From Muricea muricata (lineage: Eukaryota; Cnidaria; Anthozoa; Malacalcyonacea; Plexauridae), in NCBI GenBank assembly GCA_963855995.1, contig OY979716.1:20083040-20147039 (forward strand): 64,000 nt of DNA. The letters run 5' to 3'. Position numbers and translations under genes: made by a program. The notes under the pieces were generated by a model, which saw only the letters and a list, made by a program, of their open reading frames with translations, had not been told where the DNA came from and made no database searches. Positions 1 to 64,000 of the stretch are shown here, piece after piece. How positions within the stretch are numbered: the first letter of the stretch is position 1; every line of letters starts with the position of its first letter.

Positions 1-2655
1 CGTTTGAGGAGAACTGTTCGTAAATTTTCATGTTCAACGTCTATTAACATTTTGAGAAAGTTTGCTTTGCCATATATCTTCAAAACTAGTAATGATGGAT
101 TCGTGGTAAGCAATTATAATTCTAAAAGTACCTCCACTGGTGTCGTGGAATAAACGTTTAGAACTGGATTGAGGCAAAAAAATGCTTGAGAGCACAACAG
201 AAGTTTGTCCTTTTGACGGGCAGACGAAATCAGCATGATAAAGCTTAAAAAATGACTGCATGGGTTAGATTATTGATATTCAATGATGGTATGTGACAGG
301 CGAGGCTAAGGGGTCAACAAAAAATTGGTAAAGTAAACGAGTTCTGCTGGTAACAGCGGAAATAGGGATCAGAGGTCTCTTTTTCACATTTAGGCATATA
401 TGAAGACATATTGGTTGCTAATAATACGGATCTAAATGATCGTTCTACCACTTCTTTGCCAGGTACCTAAAACTTTTCATCAGAAGTTCCTTTTCCCAGC
501 ATTAGGGCATTATCATGTTGATTTCGACTTGTCTGTCTTGTCTGTCTCAACTTGTTGTGCTTTCATGCACTCTTCGCTCAATGCAGTTTCTTCCATTACA
601 GTAGTTAAGGTATATTTTTAGAATCATTATTGCTTACCAGATATACGGCAAAGCAAACTTTTTCAAAATGGTGGAAGACGTTGATCATGATAATTTACGA
701 ACAGTTCTCCTTCAAACGCCTAATACCTGTCATTCTTATCCATTTTAGAAATCCAGAATTCCTCTATTCTGCCATTCCACGTAATCTTTGAAAAATTCTT
801 CAACTATGACCCCAAGTTCATTTATCTTGTAACTAAAACATTCTTTTGTTGTTACCTATGCTGTTTTTGGTTAAATAATGTCGTTTCCACTTCCAATTAA
901 GTTAAAAACGACGTCCTATCGTGTTATCATATTTTCAAAACTAATAGCGTGGTCACCTCAAATATGGAACAGCGCCATTTTTTTTCAGTCATGTGACTGA
1001 CATCAAATATCCACATCGCACAGATCTTCTCACAACTTTGTTTTGATGTTCGTAAGTTTTGATAAATAGCACTGCTCATTTTGAATACGTACGGCATGAA
1101 TATCTTATAAAAACTAATATCATGGTCTGCACTGTAGAGCCGTGCCATTGCTCTGCTATACAGTTAATTTGCCTGATAAAGATAGCATTAACATTGTTAT
1201 TTTAATGGCTTTGTTTGGGTAATGCCGTATCAGTGAACTAGAAATCCAAGGATCAAATAAAAAGTATTTATGTCATATACCGGTTCTATTACCTGAATAC
1301 ACATTGCTATTTCCGTTACGATTTTTGACATTGTGAGAACAGTAATGTCTAAAATCTTTTTTATCTGACAGGATCGCTTTATTAGATATTATTGTGTGGC
1401 CTCCAAGTATCCTGCAATCTGATTGGTCAATTTGAAGTCCGCATTTTCCCGTAATGTCCTCTGTTAATGTGGCGTGGCATTACGAAAAAACTTATGCCCT
1501 CAGCAACTAACTGAGACAAAACTGTGAAATTAGTAGACTTCTTTTGAAGGATGTAAATTGCTATCCGAATGAGAATGAACATTCAGAGAGCGAGTTATAC
1601 CACCCCGAGGATACAGATTTATCATGTTTACACAACAAAAACATTGTTGAAGAAAACAAAGTTTATGTAAATAAACAGATGTAGGTTGACAATAGTTTAC
1701 CTTAAAGAATTTAAAATATCATATAATGAGCTACTTATTAACCTTGTCCGCTCGGTCTTTATGGGAAATATTAAAACTCAGTCTTGCCGCATTGACCTGG
1801 TTAATGTTTTGCCGTAGTGACGTCACCTGACGTAAACATGGTGCGAATTTGAATAATATTTCAATGTGGTACAAATAGAATCAAAATATTCATTACTCAT
1901 TATCATTTGTATAGTTCATGGTCCTTGGCGCGATTAGCATCGCTGTTGGAATTTTCAAGGCATCCAAAATCGTAAGTTGATGTTGCACTACTATTATGCT
2001 CATGGTTTGGTTGACTACACCACTAAGATCCAAGTTACATCCAAACCTTTCTGCAAAAATACCATGCAGCCTTTTGATCAAATGAAGTAATCTAAAAATT
2101 GACCAACAAGACTGCAGTAGGCCTGTGCTTAGGCTTATTGGAAGCGTTAAGGATCACAATTCTCCCTGTAAACACAATACCGTATAGGATCGGACTTGCT
2201 GAAACCCTTTTGAAATCACTTCACGCAAATAAATAGAAATTTAAATTTTCCAATGTTCTTTCACGTGGCGACCTCAGCTAACATCCAAATATATGCATAT
2301 GCGAGTGAAGATTTCAAAAGAGCAAATCATTAAATCTCGAAGACGCAAGTGCACTCACTACTGACGTTGAAAAGACAAAGTGATGGAAATAATTTAGTTC
2401 ATTGTTTATAAAATTACGCGATTAATCGCCGGTCATGGGATCACAAAACATATTGTTTTGCCGAGGGCCTAGTAAATAACTGATTTATTATTATATCTAT
2501 TATATTTTTATTAATTGTCCAAATGGATTTTTTTATTATTGATTTATTTAAGTCAATAGTGGGGAAAATGGTTGAAGGCAATGAGTTTTAATTTTCTTTA
2601 TTTGTTAATTATGTGTGTATAAATCTACAGCTTTGTTTTGTGTTCCTATTCCAAG
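1..2655. other. Non-coding stretch upstream of the membrane-protein exons
   Basis: No convincing gene is visible. Only short open frames without family features occur. The first exon(s) of the membrane protein that begins at 2656 should lie here or outside the window, because the 2656 exon starts in mid-codon after an AG, but I could not identify them. The stretch 1412-1431 resembles 23041-23058 (both contain gcaatctgattggtcaat), which suggests a shared repeat fragment. Confidence 0.5.
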
Positions 2656-4515
2656 TCATTGGCCTGATTATAGCAGCTACTGGAGTAATTATATCTGCAT
2701 TATTCTGGGCTTTCCTTAATACGTGTTCCAGCATAGTACCTGGTGGCTCTGAGGTTCTTGATATCAATGTCTGTGCATGTGGCGTCGCTGCAGATCTTAC
2801 CGGCTGTAAGTATATTTACTATTGTTTGTTTTCTAATGTTACTAATAAAAATTACAATTTTTGCTGTGTGGACCTCACGCCTTTTCCATTTTTGGAAAGT
2901 GAAAGTACATGTCAATCGGATCCCAGTTAAAAAAATATGCGCGAGTCTAAACTAAAAATTGCGAGCGCAATTTAACAGGGTGAAACCATGTGCGTAATTT
3001 AATTTATCAGGGTAAAATGGTAATTTTTCTTTAAACTATGATTAAAACCATCTCATTTTTATCTCAGGGTAACTAAATCCATGACTTTTCTTTGAGTTTG
3101 AGCGCAATTTATCAGGGTAAAACCATGAACGCAATTTACAAGCGTAAAACCATGATTCTTCTTTGAACTATGGTTAAAAATATGATTTTCATCAGGGTAA
3201 AAAACCCATGACTTTTCTTGAATTTGAGCCCAATTGTCAGGGTATAATTATTCGCAAGTGTCACCATGCCTTATCACATGGCAAAAATTTTCCTTATATT
3301 CATTCCAAATCTGCAATCGTTTACTTAAATCGCTTGTTTGAACAGTTTGACTTATAGCTCAACATATTGTTTGTTTAATACAGATGATGTTAGCTGTTCT
3401 GACCTGAGGGTGGTCAGGAATATATCAGCTGCTGCTACTTTTGTCTATGTGATTCTTGGTATGACTTCTTTCATCGGTATAATCTTCAGTTGCATTGGAA
3501 TGTGCTGTAGTACTAAGGTACATTCGAATTTTGGAACTTTGTGATTTCTCCTGGTCTTTGTCCTCGTGCAATTACGATGTCATTTAGCTAAATTTTAATT
3601 ATGCTCTTTGTTTTACTTTCGATTTGTGTATTTCCTTATGTTTTATCGGGTTTTTTTGGAAAACACTATTTCACTGTTTGGCTTTTGTCATTTCCTGTTG
3701 TTTCTAACTTTTGGTCAGCGGCTGACCGGAGTTTACCTTAATGATCATCATAAAAAATGTTTATTTGTTAAAAAACATCGCTTGCTTTAAAATTGCATAC
3801 TGCACCTTCAAATAAATTCTAAATCAAATTGATTCTAAATTATACGCAGGTTGCGTTATCTGTGAAGCGCTGATTATCTGTTAGAACTTTCATATTTTGC
3901 AATCATTAGGCACATGCCACTTTATGGCAATAGCAATATAATAGCTATATTTGTATTTCAAATTGTTTCCTGGCCTATCATTTATGATGAAGTCTTCACT
4001 TTCCACCAAGAGTGTCAACAAAAGAATATTGAAGGCTGTAGTTGATACCATTTTTGAATTGAGAAACGTAATAATGAGTTTTAATCATGACCGTTATGGA
4101 ACAATCACAATATAAGCCAAGAGACCTATTTATATTGAATTAACAATGGTCACAAGTGTGCTTTGGGATTTAGAGCCTCATTTGAAACAAAAGTTATAGA
4201 TATATGATCCGATAATGTTAATCAAGACTCCAAAGTGTTTTTTCAAGATTTCAAAAAAGTGGCGGTAGCAAAACAGCTTAAAATAATCATTGTTCGTATT
4301 AGAATAATTCTAATAATGATATGTTAATATAATAATATGTTAGAATTATTTTGTTCGTATCTTTTACCAAGGAACCAAGATCTGTTAACGTCACCACAAC
4401 CACTTCACCAAGCACACCGCAGCCTGAATCAAAGCCGATGATTATGGGCAAGTTATTCAGCAAGAAATCCGAACCGGAGGAAAAAAATAAAAAGAAAATC
4501 AAACGCATGAAATAA
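2656..4515 (+). CDS. Small multi-pass membrane protein, last three exons
   Basis: Three exons join in frame: 2656-2805, 3384-3517 and 4372-4515. The borders are AG|exon|GT (GTAAGT after 2805, GTACAT after 3517) and the phases match (phase 1, then 0), giving one frame to TAA at 4513. The first exon has a long hydrophobic segment (IGLIIAATGVIISALFWAF) followed by a Cys-bearing loop. The second has another membrane segment (VYVILGMTSFIGIIFSCIGM) ending in a Cys pair, as often seen at palmitoylated membrane exits. The third is a Ser/Thr/Pro stretch and a very basic lysine-rich tail (EEKNKKKIKRMK), probably cytoplasmic. Two segments around an extracellular loop resemble the second half of four-pass proteins such as the MS4A/CD20 type, but there is no diagnostic motif and I assign no function. 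The N-terminal half is missing. Confidence 0.7.
2930..3245. repeat. Degenerate tandem repeat inside an intron
   Basis: The phrase 'gcgcaattta(t)cagggtaaaaccatg', with spaced variants of 'cttttctttgaa..tatg', recurs at least five times at irregular spacing. It looks like a decayed minisatellite in the first visible intron of the membrane-protein gene. Confidence 0.6.
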
Positions 4516-6229
4516 TGTCCTATTTTCAAAACAATGTAATTTGTGCTACTTCTATGTATGTTATATTACTAAAATTAGTAGCTGCAGACATGCAAGACAT
4601 TAGTAATACGTTGAAAGTTATCTTATGATAGTCGCAGCTTTTTAGCTTGGCTTATTTTGTTGACTATATAAAGAGGGAGTCTATTTCAGAATGTGCGTTA
4701 CTTAAAAACCGTAGATGATCGGTGACGTCCTCGATGGTTGATGTCACCATGCATGCAGTAACTAGTGCTTTGCTTCACTCAAAGTCAATCTGGATATAGT
4801 TTGGAAACTCGGCCAACGTCTTTGTTCTATCTTTTTGTTTGTGTTTATGCAGACTTGTGCACGGTGAAGACAATGAATTTTTGGTATAAAGAAGCAATTG
4901 TCCAATAGCGTTGCCTCGCCGAAGCGAGGCTACAACCGTACTATTGAAATAATAATAGGCTAAGTTTCCAAAAATTTTTGGGGTGGAGCCAGCTTAAAAT
5001 AAAATTGCAGCTTATTATAATCGCTTTGAAGTTTGACGGCTTTCCAGACCATGATTGGATTGACTTTTCTTCACTGCTTAAAATACTTTTTTAGACGGCA
5101 AATTTTCAAAGATGATAGCTCAATTGTCTCAGAAGCAACCTTCCGATTTAAGTTTCCGGTTTGAGTCTCGCTGTGAGATTCTTTGTAATGTTCGTTTCGA
5201 TTCCGACTCTGTATCGTATACCTAGTTCTTGTAATGATCATATAATTTAGAAAAATTATATTCACATAGGTAAGACAAGACAAATAAAAGCCATAATATC
5301 ATCATGCTGCCGTCCAAAAGTACTTTCGCGTATTTTGTAGCTGTGCGAGGGAATATATCATCTACTTGATAATACTCTCGTCTGATACGCCAAAGAGATG
5401 TTGATTTGGAATGATGATCAATTTGTTATTTTCTTGTACGTGACTAAAGAAGGGAACGTTTCTGGGTAGCCGAATATCACAACCCCAAAGAGAAATTGCA
5501 TTCGATAAATGAAAGTTTCTTTATTCACTTCGTGTAAGCTGTTCAGCTTAACATCACCGTTTAAAAGAAGACAATGGCAAATGCCATTGTAGTCTATATC
5601 AGCTATACTAATGAAGTGGTGATTTACTCGCACCGGCGGGCAGGGTGAGTTGTTTGCTTTTTTTTATTGGTTAAACGTATTTCCTCTTTACCTTCTTTAA
5701 CCATTCCCCATGTTTAAGTCACTTCCTTTGCGCTTGATTTCTAGTGTTTAAAGGTTTCAATTTCAAAAAGCGTGTAAGGCTAAAGTTGCTGCTTCATTCT
5801 GTTGGAAAGTAGAAAGAAATTATGGAAACTACACATCAAACCCAAAACTATGTTCTTGATAGTAGATGGTTGATCTTTTTACCGAAGATTCTTCCAGAAG
5901 AGACAAACAGTTATGACGATCGTCGATGATAGTGACAAATGCATTAAATATTTCTGTTGCTTCGCAAGAGGAATGTGTGATTTTATGCGATAAACCTTCA
6001 AAGCAGGCAGCAGACGCAGAAAGGCGATTTTTTATAATTGGTTAATGCGCATTACCTCTTTATCAAACCTAATAATCCATAGGTCATTTTTTATTTATTA
6101 TTATTATTGGTCATATAAGCTGCTTCTGCATGGTAGACACAAAAACAGTTCCATCAGTATTAGTCATCAGGCAAATAACTGATGAGAAGTAATGGAACTA
6201 AGACATAAGGGGACTTCTCAGGATTGGAT
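4516..6229. other. Non-coding stretch
   Basis: No gene recognised. A short perfect hairpin (ttgcctcgc/gcgaggcta) lies near 4910-4932. Two similar segments, near 5658-5705 and 6026-6070, share 'tttttattggttaa...cctcttta'. Confidence 0.5.
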
Positions 6230-6475
6230 AATTCATCTGGCAAGTAATTTGCAGGTGCGAGTTCGTTTACCAGATTCTTGGCCCTTTTTCGTACTCGCGG
6301 ATAGCAAGATTTTCACGACACTGCTCAAGAGACTGGAATGTGTCAGTGGCATAGCAAGTATTCCCAGACTTTGAGCTTGGATATTCTCTACTTCATCAAT
6401 TAGATATTTTGGTAAGCCACCCTATATTGGTGCCGCATATTCTAAAACCGATCTAATTTTTGTAAGATATGTTCT
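6230..6475 (-). pseudogene. LINE-type reverse transcriptase C-terminal remnant
   Basis: Read on the minus strand, the stretch gives IRSVLEYAAPI, a stop, then GGLPKYLIDEVENIQAQSLGI, followed after a frame change by SLEQCRENLAIREYEK. This matches the end of non-LTR retrotransposon reverse transcriptases, where the conserved segment reads '(L)EYAAPIWGG.P..L...E.IQ...L'. The tryptophan of the conserved PIW is now TAG. No endonuclease or rest of the RT is visible nearby, so this is a short 5'-truncated, decayed copy. The call rests on family knowledge of that segment. Confidence 0.65.
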
Positions 6476-7179
6476 ACTTAAGAGAGTTACTACACCACAG
6501 ACCCAACAGTTTAAATGATGTCACCCTTTATTTCATTAATATTGTAGACCATTTCCCAGTTTCTGCTATTAAGATACTCCCAACTCATTCAAGGGAATTC
6601 TCTCAGGCAAGAGCACTTTTCGTGTGACTTACACCTTGGTTACACCTTGGGAGTGAGCAAAGGACAATGATGGTCGGAACGATCTATCCGTGGTAGGTGT
6701 TTGATGTCATTGGATAGTTTTCTCATGTCGGTGAGGATTTGCTACATAATTCTAACTTAATTTTGTTACTCCACCAATAACTATACCAGCTGAGGGGTTG
6801 CCATTGGAAATATACTCATTCATTTATTTTCCTCTTCACTCGTCTGACCTGGTGGGTAGTATACACTAATAACAATTAGTAAGCTGTGAGGCCTGAGAGT
6901 TCTGAGCCGTTTGAGTGCAAGCCACAGAACTTCTTTAAGATCGGCTTCAATATTTTTTAAGCGGGTGGTGGGTATTTGGTGGTGTACATAAACATGATGG
7001 CGTTTAATGTGCGTGATTAGCAGAATGTTTGGTTCTTTCGCAGGTAGATATCTGAGTGGTTTTTTGGATCGAAATGATTATATGAATTAAAGTGTCATTA
7101 GTTGCACAGTGCCTGTTTGGCCTCTTGGATAAAATACACAACAATATACATACTAATAAACTCTATAGCTAACTCAAAA
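6476..7179. other. Non-coding stretch
   Basis: I see no gene or clear repeat. It may be further decayed flank of the LINE fragment. Confidence 0.4.
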
Positions 7180-7760
7180 GTTTTATAACTGTAAACTATG
7201 AGCGCGCAGGGGGTGATGGATTATTGGTTATTTTACCAACCAGAATGAACCTTTGACCTTTGAGACAAAATTTTGGAAAAAATTGAAATATTACCACAGC
7301 TGGAAAGAGCATCTTAAACTTAGTAAAATAGCAAAATTTAGTTGTAAAAAGTTGTAAACTATAGAAAATATAGCCTTGCAAATTTGGCAAATTTTGTATA
7401 CATTTGTACTACGGGTGGAAAATAATACCCAGTTGATACCCTGGGGTATTTATTTCTCACCGATAATACAAAGCTACTGAAAATTGTATATTTTTGACAA
7501 CTTTTTACAACCAAACTTTGCAATTTTACTATGTTTAGGATGCTCTTTCAAGCTGTGGTAATATTTTTTCCTATTTCGATTTTTTCAAAATTTCGTCTAA
7601 AAGGTTAAAGGTCCATTATTGAAACGGCCTCGCGGGCACATAGAAAACTTATGACGGAATATGCACTTGCTAAAAAGGTAATTATTTGGGTACTAGGTCC
7701 GAAATAAACCATAATCCATCATCCGTTGCGCACTCATGGTTACAGTTTACGCTTTTGAAA
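7180..7760. repeat. Imperfect foldback (inverted repeat) element
   Basis: The outer arms (about 7183-7235 and 7700-7757) are inverted copies: 'ctgtaaactatgagcgcgca..ggatggattat' against its complement. Inner arms (about 7240-7370 and 7490-7620) are also inverted, including the 'aggatgctctttc.agctgtggtaatatt' block. That inner block recurs at 31880-31925 and 46310-46350, so the unit belongs to a dispersed family. It starts about 190 bp beyond the GPCR stop codon, so it may lie in or near that gene's 3' UTR. Confidence 0.65.
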
Positions 7761-7951
7761 GGACAACCTTGATTGAAATGGCTTTACACGGTTATTTTAT
7801 GGCAAAATAAGGTAGCACATCTACCAGAAATAATGTTGCGCCAGAACTTCGCTCTCAACAGCTTGTCTTGTAAATTTAGGTTGGCCGGATGTGCTGAATA
7901 AAGTTTTTCTTGCTTTATTTTTAGAGACATATGGGCCATGGGCCCGTATAA

Positions 7952-8950
7952 TTAGCGTGTCTGTGCCGTGGCTTCTGTGCTCGGTGGAAGTGGTGCTACT
8001 CTTCTTTGACCCGAACGGCGAAGAAAACGCACTACGGCGCTGCGGAAGGTGGGACTACTGAGCGTATATATGAACGGGTTAACTGCGTTTATAGCGACCG
8101 TCGGAATACCAATCTTATAAAACAGAGCAGCGTCAACATATTCTCGATCGAAAAGTATCATTGCAAAATATGCTAGTTCTGGTAAAATAGCCACAGCAAA
8201 CAGAACTGTGATTAACATAAGCCGACGTATTGTCTTCGTTTTCTTTTGTATTGCTAACTGTGCACTTCGAGGATCCTGTTCTGTGGCTTCCTGTTTTAGC
8301 CTCATATGGATGATAATCTTAGAATAGACGATAGTGATGACAATAAAGGGTACAATATACATAAACGACAGGCCAATCCAACCAATAATTATCTTGGAAA
8401 GCGACCAATTGCTTTCATCAGAACTAAAGAAGCAGTAATATGTTGTTTGGTCCATCTCTAACTCTCCAGAGAGTACCAAAGGGCCCAAAACCGCAGTAGG
8501 CCAGGCGAACAATAAGAAATACTTGAGGCGGTTTGTCGTCATGTTTCGATGGATCAGTGGTTTAACAATGCCAAAGTAGCGCTCCAGTGAAATGGCGGTC
8601 AACGTCACTACGGAAAGAATGATGCTGCAATATATCGTGATGGTGAAAAATTGACAAATCAAAGTCGCCGATAGGTCGGAGAGGGCATTCGATTGGTCGA
8701 CGCAGATTACTACAACTAATTTGACAATTGAGAAGGTGCTTGAGATGAGGTCGGCTACGGCGAGATTTAGGAGAAGAAAATTGTACAGAGTGTGCAGCCA
8801 TGGACTGTACGCCATCACTACAATCGTGATGCCGTTGCATACGCAGCCAATTACCGATATAATAGCGTAGCAGACAAACACTGGAATATCTGAGTTTTGG
8901 ATCTGCCGATGTGCCTGGGTCTCGTTAAAGTGGGAAATGTTGAGCAACAT
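7952..8950 (-). CDS. Class A (rhodopsin-like) G protein-coupled receptor, single exon
   Basis: An intact 332-residue frame has seven hydrophobic segments and class A landmarks: N39 in TM1 (CNG), D67 in TM2 (LAVAD), C99 before TM3 and C173 in the second extracellular loop for the usual disulphide, E123-R124-Y125 at the end of TM3 (ERY for DRY), W150 in TM4, P201 and Y209 in TM5, P257 in TM6, and N291-P292-xx-Y295 in TM7. Two N-glycosylation sites (N4, N9) lie in the short N terminus, and the C-terminal tail is basic then Ser/Thr-rich. The TM6 CWxP motif is absent (AILPE). It should be a plasma-membrane receptor signalling through G proteins. The intronless form and ERY fit the large peptide/amine-like receptor sets of cnidarians, but the ligand cannot be named. 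The ATG at 8950 is the first in frame and precedes the glycosylation sites. Confidence 0.93.
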   Translation of the reverse strand: MLLNISHFNETQAHRQIQNSDIPVFVCYAIISVIGCVCNGITIVVMAYSPWLHTLYNFLLLNLAVADLISSTFSIVKLVVVICVDQSNALSDLSATLICQFFTITIYCSIILSVVTLTAISLERYFGIVKPLIHRNMTTNRLKYFLLFAWPTAVLGPLVLSGELEMDQTTYYCFFSSDESNWSLSKIIIGWIGLSFMYIVPFIVITIVYSKIIIHMRLKQEATEQDPRSAQLAIQKKTKTIRRLMLITVLFAVAILPELAYFAMILFDREYVDAALFYKIGIPTVAINAVNPFIYTLSSPTFRSAVVRFLRRSGQRRVAPLPPSTEATAQTR

Positions 8951-9630
8951 TATCGGTTGATAATTTTATGACTCTGAAGCGTTCGCTAATGGCATTAGCT
9001 GTAGATGTGTGTGTATTAAGGTGTTGCTTTAGTCTAACGTTGTTGCTTTTGCTATAATATCCCTTGTTACAAACAATTTGATCTCGGTAACCACTGGATA
9101 AGCAGGTGTGCAGTATAGATGTGCAGCTGAAAATAAGAAAGACTTTAACCATAAGTATATATCTGAATTTTTTAGGGAAAGATGAACTGCTGAATTTATG
9201 AACTAATGTTAATTATTTTCTGGGCATGGGAGCTGCTTATTTTCCTATACCGCGTGCAAAACCATCACGTGTCTGTTGACACGAATTCGTATGTGATACA
9301 AATTGCAAATGCAGTAAATATGCTTTTCTCAATTCAATTTATCATCTGCTCAAATTGGACCGTTCCAGTTCGGAAAAGCTATATAAATCGCAATTCAGAT
9401 TTTCAATCAAAGTATCATATTAAATATCATGCATTAATTTTCTAAAAATGAAATGATTTGTGTGCATTTTATCCATTAATCGCACAGAAAAAGAGTGGAT
9501 TTTTCTATGTTATGCGGCAGGAACCGGTTGTTCAAAGCTGGGTTAGTTTACGATTCACAACGCCACTTGCTTGACAATGCAATGTTAATTTTTAGCTTTA
9601 AAACAAGCGCTGAACATATGGAAATAATAA
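8951..9630. other. Upstream region of the GPCR gene
   Basis: No other gene recognised. This should contain the GPCR promoter (minus strand), but I see no clear core element. Confidence 0.4.
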
Positions 9631-10544
9631 TCCCCGAGCCAACGGCGCGAAGCGAGGGTTACTAATTCCGTATTAGCGGAGTTGAAAGTCGTTGCTCGTG
9701 ATAGGTAGTAAAAGTGGTATGTCCTCACTGATCTCAACAATATGGCGGACTATCATGAATGGCTAAGACTGATTGGCCAGATTTAAAATTTATTGTTGAT
9801 TGATACGAATTCAACTGACAGCAAATATCTAAATTTGCTTCTTGCACTACAACATTTTGTATTTTTGCAAAAGGATTTGGCAACTTTCACAACCAACGAA
9901 GGGTGGTCATTGACTCTTAAAAAGAGATTAATTCTGGGAAAATACAGAGAAGCGCCAAGAATTGACTACGGCGCGAAACACAAGGCAAGTTTGTTGATAT
10001 GCGTATTTATACTTGTGTTTTAATGCTTTATAAAGGCCGGCGTAGCCGTACTCCTTCAGTCTATTCACTGTTTATTGTTTAAATTCCAGAGTAAGTTTAT
10101 GTTTTGTAAATGCAAGACTGTCTTCTTATTACTGTATTTCAAAATATTGACGAACTTTACATGTAAAAGAATATGAGCGAAGATACAAAATTGGCTTGAA
10201 ACGGTTTTGTTTCAAACTCAAAGTTTATGTAGATAAAAGTTTAGTTTTATAAATATTTCAAAACGTCTAATATATGTAATTAGTAGGTCGTATTTTATAC
10301 CAAATTTAAGCTTACATTAAGCGTAGTAACATACCGATGACAAATGTTGTGCCATTTTAAAAAAATTGTCAATAAAACAAGGATTAAAAACCTAATATTT
10401 TGTCAGTTTGAAAAATTAATATAAATAACAATTGCCGTGTTGTTATGACAACAACCTGTAGAAGTACTTCATGTAATCCGACATAATAAGTGCTACTCTG
10501 GTTTTGTTAAATGAATGTAATCACCGAACAAAGATTACATTCAC

Positions 10545-10584
10545 GACCCAACGTTTCGACACTCCGGTCTAGTGTGTTCATCAG
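10545..10584 (-). ncRNA. Hammerhead ribozyme-like core, left arm
   Basis: On the minus strand: CTGATGA, a stem II with ACAC/GTGT closing an eight- to twelve-base loop, then GAAAC and a GTC at the place of the cleavage triplet. It is the inverted partner of 10803-10842 and slightly weaker, because the first stem II pair is lost. Confidence 0.4.
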
Positions 10585-10802
10585 GGGTGGTCTGATGTTG
10601 AAACTCACGACCTTATATGCTGTCAAGGTGACATCATCTAGCAACAAGATGTAAATACTCTTGTGGTAAATGACTTCCGTCATCCCTATTTAAGGCACAA
10701 GGGCTCGCATTGATATGCCAGGCTTCCAAACAAAGCCTTTGACCATAACGATCGTTATGCATACAAGCATACAAGGTCGTGAGTTTCAACATCAGACCAC
10801 CC

Positions 10803-10842
10803 CTGATGAAGACACTAGACCGGAGTGTCGAAACGTTGGGTC
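10803..10842 (+). ncRNA. Hammerhead ribozyme-like core, right arm
   Basis: CTGATGA (10803-10809) is followed by stem II GACAC...GTGTC (10811-10829), GAAAC (10830-10834), a very short possible stem III (AC/GT around a five-base loop) and GTC ending at 10842. Order, spacing and cleavage triplet match the type I hammerhead with minimal stem III known from Penelope-like elements and retrozymes. Stem I is poor: only isolated pairs form between the bases before CTGATGA and those after GTC. Self-cleavage is therefore uncertain. Confidence 0.45.
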
Positions 10843-11337
10843 GTGAATGTAATCTTTGTTCGGTGATTACATTCATTTAACAAAACCAGAGTAGCTCTTA
10901 TTATGTCGGATTATATACCTGGTTGCGAAAATGTAGTTGCATGCTCTTAGTTAGTGGCGAGGGGTTGCTGCATGCATGTATTCCTAGTATTTCAATGCTA
11001 TTTCAAATAACGTTAAATAACTTACAAATAACTTACAAATGCGATTGTTGCCGAATTGTGGTGTTTAAATGAACGGCTCTAAAAATCACAGTTGGCTCCC
11101 ACGTTGCAATGTCGGGTTGAGAACGGCAACGCCGTTAAAAATTCCTCTAGGACATAAACCACCCTCAGTTCGAACAAATTTGCTTGTGATTTGCCAACAT
11201 GGCCGCCGTGACGTTAAATGCGTACTATCAATTGTCAACTTGTGTTTGGAGATTTGGCGCAAACAAAAGATTTTCGAGAGATGCTAATTTCGCTTGAAAT
11301 AAAAAATTCTCTTGCTAGAGATTAGAAATAACATACA

Positions 11338-11572
11338 CCTGCATGAAGTTTAATTGTATTTCCTAACTCTTTCTGATTTGATTCAAATAACCTGACTGTA
11401 TTCTCTAAACGAGATAGGGTAGAATTAACATTTCCGCCATTGACTTCATTCTGTAAAATGGCCATTTCAAATTTAATTCCCTCAATATCAGCACTAATTT
11501 TCCCACTAACACAGCGGCAATTGCAAAACCTGGTCTTTGGACTTCCATATGGCCGGTTAGTTACATTATTAT
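11338..11572 (-). pseudogene. Coiled-coil ORF fragment, repeat-derived
   Basis: A minus-strand open stretch of about 75 codons has a Cys-rich start (CNCRC) and then a heptad-like helix (FEMAILQNEV...LSRLENTVRLFE). It ends near a GT that could be a splice donor. There is no start codon. Together with the next relic it may be part of one repeat-borne gene. Function unknown. Confidence 0.35.
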
Positions 11573-11829
11573 TATTAGAATCGTTGCATTCTAGATGAAA
11601 CTACATCAGTGGGCTATGATTTGTCAATGCGAGTAAAGATTTGTTAGACAAACAATGGTTTTGTCATTGCTTGTAATTCAATGTCGGCCGTTCATCCGCA
11701 CCTGCACAAACATGTTTTTAGCATCAGATTCTTTACTTGTAATCTTTGATAATTCGCATCCAACTACTTTTGTAATCTTAGTATCTTCCTGAAAAACTAA
11801 CGAGAATTACTTTTTAGATTAACAAGTAA

Positions 11830-12174
11830 CACCAAATTGGTGATCAGATTTATAGGCTCAACATATACAAACTTTTTAGCGTCACCGCCTGGCGATGTTC
11901 ATTTCTCGCTTAAGCCAACCGAACATCCAAAAAAAGATTTCAGATCTTCTAAATTTTCAAACCATTTTAGCTTTCCATTATCGATACAAAGGTGTTTAAG
12001 TATTAGTGGACGATCAATGATGTCAAGTGAAGAAACACCGTCCATATAAGAACGAAATACATTTATTAACAATTCGGCATAAACCTTCGTCACCGGCCAT
12101 GTGTATTTTGCTTTTTTTATTGACAATAAATCTATCATCGAATATACCAATGTTATAATAATCAAATACAACAA
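11830..12174 (-). pseudogene. Decayed ORF of unknown family
   Basis: The minus-strand frame runs FRSYMDGVSSLDIID...LKSFFGCSVGLSEK, meets TGA near 11899, and continues in the same frame with TSPGGDAKKFVYVEP. An open frame on both sides of one stop suggests a decayed gene. I associate the 'W(T/S)SPGG' style ending with uncharacterised multicopy cnidarian ORFs, but from memory only. Confidence 0.35.
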
Positions 12175-12187
12175 TTAACGTAAGATA

Positions 12188-12556
12188 GAAGCCCCACACT
12201 GGCGAGCAAGTTTTTTTTGACAAGTTTCTTGACAAGTTCAGTAACGCGTCTGTACGACTACGACAAACAAGTTTTCCTTGACAGGTTTTATTTGTTCCTG
12301 TGTCCGCGAAATGTTGCAACATTTTTTCTAGACATCTTTTACAAGGCCACATGAATTAAGTACGTAAACACAAATTCTTTTGTCAAGTGTTCCTTGTTGC
12401 ACGTACACACGAGCAAGTTTCCTTGCTGAAAAACTGGTACGACTAGCATTTAAACCAGGCTCCTTGTCAAGGAAAAATTGTCAATTTTTTCGCGTATACA
12501 CGAGCAAATGAAACTTGTCAAGGAAAGTGAAAACTTGCTCGTCTGTGCGGGGCTTA
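12188..12556. repeat. Foldback element with internal CTTGTCAAGGAAA motifs
   Basis: The ends are inverted: 'aagccccacactggcgagcaag' against the complement of 'cttgctcgtctgtgcggggctt'. Inside, variants of 'ttgacaagtttccttg' and 'acacgagcaag' recur in both orientations. No coding capacity. I interpret it as a MITE; the target duplication is unclear. Confidence 0.65.
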
Positions 12557-13849
12557 ACTAAAGACTCACCGAACAATCGCAGTTTGATTTTCTCTCTATC
12601 ATTCGTGATTGCAAGTGATCTTGTGATATCGTTCGAGATAACAGTGTTGTTTTATCAAACACAAATCAACCACATTCTATTTGTTCCAAGCGTTTGAAAC
12701 TTAAAGAACATACACACTGCAACAAATTGTTCCTGCATGAAACACTGAGATTTTATGAACATAATACTATTTAATGCACAAAATATATGTTCGAACAGTC
12801 GTACATAATTACAAAGGTGAATCATTTTCCTAATTAAAAATTAATGTACAGGTGCATGAACTTTTGTCCCAAAGCTGGTTCCAAAATTTTTCAGTTAAAC
12901 GTTAACGTAGGATATCTTGACGCTGAAATGTAATAATTTACTAACGCTTTTTGAATTATATGTATTTGCCAACATCTCTTAATTACTAGCTGATCTGAAA
13001 ACACGGAAAAGTAGTGGCACTAGTTGTCAAATAGAAACCATTTTTTGGTCCACGCTAGCAAATTTCTCATTAAGTATAATTTACTTCGGTTCTAAATTTC
13101 TCGTGGACTTATGATTTTCTTTACTGAACATGATTACAAAGTTTCATAAAGAAAAATAAAAGATATAAGGGATTAAAAACAGCAAAATGGATTTTTATTC
13201 GGTAGCCAGTTCCAAGCCTTTTACTCACGGTCAGATCAGCTGGTAATATGTTGTTGCATTTCGATCCAATTTTTTCTTTACAAGTGAAAATTTGGCAATA
13301 TTATATATGATGCAGCCTGTACACAGCATTATCAAAAATAGTGCAATCTGCGTACTGTGCAACAGCACTAAGCAGCATTTCTCATCTACTAGATAACGTA
13401 AGCAATAACGCTCTACTATCAACTTGAAAAAATCATGCTACGCTGCAGGCCCCTAATTTGAACTATTTTGGGTGCCTGAAGCTTTGCCAGCAAAAGTATC
13501 TTTGTAGTAGTTTCTTTGACACACACGGTGTACTTTATCCCAGAAAAACACATGCGCAGAACACACATATTACTCTGACCTGCCCTACAGCATGCGTACA
13601 AGGATTAAACAATGCACCGCAACTTCGAATGCGTACTTTCTCAATAAATACCAAGAATTTTACTGATTTACTTTCGACCCAAACAATATAAACCATTATT
13701 CAGTCGCTAATACATCCGCGTTGCAATCTTAAGCCATGAAATTGGTTAAATAACAAAACGATTATACAATGACTGTATCATAACGTTTTTTATCTGCACC
13801 GTAATCGTCCGGCTGAAAGTCACTACTTTTGCTTCGGGACAGTAGTTAT
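12557..13849. other. Non-coding stretch
   Basis: No gene or clear repeat recognised. Confidence 0.4.
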
Positions 13850-13964
13850 AATAGATAATCACTGAAGCCAGCGTCATTATTCGATATATTGCAGCCAGTC
13901 GGCCTTAGGCCTCAGCTGGCTGCAATATATCGAATAATGCCGTTGGCCTCAGTGATTATCTATT
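13850..13964. repeat. Near-perfect palindrome
   Basis: Arms of about 50 bp, 'aatagataatcactga..gcgtcattattcgatatattgcagcca', are mirrored around a short centre (cggccttaggcctcag). It resembles the palindromes at 32312 and 32824 in layout but not in detailed sequence. Confidence 0.8.
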
Positions 13965-13997
13965 AAATAGTCCGTACACAGTAGCGGGTGTATAAAA

Positions 13998-14600
13998 AAT
14001 TGAACGAATTTCAAATCGGTCTCAGTCTCGCGAAGCTGTTTGAAATATGCAACAATATATATAGCGTCTCATTAGCGATATGAAACAACTCGCTTCTTTT
14101 CACACTTCAAATGAAAACCGCCTAAGTCCAATATCGCATCGGTGATTAGGAAATAACTCGAACCAATTGAACGAATTTCAAATCGCTCTCAAAGCTGTTT
14201 GAAATATGAAGCTCTTTTGAAAAGAGACATGTAAATATCATATTTTTCAGAATGGGTTTTAATGAAAGAAATAGAAAATAACTTTTGTCTTTCTCTACAG
14301 TTATATGGTAATATTGCAGGGGAAACAGAGGCAGGCTGTCCGAGATTTTATTTCGAGCTAGGTTCTTGAGTGGGCGTGTTTTTTTACTAATAATTGTATA
14401 AAAGGAATCAAATTTTCTATTCCATTTTTATTTTTTCTTTATATGGTTTATATTTCTGTAGAAAGTTTCAATCCAACAATGTATAGAGCGTCTCATTAGC
14501 GATATGAAACAACTCGCTTCTTTTCACACTTCAAATGCAGCTGTTTTGAAAACCACCTAAGTCCAATATCGCATCGGTAATTAGGAAATAACTCGAAGCA
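13998..14600. repeat. Direct repeats
   Basis: The block 'gcgtctcattagcgatatgaaacaactcgcttcttttcacacttcaaatg...cctaagtccaatatcgcatcggt' occurs at about 14062-14165 and again at about 14484-14597. The block 'ttgaacgaatttcaaatcg.tctc...gctgtttgaaatatg' occurs at about 13999 and 14167. The segment between them is unique. Confidence 0.75.
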
Positions 14601-16980
14601 ATTTTATGCTTTGGGAAAAGTAGAGCAAAAAACTTTAAGAGTGTTAATAAAAATTAAATGTATTCGCACAATGTCGTTCGTTGTCTTAAAGATTTCTTTA
14701 AGTTCAAACGTTTTTCAGCATGCTTAATGTTACCATGTAAAAAATCAGGTAACTATTAAAATATTTTTCAAACTTGCTCAAATGACACGTATTTTAAAAT
14801 CATTCGATGCGTCGACTGACCTATATATCAGTGACCTATATGTCAGTACTCATAGCACGATTCATCTTTTTTAGAGTGCATGATTGACTAACCCGTATAG
14901 CCTCGTATAGTGATCTTTATTTAGCAATTTTACACTATCTTTTGCCCTTTTTTCTGACATCAGATTAGGTTGGCCCTGCATGCAATTTCTTTTGTATTAA
15001 TGTCTAGGAAGATGCTATGTAGGATACATTATGCCTCACTCGCTCTGGCTCCCTCTTATCCCCACTATACGCCCCGGCTGATTTTTGCGTCTCATGAAAT
15101 CGTCAACGTATATTGATTTTCTGGACAATCCATCCAGCCATATAGTAGTGTACACCCGGCTAATGTCTATAATAAACTATCGCAGCTCTGATTTATAATT
15201 ATTTGGCACCTTCGATTTTGTTTCGCAAGAAAAAATTTGTGAATTTTCGCTATAATATTTGATAAATTGTTCATTGTACTTGCTAAAAAAGACCTGCTAT
15301 TATCATTGGTCGGTTTTCTACTCGTATCTTAGATGTACCGACTTAATTTGCATTAGAAACGGTTTTGAAGAGCATTTAATTTCATAAGCCGAGCTAAGGT
15401 TATTTTTAAGCTTAATTGCAAATTAATTGATAGATATAGCCGTCAGATATAGCCGCGCTGATGCGGGGAGAAATATTAATTAATTACATTCGGCATTTGA
15501 ATAATCCCGCGTTGTATCGAGACATAAATTTCATTCATACGCCAAATTTTCCCCGCGCATTATTCTCTAAGTAATATTTCAAATCCGACTATGAGGACTG
15601 GACTATATTTCAAGTCCGCGCAGTTTGATCCAGTCCCAGGCGAAGCCGAGGACTGGGTCCAACTGCCAGGACTTGAAATCTAGTCCAGTCCGAATTATCT
15701 CCATCTCAAACGAATGAATTATTAATCATATCCAATCCTTGGACTAGATTAATTTTGATCCAGTCCTAGAATTGGATCAACATACTTCGTCAAGTATCCA
15801 GTATCATCATGCGAGGAAAATAGACAAACATGATTTGGTCTTTCACACTACACATATTTTTCTCGAGCATTTTTAAAGATATTCAGATATAAAACTGTTG
15901 CGAATGAGCTCGTTTGGCAGATACAGGACCAGTCATTTTTACATCTTCTTTTGCCATATAGTAACTTAGAAATGACACCTCCCTATGGTGGAAAGTATTG
16001 GCTCAAAAAAATTTGTTCAAACTAAATTACTTGGAATATCAAAAACAGTTTTATTAGACACCCAACTCAAATAAGCAATCTGTGTCCAGAACCTTCAAAA
16101 AAAAGGATTAAAGTTTAAAAGCTTCTCAGTTACATTTTCTATAGATATACGAAAAAGGCGTTATTAATTAAGTGTTCTTTTTCTGTGTAGCTATATGTGT
16201 TTTATGTTCAAGCTCTGGCCCTAGAACTAATGCTTATGAATTCCAAAAATTAAAGATGAATTTATTCAATATTAGACTCAGGAGCAGGTGTGTGAGACGC
16301 TTTTCAAAAAAAGGCTTTTGTGACGACCTTTTAGCATGAAGCGATTAAGGGGGACGAATTTTCGCATCGAAGTGCTCGTACGTGTCGATTAACGGCCAGA
16401 AGAAAATATTATACATAACAAGTAAATTCACTTTAAAATATGTATTCCAATAATGTGTATTCCCCAGCAAAAAATACAGTAATTGTTCTATACTAGTAAA
16501 CTACTTAGGAAACGTGTCACAAATAGAGTTTGTGGCCTGCTGTCGGCGCTACATTTATTGACTCACAACTATCTAATACGCATGTCATTACGGTTTTACA
16601 TAGACAATGCATAAGCTAAAAATTGCCAGTAGCAAAAACTACAACATCGAGAGGCCAGGAAAAAGCTTACCCTGTAAGAAAACCTGGGTCGGGCCAAGAT
16701 GTTGCAGTTTCCTCCGACAAGACCCGTCGCGTATGAGACAAAAATAATAGTATAAATATTAATTAAATAAACGTGCGCTGTGTAACATCTGAGATGAATA
16801 ACCTTTATCGAGCTTATACCTCTATACTGTCTGTCTGATGGTTATAATAACATCAGCATATGCTATTCAAATAATAATAACCAAACCGAAGCCTTACCGA
16901 AATGTATTCTCAATTACAGTCTACCGCGCGTATTTGTCACCTGTGCTCCGCGCTCCGAAGCTACGCACCGCGCATATTTA
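14601..16980. other. Non-coding stretch with one palindrome
   Basis: No gene recognised. At 15595-15691 the sequence 'ggactggactatatttcaagtcc' is mirrored by 'ggacttgaaatctagtccagtcc' around a GC-rich centre. 'Gatccagtcc' motifs continue to about 15780. Confidence 0.5.
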
Positions 16981-16989
16981 TGTCGCATG
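16981..16989 (+). repeat. Target-site duplication TGTCGCATG, left
   Basis: The nonamer is repeated exactly at 21920-21928, directly outside the two inverted ends of the RING-type transposon. Confidence 0.85.
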
Positions 16990-19900
16990 AACAAGGAGGA
17001 ATTTCATTTTGAGCCAATCAGCGTGTTTGTTTACATTTTCGCAATAGGCCAATCAGAACGCGCGACACGCAAAAACGTAATCAAAAGCAGTGAGAAAATA
17101 GCACCTGGTTTAAAGCCTTCGGTGAGCTTCGTCTTTAACTTTTTCATTTTAAAACTTAAAAAATCTAGTTCAGCGACACCTCCTCTTTAAATTCCTCGTG
17201 TAATTTGTGGAATTTTGACCTAGAACCGAAGATATCGACGTCGAATAGCAGCCTTTTTTGAGCACGCGAAGCAACAATTATTTCACTGTGTGCACAAGAA
17301 TTAATTTGTGTACCTGCAGAATTTTGTACTTTTATAAAACGGCTCTAAACAATTTTTCATAAACAAGGTATTCTGTGGTAACAGTTAAAGTGAATAGTAC
17401 GATAGCAAATCAAAATATTCAAAAGAGCGATAATTTTGCCGCCAGATCGAAAATTAGAACTATGCAGTAAATGGTTTTCTAGCGGCAAGCGGCGGGAAAA
17501 AAGTATCAAAAAACATCGTGCTTTTTAATCTCTACAATAGCTTCTGGAAAACAGCAACGCAAAAATGCCTAGGTTTAGGAGGTCTTGCAATAATCCCTTT
17601 CACGAAGAGTGGTCGTCGTCGAAAAATGACGGGGAAACAATCGTGAACCTTACAGGACGAGGTTTGCTAACTTTATCGAAGGTTTTCGGAAGTTTTATTG
17701 AGGCAGAATTGGGGAAGAAAGTTCCTCGTGGTGTAAAATTCCTTTGCACTACGTATCTTCGCGAATGTTTTAAAAAGCGAAAATTCACCAAATTTCTCCC
17801 CAAAGATTCTTCACTCGACCTTGAAAGGAAAGTTCAAAGACAGGTATGCAAAGTTGTCATGATCAACTTTGATCAACAGGCAGACAGCTAGTGTAGCTTT
17901 TTTTAGGTTCTTAATCTGCAGGAAAAATCATCATTATTTTAAATAAACTACTGTTTTAGTTTCTGATAATTTTATGTCAATCCTTTGTAACAGAAACAAA
18001 CACAAAGTCAGAGTGGGTTTTACATTGCCATTAGGAAAGCAAAACATGTTCATTTAAAACAAATTTTTGAAGAAAAACAACCCTACATTATGATTTATTT
18101 GATAAGTGGTACTCATAGTTATAGCACTTTGGGCTCACTAAGATAGGGAAAGCTATAATATATTAAAACTTTACTTCAAAAAATACAGCATAGGTAAAGT
18201 GGTAAACCCCAAATTAAATACTGTAAACAGTCCTAACATGCACATGGGAAAACATGCTCTTTTTATGTAATTACCATTTAGCTTAGTACTTTGGATAACA
18301 ATACAGAAATATCAGTTCTTATTGAAAATGAGCAATTGAATGCAAATGTTGGTCAGTCTTGCTCTGGCAATCAGCTGGGTGATGTATCAGTTTGTACAGA
18401 ATATTGCCAAAACCAGCCAAACACCAGTAACCCTGAAGAATCACAAGATCTCGAAGAGCTGCCACAAGATACTGAATACAACAGCAGTCAGTTGAGTAAC
18501 GAAACGACCATAACTGTGGGTTCTCACAGCCACACAACTACTGTCGACAGTCAGGAGTCTGTTCTATTAAAAAAACCCTCAGGAGTTAATGTTGATGCAG
18601 AATGCCAAACAACAGATGGCGTTTTCTTGTCAGGTGAAGAATATGATAAGCTATTAAAACAAGCATCACTTTGCCATGATTTCAAAAATAATCTCAATAA
18701 CATCAGACCACTTTTGCAAAATTTGGAAAAGCCTGAGATGAATCCAGATGGATTTCAAAAACTTTGCAGAGATTGTGGTGCTGAGAACCTGTATTTTTGT
18801 ATCTATGATGCTATATGCACAGAGCAGATGTCGGATGAACGCAAAAATTTGGTTAAAGTACGTACAATGGTGATCATCTATATTATGGTATACTCACAAT
18901 CGCAAAGATGTAATTCGTTCCAGATAGCTTTATCCAGAACACTCCAGCAGTTTGGAATTAGTGAGAGGGGACTGGAATCTCTTCGCAATCTTGGTATCAC
19001 TGCACACCCTCGCACAGTGAAAGCCCAGTCAAAATTGATGTCTTCCGCCCATTCTGATACCGTCCAAAGCTTCATTGAATTGGCTATTGAGAATGAGCAT
19101 CTGCTTTTGTTCTTTATTGATGACTACCATAATATTCACACACAGCATCGACCTGAAGCCAAAACACAAACACAAGCTATTCACATGACAACCCTCCTCT
19201 TGAAAGTATTTCCAGAGGTTAAAGCCATCCCCAATAATGTCGATCTTCACCCTAAAAGTCCTGTAACAATTCCTGATTTTAAAATCTTTATGGCAAGAAA
19301 TATGGACAATCTTTCAAAAACGTATGCAGAAATCATGCCTGATTGGATTGTTGCAAAATACTTTGACCCGGAAGCTGAAAGACAAAGACTGTTAGTTCAC
19401 GACTATCAGCAAACTGAAAACCAGCAAATGAGATGTATGGATAACACCAAGCTTGTTGACAGTCTTGAACTACCTCTTAAATCATGTGATAATGTTCTCA
19501 CAGCAGTTAAAAGAATCCTGTCCAGTGGATTAGCAATTTACCTTTATAAATTTGTTGCTCCCTTTGTTGGTGACTGGCCAATGCAGTTCTTTGCTCGACA
19601 ACTGGTTTACTCCAATTCTCCCTGTTCTGCAGCTCTAAAGAATGTCATCCCTCTAATTGGACCACTCCACATCTCTTTGAATGCCAGAGAATGTATATTG
19701 CTGATTTTCCACGAGATCTTTGCAGACCTCTACAAATTCATCTTTGGTAAAAAAGCCAGCTAGCAAAAAAACCAAAACCCTGGAGGACCTCCCTACTGTT
19801 GGAAATCATCTATGGTGGGTGGACACTCATACGAGATATGGTTCTCTCAGTATTTTTCAAGTGTAAAGATATTGAGTATTTGACACTTGTCAATCTTCTT

Positions 19901-21919
19901 GATACCTATGTTCCACTGGTCTTAACCATCTACTCTATTGCATTTAAGTGCAACAAATACGAAGAATTTTTAGTATCATTGCTAAAATGTTGGGTCATGT
20001 GTGTCGTGTTTAGAAGACGCCACTACAATAAGGCATTGTTGGTTACCTTGTCCATATTCCATCATTGGCAAGAAAATTCCCCGACAATGTATGAAACCTT
20101 GCGCAACTACTTGGTTACACTGGATGAATACCCAGTTGAGAACTTCCACTCTGTTCTACGAGGAAGAACCAAGGAAACAGATTCTGCAGACCAGATAGCA
20201 TTTAAAGCCAAGGAAATTGATGCCTGCAAACACATGTTACAGTCATTTCAGTCAGCATTTGTACCACCAAGAAAGTTTACTTTCAGCCGAAAGAAAATAG
20301 ATGGGCTAAAGGCAAAGGCTGCTGAATTCCTGACCAACAAATTTGAGACCCTCCATGATAACCCAAACATGGCAGCTGAGCTACCAAGAAAACCAAGGCA
20401 GCCCAAGTACGTGACAAAGTGGAAGCTTCCAAATTTGTTTGGTGAGAAAGTAGTGACCAACGGAGTGCTCCCTTTAGGATTTACCTCTGTTGAAGATCCT
20501 CCCAACCCAGCAAGGTAAATGCTTTACCCAAGTTTGTAATAAACAGTAGAATCATTAATAGGACAACTTTAGAATACCTGATTACTAGGTTTCTTGTTAT
20601 AGCAGCTTGTGCACAACCCTTATATCATCAGAAATTTAAAGTTATTTGTTTTGATCAACCTTCCAACTCTTTAAACCACATGTTTAGTAGTACATCCTTG
20701 ATTGCCCTACCAGCTATATAAAGAGAAACAAAATTCTGATATCAAATCAAGTGCCAAGTGGCTAAGTATGACTAGGTATTCCAAAGTTTTGTTTGCAGCT
20801 AGACCAAGTTAGAATATTTTGTTTGTATTTAGGGTCTTATAGGGTAGAAAGCCTACACATATAAAAATGCACAACTTGTAGCAAACCTGCATCAGACTTC
20901 TTTCACAACAAGCTTGTTCAGTGTTCATGAGTCAACAACTTGTCAACAAGATGTGACATTTTTGCATATGCAGATTAGAAAATATAATTTCGTTTATACA
21001 GAAAATGCGACTTACCTGGCTGCAAGAAGAGTAGCGCTCTATGGACGGTGTTCCGAGGTTGTGCTCATTCATTCCATGTCGAATGTCTTCTACCAGATCT
21101 CAGCGTCTGCAAGATTTGTCAAGCGACTTTGTTGTTCAAGATTGAAATTCTTGACAAAACTGCAAACGATGCCGTCTTTAATACAAACCCCGATTCCACC
21201 GACGATGGCGACGAGGACACAAGTGACGACGACGACAGTGGATCAGATGACGAGACAGAATGTCACGAGAACAAACAACCAGAACAACCAGAAAGTGTGC
21301 ACATTCTGTTGCGAAGAATAAGTCTGTGGCAAAGACCAGAGGTTCCACAACAATAGTATGTCGATTCCTTTGTGTTTTTAACTCTCCCCAATGTTAAAAA
21401 CTGTTGCATTTGAGTATAATTGCCCTTGGCTTGGGGTATAATTCGCTTGCAAGTTGTGAACACAAAAGCAAAGAATATAAAGTCTTTACAAAAAAACATT
21501 CAACAATGGCCGACTGACGAGACCGGATATTATACAAGATCTTTGCAAGACGTTTACAGGGCGTCACATGATGACAGGTATTAAATATTAACTTTTTTAC
21601 AGAATTCTGCAGGTCATGCACAGTGAAATAATTGTTGCTTCGCGTGCTCAAAAAAGGCTGCTATTCGACGTCGATATCTTCGGTTCTAGGTCAAAATTCC
21701 ACAAATTACACGAGGAATTTAAAGAGGAGGTGTCGCTGAACTAGATTTTTTAAGTTTTAAAATGAAAAAGTTAAAAACGAAGCTCACCGAAGGCTTTAAA
21801 CCAGGTGCTATTTTCTCACTGCTTTTGATTACGTTTTTGCGTGTCGCGCGTTCTGATTGGTCTATTGCGAAAATGTAAACAAACACGCTTATTGGCTCAA
21901 AATGAAATTCCCCCTTGTT
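16990..21919 (+). mobile_element. 4.9-kb DNA transposon with long inverted ends and a RING-bearing protein
   Basis: The ends are inverted copies starting aacaagg(a/g)ggaatttc. The arms are 16990 to about 17333 and about 21598 to 21919, roughly 330 bp with scattered differences. An exact 9-bp duplication (TGTCGCATG) flanks both ends. One three-exon gene on + fills the interior. A 9-bp duplication is typical of Mutator-like (MULE) elements and near the 8 bp of KDZ and hAT, but I did not recognise a MULE, hAT or KDZ transposase in the protein, so I leave the superfamily open. The right end lies 26 bp from Helitron copy B. Confidence 0.85.
17565..21356 (+). pseudogene. Transposon-borne large protein with C-terminal RING-like finger (one frameshift)
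   Basis: Exons 17565-17843, 18282-20514 and 21002-21356 join with matching phases and GT/AG borders (GTATGC, GTAAAT; acceptors catttag and tttatacag). Exon 1 gives 93 codons starting MPRFRRSCNNPFHEEW. Exon 2 encodes an acidic, low-complexity start, then a conserved-looking core with FFIDDYHNIH (19110-19139) and, further on, DEYPVENFHSVLR (about 20125-20163). Exon 3 opens with KCDLPGC and continues C-x-H-x2-H-x2-C, then C-x2-C, a RING-H2-like zinc site, followed by a strongly acidic tail. A stop (TAG at 19761) plus a one-base shift near 19755-19770 breaks exon 2, after which the frame is open again. It is presumably the transposase: the acidic clusters could hold catalytic residues, but the D-D-E set is not assigned. 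I associate the family with uncharacterised multicopy cnidarian proteins. Confidence 0.7.
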
Positions 21920-21928
21920 TGTCGCATG
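21920..21928 (+). repeat. Target-site duplication TGTCGCATG, right
   Basis: Exact match to 16981-16989. Confidence 0.85.
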
Positions 21929-22306
21929 AGCAACAAATATTATTATCCCCGAGCCAACGGCGCGAAGCGCCGTTCCGGGCGTAAGCCCGGGGCGAGGGTT
22001 ACTAATTTCGTATTAGGGGAGTTGAAAGTCGTTGCTCGTGGTAGTTAGGTAGTAAAAATGGTATGTCCTCACTGATCTCAACAATATGGCGGACTATCAT
22101 GAATGGCTAACACTGATTGGCCAGATTTAAAATTTATTGTTGATTGATTAATCACGAATTCAAGTTATTCAACCGTCAGCAAATATTTAACTTTAGTTAG
22201 CTTTTTGCACTATAATATTTTGTATTTTTGCAAAAAGTTTTGGGAGCTTTAACAACAATTTATTGTTGTAAAAATTAAATAAAAAGCATTTATCAGGTCA
22301 ACAGAT

Positions 22307-22414
22307 ATGGAGTCAAGCAAGCAGCGAAAGGAAAACGTGGAAGCAGAACGTTTAGCAAGGCGAAACGAGCGTAGACGACGACAAAGGCTCGAGGAGACTG
22401 CCCAAGAAGATTGA
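22307..22414 (+). pseudogene. N-terminal relic of a Helitron-like ORF
   Basis: A 35-codon frame, MESSKQRKENVEAERLARR then a run of Arg/Gln and LEETAQED, ends at TGA. The Arg-rich 'ERRRRQR' opening is the style of Helitron replicase-helicase N termini that I know from animals. No Rep HUH motif or helicase is present, so the element must depend on another copy. The assignment is inference from the element's ends plus this style. Confidence 0.4.
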
Positions 22415-22589
22415 AGAGAGATTAATTCGGGGAAAATACAGAGAAGCGCCAACAATTGACTATGGCGTGAAATACAAGGCAAGTTTGTTGATAATGCGAA
22501 TTTATACTTGTGTTTTAATGCTTTATAAAGGCCGGCGTAGCCGTACTCATCCAGTCTATTCACTGTTTAAATTTCAGAGTAAGTTTATG

Positions 22590-22707
22590 CATAGGCGGCC
22601 CAATTCAGTGTGTACTTTCATATAGAGATCAGTGCGCACGAAACACACTTCGTTTATGTGCGCACTGATCTCTATATGAAAGTACACACTGAATTGGGCC
22701 GCCTATG
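22590..22707. mobile_element. 118-bp palindromic MITE in Helitron copy B
   Basis: Near-perfect palindrome, 'cataggcggcccaattcag' to its complement, with arms of about 55 bp. GTTTATG flanks it on both sides (22583-22589, 22708-22714). Copy A reads straight through the site at about 10091-10101 (gtaagtttatgttttg), so it is a proven insertion with a 7-bp duplication. Confidence 0.88.
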
Positions 22708-23059
22708 GTTTATGTTTTGTAAATGCAAGACTGTCTTCTCATTATTAATATAATTAATAGGTCGTATTTTATACCAAATTTAAGCTTACATTAGGCGTAA
22801 TAACACATCGATGACAAATGTTGTGCCATTTAAAAAAATTGGCAACAAAACAAGGATTAAAAACTCAATATTTTGTCATTTTGAAAAAATATACAGAAAG
22901 AATAACAATTGCCGTGTTGCTATGACAACAACTTATTGTAGTACTTCATGTAATTCCGAAAATATAGTTGCATGCTCTTAGCTAGTGGCGAGGGGTTGCT
23001 GCATGCATGTATTTCTAGTATAATAACTACAGTAAAACTCGCAATCTGATTGGTCAATA

Positions 23060-23825
23060 CCCGTGCAGGATGAGACAATCCTGCACGGGAAATTTGAAAG
23101 TTGACATCGCTTCGCATTTTACGAGCTTGTTACGGGCTTAGAATTGCCCAGAAAAAACCATTTCAACTTCTGAAATTAGCAGAGAATAAAGATAAAGTCA
23201 AATACTAAAGCACAAGGTACAGAAACTATAATCTTTTATGTTGTCAAACTTCTATAATGTCTTTGCATACTTGTATTTTTGTTTTGTTTACGTTATAAAT
23301 TTAACTGAAATTCAACTTTTGGCATTCGCATATTCATTGTTTCAGTTCATGCTGTAACGATAAAAGTACAACCGTTCGAATCAGCATACAATAGTGCCTA
23401 TAAAGAACTAAATTTTATTTTTCTGCTATGCTTTCTTACACACATACCGCACTTCAAATGCCGATAAGTTTTTAGTTTTTTGTTTACGAAAAAATACAAA
23501 ATTACAAAATGAACTAGCATATCTGCCACTTTTGGCCGTTAATAACATCGGTTTTTAACAACATCTGCTCTTCGGTTTAAGACCAGTCTATGTCTTTGTA
23601 CGAATACCATGTTTTCACCAAGTTTTAGAACAAAAGAACACAAAACAAAAAAGTTATGCGAAAAGTTTTAAAATTGTGTAAATTTTAGCGTACGGTCGAA
23701 TAGCGACAAAGCTAAAGTTGACGATTCTTGGGAGAATTGCGTACTTCATCAATGGTTTAAAAAATGTTAACCGTTGTTTTATTGTAGTTATTTTATAAAA
23801 CAATTACTAAATGGTTTTCCGGGCC
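23060..23825. other. Non-coding stretch upstream of cathepsin C
   Basis: A 13-bp hairpin (cccgtgcaggatgagacaatcctgcacggg) is at about 23060-23089. No gene recognised. It probably contains part of the CTSC promoter. Confidence 0.4.
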
Positions 23826-23957
23826 GGATAGCGTGATCCATGCACTTGGGATGTTGCTCGATTTTCGGAAAGCGTAAAAATACACTCGCCTGCGGCTCGT
23901 GTATTTTACACTTTCCGAAAATCTCGCAAAATCCCGCGTGCATGGATCACGCTATCC
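23826..23957. repeat. Palindromic element just upstream of CTSC
   Basis: 'ggatagcgtgatccatgca' (23826) is mirrored at the right end (to 23957). A second inner pair, 'attttcggaaagcgtaaaa.tacac' and its complement, surrounds a short GC-rich centre. It ends 89 bp before the CTSC start codon. Confidence 0.85.
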
Positions 23958-24046
23958 TGCACGCAAAACCATTCAGTAATCCTTTAATTAATGACACTGT
24001 CAGCAGTCAGCATCACATGATTTGCAAGTGTCTGAAAGTGTGCACG

Positions 24047-27000
24047 ATGTTGCTTTATAAAGTGCTCGTTTTTGCAACAATTTTCGCAGCTGTCGAAGCC
24101 GATACTCCGGCAAATTGTACATTCGAAGACGTCCAGGGAATATGGACATTTTATGTCGGCGAAAATGGTCACGATAATACGATAAAATGTGATTCGAGTT
24201 TCAAGGTTGTTACAGAACTTCGCGTTCACCTGCTCTTCCCAGACGTGGCATTGGATGATAACTATAACATGGGATTCTGGACAATGATTTATAACCAAGG
24301 ATTTGAAGTTGTTTTGAATGGAACAAAGTATTTTGCCTTTTCAAAGTACAAGGGTACTGTGAGCTATTGTGATCAGACTCTGCCGGGCTGGTCACATGAT
24401 GCCCAAGATGTTAGTCGGAACTGGGCATGTTATTATGGTAAGTCAAAATGTCAGAGATAGTAACAGGGGCTAAGTTGCATTTTAATTTTTATTACCTGTT
24501 AGAGGGACAATTATTGTCCCTGGCTGTGCCTGCACTCTGCTAGACCTGTTGGCAAAGCATATTGCTAGGTTCATGTACATGGGTAAACCATGTTTACATA
24601 AATTGGAACAATTTGCCATCCAGCAATGCACAGCCTTTGGTTTTCGAAAGACTTGAAACACATGAATTGCTCTGTGATGTGTACTTGCGTAATTAGACTT
24701 TGCTTCGGCTTTACAAAAAGGTGTGTCTCCACATTGCTAGATAGGCAACTGTCAAGCAAACTGGTGATTCCAAAAAAATCCATAACCCACCCACATTTCC
24801 ACCGTCCAGAGAGAGGGAATCATCTAAAGAATGTCTTAAATTTCTATAGGATGTCTAGAGACAGGGTGGTGTTGTTAAGTTCCTCCATGGGTTGGGGAGG
24901 GGTTCTTTTCTGAAACAACCCATTGCATCAAAATATGTAAACAAGTTTACCCATCCATTAGGTGTATAGTTAATTTTAAACTAATGTTACATGTGTTGGC
25001 GCGGTGATAGAACCACAAAGAACTAATAGTTTGTTCGAATATATCTAACCATCACATACAAGAAGAAATTCCCATTTTTTGAGGTGTGTCTGGACAAAGT
25101 GTATTCTGTTGAAATGTAGTTTTATTTTAAGCAGTGAACAATTCTATATTGTTTTGCAGACAATTTCTTATGCCTCAGTTTTTGCAAATTTTAAGAGATA
25201 GGCTTGAGAGGTATATGTATCACCCCCCCCCCCCCATTAAATTTATGACCACCTGCAAACTGATGGTATACCTGTAATAACAATTAATCTCCTACCTGAA
25301 ATACAAAAATATGAAACAAACCATGCTATGTGAGAACACAAGTCCCTGCGTGTAGCTTAGAATATGAAAATGTATTAATTGTTGGATTCAAAACCTCCAC
25401 AATCATCATCAGACATGTTGTTTGTTGCTATGAAGGGCAAATTATCCTCACCCTACCCAGGGTGAATTGTCAGATCCATTGAGGTGAATTTTAGCATCCA
25501 ACATGTCAATTTTTAGCAGGCAACTCTTTCCTTTGCCTTTCTCATTACCCTACCTCCCACCCTCTTTTATCCTTACATATCCCTAACCACTGGGAAATGG
25601 TGATTATATTCTTTTATTTTCCTAATTCCTGATGTTCTAGAAATCCATTGTTATTGCATATTTCTGGTAAGAAATTTAATGTTATTATATGTACTATCAG
25701 GTTGCCACAAGGTTTGCCTGTGTAGGAGGCTAGCTCAAAAGCTGCCTTGGTCATGACTCACTTCAAAAGCTGTTACCGGTATCACTGACATTGCTTATAA
25801 ATATAGAAATCGGTTGATATGTATATTTTAAGCCAATTTGTTGAAGTATCGGTATACACTTCTTGTCACTAGGTGCTAGGGACTGCAGAGTATTTTTGGG
25901 ATTGGTAGGAATTACACCTGAGGTCCCAGGGGCATGGTGCCCCAAGTAACATTTTGAAATTTAGACCTCCAGAATGGCCACAATGCTTCTGAATTTAACA
26001 GTTACGAGAAAATAATACATTAAATGTTGTACCAAACATTTGTATATACTCAAGGGCGGCGAGAGCCGTAATCGGGCCCCAGGACAAGCAAGTGATTACA
26101 CATTATGGGCCCCCAACCCTCTTGTCAGTAGCCCAATGACCAGATGTTTTATCAAGATTTCGGGTCCCCAAACCAGCCCAGGCCCCAGGTGTTTTGTCCC
26201 CCCTGCCCCCCCCCCCTTTTGCCAACCTTGTATATCCTAAACACTATTATGACTGTATAAAATGTTGAAAATGTTTGATGTTTCACTCAGTCTTTTTAAA
26301 GTGATAATAAAGGCTATAAGCAACAATAAGAATTAATTTAAAATAAAAAAAAAACTACATCTACATAAGAATAATTGTTGGGGCTAAAGACTAAAGTTAC
26401 AGGTAACTCTAATAGCTTAGGTCTAAACCTTTGAACTCATTCTGCTGCAAATACTCATGCATTGAACAAAGCTGTGCACCAGCTATTTTTTCCCAACTTT
26501 GGGAAAAAATAACCCGTCTCATAATGCTCTAAACCCAGCCCACATTCCCTAGAGCACTGGGCTTGGCAGAGCTGTGCAACAGCAATGCCCAGGTCTGGAT
26601 CAGATTCGACTCCTGTCGGAGTTTCTAAAATGTTCTTGGTCTAAATTTCTGCACAAGTCATGTATGATTTTAAAAATATCTATTTTTTAGAATTATTCTG
26701 TTTGTAATGTGACAAAACTATATTATTTATATGTTAGATGAATGTGCCAATTAATTAATAGTAATTCTTTCTACCATTAGTGAAGTTTAAGACTCATTTG
26801 CCATTTGGAATCATCTACTGTAATATTGATTGAAATGACACAAAATCTTGCATTATATGCTGTATATGTACTATGTATATACTTGTCAAAAATTCCTATT
26901 TTACATGGTCAAAAAGCATTTGACACATAAAAATGTCAATGAAAATTTGGTTGTGTAAAAGGGGCTTAAACGGAAGACAAGTCTTCATTATTTTTCAAAG

Positions 27001-30000
27001 TTGATCAATATCTAATTTAAATTTTCCATCCATGTGCAAGATTTTTGTTGAGGATTTAATTTCTAAATTAACTTCTATGTGATGTTGAAAAATTTTATAT
27101 CCTTACATGTACATAAAGGTATTTTACTCATTATAGTTGTTTGAATGTATAAAAATTCTCATAGGGAAAAAAGAGAAGTCAGTTGCTCCCAAGACCAGCA
27201 AGGTACCATCACTGAGCTCAACTTTACTGGATAAGCCATATAGGCTGAATGAAGACTTCATTGCTGCCATCACTGAGAAACAAAAGTATTGGTTTCCCAC
27301 TGTTTATAAGGAGTATGAAGACTTAACGATAAGAGAGCTGATGACCAAGGCAGGTGGACCAAAGACATTCAATTCGCCCCCACCCAGGTAAGAGATGGTA
27401 CTATTTTGTGAGCTATATTTATTCATAGCCTTTGCAATTTATATGATACATTATAGACCCTATGCATAAGTCGTGATCCGGGCCGTGTATCCTAGGAAAC
27501 GGGAATTTACGCATTGTTATTGGTCACTTGTTGCAAACAGTGACCAATAGCAATGCCTAAATTCCTGTTTCCTAGGATACACGGCCCGGATCACGACTTA
27601 TGCATAAGGTCCATTAATTTTTCAATTCTTCGGTTTTTTGTGATGTCATTTATTTCAGCGAGGGTCGCCTCTAGATCTACACACAGCCAAAGATGCTACA
27701 AACATTTTGCAAGTTTTCAATATTTTATCGGACTGTTGCAACTTGTCAACAGAATTCCCGCAATTTTTTCAATTTCATCCAATTGCAATGAGGTGTTAAA
27801 ATCAGGCTTGTTACTACTTTTTGAAAGAACTTGCAGCCAGCTTGTTAATACAGTAACATGTTTTGACAGTATTCTTATGACGAGTCTGTTGACAACTTGC
27901 ATTAGGCCTGTCATCACCACACTCTCGTAAGCCATGCGAACGCGGTATATCATCATTTTCATCACGTTTGTCGCAAGATGGCTTTCTACTGTAAATCAAT
28001 CCACATCCATAAGAGCATAAGTTAAATGTTCATTGAAAGTGTTGACCTTGTATGAGCAAAAACGTGCAATTTCATATCTTTTGCTCGCTTCGATACACTT
28101 TCATTACAGTTGAGATTAAACCTGCCAAAGTACAGTGCTAAATGCCGTAAGTGTAAAATTGATTTATAGTTTTTTGGACCAGCGCGTGGACAACGCCATT
28201 TCGAAACCATCTTGAGACATGTCTGATGGTGGTTTTTTAGGTTAAAACCTAAATATCATTATATAGTTTTATTGTGCCTTGTTATTTTTTCTCGTGCGTT
28301 AAGTTTAAAAGATTGTGGTATGACGGAACCGAATGGAATTTGATTGTAAAAAGATATAAGCAAACTACATACTTCATGTAATTACTAACGTTTTCCACTA
28401 TAACTCCATTCCCCGATGTGAACAAAGAAGTTCAAACTTTTAACAATTTTGAAATAATAGACTGTCTACTAGCTTTACATCTATTTTTTTCTGAATAATA
28501 TGTTTTAAGTACTTTATTGAATTATCGTCCGGTCAAGGTTAATAGTTAAAATATCTTTCCATTTGCTTTTTTCGGATCTTAATCGCTCACTCTTTTGATT
28601 TAGTCCTGTCAAAACAAAAGACTATCTTGCTGCACTTCAGCTGCCTGATTCCTTCGACTGGCGGAATGTCGACGGGGTAAATTACGTGAGTCCTATACGA
28701 AATCAGGCCCAATGTGGTAGCTGTTATGCATTCTCAACCATGGCAATGTTTGAAGCTCGTTCCCGTATTCAGTCTAATCTCTCTACCAGTTATATCCTGT
28801 CCACTCAAGATATTGTCAGTTGTTCTGAATATTCTCAAGGCTGTGAAGGAGGTAAACTGATAAATGTTTGATTTACTGAAATACATGTGTAACTGTGCTA
28901 AGAATTCAAGTCATTTCGCGTCCGCATGACTTTGACCAGTTTATAAGGTCGTATCATTATGACGATGATGGTATAGAACATTTCATCAAAGATATGGTGT
29001 TAAGACACTCTCGTCTCCTGAGCGTACATGTTATTTACCCAACTACAGAAAAGAAAGCTTTTGCAATACAATTTAGCATACAACATTTTTGAATTTTTAT
29101 AGAAAGCTTTTGCGATACAATTTGGCATACAACATTTTTGAATTTTTATAGAAAGCTTTTGCAATACAGTTTGGCATACAACATTTTTGAATTTTTATAT
29201 AATGCTTTTGCGATACAATTTGGCATACAACATTTTTGAATTTTTGTAGAAAGCTTTTGCAATACAATTTCGCATACAACATTTTTGAATTTTTATAGTA
29301 GACCGCAAATTTACAATTCTTAGAGACTGCAAAGTTTGAAATCGTCGAAAGAAACACAAGGCAGTTTGCGATTTTGTAGACAGTCGAGATCGAGGTGGAG
29401 AAAATCCGGATTTTTTCGCATTTTAAAGGTTTTCTGTGCAAGATAGTTTCAAGACAATTATTAATACCATATACTGACGTTTTACACTGGCGCCAGTTAT
29501 TCAAATCATGTTTATCGCTAACTCCGGGTAAAAGATTACAACCCACTGTTTTAGTTCCTGTATTTCTACCTGTCTATTTACTTGAAAACCTCGTATCATA
29601 TTTTCCTGTGAACGATAATATAATCTTTGAAAATAGACATCTTGTATTCCTGATATTCAAGAAAAAAACAAGAAAACGTCGGTGATATGTCGTTTTCTTG
29701 TTTTTTCTTGTTTATCAGGAATACAAGATGTCTCCGTCGTTTTCTTCTTTTTTCTTGAATATCAGGAATACAAGATGTCTCCGTCGTTTTCTTCTTTTTT
29801 CTTGAATATCAGGAATACAAGATGTCTCGGTCGTTTTCTTTTTTTTTCTTGAATATCAGGAATACAAGATGTCTATTTTCGGAGTTTGTTTTATTTTGTA
29901 CTTCCTTAAGTTGTCTGCTTGTCCTGGTTTTTAGACTCTTTGCATGCATTAGTTTTTCTTTAATTTTTCAAAGTTCGGGTTCTCAATATGTGGTATTTAA

Positions 30001-33000
30001 ATATACCGCGCCCAAATTTTCGAGCTGGCTAGGTTACTGCTTCGAAAATTATAATTATTTTAATTATTTTCGTTCCGTTCATCGCATTAATAATGGTCGA
30101 AACGTAACGAATAAAAATGTTTAAAGTAAAAAAAAGTGTCTATTGATTAGTTATGGTTTCATTCTATTCTTTTGTTTTTAAGGTTTTCCTTATCTGATTA
30201 GTAAGTATGGCGTTGACTTCGGATTGGTAGAGGAGTCGTGCTATCCCTATGAAGGCGAAGACACCCAGTGCACGGAGTCGTCCACGTGTCAACGTCACTA
30301 TGGCAACAATGACTATCACTACATCGGAGGATTTTATGGAGCCTGCAATGAACCGCTAATGCGGTTGGAGCTCGTAAAGAATGGTCCATTTTCCGTGAGT
30401 TTTGAGGTGACAGGTGATTTCATGCACTACAAGGGTGGAATATATGTGAATCCAGGTAAGTCAGAAGTGACATCTTGATACAACTTCAGATTTGTCAGAA
30501 AGTGATACAATAATGCACCCTCATCAGTCGCAGAACAAAAAACACCGTATCTGCCGGGCGACAGATGAGATGCTTACATGCTGATCACATTGCTGATCAT
30601 AATTATAAGAATATTCTTAAGCCGTTGCTTACTGAAACATATACAAGCGAAAGTAGACTCATAAACTGAATAGCAATGCTAAAATAAAGACAAATGGTGT
30701 GGGGATATTGGTAGTAGGGGTACTTTAGAATCTTGACACCAGTGTATGTGAATAAACCTGGTTGTGAATTTACTTCGTGCATTCTGGTAATGCTAACATG
30801 GCGGGTTTCGGACGACCATTATACTGATCACTCTAGCATAGTTGCTGTGCTCCGTGATTGCATGTATCTGCTATAGAAGCTGGATCTGCTAGAGACGTGT
30901 CTTTCTCAATTCAGCTTAGCATTCAGTGCAAGTACATTGTGACATTCTGTCAGTCATGCCTAGACGGAGAGTCTAAACATTTATTGTATGAGTAGGGGGT
31001 GAAAGGTTTAAAACAAGACTGATTAAACCAAAGAACTAAACTATATATACGAATAATACGATATGAGGAAACAAACGATGTAGTGAAAGAAGCGCTAACT
31101 GCGTTATTGTCAAGATAGTGTTAACTATCCGAATTTTAATGAATATTATAAAAATAAAAATATTTTGTCTTTCTTAAGTTTCTTGTAGGTTTGCATGGTG
31201 AATACAATATACTTGTTAAGCATTGTGGAAACACCACGTAAATTTATTATTGCAATAAATTTATTTGCGAGAAAGCCGAGCTAGAAAAATCAGCAGTGGC
31301 TAAACACTCTTGGACATATGACCATCGCATGAAATGGAATGAAGCGTCCATTTTAGCGACTGAAAGTCATAAGTTCTCTCGCAAAATGAGAGAGTCAATT
31401 GAAATTGAAAAACATAGTACGATAGATCAAGAGGGTAAGCCACTAGACAGTACGTGGCGCGCTCTCTTTACTGTGCAAAATTAAATTTCTCTTTCTTCTT
31501 TGCGCACGCATGCGGGTTAATTAGAACCATTTCGCTACGTTAGAAATGACGTAGCTGATTTGACCGTTTAATTAACTTTTTAAATCACGCGAGCATACAA
31601 TCACGACACTTTATGTATAAAAAGGGGCGTGTGAATTCAAATAGTCATATTATTATAGCACTGATGAAGATCCTAGCTTACGGATCGAAAGCTTTGTCTT
31701 TCTTGTTACGCAAAACGTAACAATATGTATTGAGAGAGCCCGTGTATTCGGATTCAGCCATTATTGCATCCAACATTTTGGGAAGCCTTTCCGCGCCTAA
31801 TACAGAAGTATATCAAATTGGGAAATTTCACTGGACCATATTTTGGGCTATATTATAATATTTGGCAACCGAACTTCACAATTTGATGAAATTTAGGATG
31901 CTAGCTCTCTCCAGCTTTGTTGATAAATTTTCTCAACTCGAAATTTTGTTTAATAGGGCAATGGTCTTTTGTCAATATCACTCCCCATCTATTACGGTTT
32001 TAATAATTCACCTAATATAACTGATTTAGTCGGACAGAAGAAGAAGCAAGTCCCCCTCTCCCTTACTCGTAACACTCTAGATCAACTCTGCATCAGTGCT
32101 AATAATGCTAGTTATTATTCATTGTACTATATTCCTCGTATATCTGTCAAGGTCAAATTTTGAACTTGACAAATACGACATTTACCGACACCGTGCCCGC
32201 GTATTTTCTCAGCGGTATCTCGCATGAATTTCAAATGTGCCGTTATTTAAAAAAATGTTAAAAAACTGTTTGTTTTTTATTTGTATTCGCATTGCCGATT
32301 TTTCGTGGGGAGGAATAATAAAAGAATTATTGAATTCGGCTTTCGCAGGATATCAGAATTATTCAGACCTCGGTCAGCGTTATCTGCCTTAGCTTTGCTT
32401 CGGAAGTTAACGCTGACCTCTGTCTGAATAATTCTGAGTATCCTGCTCAGCCTCATCCAATAATTCCTATTATTATTTATTGAAAATATTTTAGGAGTTT
32501 TTATTGGTTAAGAGCTAAAGGAGAAATCCTCATATCCGCTTGGTAGTTGCCCAAGTTTGGGATTGAAAATAAGTATACAACATTACGAGTCATTTCGTCG
32601 TATATTGAAAACAAATATACGACATTATGACTCATTTCGTCGTATATTGACTGACCTTTGTTAATCGACCTTTCGTCGTAATCTGACATTTGTTTTAAGA
32701 ATTTTTTTTCCGTAGTCTTTTACGTAGAATATTTCGAACAATTTCATGCTGTTCCATTATTAGCAGCTTGTGTCTTCTTACTTACAAAGCAAGCGTTTAA
32801 ACTGAGTTTAAAATATTTTCAAAAAATAATAAAACAATTATTGAATTCGGTTCTCGCAGGGTATGAAAAATTATTAAGGCCTCGGTTTGTGTTATATTAT
32901 ATGTCATAACACAAACCTCTGCCTTAATGATTCCTCATATCCTGCGAGACGTCATTCAATGATTGTTTAATAATAATACTAAAGAAAGCCGATCTTACGA

Positions 33001-33773
33001 ATCGAAAGCTATAATTTGCAATCATAAATTTTATGGTGTTTCCACAAAGGTAAATTCATTTTGATATTCGTGCAAACTTACAACGAACGTATTGATGTCA
33101 TCTATTCCCGCATTGAGAGTAGAAGAATCTGTTTGCACGAACATGCTCTTATATTTGCATTACTATATTCATGTAAAATTGGGGAAAATTAGCTGTTTGT
33201 TTGAAGATATTTCTTGTTTTTTTTAAAATCTTTTTTTGGTACTGGGTTATTATGCGTGACATAATGACATCACAACTATTTGCATATTTTGTGCCAGTGA
33301 GTATCTGATGAACGAGAGAAGTTATTGCGAAAGCATGGTTGCTTTATGTTGACATGCATGATGTTCGGTTGAGATCAAGGCGAGACAAAAGATTCCCCCA
33401 TCATACTGCGCATTAAAGAGTAAAGCAAAGACAAAAGCGTATGACTCGACTTTACTTGAACTGAACATTTCTCAAAAGACATTTTATTATGTGTGACTCT
33501 TATATCATTGATGTGTCCATGTTGTTATTTGAAAGGTCATGTTGTTCAATTGTAGGTTTGGAAGATAAATTCAATCCTTTTGAAATCACCAATCACGCCG
33601 TCGTCGTTGTAGGCTACGGCGTAGACGAGGCATCTGGAATGAAATTCTGGATAGTAAAGAACAGTTGGGGTACTACATGGGGTGAGGATGGGTATTTTAG
33701 GATTCGACGTGGTACAAATGAGTTATCAATCGAAAGCATCGCAGTTGGTGTGACGGTGCCCAAAGATTTCTGA
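24047..33773 (+). CDS. CTSC: Cathepsin C (dipeptidyl-peptidase 1), five exons
   Basis: Exons 24047-24437, 27165-27387, 28604-28851, 30183-30455 and 33556-33773 join in phase (1, 2, 1, 1) to 450 codons plus TGA; the vertebrate protein has about 463. Start: ATG 24047 begins a clean signal peptide ([18 protein letters not shown]), and the mature chain begins DTPANCTF, the exclusion-domain start whose first Asp anchors the substrate N terminus. Exon 2 carries the propeptide; exons 3-5 the papain-fold peptidase: SFDWRNVDG, catalytic Cys245 in [23 protein letters not shown], His392 in [10 protein letters not shown], Asn414 in KNSWGT. All key residues are intact and spaced as in vertebrates. It is a lysosomal tetrameric exopeptidase that removes dipeptides and activates serine proteases in vertebrates; in invertebrates it is linked to digestion and immunity. 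An upstream in-frame ATG at 24017 would give a less good signal peptide. Confidence 0.95.
25222..25237. repeat. C homopolymer in CTSC intron 1
   Basis: A run of about 14 C, likely unstable. A second C-rich stretch is at about 26203-26216 in a segment rich in gggcccc. Confidence 0.7.
26555..26640 (+). repeat. Possible tRNA-derived SINE head in CTSC intron 1
   Basis: A box A-like TGGCAGAGCTG (26564-26574) is followed 28 bases later by GATTCGACTCC (26603-26613), a good match to the pol III box B. Spacing and order are right for a tRNA-like promoter. No clear cloverleaf or 3' tail was worked out. Confidence 0.3.
27456..27610. repeat. Near-perfect palindrome in CTSC intron 2
   Basis: The arm 'gaccctatgcataagtcgtgatccgggccgtg...' mirrors the right arm with one to three differences per 60 bp; the centre is 'cacttgttgcaaacagtg'. 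It starts 69 bp after the exon 2 splice donor. Confidence 0.88.
29052..29297. repeat. 49-bp minisatellite, five units, CTSC intron 3
   Basis: Units begin at 29052, 29101, 29150, 29199 and 29248 with an exact 49-bp period: agaaagcttttgc(a/g)ataca..ttggcatacaacatttttgaattttta. They differ by one to four bases. Confidence 0.92.
29634..29876. repeat. 47-bp minisatellite with an inverted first unit, CTSC intron 3
   Basis: Four units start at 29689, 29736, 29783 and 29830 (period 47): gtcgttttcttctttttt then cttgaatatcaggaatacaagatgtct. An inverted copy at 29634-29678 precedes them, so the array can fold into alternative hairpins. Confidence 0.9.
31257..31484 (+). pseudogene. Penelope-like element, C-terminal endonuclease fragment (CTSC intron 4)
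   Basis: The open stretch reads [20 protein letters not shown], then [15 protein letters not shown] and [12 protein letters not shown], and ends at TAA 31482. This is the pattern of the GIY-YIG endonuclease end of Penelope-like elements: 'KSAVA.H....H...W..A.IL..E.....RK..ESI.I'. The reverse transcriptase and the GIY-YIG itself are absent upstream, so this is a 5'-truncated insertion. The following 180 bp end in a hammerhead-like core, as expected for this retroelement class. Confidence 0.7.
31610..31640 (+). promoter_or_regulatory. TATA-like string in the Penelope 3' region
   Basis: 'atgtataaaaaggggcgtgtg' lies about 45 bp before the hammerhead-like core. Penelope-like terminal repeats carry internal promoters; this is a candidate only. 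Confidence 0.3.
31661..31700 (+). ncRNA. Hammerhead ribozyme-like core after the Penelope fragment
   Basis: CTGATGA (31661-31667), stem II GATCC...GGATC (31669-31686, five pairs with an eight-base loop), then GAAA (31687-31690). A GTC lies six bases later in 'gctttgtc'. The core and stem II are intact; stem III is doubtful and stem I not resolved. A degraded relative (gccgatcttacgaatcgaaagct) is at 32989-33012. Confidence 0.5.
32312..32475. repeat. Palindromic element, CTSC intron 4, copy 1
   Basis: Outer arms 'aataataaaagaattattgaattcgg' and inner arms 'caggatatcagaattattcagac.tcggtcagcgtta' are mirrored to 32475. Confidence 0.8.
32824..32977. repeat. Palindromic element, CTSC intron 4, copy 2
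   Basis: Its ends (aataataaaacaattattgaattcgg, tcgcagg) match the ends of copy 1, while the centre (gtttgtgttatattatatgtcataacac) differs. The two are related members that have diverged inside. Confidence 0.8.
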
Positions 33774-34752
33774 ATTAAATCTTAAAGGTCACTCGCCATC
33801 AGCGTCTTGGGGAGGAGCAATTCTTTGAGTATTTGCACGGGTGCTAGATATGTTAACTTTCAATATTTACCTCAGGAAAAAATTGTTTTTGTGATACGTT
33901 TTACTTGATTTTTATACACTGACATTGCCAATTATTAATTATTATTGTTAAATTAATTAGATTTCCCAAAACGGGCTTTTTAGAACCATTTACACAGTAT
34001 TAAATAGTAGATTTGATAAAGCCTCTTAACATATATTATGTTGTAAAAAAACAACTAAATAACTGACTACTAATTACTGATAATTAAGTATAATTTGTGA
34101 GAAAAAACAATAGTGAACAATTTGTAGTAATTTGAGCCATGTGTAATTAAGCCAGTGTCTATTGTGCATCGGCAGACCATTTTGACTAATTATCACATTA
34201 ACTAATTATCGTACTACTGCATTTGTGATACTTTGCCTGAAAGAAAATCTGCGTGTTTGTGATAAAAGCAATTTAGATGTGATACGATATCCATAATAAT
34301 GATTTCCATTAGTTTTTTTTTGTTCAGTAGACTTAATACACGGAGATTTCTGAAATCTCCTCTGTGTTCTCTCCGTCATCTTGTTTCCAGTAATCTTGAG
34401 CATGCGCAGACAAACTCCACATTATGTTTAGTTGACCTCCTGACGTTCAGGGAAACTCTTGTGCAAATAAAATAATCTACTTTGCTTCGACGGTGTGAAG
34501 TCGCTATTAAGCAAATCGAATATCTTTTGACTTAGATGAATTTCCAACGAATTCATTGAATGATTTCACACTGTTTTCGGCTTTAAAGCAGCTCACACTG
34601 GCTTACAATATCAGTGTCGGAAAGAGAAAATTTAAAGAGGGAATGATCTATTGTCATTTTCGATTCGTCCCAATCAGATTGTAACTCTCCACTGTTATCA
34701 CTGACATGCTTTCATAATTTTACCGTGAACTCCAGTTAACCCGATTTACGTG
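33774..34752. other. Region 3' of CTSC
   Basis: An ATTAAA at 33775-33780, right after the stop codon, is too close to act as poly(A) signal. I did not fix the 3' end of the transcript. No other gene seen. Confidence 0.4.
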
Positions 34753-34756
34753 TTAA

Positions 34757-35465
34757 AGAATGAGTCTCATAGTAATGCATAGCGCGCTTAATGTTTATGT
34801 TGACATGGATTAATTACAGGTCATAGTTCACTTGCTCGCCTTATGTTTTTTGTAAGTTTGCATACATTTGCATCGACTGCGTTTGTGTTTATGCACTCTA
34901 TTGCTATAAAATTCTTAGGTTTTTTGGAAGAAAATATTAAATATTTTTCAATATGTCCTCATCAGACGCTGATGAGGAATTAAATGTATCACAACACGAC
35001 GTTGAAGACGATCTTAATGCGTTATGCGTACGGATCGCCAGTTCACACGACTGAAGCAGTCAATGCGTTGCCTGTATTGCCAGCGCCGATTCATACCAGA
35101 ACTCAGGTATTGTTTAAAGTAAAGTTGTTTGTTGCTTTTATACTTGTGGTGTTCGGTTTCATAAAATGAAATTCGTTTCTTTGGGCCATCCACGCTTTGG
35201 GAGCGAAGCCATGACCCGCAATTGTATAAACTAGCTTTTATTTCCGTATAACACAACAAAAGTTTAACAAAATAACTCTCAGTAGCTGAGGGGCCGATAG
35301 CACTACGATAATTGAATCAACAGAAAGAATATAGCGTCAAGATGCCACAAATAAGAACAGATTTTCTCGCACTCTTTTTTCTTACACACTCACCATTTTC
35401 CGTGCACCTTAAAATGGCCGCCCAATGTACTCAAGCGCGCAATGCATTACTGTGAGACTCATTCT
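34757..35465 (+). mobile_element. TTAA-flanked element, piggyBac-type, non-autonomous
   Basis: The inverted ends AGAATGAGTCTCA(t/c)AGTAATGCAT.GCGCGCTT (about 36 bp, two or three differences) are directly flanked by TTAA on both sides (34753-34756 and 35466-35469). TTAA duplication is the mark of piggyBac and Kolobok elements. Inside, a short ORF starting MSSSDADEE (34953) resembles the acidic start of piggyBac transposases; it stops after 33 codons. The 709-bp length shows an internal deletion derivative. Confidence 0.75.
34953..35054 (+). pseudogene. Short acidic ORF in the TTAA element
   Basis: 33 codons, MSSSDADEELNVSQHDVEDD then LNALCVRIASSHD, and TGA. The Ser/Asp/Glu opening is like piggyBac transposase N termini, but it is too short to prove. 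A plausible splice donor (cag|gtattg) lies at about 35106. Confidence 0.4.
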
Positions 35466-35646
35466 TTAATCTGATTTATATTGGAATTTTAATCACTGAA
35501 ACTATAGATGGGATAGTTCGCCGCATTATTTACTGAATGCATTCGACACAACCAAAGTTTGACATCAGAGGAGGTTAGACAGCTACTCGCAAAGCATCAT
35601 GGGAAATTTGCATGCGCTTTGCTGATTGGCTTCATTCACGCGTTGA

Positions 35647-35653
35647 CCTCAGC
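35647..35653 (+). repeat. Target-site duplication CCTCAGC, left
   Basis: Matches 41807-41813 exactly, outside the inverted ends of the P-type element. Seven bases match; the family usually gives eight. Confidence 0.75.
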
Positions 35654-36270
35654 CACAGAATAGTAAAGAAGAGAAAGCTCACTCCTTTGATCTTTTTGAC
35701 GCTGCCGCCACTAGACGCAACGCGCGTGCGCCGACGGCCGCCATGTTTCTGGCCAGGTCATCGCAGCCATAATAATAGGAAATTGTATTAGCTGGAGGCG
35801 TATTTACTGCTAAAAAACGATATTTTTTCTGATTTTGCCGTTTGTCGTGTCATTTTTGGTTAGAATATCAAAGTTAAAGCTACGTGGACTATTACTTTAA
35901 TGTTATGAAGCTTGAAACGATTTTGAAAGTCATCGAAATCATTCGAAGGAGTGGAGAGCAAACCAAGCATTATTTGCATGAATGATATTAAAGTACAGTA
36001 TTATTGCGAGTGTAAAATTTTACACACTTGAAAAACAGCAATCGATTTAGCTTGTCTTAATTCATTTTTGAACACATAACTGTCATGTCCTCTATCGGAT
36101 AACTGTTTACTGCATGCATAAGTTTCTATTTTATATACAAATATAAACTATTAAACGTGGTTACAATACATGTGATGTACAGATGAACATGCAGCATTAG
36201 AAAGGTATTTTTAGTTGTGTTGTCTAATTTTTTACGTGAATATGCAGTTGCAGTTAGCTGATCACGGACA

Positions 36271-36445
36271 CAGGGCCGAAACTAAAGCGTTAATTGGGGG
36301 GGTGCATATTCATATATTCGCGTTCTGCCCGACGAATTTCTTTTGAAATCAACGGTAATGACAACTGATTTCAAAAGAAATTCGTCGGCAGAACGTGAAT
36401 ATATGAATATACACCCCCCCAATTAACGCTTTAGTTTCGGCCCTG
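36271..36445. mobile_element. 175-bp hAT-type MITE nested in the P-element left arm
   Basis: Long palindrome starting CAGGGCCGAAACTAAAGCG and ending with its complement, with a short centre 'caacggtaatgacaactg'. CACGGACA (8 bp) stands on both sides (36263-36270, 36446-36453). The right arm of the P element has the uninterrupted counterpart (tgtacgtgat at about 41191). CAGGG ends with an 8-bp duplication are the hAT pattern. Confidence 0.9.
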
Positions 36446-37359
36446 CACGGACATCCACAGGTTAAACCTCACAAATTCACTGAAAATGATATTGTAACAG
36501 ACTGAATCGTTCTGGCAGAACAAATATTTATAAAAAGAGGGAAAATACATTGAAGGTAACACTATGAAAGTAGACATAGCTTTTGTCTTTTTGAATTTTT
36601 TGTTGAATCAACAAAAAAAGTTATGCTGGATAAATTGCCTTCTTTATATTTTCTGAAGTAACATAAATAGTTGTACTGGGTGGGTGAATCAAATTTGTGC
36701 TTTGCTCCAAAGTTTGTTTACATATGTATGAAGTACGTTATTCACAATTTGTTAAAATGTATCCAATCAGCTGTCAGTATCTTTTTCACTATGCAGTGTT
36801 CCACATCTGCTATTGGTGTAACATTGAATTCCTTGGACTTACTTGAATGATGTGATAAGATAAATTTATACAAAAGTATGATAATTTAAATGTGTTATGA
36901 GACAATAAATTTTATTGAATGAAGTATTGTTGCACATGAATGATATGTTTATTTGCTTTTTGCAAGGAGATGGACACTTGAGTTTGTAGCAGCAAAATGT
37001 ATTTTTCCGCCTACCAGACTGATGTGTGATGCTGTGTTTTATTACTCACAGTTTCTTATTAATTAGCCATAGTCATTTTACAACTTTCTACAATGGTGAT
37101 TGTATCATCCCCTTTGTTTTTTTTGAACTAACTCCTTCATAAAGACTGCTAAAGTTTTTTTCCAAATCAGTGTAGCTAAGTAGTTTCTTCAACATTGTGA
37201 ACACTAGTACTAACAACCTATCAAGGAATGCAAAATAGTGTGCCAGAGGAATTGTAATTAAGGCCACACCCCTCCCAGGTCTATTCGCATGTGTTTCTTT
37301 GCATTCACGAAGTCGATTCCTTTCACTCGAATATTTTCTTTGTTTTGTCATTAATCACA

Positions 37360-40300
37360 ATGTCAGCTTCAAAAAAACGCAAACCCGGAGGAACAAGAAC
37401 ACATTGCTCGGCCTGCAACTGCTCAAACAGCAAGGCATCGCGCCCGGACCTTAGTTTTTTCCGATTTCCTTCAGCCGCGACAAGGTAATGCGTAATGCTA
37501 TATTACAACTAATTCTATTATAATATAACAGCGTCATTAAAAAAGTTTCTTACAAAGAATTGCAAACAACCTTCATCAATATAGATCTAAAGAATGGGTG
37601 GTTGCGTGTCGACGTCAAGACCTTTTGAACAAAACGCCGAAATACTTGTACGTCAACTGCAGACTATGCTCTGAACACTTTGAGGATTGTATGTTTGTAA
37701 ATCCAGCGACGAAAAACCGTTTGAATGATATGGCAAAACCTAGCCTTTTTAACTTAAAAAACCCACCTCCAAAAGTCGGTTGTAAACGTCGAATTATAGA
37801 GAAAAAAGACGAGGCAGTGGAATCTGAAGGTAAATTTACGAGAGAGGATATACCCAAGGAGTGAAAGGCGGCGGGGTAGGATCATCAAAAAGGCATTCGA
37901 GTGCTGCAGGCGCGAGACCCGGTATGGGGCTATGTGGTTTCTCCGCCGAAAATTTTTAAATCCAGGGTCTCCCAAATGCTGTTTCATGCGTTTTTGGCAG
38001 GTATCTAACACAATTTTGACCGTGAAAACCCCCGCAAACAGTTGCCTCGCAAACTGCCCCGTGGCTCTAGCACCCCTGTTCACAACATGCCTTTAGCTAC
38101 TCGTAAATATCATTTCATCTTTCGGCATACAGCGTAACCTAGCTTCGTACAACACAAGTAACCAGGCAGTAGGCATTACTCTATATATAAAATAGTACTC
38201 TACAACATTCGTATGCCTGGTTACTTTTATTCTATTGTATACTTTTTTCGCAAACCCAAACAATGGTATCCAACCTTGTCAGTAAGCCATTTCTGTTGTG
38301 ATTGAAAACAAAACTGTTGACTATAAACAACTGTAACGGATAATGTATTACACCTCCAGACCATCGGTTGCATAACTAGAAAAAATCTATTTGTGCTTAG
38401 GAAAAAGACGGAGAAAAAACGAAAATACAGAGACCGTTTCACCCGTGCCCGTCGTCTCACATTGTAAGTCGAAATCATTAAGAAATCGTTTACAGATATT
38501 TACGATTTTATTATACGGTATACTTCACTGTATACTGTAGCTATATTTATATAAAATAATAATTAACATGTTAAGTAACGTCAAATATCAATCGTCATTT
38601 AATACAGCGCAAGATAGTATCACTGATGCGGAAAACCAAGAGGAAGATACAAATTTAACATGTACGAATGCTGAAAAAGGTACAATACGACTTGTAAACG
38701 AGTTATAAGGAATTCTAATACCAAGCAAAATAACGACTTTAATACCAACGTAAAATAACTACTTAAAAAGGGGTAATTAAATGTATATAATTCAAACATA
38801 ATTATAGAATCGGACGGGGCTACTACGTCGGATTTCACCAGCCAAACTAGTCCAGATCTTACCAGCAACACTCCCAGAAAACGAAAACTAAAACAGGCTT
38901 ACAAGTCAAAAAAAGACCAAGTGCAGAAAAAAAGAAAAATCACTGGAAGAAGCGTTATCAAAGTTACCAGACCATCTGGCAAATTTTATAAAAGAACAAG
39001 TTAAACTTTCCTCCAAGAAAAGTCATGGCAGACGATACTCACCTGAAATGAAAACCTTAGCACTTTCAGTCTATCATGCAAGTGGGAAAGCCTACAATGT
39101 GTTGTCAAAGTTATTTGTACTGCCAAAGAAAGCCACTCTAAAAAGATATATTGCAAAAATTCCAACTAGTGCTGGTATATGTCAAGGAGTTTTAAAGGCA
39201 ATTCAACAAAAGGTGGTCCATATGAATGACATGGAAAAGCTTTGCACCCTCTGCATAGATGAAATATCCCTAAAAAGTCATCTTTACTACAGCATCCCAG
39301 CAGATAAAATCATTGGTTTGGAAGACTTTGGTGGGGGATATAGAAGTAATAAAATTGCAACATCTGCTCTTACTATACTAATAAGAAGCATTTCTGGCAA
39401 TTGGAAGCAGCCGATTGGATATGCCTTAGTAAACGGTTCCTGTTCAACAGATATCTTAGATGGGCTTGTTCGGGAGGCCATTGATAAGCTTGATGCAATT
39501 GGCTTGAAAGTCAAAGTTGTGATGTCAGATATGGGCTAGAATTTTCAAAGCTGGGCTAATTATTTAGGAATTACACCCGAAAAACCATGGTTTGTACACA
39601 ACAAACAAGTCATCTTTCTCATGTTCGACCCACCGTATCTTATCAAGAGCATTAGAAATAATCTTATGAAATATTCATTTAAGTTTTCAAAATATGTTGC
39701 TTCATGGTCAGATATAGAGGCATTCTTCAACAAAGATAAATCCCTTCCTATCAGATGTGCACCAAAACTTACCGAAAGACATGTCCACCCAAATAATTTT
39801 GCTAAGATGAAAGTCAAACTTGCAACACAAATTCTGAGTCATACTGTTGCAGCTTCAATATGTACATATGTCAGCTTGGGTGTCCTGCCACAGTCTGCGA
39901 TGGGCACAGCAGAGTTCATTTCCCAATTTGACTCCCTATTTGACAGTGTTAACAGTTCTACACTAAGTTCAGCTAAAGATCTTAGACGACCTATCACAGC
40001 AAAATCCAACCATGTACAGTTTCTTAACAAAACCATTAGTTTCATAAAAAGCTTGAAAGTTTATGAAGGTGTTAGATGTAACAGGGAGGATCAAATGTCT
40101 CAACGGGTTGCTTGTGTCCTTGAATGCAATTCTTTTAATCTGGGAGGACCTAAAGCAGAACCACAATTTCAAGTTCTTGTTCACACGAAGATTAAACACA
40201 GACCCACTAGAAACTTTTTTTGGTACAATTCGACAGCAGGGAGGAAATTTTTATAACTCATCGCCAACTCAGTTCACTAGAGCATTTAGGAAACTACTTT

Positions 40301-40926
40301 TTAGTTCACTTCTTAATTCCAGTACTGGCAATTGTGCTGAAGATTTGGATTCACTCCTATCACAGTTTTCAAGCAACTCCAACAATGCTGTTCTGGTCCA
40401 CCCACCATCTCAACCACAGACACTGAATATTGGTGGTACAGACTACAGAGAGCTGGATGTAAGTTCCTCTATTGTTAAAGAAAATGCAGTGGCATATGTT
40501 GCAGGATATCTTTTAAAGAAGTGCTTTGATATTCATCAATGTTCATCTTGCAAAGAAATTTTGGCATCAACAAATTTGGATTCATCCAGCAAATTACTTT
40601 GCTATTTCAAAAACTATAAAGATGACAACAGTTCACGATTACAGATGCCTTCACAGTGCTTTCTTGACTACATTTTGCGCCTGGAAGACAGTTTTGTAAA
40701 ACATTTTTCAGTGTATACAAAGTCAACAAAGGTTGGTGATGATCTGCTGAAAATCTTTAAGTCCATGCCTGTAAATTTCCAACAGTGTCCAGCATTTCCA
40801 ATGGAGTATATGTTGAAGCTATTTCTGAGAATGCGTATCTACTACACCATAAAATTTGCAAACAGGGACTTCGCCTCTACACCAAAGAAAAAAAGCAGGA
40901 AATACATTAAAGTAAGTCATTTATAA
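37360..40926 (+). pseudogene. THAP-domain P-element transposase (THAP9-like), broken
   Basis: Exon 37360-37484 (GT donor) and exon 37585-37829 encode the THAP DNA-binding finger: CSAC near the start, the core Trp (KEWV), CSEHF and a variant AVPTIF box (AKPSLF). A small exon (about 38607-38680) and the long last exon (from about 38807) follow. After a shift in the A-rich run near 38930 the frame reads FIKEQVKLSSKK, then the catalytic core with CIDEIS (first Asp), VVMSDMG (second Asp) and DPLETFFGTIRQQGG (Glu near 40206-40250). Lesions: the A-run shift, TAG at 39537-39539 right after SDMG, and a one-base shift between about 40070 and 40130. The frame ends at 40926, though a GTAAGT at 40912 may be a donor. 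In life such a protein binds the element's ends and catalyses cut-and-paste transposition using GTP in P elements; this copy cannot. Confidence 0.88.
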
Positions 40927-41806
40927 AAGCATCTCCTTTCATGACATGGAAACTGAACATACAGCAGTTGTGAAGATTTGAACTGAGCTGTCTATTTCAG
41001 AGCATAAAGCATAGAGGCTAGAGCAGAGAGGGAACAATGTACTTTCTATTTGGGATTGGTACAGTTCAAGAGAACAATTAAGGGACGTTTAAAGGACTTT
41101 CACTGCTATTTCTCAGTATCAGGAAATGAAATTCATGGACTAAAAAATTGATCTTTATTTTAAGTGAATTTGCGAAGTCTATTCTGTTGATGTACGTGAT
41201 CAGCTAACTGCAACTGCATATTCACGTAAAAATTTAGACAACACAACTTATAAAACACCTTTCTAATGCTGCATGTTCATCTGTACATGTAACTCACGTT
41301 TAGTAATAGTTTATATTTGTATATAAAGTAGAAACCTATGCATGCAGTAAATAGTTATCCGATAGAGGACATGACGCAGTTATGTGTTCAAAAACGAAAT
41401 AGGACAAGCTAAATCGATTGCTGTTTTTCAAGTGTGTAAAATTTTACACTCGGAATGGTACTGTATTTTAATATCATTCATGCAAATAAATGCTTGGTTT
41501 GCACTCCACTCCTTCGAATGATTTCAATGACTTTCAAAATCGCTTCAAGCTTCATAACATTAAATTAATACTCTACGTACCTTTAACTTTGATATTCTAA
41601 CCAAAAATGACACGACAAACGGCAAAATCAGAAAAAATATCGTTTTTTAGCAGTAAATACGCCTCCAGCTAATACAATTTCCTATTATTCTGGCTGCGAT
41701 GACCTGGCCAGAAACATGGCGGCCGTCGGCGCACGCGCGTTGCGTCTAGTAGCGGCAGCGTCAAAAAGATCAAAGGAGTGAGCTTTCTGTTCTTTACCAT
41801 TCTGTG

Positions 41807-41813
41807 CCTCAGC
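41807..41813 (+). repeat. Target-site duplication CCTCAGC, right
   Basis: Exact 7-bp match to 35647-35653. Confidence 0.75.
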
Positions 41814-44800
41814 GAAGTAAACATCTCTAGAATATGGAAGTTGTCGAAAGACGAGACTATCGAGCTGTAATTCTCCAAGAAAATAGCACTGTGCAACTTT
41901 GTCTCTACGATTCTTTTTACGATGTGGCTTTTACTGATCCGAGTATACTTTTTTGACATTGCGCGCGGGGTTTCTGTAATTGCCTGAGAGACAAAATTGC
42001 TTTTAATATCTTGAAAGTGAACAGACTTAAATCTCCTTGTATCATTGATGTGAAACGTGTTCCTGGTAATAAGTATTCCTGGTTGTTTTATCATTTGTTC
42101 AAGTGGTAATTAATAAGATGATAAACTTTCTTAGATGAATCACAAGTTGGGGGTTCTATTTGTGTTTTTATTATTCATATTTTACAATTTCAATTTCTTT
42201 GTTAAAGGAAATTGTTTTGTATAAATTTTACATTTCTTTGTTGAAGGAAACCGTAAAATATTCATAATTTTAAATACATAAATATATGTTGATTTACTTT
42301 AAGTACAATATGTGTGCTTGTTCTGAAAGCACTCATTGTGATTTAAATATAAATGTAGTCAGATTTCAGACAGCATGTTTTGATTCTCATTTTAATAGCT
42401 ATTACATATGTACTTCAATTTTCTAATATGCATTTGTAGAAAAAATCTACTGGTTTGGTTGTCTCATGCATTTGATGTTAATAATGGAGATGATAGTGAC
42501 AATGGAAGTGCGATAATGAATGTGGTGAAGATGAAGAGATCACACATTTTGTAGGATCTAAAAACATTGGTGCTGCCCATGAAAAAAACAACCAAGATAA
42601 CTTGGAACAAGCATACGTTGCTTTTTGGGAAGACAAAATAGTGCAAGTTTGTGTTAGGTTATTATTTGGCTGGATAAAAAGACAATTGTTCTGGATTTAG
42701 ATCTGGAGGAGATTGGACTCATGTTGGTTAATAATTATGCACTATTGCCTCAGAATTATACAAGTATCAACACTCTTATGGCTGCAGGAAATATATATCA
42801 TTGATGCTTGTGTTGAACATATTAAGTATATAGAGCAGACATCTTTAGCATTAGGTGTTTTCAAATAATCTGGATAAAAAATGAACAGCTGAGGCATGTG
42901 TGTTAAGCTTTACATGCTTGTTATGTAGGGAAAGTAGGGGTGCATTTGACATGTGTCTCATACACCAGTCATTAATTTTTCATTCAAAAAATGTTATACC
43001 AAAGAGTCACATTCCTTAGTCAAAAGTACATTCCTTACATTACTTTCATTACATTAATTATTACATTCATATATATTTTATTGTAATTCAATATCAAAAG
43101 ACATCAGAATAGACATTAGAAAGACTTCAAAATATATTGTATATATATCAGATGTGTAAAATGTTTAAATGTTTGATTGTAAATTGTGTCTAATAAAGCT
43201 AGTTTATCATTGTTACTGTTATGACAACACTGCATATATCTGTTTACACACAAGTTGTTTTTAAATATAATTGTTCTGTGTGTATACTTGTTACAATAAA
43301 TGATTTTTTTTCTTACTGGATCCATAAATTTTTGAGACTTGTACCAAAAATCATGTTACAGAAATTAATCAAACATATGTTAAGCTCCATTTTAATTCAC
43401 AAGCTATGTAAAATATTTGATGAAGTTTGTGAAAGAACCTGGTAAGCATTGCTTGCCTAAATGATATATAGAAAATACTAATGATTATATTACATTGATG
43501 TTATATATTGGTCTTGTTTTGGTATGCAAAAACATCCAGTTTCATATCATTTGCTCATTCTACTACAGCATAAGCATAAGTTCAACTGAGGTTGACCCCC
43601 ACTCAATTTCACTGCATAATGGTATAGTGAAACCCAAGAATATTGTGAACATGATGAAGACCAAGAATCTTTTCAAAGTTCCATTCATCAATTCTATTTA
43701 AAAAATAAAAATATTCTATTTTGAATATAATTCTAGAATATAATATATGACAAGTCGCCAGGGGAAAACCAAATGCTAGCAATGCAATGTGCATGACAGG
43801 GGAAACCCCAAAGCTATAGTAAACAAATGTGAATCTGCGTACCTTTTTTCAAATCTGTATTTTGCTCTTTATTAAGTTTAAACGGTTCCTCTTTTGTCAA
43901 TCTGACATCAAGACCTATAAATCCGTAGAACAAACCAAATAATAAAATATAGTCTTTCCATACTAGACTGACGATCTCAGGTTACTCACAAGTTAAACAT
44001 AAATCTGTAAAAATTTTAATACAACACGTTTCACTTTTTAAACATTCTTGAAATACTAATACGGGAGATATTCGGCAGCAAATGCATCAATAGCACAACT
44101 TAGCTCCAAAGCATCAAAGTTCTTTACTAAAATTCACGAGAAATTGGGGAAATTAACTCGATATAAAGACATACCATATTTACCGCACGAAAAATGATAG
44201 GCAAATTTCAAAGGCGAATATCTCGAAAACGGTGAGAGGTTCTGATGGGTTCCGACAGTTTAAACGAAAGATAAGTGTTTGATCTAGCCTCTAGCCAAAA
44301 ATGAGCGAAATCGAACCATGGAAATTCGAGATTTTTGCTTTTGAAAATTGACACCCAAAACGGATTTGGGTAATCACATGACGACATAGCACTCCCTTCA
44401 AGAACGGAATTAAAGTAGTAAATGACGTTATACTTACACAATATTTCGTTTGTGGGTCCACCAATTGTTGTTAAAACATTTTGAATGGTATTCGAATGTG
44501 AATTTACATCAAAACGCGAAATATTTAGATGTTTTTAAGCCTGATGCTTATTTTCTAGTCGACTGGCCTCTTGCTAGCGCTCAGAAAATAACGTAATATC
44601 ATTGGTCGAAAAATGTCACGTGACAGCTGTCCAACCTCCTCTGGTTTGACATAAAGCCTTTATTTTAGGAATAGACCGCATAATTATTAACAGCATACGT
44701 AACTGTTGTCTCGCTCCTGGCTGAAATTCTGAACGTCCAGTTACCAAGGGGTTCGTTTAATGATCACGCATAAATTATGTGTGTGATTATGGTGAAGGAA

Positions 44801-45685
44801 CCGCTTCCAAAAGGTTATATGGAGCTATGCATCAGTGTGTGCATATAGGACTGAGTTTGTTTCCACTCTCTTCCGCAGAGGTTTTTTGTTTGTTTTAACT
44901 GGTGCCTTGAAGCCTCTGCATTTGCGTATTAAATTATCGCAAAATATAGCAAATTCCAAAAAGATATACATTTTCTCCAACATAAAATGAATATTTGTAA
45001 TTATAAACTATTTTACTTGCCATCTGTGATTAGATTTTGCGACCGAATTTCACGAATATCTATATCGGAGTCATCGCCACGCCATGCCATGTTCACGAAA
45101 TCGCTCGCTTGAACCTATATGGCAGAGGCTTCCCTTCTTTAATTTCAGCTTTCCATAATCCTCCGTGAACTTCAATATCTGTTGAAACGTCATGTAAGAC
45201 ATTGAAAAGGCACTAAAACAAAAAGAGCCTTCTGCGGATCTGTCGTAACTGAAACCACGTAAATAAATACTTGATACCAAATATCTAAATTTGCCAATTA
45301 TTCTAAAATATTAGAGGTGAAGATGCTGTCACATTATTCCTTTCACATTTATGCGATGTTTGTGATATAGTGAAGCACTTCTTTCCGTCGCATTTTATCA
45401 TTGTTATTTTGTGCTGGTCGCAGTTTAATTTGATTTAGGAAAATCGCTGATATGTAGAATGATACGAATATAATGCTGCCCGTGTACTTAGTGACACGGT
45501 AACAATGGCAAATAGTCTTGCTGTGCAATCTTTTAAACAAGTTCTTGTATTTAAATCTTTTGGAATCGTAACGTTTCTAAATTCCCTCAAATATTATCGA
45601 TATTGAGTTATCAAGAATAATAATTGTTTTATACGTCGCGTTTCAGTCGCGTCGAATGCAATTCAAGACCTAATGGACGATTTCG
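41814..45685. other. Non-coding stretch between P element and the next foldback
   Basis: No gene recognised over 3.8 kb. From 41834 an ATG frame (MEVVERRDYRAVILQENSTV) runs 41 codons to TGA, and the same frame stays open after that stop to about 42108. It could be a host exon relic that flanked the P insertion, but I do not recognise it. The rest is AT-rich with short frames only. Confidence 0.4.
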
Positions 45686-45955
45686 CCTATGGCCATGGCT
45701 AAAGAGGATGGGCGAGAGGTAAGTTTTCAAGATGGCGGCTGTTTTCTAGATTCTTAAAACGAGAACGAATGAACAATCAGACATTTATAACATTCCTAAA
45801 GCTCACCTTAACCCTTACCCTGAACCTAATCACAATTTAGGGGTGCTCAGCTGTCTGGTTCTTGATTCGTTCTCGTTTTAAAAATTTTAAAAAACATCCG
45901 CCACTTTGAAAACCTACCTCTCGTCCATCCCCTTTAGCCATGACCATTTCCCTTT
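45686..45955. repeat. Foldback element
   Basis: The left arm 'ggccatggctaaagaggatgggcgagaggta...aaaacgagaacgaat' (45690-45775) is inverted at 45865-45950. The arms differ at about one base in eight; the spacer is about 90 bp. Confidence 0.75.
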
Positions 45956-46118
45956 TAGACAAACTTTTGAATTAGGAACATTCATTTGCACAGCTGAAGT
46001 TTGCGAATTTTGTATAGTTTTGTATTATGCGCGAAAAAATGTAATCAGATTTCGAAATTTGATCACAATTTTCCGCGCATAATACAAAAGTGTACAAAAT
46101 TTGCAAATTTCACCGCAG

Positions 46119-46245
46119 TCACCCGGAATGCGTACAGTTCTAATATAGCATTCAGTGGGACAGCATCTGTTATATAATGTATATATTATGTAATAGATGC
46201 TGTCCCACTGAACGCTATATTAGAACTGTACGCACTTTGGGTGAC
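46119..46245. repeat. Near-perfect palindrome
   Basis: 'gtcaccc.gaatgcgtacagttctaatatagc.ttcagtgggacagcatct' is mirrored around 'ataatgtatatattat'. Segments of the dispersed 'gcaaccaaacttca..attttactaaatttaggatgctctttcc' family flank it (46298-46345). Confidence 0.82.
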
Positions 46246-46829
46246 CTGTGAGGCACAGGGCTGTATTTTCCATATTTTACAAATGAATATTTTGCAACCA
46301 AACTTCACCATTTTACTAAATTTAGGATGCTCTTTCCAGATGTGCTAATGAATGTTCCTAATTGAAAAGCTTGTCGAAAAGGGGAATCGTGCATTGATCG
46401 CTTGATGTTTGGATATATTCAGCGCATTTTATATCGTGTATCATATCATGGTCATTTGTTAGTAACGCTTTCGAAATACATTTTGACACAAATAAAAGCG
46501 AGCAAAAAATTCGTTTTATTGTAATGACATCGAAACGTCGTTCTAATAAAATAATTTTTATTAATTGTTCAAAATGTGCTTCATCATTGTATCTCGAGAA
46601 CCAATTTAGCTACAAGGTAAATTTGACACTGCCATCGAATCTAAACGACAGGTCACAGTTGCAACGCTGTTTGCTATGAAAGAGACACCTGCTCAGCCCT
46701 CGACCTCCATTTTGAGTTATCAGACTACGCTGGAGTTAAACTTAATAACAATGCGTATCAATAAGTTATTAGAGCAACAGGAAGCAGGAACACAGCAGTT
46801 CAAGCACAGCGAACGATATTCATCAGAGC

Positions 46830-49398
46830 GAAAACATGGAACTCTTTTTACGACGGCGTTACCTAAAATCATTTGAAGGTATAGGCAAGCTGAAAGACCA
46901 TGAGCAGAAGATACACATAGACAAAGACATTACACAGGTAGCTCAAACATACAGGAGAGTACCTTTTCACTCGCGGAAACCAAGGTGATGAATGGATTGA
47001 GGACAATATTGCAAAGGACATAATAGAGCCTGTTGTCCATGAATGTACAGATTGGGTTAGTGGACTTGTTCTCACACCCAAGCCCAGAAATGCAAAGGAA
47101 GTTCGAGTGTGTGGTGATTATAGACAAGCCAGTAAAGCAGTTAAGAGAGAAAGGCACCCAATTCCAACTGTGGAAGAGCTTATGCACAACATGGAGAGAG
47201 CTGTACATATAGCAAAGATGATTTGAAAGCAGGCTACCACCAGATACTCCTTGCCAAGGACTCGCAGTCGGTTACAACTTTTTGACTGCCCTTTGGCATC
47301 AATGCAGCCAGTGAAGTTTTTCAAAATGCAATTCAAAGAGCTATCCAAGGATTAGACGGTGTTAAAAACATTGCAGATGACATTATTGTCTGAGCAATAC
47401 TCACCAATAACACGAACAGAGGGTAGAACAACTATTTGCAAGGCTTCAAGAGAAAAACCTTACCGTCAACCCTAATAAATGCCTGTTCAACCAGACAAAA
47501 CTTTTTCGGGTTTTTCGGATTGCATTAATTTGACATCCAATGGTATCAAGGCTGATCCGAGTAAGATCTAGGCTATCAAGAATACAGCACAACCCAGAGA
47601 TGTAAAAGAATTAAGAAGTTTTCTTGGACTATCAAACTATTGTAGCACTACTACATGAACTAACTGTCAAGAATACCAAGTTTGAATGGAAACCAGTGCA
47701 TAAAAAAGCATTCGAAGCTATTAAACAAGCTGTTCAGAAAGATTGCATTATGCACTATCACAACCCAAAGCAAAGAAGTGTGCTCACAGTTGATGCAAGC
47801 CCAGTCAGACTTCGGGCAATTTTATCAAATGTTGACTCACAAGGTAACATTCATAATGTAACATATGCTGGTGGGTCACTGTCTAAAGTTAAACAGAAAT
47901 ATTCGCAAACTGAGCGTGAAGCGCTCGCAGTGGTGTGGGGGTGCGAAAAACTTTATTTGTACTTGGTGGGCACCAAATTTACCATTGCAACTGATCATAA
48001 AGCGCTCGAAATCATCTACAATGCAAGAATGAGCGATGGGCTCTGAGGCTACTGCAATATGAATTTGATATCCAGCACAGACCAGGTATTGGAAACCCAG
48101 CAGATGTCCTATCCCGACAACCTTTACACCAATGCTCAGAAAACAATGCTAGCAATGTTGCCGATCAATATGTCAATTTTTTAGAGCAACACTCCAAAAG
48201 ATATGCGATGATACGCAATGAATATCAAAGATATGATGGTAGCTACCAAAACAGATCACCAACTACAGAATGTCATATCTAACATTCAATCAGGAAAATG
48301 GGCTAAGACGAGTGATCTATTTTCTGTTAGGCGTGAACTATCAGTGACCAATAATGAATTGCTTTTACTAGGTACACAAATTGTTATGCCATCAAAGTTG
48401 AGGATGGAAACATTAAAACATGCTCATAAAGGGCACCAAGGAATTGTAAAGACAAAGAAAGCTTTAAGAACAAAACTATGGTGGACCAAATTGGAAAAAG
48501 ATGCAAAGGATTATTTGCAACGATGTCATGCTTGTGGCAGTGTCTTGGGCAAGCTGACCCACCAGCACCAATAAAATTTAACCAGATACCAAGCAAACCT
48601 TTGGAGCGTCCTAATGTGGATTTGTTAGGGCCATATACTACAAGAGAAACACTAGAGGTACGTATGGACAATGGTCGCCAATTTAATGCTAACGAGGCTC
48701 ACCAATACATGAAGGGCCCTGGTTTCCTTTATCGAACTGTCACTCCATTATGGCCTCAAGCTACTGGAGAGGCTGAATCGTTTATGAAACCTCTTAACAA
48801 AGCTATACGAGCAGCTCAGTTGGAAGGCCTCGACTGGCGAGAAAAGATTTACTCCTTTTTATTAGCTTACCGTACTACTCCACAGTGTAGCACTTGTGTG
48901 GCACCTGCACGGCTTTTATCTAATCATGAAGTTCGAAGTACCATACCAATGTCACCTGAAAAGAGAGAGGTGGTTTACAAAGAGCGAGCTGCACAACAAA
49001 GCAAAAGAAAATGTGGAGAAGAAGCAATGCAAGGCAAAAACATATGTTGACAAGAAGAGAAGAGCAAGAGAATCATAAATTTCAGTTGGAGATACAGTTC
49101 TGGTTAGACAACATTACCGTAATAAGTTAACATCGTTATTTGATCCAAAACCTTTGGTTGTGACCGCAGTGAATGGAGTAATGCTTACACCGTCGAGAGA
49201 ATAGTATTTAGTTACTAGGAATGTCTCTCATTTCAGGAAATACCTTCACAGTGAAAGCGATGCATTGAAAGCCAAACATGCGTGTGATGGAGAGGATAAG
49301 GATACGGACAACGGGGCGACAGGAATATGTAAACAAAGAGAAGTTTCAGAGTCAAGAATATATCCACTGAGGAATAGAGGCAAACCAAAATACTATTG
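46830..49398 (+). pseudogene. Ty3/gypsy-type retrotransposon pol, decayed
   Basis: In order on +, across several frames: a reverse transcriptase (WVSGLVLTPKP, VCGDYRQA, HPIPTVEEL; NIADDIIV in place of the YxDD box near 47370-47393), RNase H (TVDASPVRLRAILS, YSQTEREALAVVWGCEK, ATDHKALE at 47780-48010), the integrase zinc site (HAHKGHQG...CHAC at 48418-48535) and the end of the integrase core (VDLLGPY, then DNGRQF, LLAYRTTP). The RT palm is cut by stops and small deletions, and most of the integrase core between VDLLGPY and DNGRQF is missing. The last frame ends at 49398 (YPLRNRGKPKYY). Gag is not clear and I found no matching LTR pair, so this is an internal fragment or a copy with unrecognisable LTRs. 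Confidence 0.85.
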
Positions 49399-51910
49399 AG
49401 TATTCATAATGTCGTGAGAACTGTATGTTTAAGTATCACCTAGCACTAGAGGCTATGATACAGACTAGTATTATGTACTCTCATAATGTAGGTTGTGTAA
49501 CTCTCTTCCTTCACGGGATATTCAACTTTATTCGATGTTCAAATTACGCAACTTATGACATCACAGTGCATAATATCAGTAATTTGCAACATAATCGATA
49601 TATTCCGCACAAAAGTGCAGACACTAAGCGATTGATCGTACATTATATTCGTACAGTTTTAGAGTGTGTCTTAATTGTTGTCATATGTTACAAACTTAGC
49701 AATCACAAGGATACTCATTATGCACAGTGGTAAAATAAAATAAATTAACTAGAATAATTAATTAAACTGAAATGTACCAAATTCATGCATAAAATACAAT
49801 AGTTCATTACAAAATGAAAAAAGTGTTGTATGGTTTGAAAAGTCAAGTATATAGGATAAAATGATTTCTGTCAATGTCGGCAAACTTATAATACTAGGAT
49901 TATTTGAGATAATTGATTATCAAAATTATTTATGCTGATTAATAACTTTGCATCATTAATGATTCGGATGAACATGAATGAGCATGCATTTGACTAAGTT
50001 TCACAATATGTCGACTTTTCCGACTTAAAGTGACACATCGGAATCACGTTCGGACAACGACTGGATAGTTCAGATATTTGTTTCTTTTTACTGTGACTGA
50101 CGTTCATAACCACTTGGTAACCAAAGCGTGATGGGGCTGGTGGGATGATTTTTGGAGGTCGCTTGAAACTTCGTAGTCTTCGGTAGCAAATCCGAAAGGG
50201 CAGCTGGATTTTTTACTCACTCGAGATATTTTAAACAAACAACGGCCGCTAATATATAAAAGATCCCGTAGGTAAGTTATTCAGATAACTTCATGTTCGT
50301 GCTTTAGTTTGTGTTTCAAATTTACAAAGTATCCAGATTGTGAGCAGTCGTCATGGATTTTTTTTAAAATGTTATCATGCCACAGAAATGAATACATAAA
50401 ACTTAATAAATATTTCAATTAAGTAAGTTTAAAGCAGTTTAAACAAAGCGTGCTTTCGTCGAGTAAGCGACATCGCTAAACGGTGGGTTTGTTCATTTAC
50501 GATCGTATAATTATATAATGCAACGTTTGGGACTGGCTGGTGAGCAATCGATAATGGCATTGATCTAGTTTGACAAATTCCAGTTCCTAATTGCGTCTCT
50601 GCAGGGCCAACTAATGCGCTAGTCCAATGCAAATTTATAATCCGTCACATTTTACTGGTAGAAGTCCGAAATCCACTCGTAGCAATCCGGAATCCACTAG
50701 TACGAACCTGGAATCAAATTTTGGAATGTGGAGTACTGTAATGCACAGCAGGAAACCGTAATACAGCAGCCAATCATGGGAAGACACAATAGTATTCTAT
50801 GCACTTACTTAACATTAATTAACCTGTGATGTTTACCATAGCATATGACTAGCATACAAAACGAGCATGTATGATGGCGTCGTAGTCCTCAGGCTTTGTC
50901 TTTCAACCGGGGCACCAGGGTTTGGAACCTTAGTCGAACTTCTTTAAAAGAACTCTCGCTTAATTGAAGAAAGCGATCTGTCTTTGTCCGTCCATGCATT
51001 CTTCTCAAATGTGTTCCTAAAATCAAAGGCAACTGGATTCTCGTGATTGATTTAGAAATTACCTGAAATTCATTGGGGCGGTATAGCTCTAGTTCAACTG
51101 TCAATCATATCTAAAGCCTACGTTTTAAATGCAAATTAATTTTCTAGTTTGCCGTCCAGTGTGATCGAAAATAGTTCCTCCAATATTTGTATCTTTATTA
51201 CATTCATTTTGAAATCAATGGTATTTCCAGCATTCTGATTTGTCAAAAATAGTGCGATTAATCCCCAAATCGCATCATTTTGGGTGCGATTAAAGAACTG
51301 CTCATTAATCGCATCTTTTTTGGTCCCAATTGCATATGGCTGCCGAGTCTAGCCAACAAAACAAATCAAACTGCACGCATTCAATTTACCAAATAAATTT
51401 TAAAAACATCTGATCACGGTGACAAAAGAGGAAAATAAACAAATTTCATATCACCTATACTATTTTCTCAGGCAGTCAAAGGCTAGTACACGGCAAGCAC
51501 TGAAAAACAGATAAAACACTAGCTAAGTTGCCAAACAAATCAAACGATGCTACACATTACAGAAATAAAACCTTTGTGAATAACATTGAATAACTAGTAC
51601 AAGCTCGAAATGCAATGTGGCAGCGACAAGTAAATCCAGATAAATTTAATATGTTTTAGCTCAAAAATCCGTTGTTGAATCCTGTTAAATCGCGAATAAA
51701 GCTGATAGAATGTTTAAACTAACCTTGCTATTCCTTTGGCCAAGATTTTATGCACAAACAAGTTCATTATCTTTTCCATTTGTTAAATACCTGTACAAAT
51801 ATGTCCTTCGATTTTGTTCGCTTGTTGCTATGCTACCGCGCCGAAGAAGAACCGGAAGGAAGGCGGGAGGTGTGTCTTGTTTTAGATTTCAAAATGAATG
51901 TAATAAAGTG
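49399..51910. other. Non-coding stretch
   Basis: The part just after 49399 would be the 3' LTR position of the pol relic, but no 5' partner was found. A segment at about 51222-51325 repeats 'gtgcgattaa..atcgcatc' in both orientations and may be the left side of the palindrome that follows. No gene recognised. Confidence 0.4.
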
Positions 51911-52050
51911 GAAATTGCACTTCGTGTCGTGCAATTTTGGTCTGAAATCAAACTTGTGATTACAAATCGCACTCCCGCTTCGCGGTCGTGCGATTTTGTA
52001 ATCACACGTTTGATTTCAGACCAAATTGCACTCCACTCAGTGCAATTACC
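51911..52050. repeat. Palindromic element
   Basis: 'ggtctgaaatcaaac.tgtgattacaaa.tcgcac' is mirrored around 'tcccgcttcgcggtcg'. The outer parts (attgcacttcgtgtcgtgcaat, attgcactccactcagtgcaat) also form small hairpins. Confidence 0.8.
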
Positions 52051-53125
52051 ATTATAAATTTCTGAGGGATAACGGAAGTTTAATTGTTCTTATCTGCAGG
52101 ACTAAAATGTATGGATCTGTCCAACCCAATAACATGTGCTGCCTGGAAACAATATAAGTGGTGTTTTGAACAAGATATTCGTAGACACTGCGAGAACGTG
52201 TGGTCTATGTACAGAAGGTAGAGCAAAAATGCCATATTTAGTAGTCTACATGGGCCTTTGTTTGTGTCTTCTTCTCAATTAAATTGATAACATTTTACGA
52301 TCACTTCTAGCAAACCCTTTCCTAGTTCTAATAATAACTGGTTTGCATTTTTCCTAGCGCTAGATACATCAAATTTTCAGCTATAAAATGTACGTTATTT
52401 GAATTTAAAGCTAGGTTACACGTGCTATTTTTTCCATGCGCCGGCAATGCAATGGGTCGTATTCATTGCGTTGCTGGCGCGAAAGATAAAGATGCACGTG
52501 TGTCATGTTCTGCGCGGCAACGCAATTGTACTGTAATTTAATCTCTTCGGCAACGTTGCTGAAAGCTAAATCATCTAGCTTTCGGCGACGATTGCAGAAA
52601 ATATCATATTACACGGGTTACTTGCTCAAACCATCAGCCAATGAGATTCGAGTACTCAAATAGTACAAAAAGCTAAAAATTGTTCTTCGGGACGCGTGTC
52701 GCGTGTTTCTTGCGTTTTCACAACATTTTTAAAAATATTCAAACAGTTTTCGCAGTCACTTAAGATTTTTTAATTGATTTGATTTTTTAGTCTCATTCGA
52801 CCAAAAGAATCCTGTGTTGTGAATCAATCTCATCCAAAATACAGAGACCATGTATTTAAAAAACAAAGCAAGAGAAAAACTTGCAATAAAGGCACTTGGC
52901 CAGAAATATAGAATCTAGACTCTCGCGAAGAAATTTCACAGCCTCAAAACGTCAATGCGTCGAAATTAAATGAAGCTTGAAAATAGACGGCAGTGTTAAT
53001 GAAAATGAGGGCTAGGGACTAGTCTGATTGATATACGCTTAAAAAATTCCATTTCACGTGTTGCCACTTCAATCACCCCGGCAATGCGATGAAATTGGAC
53101 CCGTTCCGTTGCCAGCACGAGACAA
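52051..53125. other. Non-coding stretch before the recombinase relic
   Basis: No gene recognised. It might contain decayed upstream ORFs of the DIRS-like element, but I see no reverse transcriptase motif. Confidence 0.4.
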
Positions 53126-54069
53126 ATGTGTCATATTTCGGGGGATCCTTTCAAAATAAAGGACTTTCGGAAAGGGCTTTGTCTGTTATCTCGTCCTCAT
53201 GGAGGAAAAGTACACAAAGACAATATATATCACACCTCAACAAGTGGGATCGGCACTGCCGTTGAAGATTATTGGATCCCCCTTTCAGCAACTGTAGAAG
53301 AAGAAGTGAATTTTTTAGCTATGCTCTTTAATACGGCCCGAAGTGCCTTATCAGCCGTCTTTACGCTCCAAAACAATCAGACTTTTGAAACCCATCCACT
53401 AGTAACTCGTTTCATGAAAGGAGAGCTTGAGACTAGACCTTCATTACCCCCTTATTCTGAAACTTGGGATGTTAATGTTGTATTGGGTTACATAGCTGGG
53501 GTCGGTCAGCCAGAGGATCAGGATCTCAAAATGTTGCCTTATAAAACTGTTATGTTGCTAGCTTTATTGACAGGCCAACGTCGCCAAGCCCTGCATGCAC
53601 TAGATATAATAAACATGGATTTAAATTGGGAAAAGTATACTTTTCTTACTACGTCGTTACTCAAAACATCTCGCCCTGGTAAACACCTAGCATCGATTGA
53701 AGTTCAGTCATACAAGACCGACAGGAATCTATGCCCAGTTGCGCACATACAAGAGTACGTCAAACGAACGGCGGATTTAATTGCGGGGCAATCAGCGTAG
53801 ACTTTTCATCAGTCACCAGAAACCACACAAAGAGATTTCAGGAGATACTCTTAGCCGTTGGCTCATGAAACACCTTGGACCTAGCAGGAGTAAACACGGC
53901 AAAATTCAGCGCTCACAGTACTTGGGCAGCCACAACATCGGCAGGAAAACTATGAACATGCCCTATTGACATTATCATGCAGAGTGCAGGGTGGACACAA
54001 GAATCCACCCTTGGGAAATACTATCACAAACCAGTGTTAGCTCGAGAAAATTTTGTATATTTTTGTTAA
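53126..54069 (+). pseudogene. DIRS-like tyrosine recombinase, decayed
   Basis: The frame gives the N-terminal helical part (NTARSALSAVF, HPLVTRFMKGELETRPSLP, WDVNVVLGYI) and the catalytic domain with the first Arg in LTGQRRQAL (about 53579). Further on it shifts frame: the His of HxxR is at 53914-53916 (AHSTW), but the expected Arg is TGG, so the second catalytic Arg is lost. After another shift the end reads IIMQSAGWTQES...GKYYHKPV, and TAA is at 54067. These motifs match the recombinases of DIRS retroelements, which integrate without target duplication. Two frameshifts and the Arg-to-Trp change make it inactive. No RT/RNase H or split inverted repeats were found. Confidence 0.8.
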
Positions 54070-54249
54070 ATAATAAAGGCAAATGAACAATTGCCTAAAT
54101 CTTTCATGGGCATATGTTATGGTATTTAATATGTTAATTACAAACTGATGTCATGTTTCAACTACTGTGTACTCGTACTTCTTTAAAATTTCATATTACG
54201 TCATACGTCGGCTCCGTAGCGACCAAGACCAATGACGAAACAGAATTCA

Positions 54250-54525
54250 AAAATTAAACGTTGATTTGTTGATTAGTTGAAGTTTGATTTGGATTCTGTG
54301 AGTTATTGGTCGGGAGCGAAGGAGTCATATGCCCACCCAGCCACCCTTGTATGGTGATCCCAAACCATATTAGTACGAGTACTCTCTGGTTCTGTTAAAT
54401 AATGATTTTCTGGTTCGCGCGCTCTCTCATATTACGTCATATGACTCCTTCGCTTCCGACCAATAACTCACAGAATCCAAATCAAACTTCAACTTAGGCA
54501 AGTTTCGTTTAATTTTTGAATTAAC
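54250..54525. repeat. Foldback element
   Basis: The left arm 'aattcaaaaattaaacg...gttgaagtttgatttggattctgtgagttattggtcgg.agcgaaggagtcatatg' (54243-54331) is inverted at 54437-54525. The spacer of about 100 bp includes 'ttctggttcgcgcgctctctc'. Confidence 0.82.
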
Positions 54526-57500
54526 CACCATTTTTTAGATTCGAAGTTGACCGCATGGAAGGAATCACGCGCCTCCGCGCACCATTCACGCAACGCGTGG
54601 GACTATCAACCGGCGCATGCGCAGCCGTTTTTCCGCGGTGTCCCAGAAGCCCAGAATCTGGCCATTGCTTGTACTGTGAATGTATGAAAAGCAAACACGA
54701 ATTGTCAACCTTTACCATGTCTGTTTATGGGGGGGGGGGGGGTCAGGGCCAGGCAACTACCCCTGCACCTCTACCTCCGTGCACTACTCTGTCTTGAAGA
54801 GGCTCTGTTTTATATTCATGTATGGACATAGCAAAGATATTGCAAATGCAATTGGTTGGCCGATCATATTTTCTAAGTCTGGAAGTTCAAATGTAAAGAA
54901 ACGCTTTGTAAACGACATATACGGACTTTGGAACATCTTTATAAATTTGTCAAAATTCAACTTCTCAATTGCTAATCAACGATCCTTGCTACATTATACA
55001 TTAAAGTGATTAGATATTTATTTGACCCCTAAAACTCCAAACAACCATGCCACGTACAATCATACGTACAATCCTGAGGTGTTTGCTTTCATGATAAATT
55101 ACACAAAGTATAACACCTCTAACTGTTTTGTTTTAAAATGGCGGGCGCGCATTAAAATATGTTTTGAATTATGATTGAATTATAAACAGAGCAGACAAAA
55201 AATTGTAAAAAGTTTAAGTTATATTCACATTTGCGTTTTGATTTGAAGAACTTAAGCGTGGGAAATAGACATGACTCGTGTCGAAACTCGATATCGCGCT
55301 TAGAATTTCGCTTGTGGATATTAATACATATATACTGGGAGAAATTTGCCAGTAATTTCCCGAGGATTGTTCCACACGCTGCATGGCTGAGCACGCGCGG
55401 ACAAAAGATGAACACGTGTACCCATAAAATTATGGACACGCAATCACACAAGAAACAAATGCAATTTCCTGACAACAGAAAGATCGCCGAAAATTATGTG
55501 AAATAAATCTGCAGGACACTAATCTACTCGTAAGTAATATTTCAAATATATATATATCTATTTGCTGATCACATTTCAGCTTTTAAATTTTCGGACAATT
55601 AAATACCACAAACATAACATTTCGACATAAACATTTGTGCGTAATAAGATCAATTTCTCGGCCTAAAACTGGTTAAAACCGGTTAGCAGCGGGCTGGGAC
55701 GACAGAGTTCATTTGTTATTTGATTTTGGTGTGATTGTGGTGCTTCAATTGTCTCTAAATATCAGAATATTTGGGTGAATGAGTCTTGGACGTGTAATGT
55801 ATTCATAACAAACAATAACATGGTTGAGTAGGTTTTAATATTTGTCGGCATTTACTGTGGGAGAAAATTCAGTATTAATGTGGTATTTTGTAGCCATTTT
55901 TACATTATTTACTTTCTAGCTTTGGCTGAAGTAAAATAATGTTAATAAGAATGTTAGATTGTGTTTTGGTGTTTTATAATCCATATATACAAATATAAAA
56001 AATGCTTTGCAAAAACTTTGCAGAAAATGTGTAATTTAATATATTTACAGCATACAAACATCAAAATCAATCCAACAATATAAATTAAATATTGTATGTC
56101 AGACCTGTCAAGTGTCACGCATTTGGTGTTATTGTCACACATTTTTTTCACAACATTCTTTCAGGCACACAAAATAAATTTTCAAAATCTTGTCAAAGTA
56201 GATTTAAAGAGGATTTTGAAGTTCATAGGGGAGAGTGTCATGCATTTTAATTTTGAAAGCTTGACAGGTCTGTATGCTATTAGTATATATTATTACCCTG
56301 GCAGATTTTAGTGAATTTTCAGTTTTCATATTGATTGTTTAAAGAGTAAACAAAATTAACGAGTATGTGTAAGTCAGAGCTGGAGTTTTCTAGCTCTAAC
56401 CAGCCGGAGCCAGAGCTGAAAAACCAGAGTTTGCACAGCACTTGAAACATAACTGTAAATTTTGTTAATATCTCAAAAGTACAACTTAATATACATGTCA
56501 TGTAAACTTGAGGCCAAGGCTACAGAATATCTATTTATTCTCCATCCAGATTGGAAATTGTATTTTGAAAATAGAAATGTAATCTCATTTTTTCCCTAAA
56601 GCCTTTAAGTATCATATGCATGTTTTGGAATTTCTGAATGGACCTTTCCCATAATGATGCCATAGGTAGATTTTAGATGTTACATGAAATTTGGTTAACT
56701 CAGGAAGAATGTCAAGCTATGAGAATTTCATGTATATATAATTTCTTTTCCTGCTGCAAAATGGTTCACCATTTCCAACATTTAGCTGCTAAGGCAGTAC
56801 AGATGTGTAGAAAATATTTGGCATTTCGACAATGAACACTATACACAACTTGACATGGATTAATATTAATGGTGTGGGAAATATTTATTTATGATCCAAA
56901 TCAACAATGTTTTGTGTGGTATTCCACATACAGTACTCGTAATCTCAGCTGGGTGGGGGATGTTAAATTGTCTTACATTTTTTTATCAGCTCGACTTTAA
57001 TGTATATTCTTTTGTCAGAATTGATACTGGCTAAGGACAAAAAAATTATATTGTACATTGTCAAATGTTTTGACTTTTGTTTTTTTGTTTTGACAAAAGT
57101 TTTACAAACAATAAAGCACATATTCAAGCACTAAAATAAATTTGCCCTAAATGTTCATATCACAACAAGTACAATACTGTTAAGTACAAAAACAATACTA
57201 ACACTCTTTTTTCTTAGTTACTGGGTATTCTTTATTTTGTGCCAGTTTTATAAGTCAGATATTGCTGAGGTAAAATTCGCACTAAGATTTCTCTTAATTG
57301 ACATACACATACCTGGTACAGGTATGTACCAATGTATAGGGCAGCATGCTGAAATGCATTTATCAAAGGCAAGGTCAGTGTAAGCAACATGTCTTTAGCC
57401 AGTTTTGGTGAGCAAAACCTGCACAGCAATGTATGTTCAAGCGTAGCACTTAAGTCTGGTCTGTGTGTCGAGAGAAACTCAATGCTCTTTTTATAACTTT

Positions 57501-58395
57501 CAGGTATTGTAAATTATCCTGTATATTATAATTTATTTATTAGTTGCTTTCTCCCGTATTTTCTGTGTAGTTACGTCAATGGTATGAGTATTTTTTAGCT
57601 TTGTTTTCGGACCCCTGACATAATATAACAATTGTATAACAATTATAAGCACAGTTTTTAAATTGTAAAATATCACCAACACGAGGCATAGGCTCGTGAT
57701 ATGGGCGTGTTCGACAATAAGTTTGTGAAACAAGACGAAGACAGAAAAGAAATAGTGAGTGGGAAGGAGTCTGTATATATTGCGATACATATTCATCTTG
57801 AGTTATATAAACGTTAACCTCGTCTTATATCACAGTGTATAATTTAAATTACTTCATCAATACATTTTATTCTAGAAAATTGGAGAGTTTAAAAATACAT
57901 GTATAATAGAAATTAAGAAATATTCCAGTAAACGACATGCTCTAGTTTTTAAATGCCCTCAAGATGTAAATATTACATTTACAGCGTTGATACAAGTAGC
58001 AGGCGTAAACGTATACATTATGCTAATTAATTTTTTGCGTTGTTGTAATACTAGATGTCAAACAGCATTTGAGGTCTGTTTTGTAGGTCGCAATGTCGCG
58101 TTTCCGGTGAATTGAATTCGTCACGTTTAGTTGGACGGAAATGCGACGTATATACTGTAAAGCAGTCCTTAATCTTGCGTCGCACAAGGTCCTTGGATAC
58201 ATAGCAGAACAAATCTTTTTTCATGATGAAGTAGTGCATGCGCAATTAGCTTTGAATACGATTTTACATAACAGAATGTCTGGAGGAAACAGTCTTGAGA
58301 GGCCCTTAGGTAATCCTCCGTCAAAATTGACCGTAACAAAATCAAGTGTTGGTGATCTAGGTCCTAGGATATTTTCTCTTATTATATAGTTGACA
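54526..58395. other. Non-coding stretch, 3.9 kb
   Basis: No gene recognised. A G homopolymer of about 15 lies near 54728-54742. The rest is AT-rich with only short frames lacking known motifs. Confidence 0.4.
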
Positions 58396-58495
58396 GTAAG
58401 ATACTGAAAATACACCGTAAGATATTTTCCATATCTTCACTAGTGAAGATATCGATCACATGATCATTTCCCGCCAATAATTTTGTAGTTTCAAA

Positions 58496-58611
58496 ATGGC
58501 GATGTTTGTAAGAGCAGCGAACCAATTTTCACCTTTGTTTAAAGAAAAAAACTGCATGTTTGTGCCGGAAAAAATGGAAATAATACGAGAAAACACTAAA
58601 ATGATGAACAG
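58496..58611 (+). CDS. Possible first coding exon, unknown
   Basis: ATG in a good context (caaaATGgcg) opens 38 codons, MAMFVRAANQFSPLFKEK then NCMFVPEKMEIIRENTK, to a GT that fits a donor (aacag|gtattg). No downstream exon was found. It lies 117 bp before a palindromic element and may belong to a repeat. The codons look natural but I do not recognise the protein. Confidence 0.25.
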
Positions 58612-58727
58612 GTATTGTTTTAATTTAAATAATATTGAAATAAAGCCATGTTTTTAGCATTATTGATCGAAAATTAATATTACTGACTTGGGTCTTAAAT
58701 TGTTTACAACAATATAATAAACAGAAC

Positions 58728-58864
58728 ATTACACGGCGGTTTGAAGATATGAATTTTATTTTCTCGTGGTGAAAACAATATTTTACTCACTCGCTGCGCT
58801 CGTTCGTAAAATATTGTTTTCACCACTCGAAGATAAAATTCATATCTTCGCACCGCCGTGTAAT
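58728..58864. repeat. Palindromic element
   Basis: 'attacacggcgg...gaagatatgaattttat' and 'gtggtgaaaacaatattttac' are mirrored around 'tcactcgctgcgctcgttcg', arms about 58 bp. Confidence 0.85.
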
Positions 58865-60806
<1,942 letters not shown>

Positions 60807-60827
60807 CAAACGCTCAGATTTATTTAA

Positions 60828-61326
60828 AGTGCTTATGAAACGAAATTTTCTCCAACAATTTTCGTATTGCATTGGAAAGATCAGTTAAAATCACTGTATA
60901 ATTTCTTTGATAGAATTTTTGTAACTGCCTTACTTTTCGAGATATTCAATTCTATTTGATTTGAAAATTACCTAACCAGTGACGTCATACTGCATAATGA
61001 GCGACTGTTAGATTGCTTATTTTGTAGCATATAATAGTGGAAAATAACTAAAACTACACTAACATGTGTGTAGGCTATGTTTAACATCCAGACCTGGGTA
61101 TTTAGGTGTTATATCTTGAGTACTTTTTAAATTAATTCAGCTTTTTTGAAAAGTGATTATGCAGTATGACGTCACTGGTTAGGTAATTTTCAAATCAAAT
61201 AAAATTGAATATCTCGAAAAGTAAGGCAGTTACAAAAATTCTATCAAGGAAGTTATACAGTGATTTTAACTGATCTTTCCAATGCAATACGAAAATTGTT
61301 GGAGAAAATTTCGTTTCATAAGCACT
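60828..61326. mobile_element. TTAA-flanked foldback element, 499 bp
   Basis: Arms of about 180 bp, starting AGTGCTTATGAAACGAAATTT, are inverted (60828-61008 and 61153-61326) with few differences. TTAA stands directly outside both (60824-60827, 61327-61330). There is no coding content. Long arms with TTAA fit Kolobok-type or piggyBac-type MITEs. Confidence 0.82.
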
Positions 61327-61408
61327 TTAACACTTGCCGACATGTAACTTTAAACCACTAACTATAGCCAAACTTATTGTGAATAGTAAAATATTATCTG
61401 TCAGTTGC

Positions 61409-61434
61409 CTGATGATCGCCTAAGCGCGTGAAAC
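61409..61434 (+). ncRNA. Third hammerhead-like core
   Basis: CTGATGA (61409-61415), a short stem II CGC.CTAA.GCG, then GAAAC (61430-61434) after an extra 'cgt'. The extra bases between stem II and GAAA weaken the case. It is followed within 25 bp by a (TA)n tract. Confidence 0.3.
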
Positions 61435-61481
61435 TCTGAGTAGCGACAGAAAAAGTATATATATATATAATATACACAATG

Positions 61482-61658
61482 AAATAGACTTTGGTTACTT
61501 CATAAAGTTTTATTCACAACAAATCTGTTTCGTATGACAAGCAATGCTTGCCACACTCGTCAGGTGATGATCGCGTCTGTGGTGTGTGGCAAGCATTGCT
61601 TGTCATACGAAACAGATTTGTTGTGAATAAAACTTTATGAAGTAACCAAAGTCTATTT
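61482..61658. repeat. Near-perfect palindrome, 177 bp
   Basis: Arms of 70 bp, 'aaatagactttggttacttcataaag...gacaagcaatgcttgcca', are identical apart from the extreme ends. The loop of about 30 bp is 'cactcgtcaggtgatgatcg' followed by 'cgtctgtggtgt'. Confidence 0.9.
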
Positions 61659-61722
61659 GTCTATTCCGCTCTACTTCGGTATTGAGCACTTTCTTCATAT
61701 ATATGGTTTTATTTTTATTCCT

Positions 61723-63375
<1,653 letters not shown>

Positions 63376-63585
63376 TGATTTCTAAATGATGGTGCAAGAC
63401 ACGTTCGAGAGTGGTGTCCTGGTGAAAAGAAAATGCCCGTCGCCATCATCAGGAACATCGACACCGCTCCCTCTGATTGAGAAGATCAAGCAGAGTATCA
63501 GATTAGAAAAGAAATTTTTCTCCTTGGAATTTTTTCCGCCAAGAACGCCTGCAGGCGCAGCGAACTTGATTGGAAAGCTTGAAAA
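63376..63585 (+). CDS. MTHFR: Methylenetetrahydrofolate reductase, first coding exon
   Basis: The exon starts after ttttttttag and the ATG is at 63386. It encodes a Ser/Pro-rich N-terminal extension (about 30 residues) and then IRLEKKFFSLEFFPPRTPAGAANLIGKL, the very conserved start of the catalytic TIM barrel (FSLEFFPPRT). The likely donor is GT at 63586, leaving phase 2 at the position where the vertebrate gene is, to my knowledge, also interrupted. MTHFR reduces 5,10-methylene-THF to 5-methyl-THF with FAD and NADPH in the cytosol, feeding methionine synthesis. The Ser-rich leader is where animal MTHFR is phosphorylated. The rest of the gene lies beyond the window; the next exon was not found in the last 400 bp. 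Confidence 0.9.
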
Positions 63586-64000
63586 GTACAGTGAAATATT
63601 TTATTTATTATATAGACATACGTGTATGGGTTAAAGCTACATCTGCAATATTTTTTAACCTTTTTAACCTCTCTTTTAATGTAAATGCATACTGACATGC
63701 GAATTCAACGAATTTCTAAACTTCGCAGTGAAACGTTCGCCCAAATAGACTGTAAAAACGTGCTCAGTGATTTTATTTTTTTAAACCTGCCAGTAAAAAT
63801 GTCTTACACTGTACATGTAGTTATCATCCAAGTGCACCGATTATTAATGGGATGGTGGTGAATGGAGAAATTTCTCCTCGGAACCTCTAGCCAATTTCAA
63901 AAAAACTTAGAATGCGCGATTGACTCAATTTCATTATCTTTATTTGACTAGATTTTCGTCAGGCTCGCCATTATTTTGTGACATCACGTGGCATGCCGCA
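63586..64000. other. Start of MTHFR intron
   Basis: No second exon could be found before the window end. Confidence 0.5.

Follow-up and report, generated by a model that had tools for sequence, protein, structure and literature searches.

A 4.93-kb DNA transposon of Muricea muricata with 9-bp target-site duplications and a predicted transposase ending in a RING finger

The window analysed here is a stretch of 64,000 nucleotides of the Muricea muricata genome (contig OY979716.1, positions 20,083,040 to 20,147,039; the coordinates below count from its first letter). The presence of a transposon in this window was confirmed: the whole unit spans 4.93 kb and carries a three-exon gene, its inverted ends are 301 bp long and it is flanked by an exact 9-bp duplication. 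The introns were placed on the basis of the reading frame and the conservation of the flanking exons.

16981–16989, no strand: left target-site duplication, TGTCGCATG
16990–17290, plus strand: left terminal inverted repeat, starting AACAAGGAGGAATTT
17565–17843, plus strand: exon 1, 93 codons, with a C-x4-H ... CxxC finger (Tyr replaces the second CxxC Cys here)
17844–18281, plus strand: intron 1 (putative), GT..AG
18282–20514, plus strand: exon 2, transposase core, with a frameshift near 19757 in the window copy
19116–19139, plus strand: IDDYHNIH block, with D280 (19119–19121) and D281 (19122–19124), candidates for the first catalytic Asp
19569–19580, plus strand: GDWP block, with D431 (19572–19574), candidate second catalytic Asp
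19659–19682, plus strand: GPLHISLN block
20123–20161, plus strand: DEYPVENFHSVLR block, with E620 (20138–20140), candidate third catalytic residue
20515–21001, plus strand: intron 2 (putative), GT..AG
21002–21356, plus strand: exon 3 with the stop codon; RING, then acidic tail
21006–21119, plus strand: RING, C-x4-C-x12-C-x-H-x2-H-x2-C-x7-C-x2-C
21619–21919, minus strand: right terminal inverted repeat
21920–21928, no strand: right target-site duplication, TGTCGCATG

The two terminal inverted repeats are identical at 297 of 301 positions, and an additional 17-nt inverted match (17312–17328/21598–21614) brings the similar stretch to roughly 330 bp, in agreement with a sequence-only reading of this DNA, which had claimed exact boundaries and inverted ends of about 330 bp. 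The identical nonamer described on both sides was also recovered; for DNA of this base composition, a given 9-bp match would arise by chance with a probability of about 7e-6. That reading had proposed a search for other genomic copies with 9-bp duplications, and these exist: an exact duplication lies directly outside the AACAAGG.. terminus in 16 of the 20 copies fetched, the window copy included. Fifteen of these are independent, given that the duplications of L020 and L021 are reverse-complementary. The duplications of L014 and L019 match at eight of nine positions and that of L018 at five of nine, and L017 could not be scored because both its end matches have the same orientation. Inverted ends and a duplication of fixed length, the mark of a cut-and-paste DNA transposon, were thus found in many copies.

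The three-exon structure proposed by the sequence-only reading held in one respect: the junction phases are consistent across the three exons, and the same three pieces were found in many relatives. The intact gene that it implied did not, because a frameshift near 19757 had been overlooked. Exon 2 of the window copy consists of two open reading frames (18282–19763 and 19751–20518), and an alignment of six copies showed the frameshift to be private to this copy, exon 2 being open for 737–745 codons in the five sister copies. The Tyr in the exon-1 finger is a second defect; the residue is Cys in all 12 other rows and in 5/5 sisters. The possibility that the frame break hides a very short intron, for which there are GT..AG candidates of about 13–33 nt, was rejected by eye, since the frame continues uninterrupted through this point in the sister copies. 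The gene of the window copy is thus broken, and the movement of this copy, if any, would be possible only with transposase from intact sister copies.

Many copies of the element are present in the host genome (453 Mb). The first part of exon 2 gave 94 genome matches, with two pieces at some loci, and this number is a lower bound for the family, because scores were obtained for 87 of 354 candidates. Identity to the window copy is 98.9–99.1% for the five sister copies, which are 99.3–99.7% identical to each other and occupy different sites with different duplications; in another subfamily (54%), ten places have almost equal scores, of 494–500 bits. Near-identical sisters at different sites and near-equal scores in the second subfamily both point to recent movement. 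The family in the host genome looks young and abundant, which would make an assay practical. Selection on the protein is suggested by the low dN (0.24–0.35) relative to a saturated dS in comparisons of L011 with seven other copies; among the five sisters, dN/dS in exon 2 ranges from 0.16 to 1.36 on 6–13 changes per pair, and does not establish selection within this group. With its decayed gene, the window copy very probably belongs to a family of cut-and-paste DNA transposons that was active recently.

Within the core, D280, D281, D431, E470, D541 and E620 are invariant in 8/8 rows, the distant relative L066 included. Three invariant acidic residues, as expected of a DDE enzyme, are provided by D280/D281, D431 and E620; E620 was preferred over E470 or D541 as the third residue because of what we take to be a resemblance to other DDE enzymes. 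The GPLHISLN block conforms to GxxHxxxN in all eight rows of A2 and all 13 rows of A1. Two structure models, with mean pLDDT values of 42.8 and 33.4, were both too poor to show the fold; we infer an RNase H-like fold for the transposase, and we read the element as belonging to a DDE cut-and-paste family. L066 lies on a metagenome contig that probably comes from another eukaryote. It has the same parts and similar termini: the N-terminal finger, the core and the RING occupy one 930-codon frame, and the termini start AACAGGGCGGA. Its flanks, ATACAGCCC and ATACCATGA, display no 9-bp duplication.

Comparison of the core with the Pfam and NCBIfam models gave nothing above cut-off. Single-sequence searches of the PDB each returned one chance match (E 1.7 and 1.5) and nothing credible, and a PDB profile search matched no solved structure. 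Neither the Pfam profiles of the MULE family nor the model for DUF6589 (PF20231) matched any protein scanned at E up to 10, in scans in which the HMMER filters discard the majority of matches beyond an E of about 0.1. No relative was found in the viral contigs scanned or by tblastn of phage records, and the titles and abstract starts listed by searches of the open PubMed Central literature contained no pointer to this RING-tailed transposon family. The KDZ transposases (Kyakuja, Dileera, Zisupton) are large and eukaryotic, like those of the present family. They differ from it in giving no profile match and in duplication length, 9 bp here versus the 8 bp stated for Zisupton (PMC12730594). The TTAA target, described for Kolobok (PMC9587614), was not seen at the duplications of the fetched copies. 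The sequence-only reading had been unable to match the core to Mutator, hAT, P or KDZ transposases; the scans likewise gave no match to a catalogued transposase, and the label of "unassigned superfamily" holds within the limits of sequence HMM comparison.

The C-terminal RING finger that it described is well represented in the family. The eight zinc ligands are complete and in RING order in 28 of 33 exon-3 rows, a count that takes in near-identical copies; their pattern is that of a RING and not of a PHD finger, and the RING Pfam matches all fall below the curated cut-offs (best E 0.0013). In the other five rows, the last pair is missing from L019, Phe stands in place of the third Cys in L062, and the first Cys is replaced by Ser in L050 and by Trp in L054; L039 was counted as incomplete because its first Cys is outside the stretch read. 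A transposase bearing a RING, which had been presented as unusual, is indeed unusual but not new: a RING is reported for two subgroups of Chapaev (PMC4411706) and a RING ORF for one Ghost MULE (PMC6446971). The RING may act in ubiquitin ligation. The chance that it is instead a zinc module with a structural role and no ubiquitin-ligase activity comes close to even, given the C-x4-C spacing of the first pair, the loss of ligands in four rows (L019, L050, L054 and L062) and the occurrence of Vps8/Vps41-type RINGs among the below-cut-off Pfam matches. The last pair has the CPxC form, typical of E2-binding RINGs, in L040, L048, L059, L060 and L061, which argues for a ligase.

The family could be a very divergent branch of the Mutator-like elements (MULE/Rehavkus type) rather than a superfamily of its own, a placement that we consider plausible but somewhat short of an even chance. 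The GPLHxxLN stretch after the second Asp resembles the CxxH..N motif of MULEs. According to PMC6446971, MULEs have duplications of 8–11 bp and ends often hundreds of bp long, and Rehavkus has a 9-bp duplication, ends of 26–400 bp and a PHD finger; the present family is similar in its 9-bp duplication, its inverted ends of about 300 bp, its three conserved acidic residues and a zinc module accompanying the transposase, which in Rehavkus is a PHD finger and in one Ghost element a RING ORF. It departs from the Mutator-like elements in having GxxH instead of C/DxxH, a family-wide C-terminal RING and AACAAGG.. termini, and in the lack of a MULE profile match. Rehavkus elements are further marked by a minisatellite that precedes their 3' end. 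The strict C/DxxH motif (Mutator/MULE, hAT, P, Kolobok, Dada) was found between the second D and the last E only as scattered occurrences, in one or two rows. Membership of the transposase-like family behind DUF6589 is unlikely; the presumed resemblance is one of motifs, with an Asp block that precedes a conserved His-Thr stretch and, following the second Asp, a G-x-x-H stretch, and the HMM comparison with PF20231 speaks against it. The Chapaev/Transib (CMC) group gave rise to RAG1, and its members other than EnSpm likewise have duplications shorter than 9 bp. A RING-bearing relative of this group is highly improbable, because the RING, which is joined to a predicted DDE transposase here and to a DDE transposase in RAG1 and the two Chapaev subgroups, is C-terminal rather than N-terminal after a Chapa domain, the duplication is 9 bp against the 3 bp given for EnSpm in PMC12730594, and the CMC zinc motifs are not conserved between D2 and E (C(2)C in 0/8 rows, H(3-4)H in 1/8).

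If the element belongs, as preferred here, to a recently active cut-and-paste family, its three-exon gene would encode a DDE transposase. The long inverted ends would be bound by the core and the N-terminal zinc finger of this protein and cleaved by D280/D281, D431 and E620, set in an RNase H-like fold. Both ends would then be joined to the two target strands at points 9 bp apart, with gap filling yielding the 9-bp repeats. The C-terminal RING would most likely bind a ubiquitin E2, and might thereby tune the level of transposase or act on host factors at the complex; alternatively, its role may be purely structural, in dimerisation. We also put forward, tentatively and with more doubt than confidence, a superfamily absent from catalogues and spread over animals and one or more further groups of eukaryotes. 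Its marks would be termini of the form AACARGG, duplications of 9 bp, a core with GPLHxxLN and a RING that would have been at the C-terminal end of the transposase since before the divergence of the hosts, as an integral ubiquitin-ligase part acquired independently of RAG1. Should the RING prove to be an active ligase, transposition and ubiquitin signalling would be joined in one protein, as in RAG1, in a transposase that has no detected relation to RAG1 and of which a single genome holds many copies.

Mirror-image derivatives of the family were also observed, with inverted arms of 1.6–1.9 kb and 9-bp duplications. They offer a natural experiment for finding the end sequences that are sufficient for movement.

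Copies of the element occur at many sites in the host genome, flanked by 9-bp duplications, and the core and RING of the protein they encode are conserved. In the window, the element extends over 4930 bp between two 9-bp direct repeats, and the sequence-only reading, which described inverted ends with the same nonamer on either side, was correct: the ends (16990-17290 and 21619-21919) are identical at 297 of 301 positions, and TGTCGCATG is present at both flanks. The probability of two given 9-mers matching by chance is about 7e-6 for DNA of this composition. A BLAST comparison of the element with the 64-kb window revealed no second copy. A search with the left end in the host genome assembly (453 Mb, 74 contigs) yielded 149 candidates, 40 of which were scored, and 36 of these 40 places (all except C1:114568841, C1:87428650, C1:33837966 and C1:25215624) gave the 20 intervals surveyed for duplications. 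The proposed check for other genomic copies with 9-bp duplications was positive, as the duplication was exact in 16 of the 20 surveyed copies, including the window copy. Among the other fetched copies, L014 and L019 agree at eight of nine positions and L018 at five of nine; L017, in which both end matches have the same orientation, was left unscored. The duplications of L020 and L021 are reverse-complementary to each other and these two copies may be a single insertion within a repeated segment, so 15 exact duplications, rather than 16, are counted as independent. No strong consensus emerges from these 15, although 10 of them have T as the third base. The termini of the copies take three main forms: AACAAGGGGGAATTTC, AACAAGGGCAGATTTC and AACAAGGGCGAATAATG.

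Identity to the window copy is 98.9-99.1% in five sister copies (L009-L013), which share 99.3-99.7% identity with one another and have an exon 2 open over 737-745 codons. Substitutions confined to a single copy number 33 in the window copy and 5-14 in its sisters. A frameshift near 19757, likewise private to the window copy, splits its exon 2 into two ORFs. Splice phases are consistent at the exon junctions, as originally described, but the frame is broken within exon 2. The window copy also has a Tyr in place of the second Cys of the exon-1 CxxC pair; this Cys is kept in all 12 other aligned rows and all five sisters.

Six columns (D280, D281, D431, E470, D541 and E620, numbered as in the protein of copy L011) are fully conserved in eight rows, including L066, a relative on a metagenome contig. 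A GxxHxxxN motif downstream of D431 is present in all eight rows and in all 13 rows of A1, the alignment of family proteins. By analogy, D280/D281, D431 and E620 are taken as the putative catalytic triad (150 residues from D281 to D431, 189 from D431 to E620). Transposition would involve DDE chemistry, the N-terminal finger may bind the element ends, and the RING would have ubiquitin-ligase activity. Comparison of L011 with seven other copies gives dN values of 0.24-0.35 and saturated dS, indicating that selection has maintained the protein; among the sisters, dN/dS ratios of 0.16-1.36 are based on 6-13 changes per pair, too few to reveal selection. Of 33 exon-3 rows, among which near-identical copies are counted, 28 have a complete RING. 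The last pair is missing from L019, the first Cys is replaced by Ser in L050 and by Trp in L054, the third Cys is replaced by Phe in L062, and the stretch read in L039 begins after the first Cys. All Pfam RING scores were under the curated cut-off. Structure prediction gave only low-confidence models, with a mean pLDDT of 42.8 for a single sequence and 33.4 for a three-row alignment.

The core had been described as unmatched to Mutator, hAT, P or KDZ transposases, and this description holds at the level of sequence HMMs: no Pfam transposase family was matched at E values up to 10 in four window pieces, nine proteins, 13 A1 members (five among those nine) or L066, in a scan in which HMMER filters discard most matches above about 0.1. 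Sub-threshold Pfam matches outside the RING were scattered, in one member each (e.g. DUF4921, E 0.0035). An NCBIfam scan of four proteins found nothing relevant (one irrelevant sub-threshold match), and a PDB profile search gave no match. The C/DxxH signature is not conserved in the rows examined, C(2)C is absent from eight rows, and H(3-4)H is found in only one of eight. The element protein may resemble DUF6589 proteins, for which the HMM scans were negative, and similar proteins may occur in Rhizophagus fungi. The 9-bp duplication length fits Mutator-like elements (MULEs) and Rehavkus (PMC6446971); Zisupton differs in having an 8-bp duplication (PMC12730594), and the TTAA target of Kolobok (PMC9587614) does not fit. 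A RING on a transposase had been considered unusual. It is rare, but the fusion has precedents: one Ghost MULE is accompanied by a RING ORF, and one MULE of Phytophthora has a C3HC4 RING (PMC6446971). Among the titles and abstract openings listed from the open full-text literature, none indicated this element family; Repbase, which lay outside this search, may include it.

Querying the genome with the initial part of exon 2 yielded 94 matches at 30-100% identity (87 of 354 candidates scored; some loci contribute two pieces). Ten places in a 54% subfamily have nearly equal scores, which points to recent spread. Exons 1 and 3 adjoin exon 2 in many relatives, and a more distant group (L059, L061 and L062) has the core and RING within a single exon. 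L059 (32-3193) also has a long C-terminal extension beyond the RING, without a Pfam match; some of its stretches, such as SNACTVIS and FDSHQHG, may resemble cysteine proteases. Five mirror elements consist almost entirely of inverted repeats (arms of 1604-1866 bp, 98.4-99.4% alike). Both halves include the 3' portion of the gene, and an exact 9-bp duplication flanks each element (positions are those within the named L interval):

254-4282, mirror element L023
209-4278, mirror element L025
319-3988, mirror element L026
1259-5046, mirror element L027
549-4602, mirror element L028

An A1 search of genome contigs matched 30 stretches, one of which, L066, was confirmed. Its 4276-bp contig, labelled as a Bacteroidetes genome and from a metagenome sample marked 30cm, is a putative eukaryotic contaminant. 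The reading frame (930 codons, 26-29% identity to the animal proteins) encodes the C..H..CxxC region, the core and a complete RING. The termini start with AACAGGGCGGA, and no 9-bp duplication was seen in the flanks of this copy.

The window also contains a P-element-like transposase in pieces (38892-40926; TNP-like RNase H N, E 4.8e-33; Tnp_P_element, E 2.7e-8), flanked by an inverted pair of about 630 bp (35648-36270 and 41191-41812, 93% alike), possibly its terminal repeats. A rhodopsin-type GPCR in a single open frame on the minus strand (7955-8965; 7tm_1, E 4.8e-31) and a Cathepsin C exclusion domain (23837-24457; E 3.1e-39) together indicate an animal host. A retroelement remnant (47615-48043; reverse-transcriptase RNase H-like domain, E 1.4e-25) and long TA-repeat palindromes (60600-61821) are also present.
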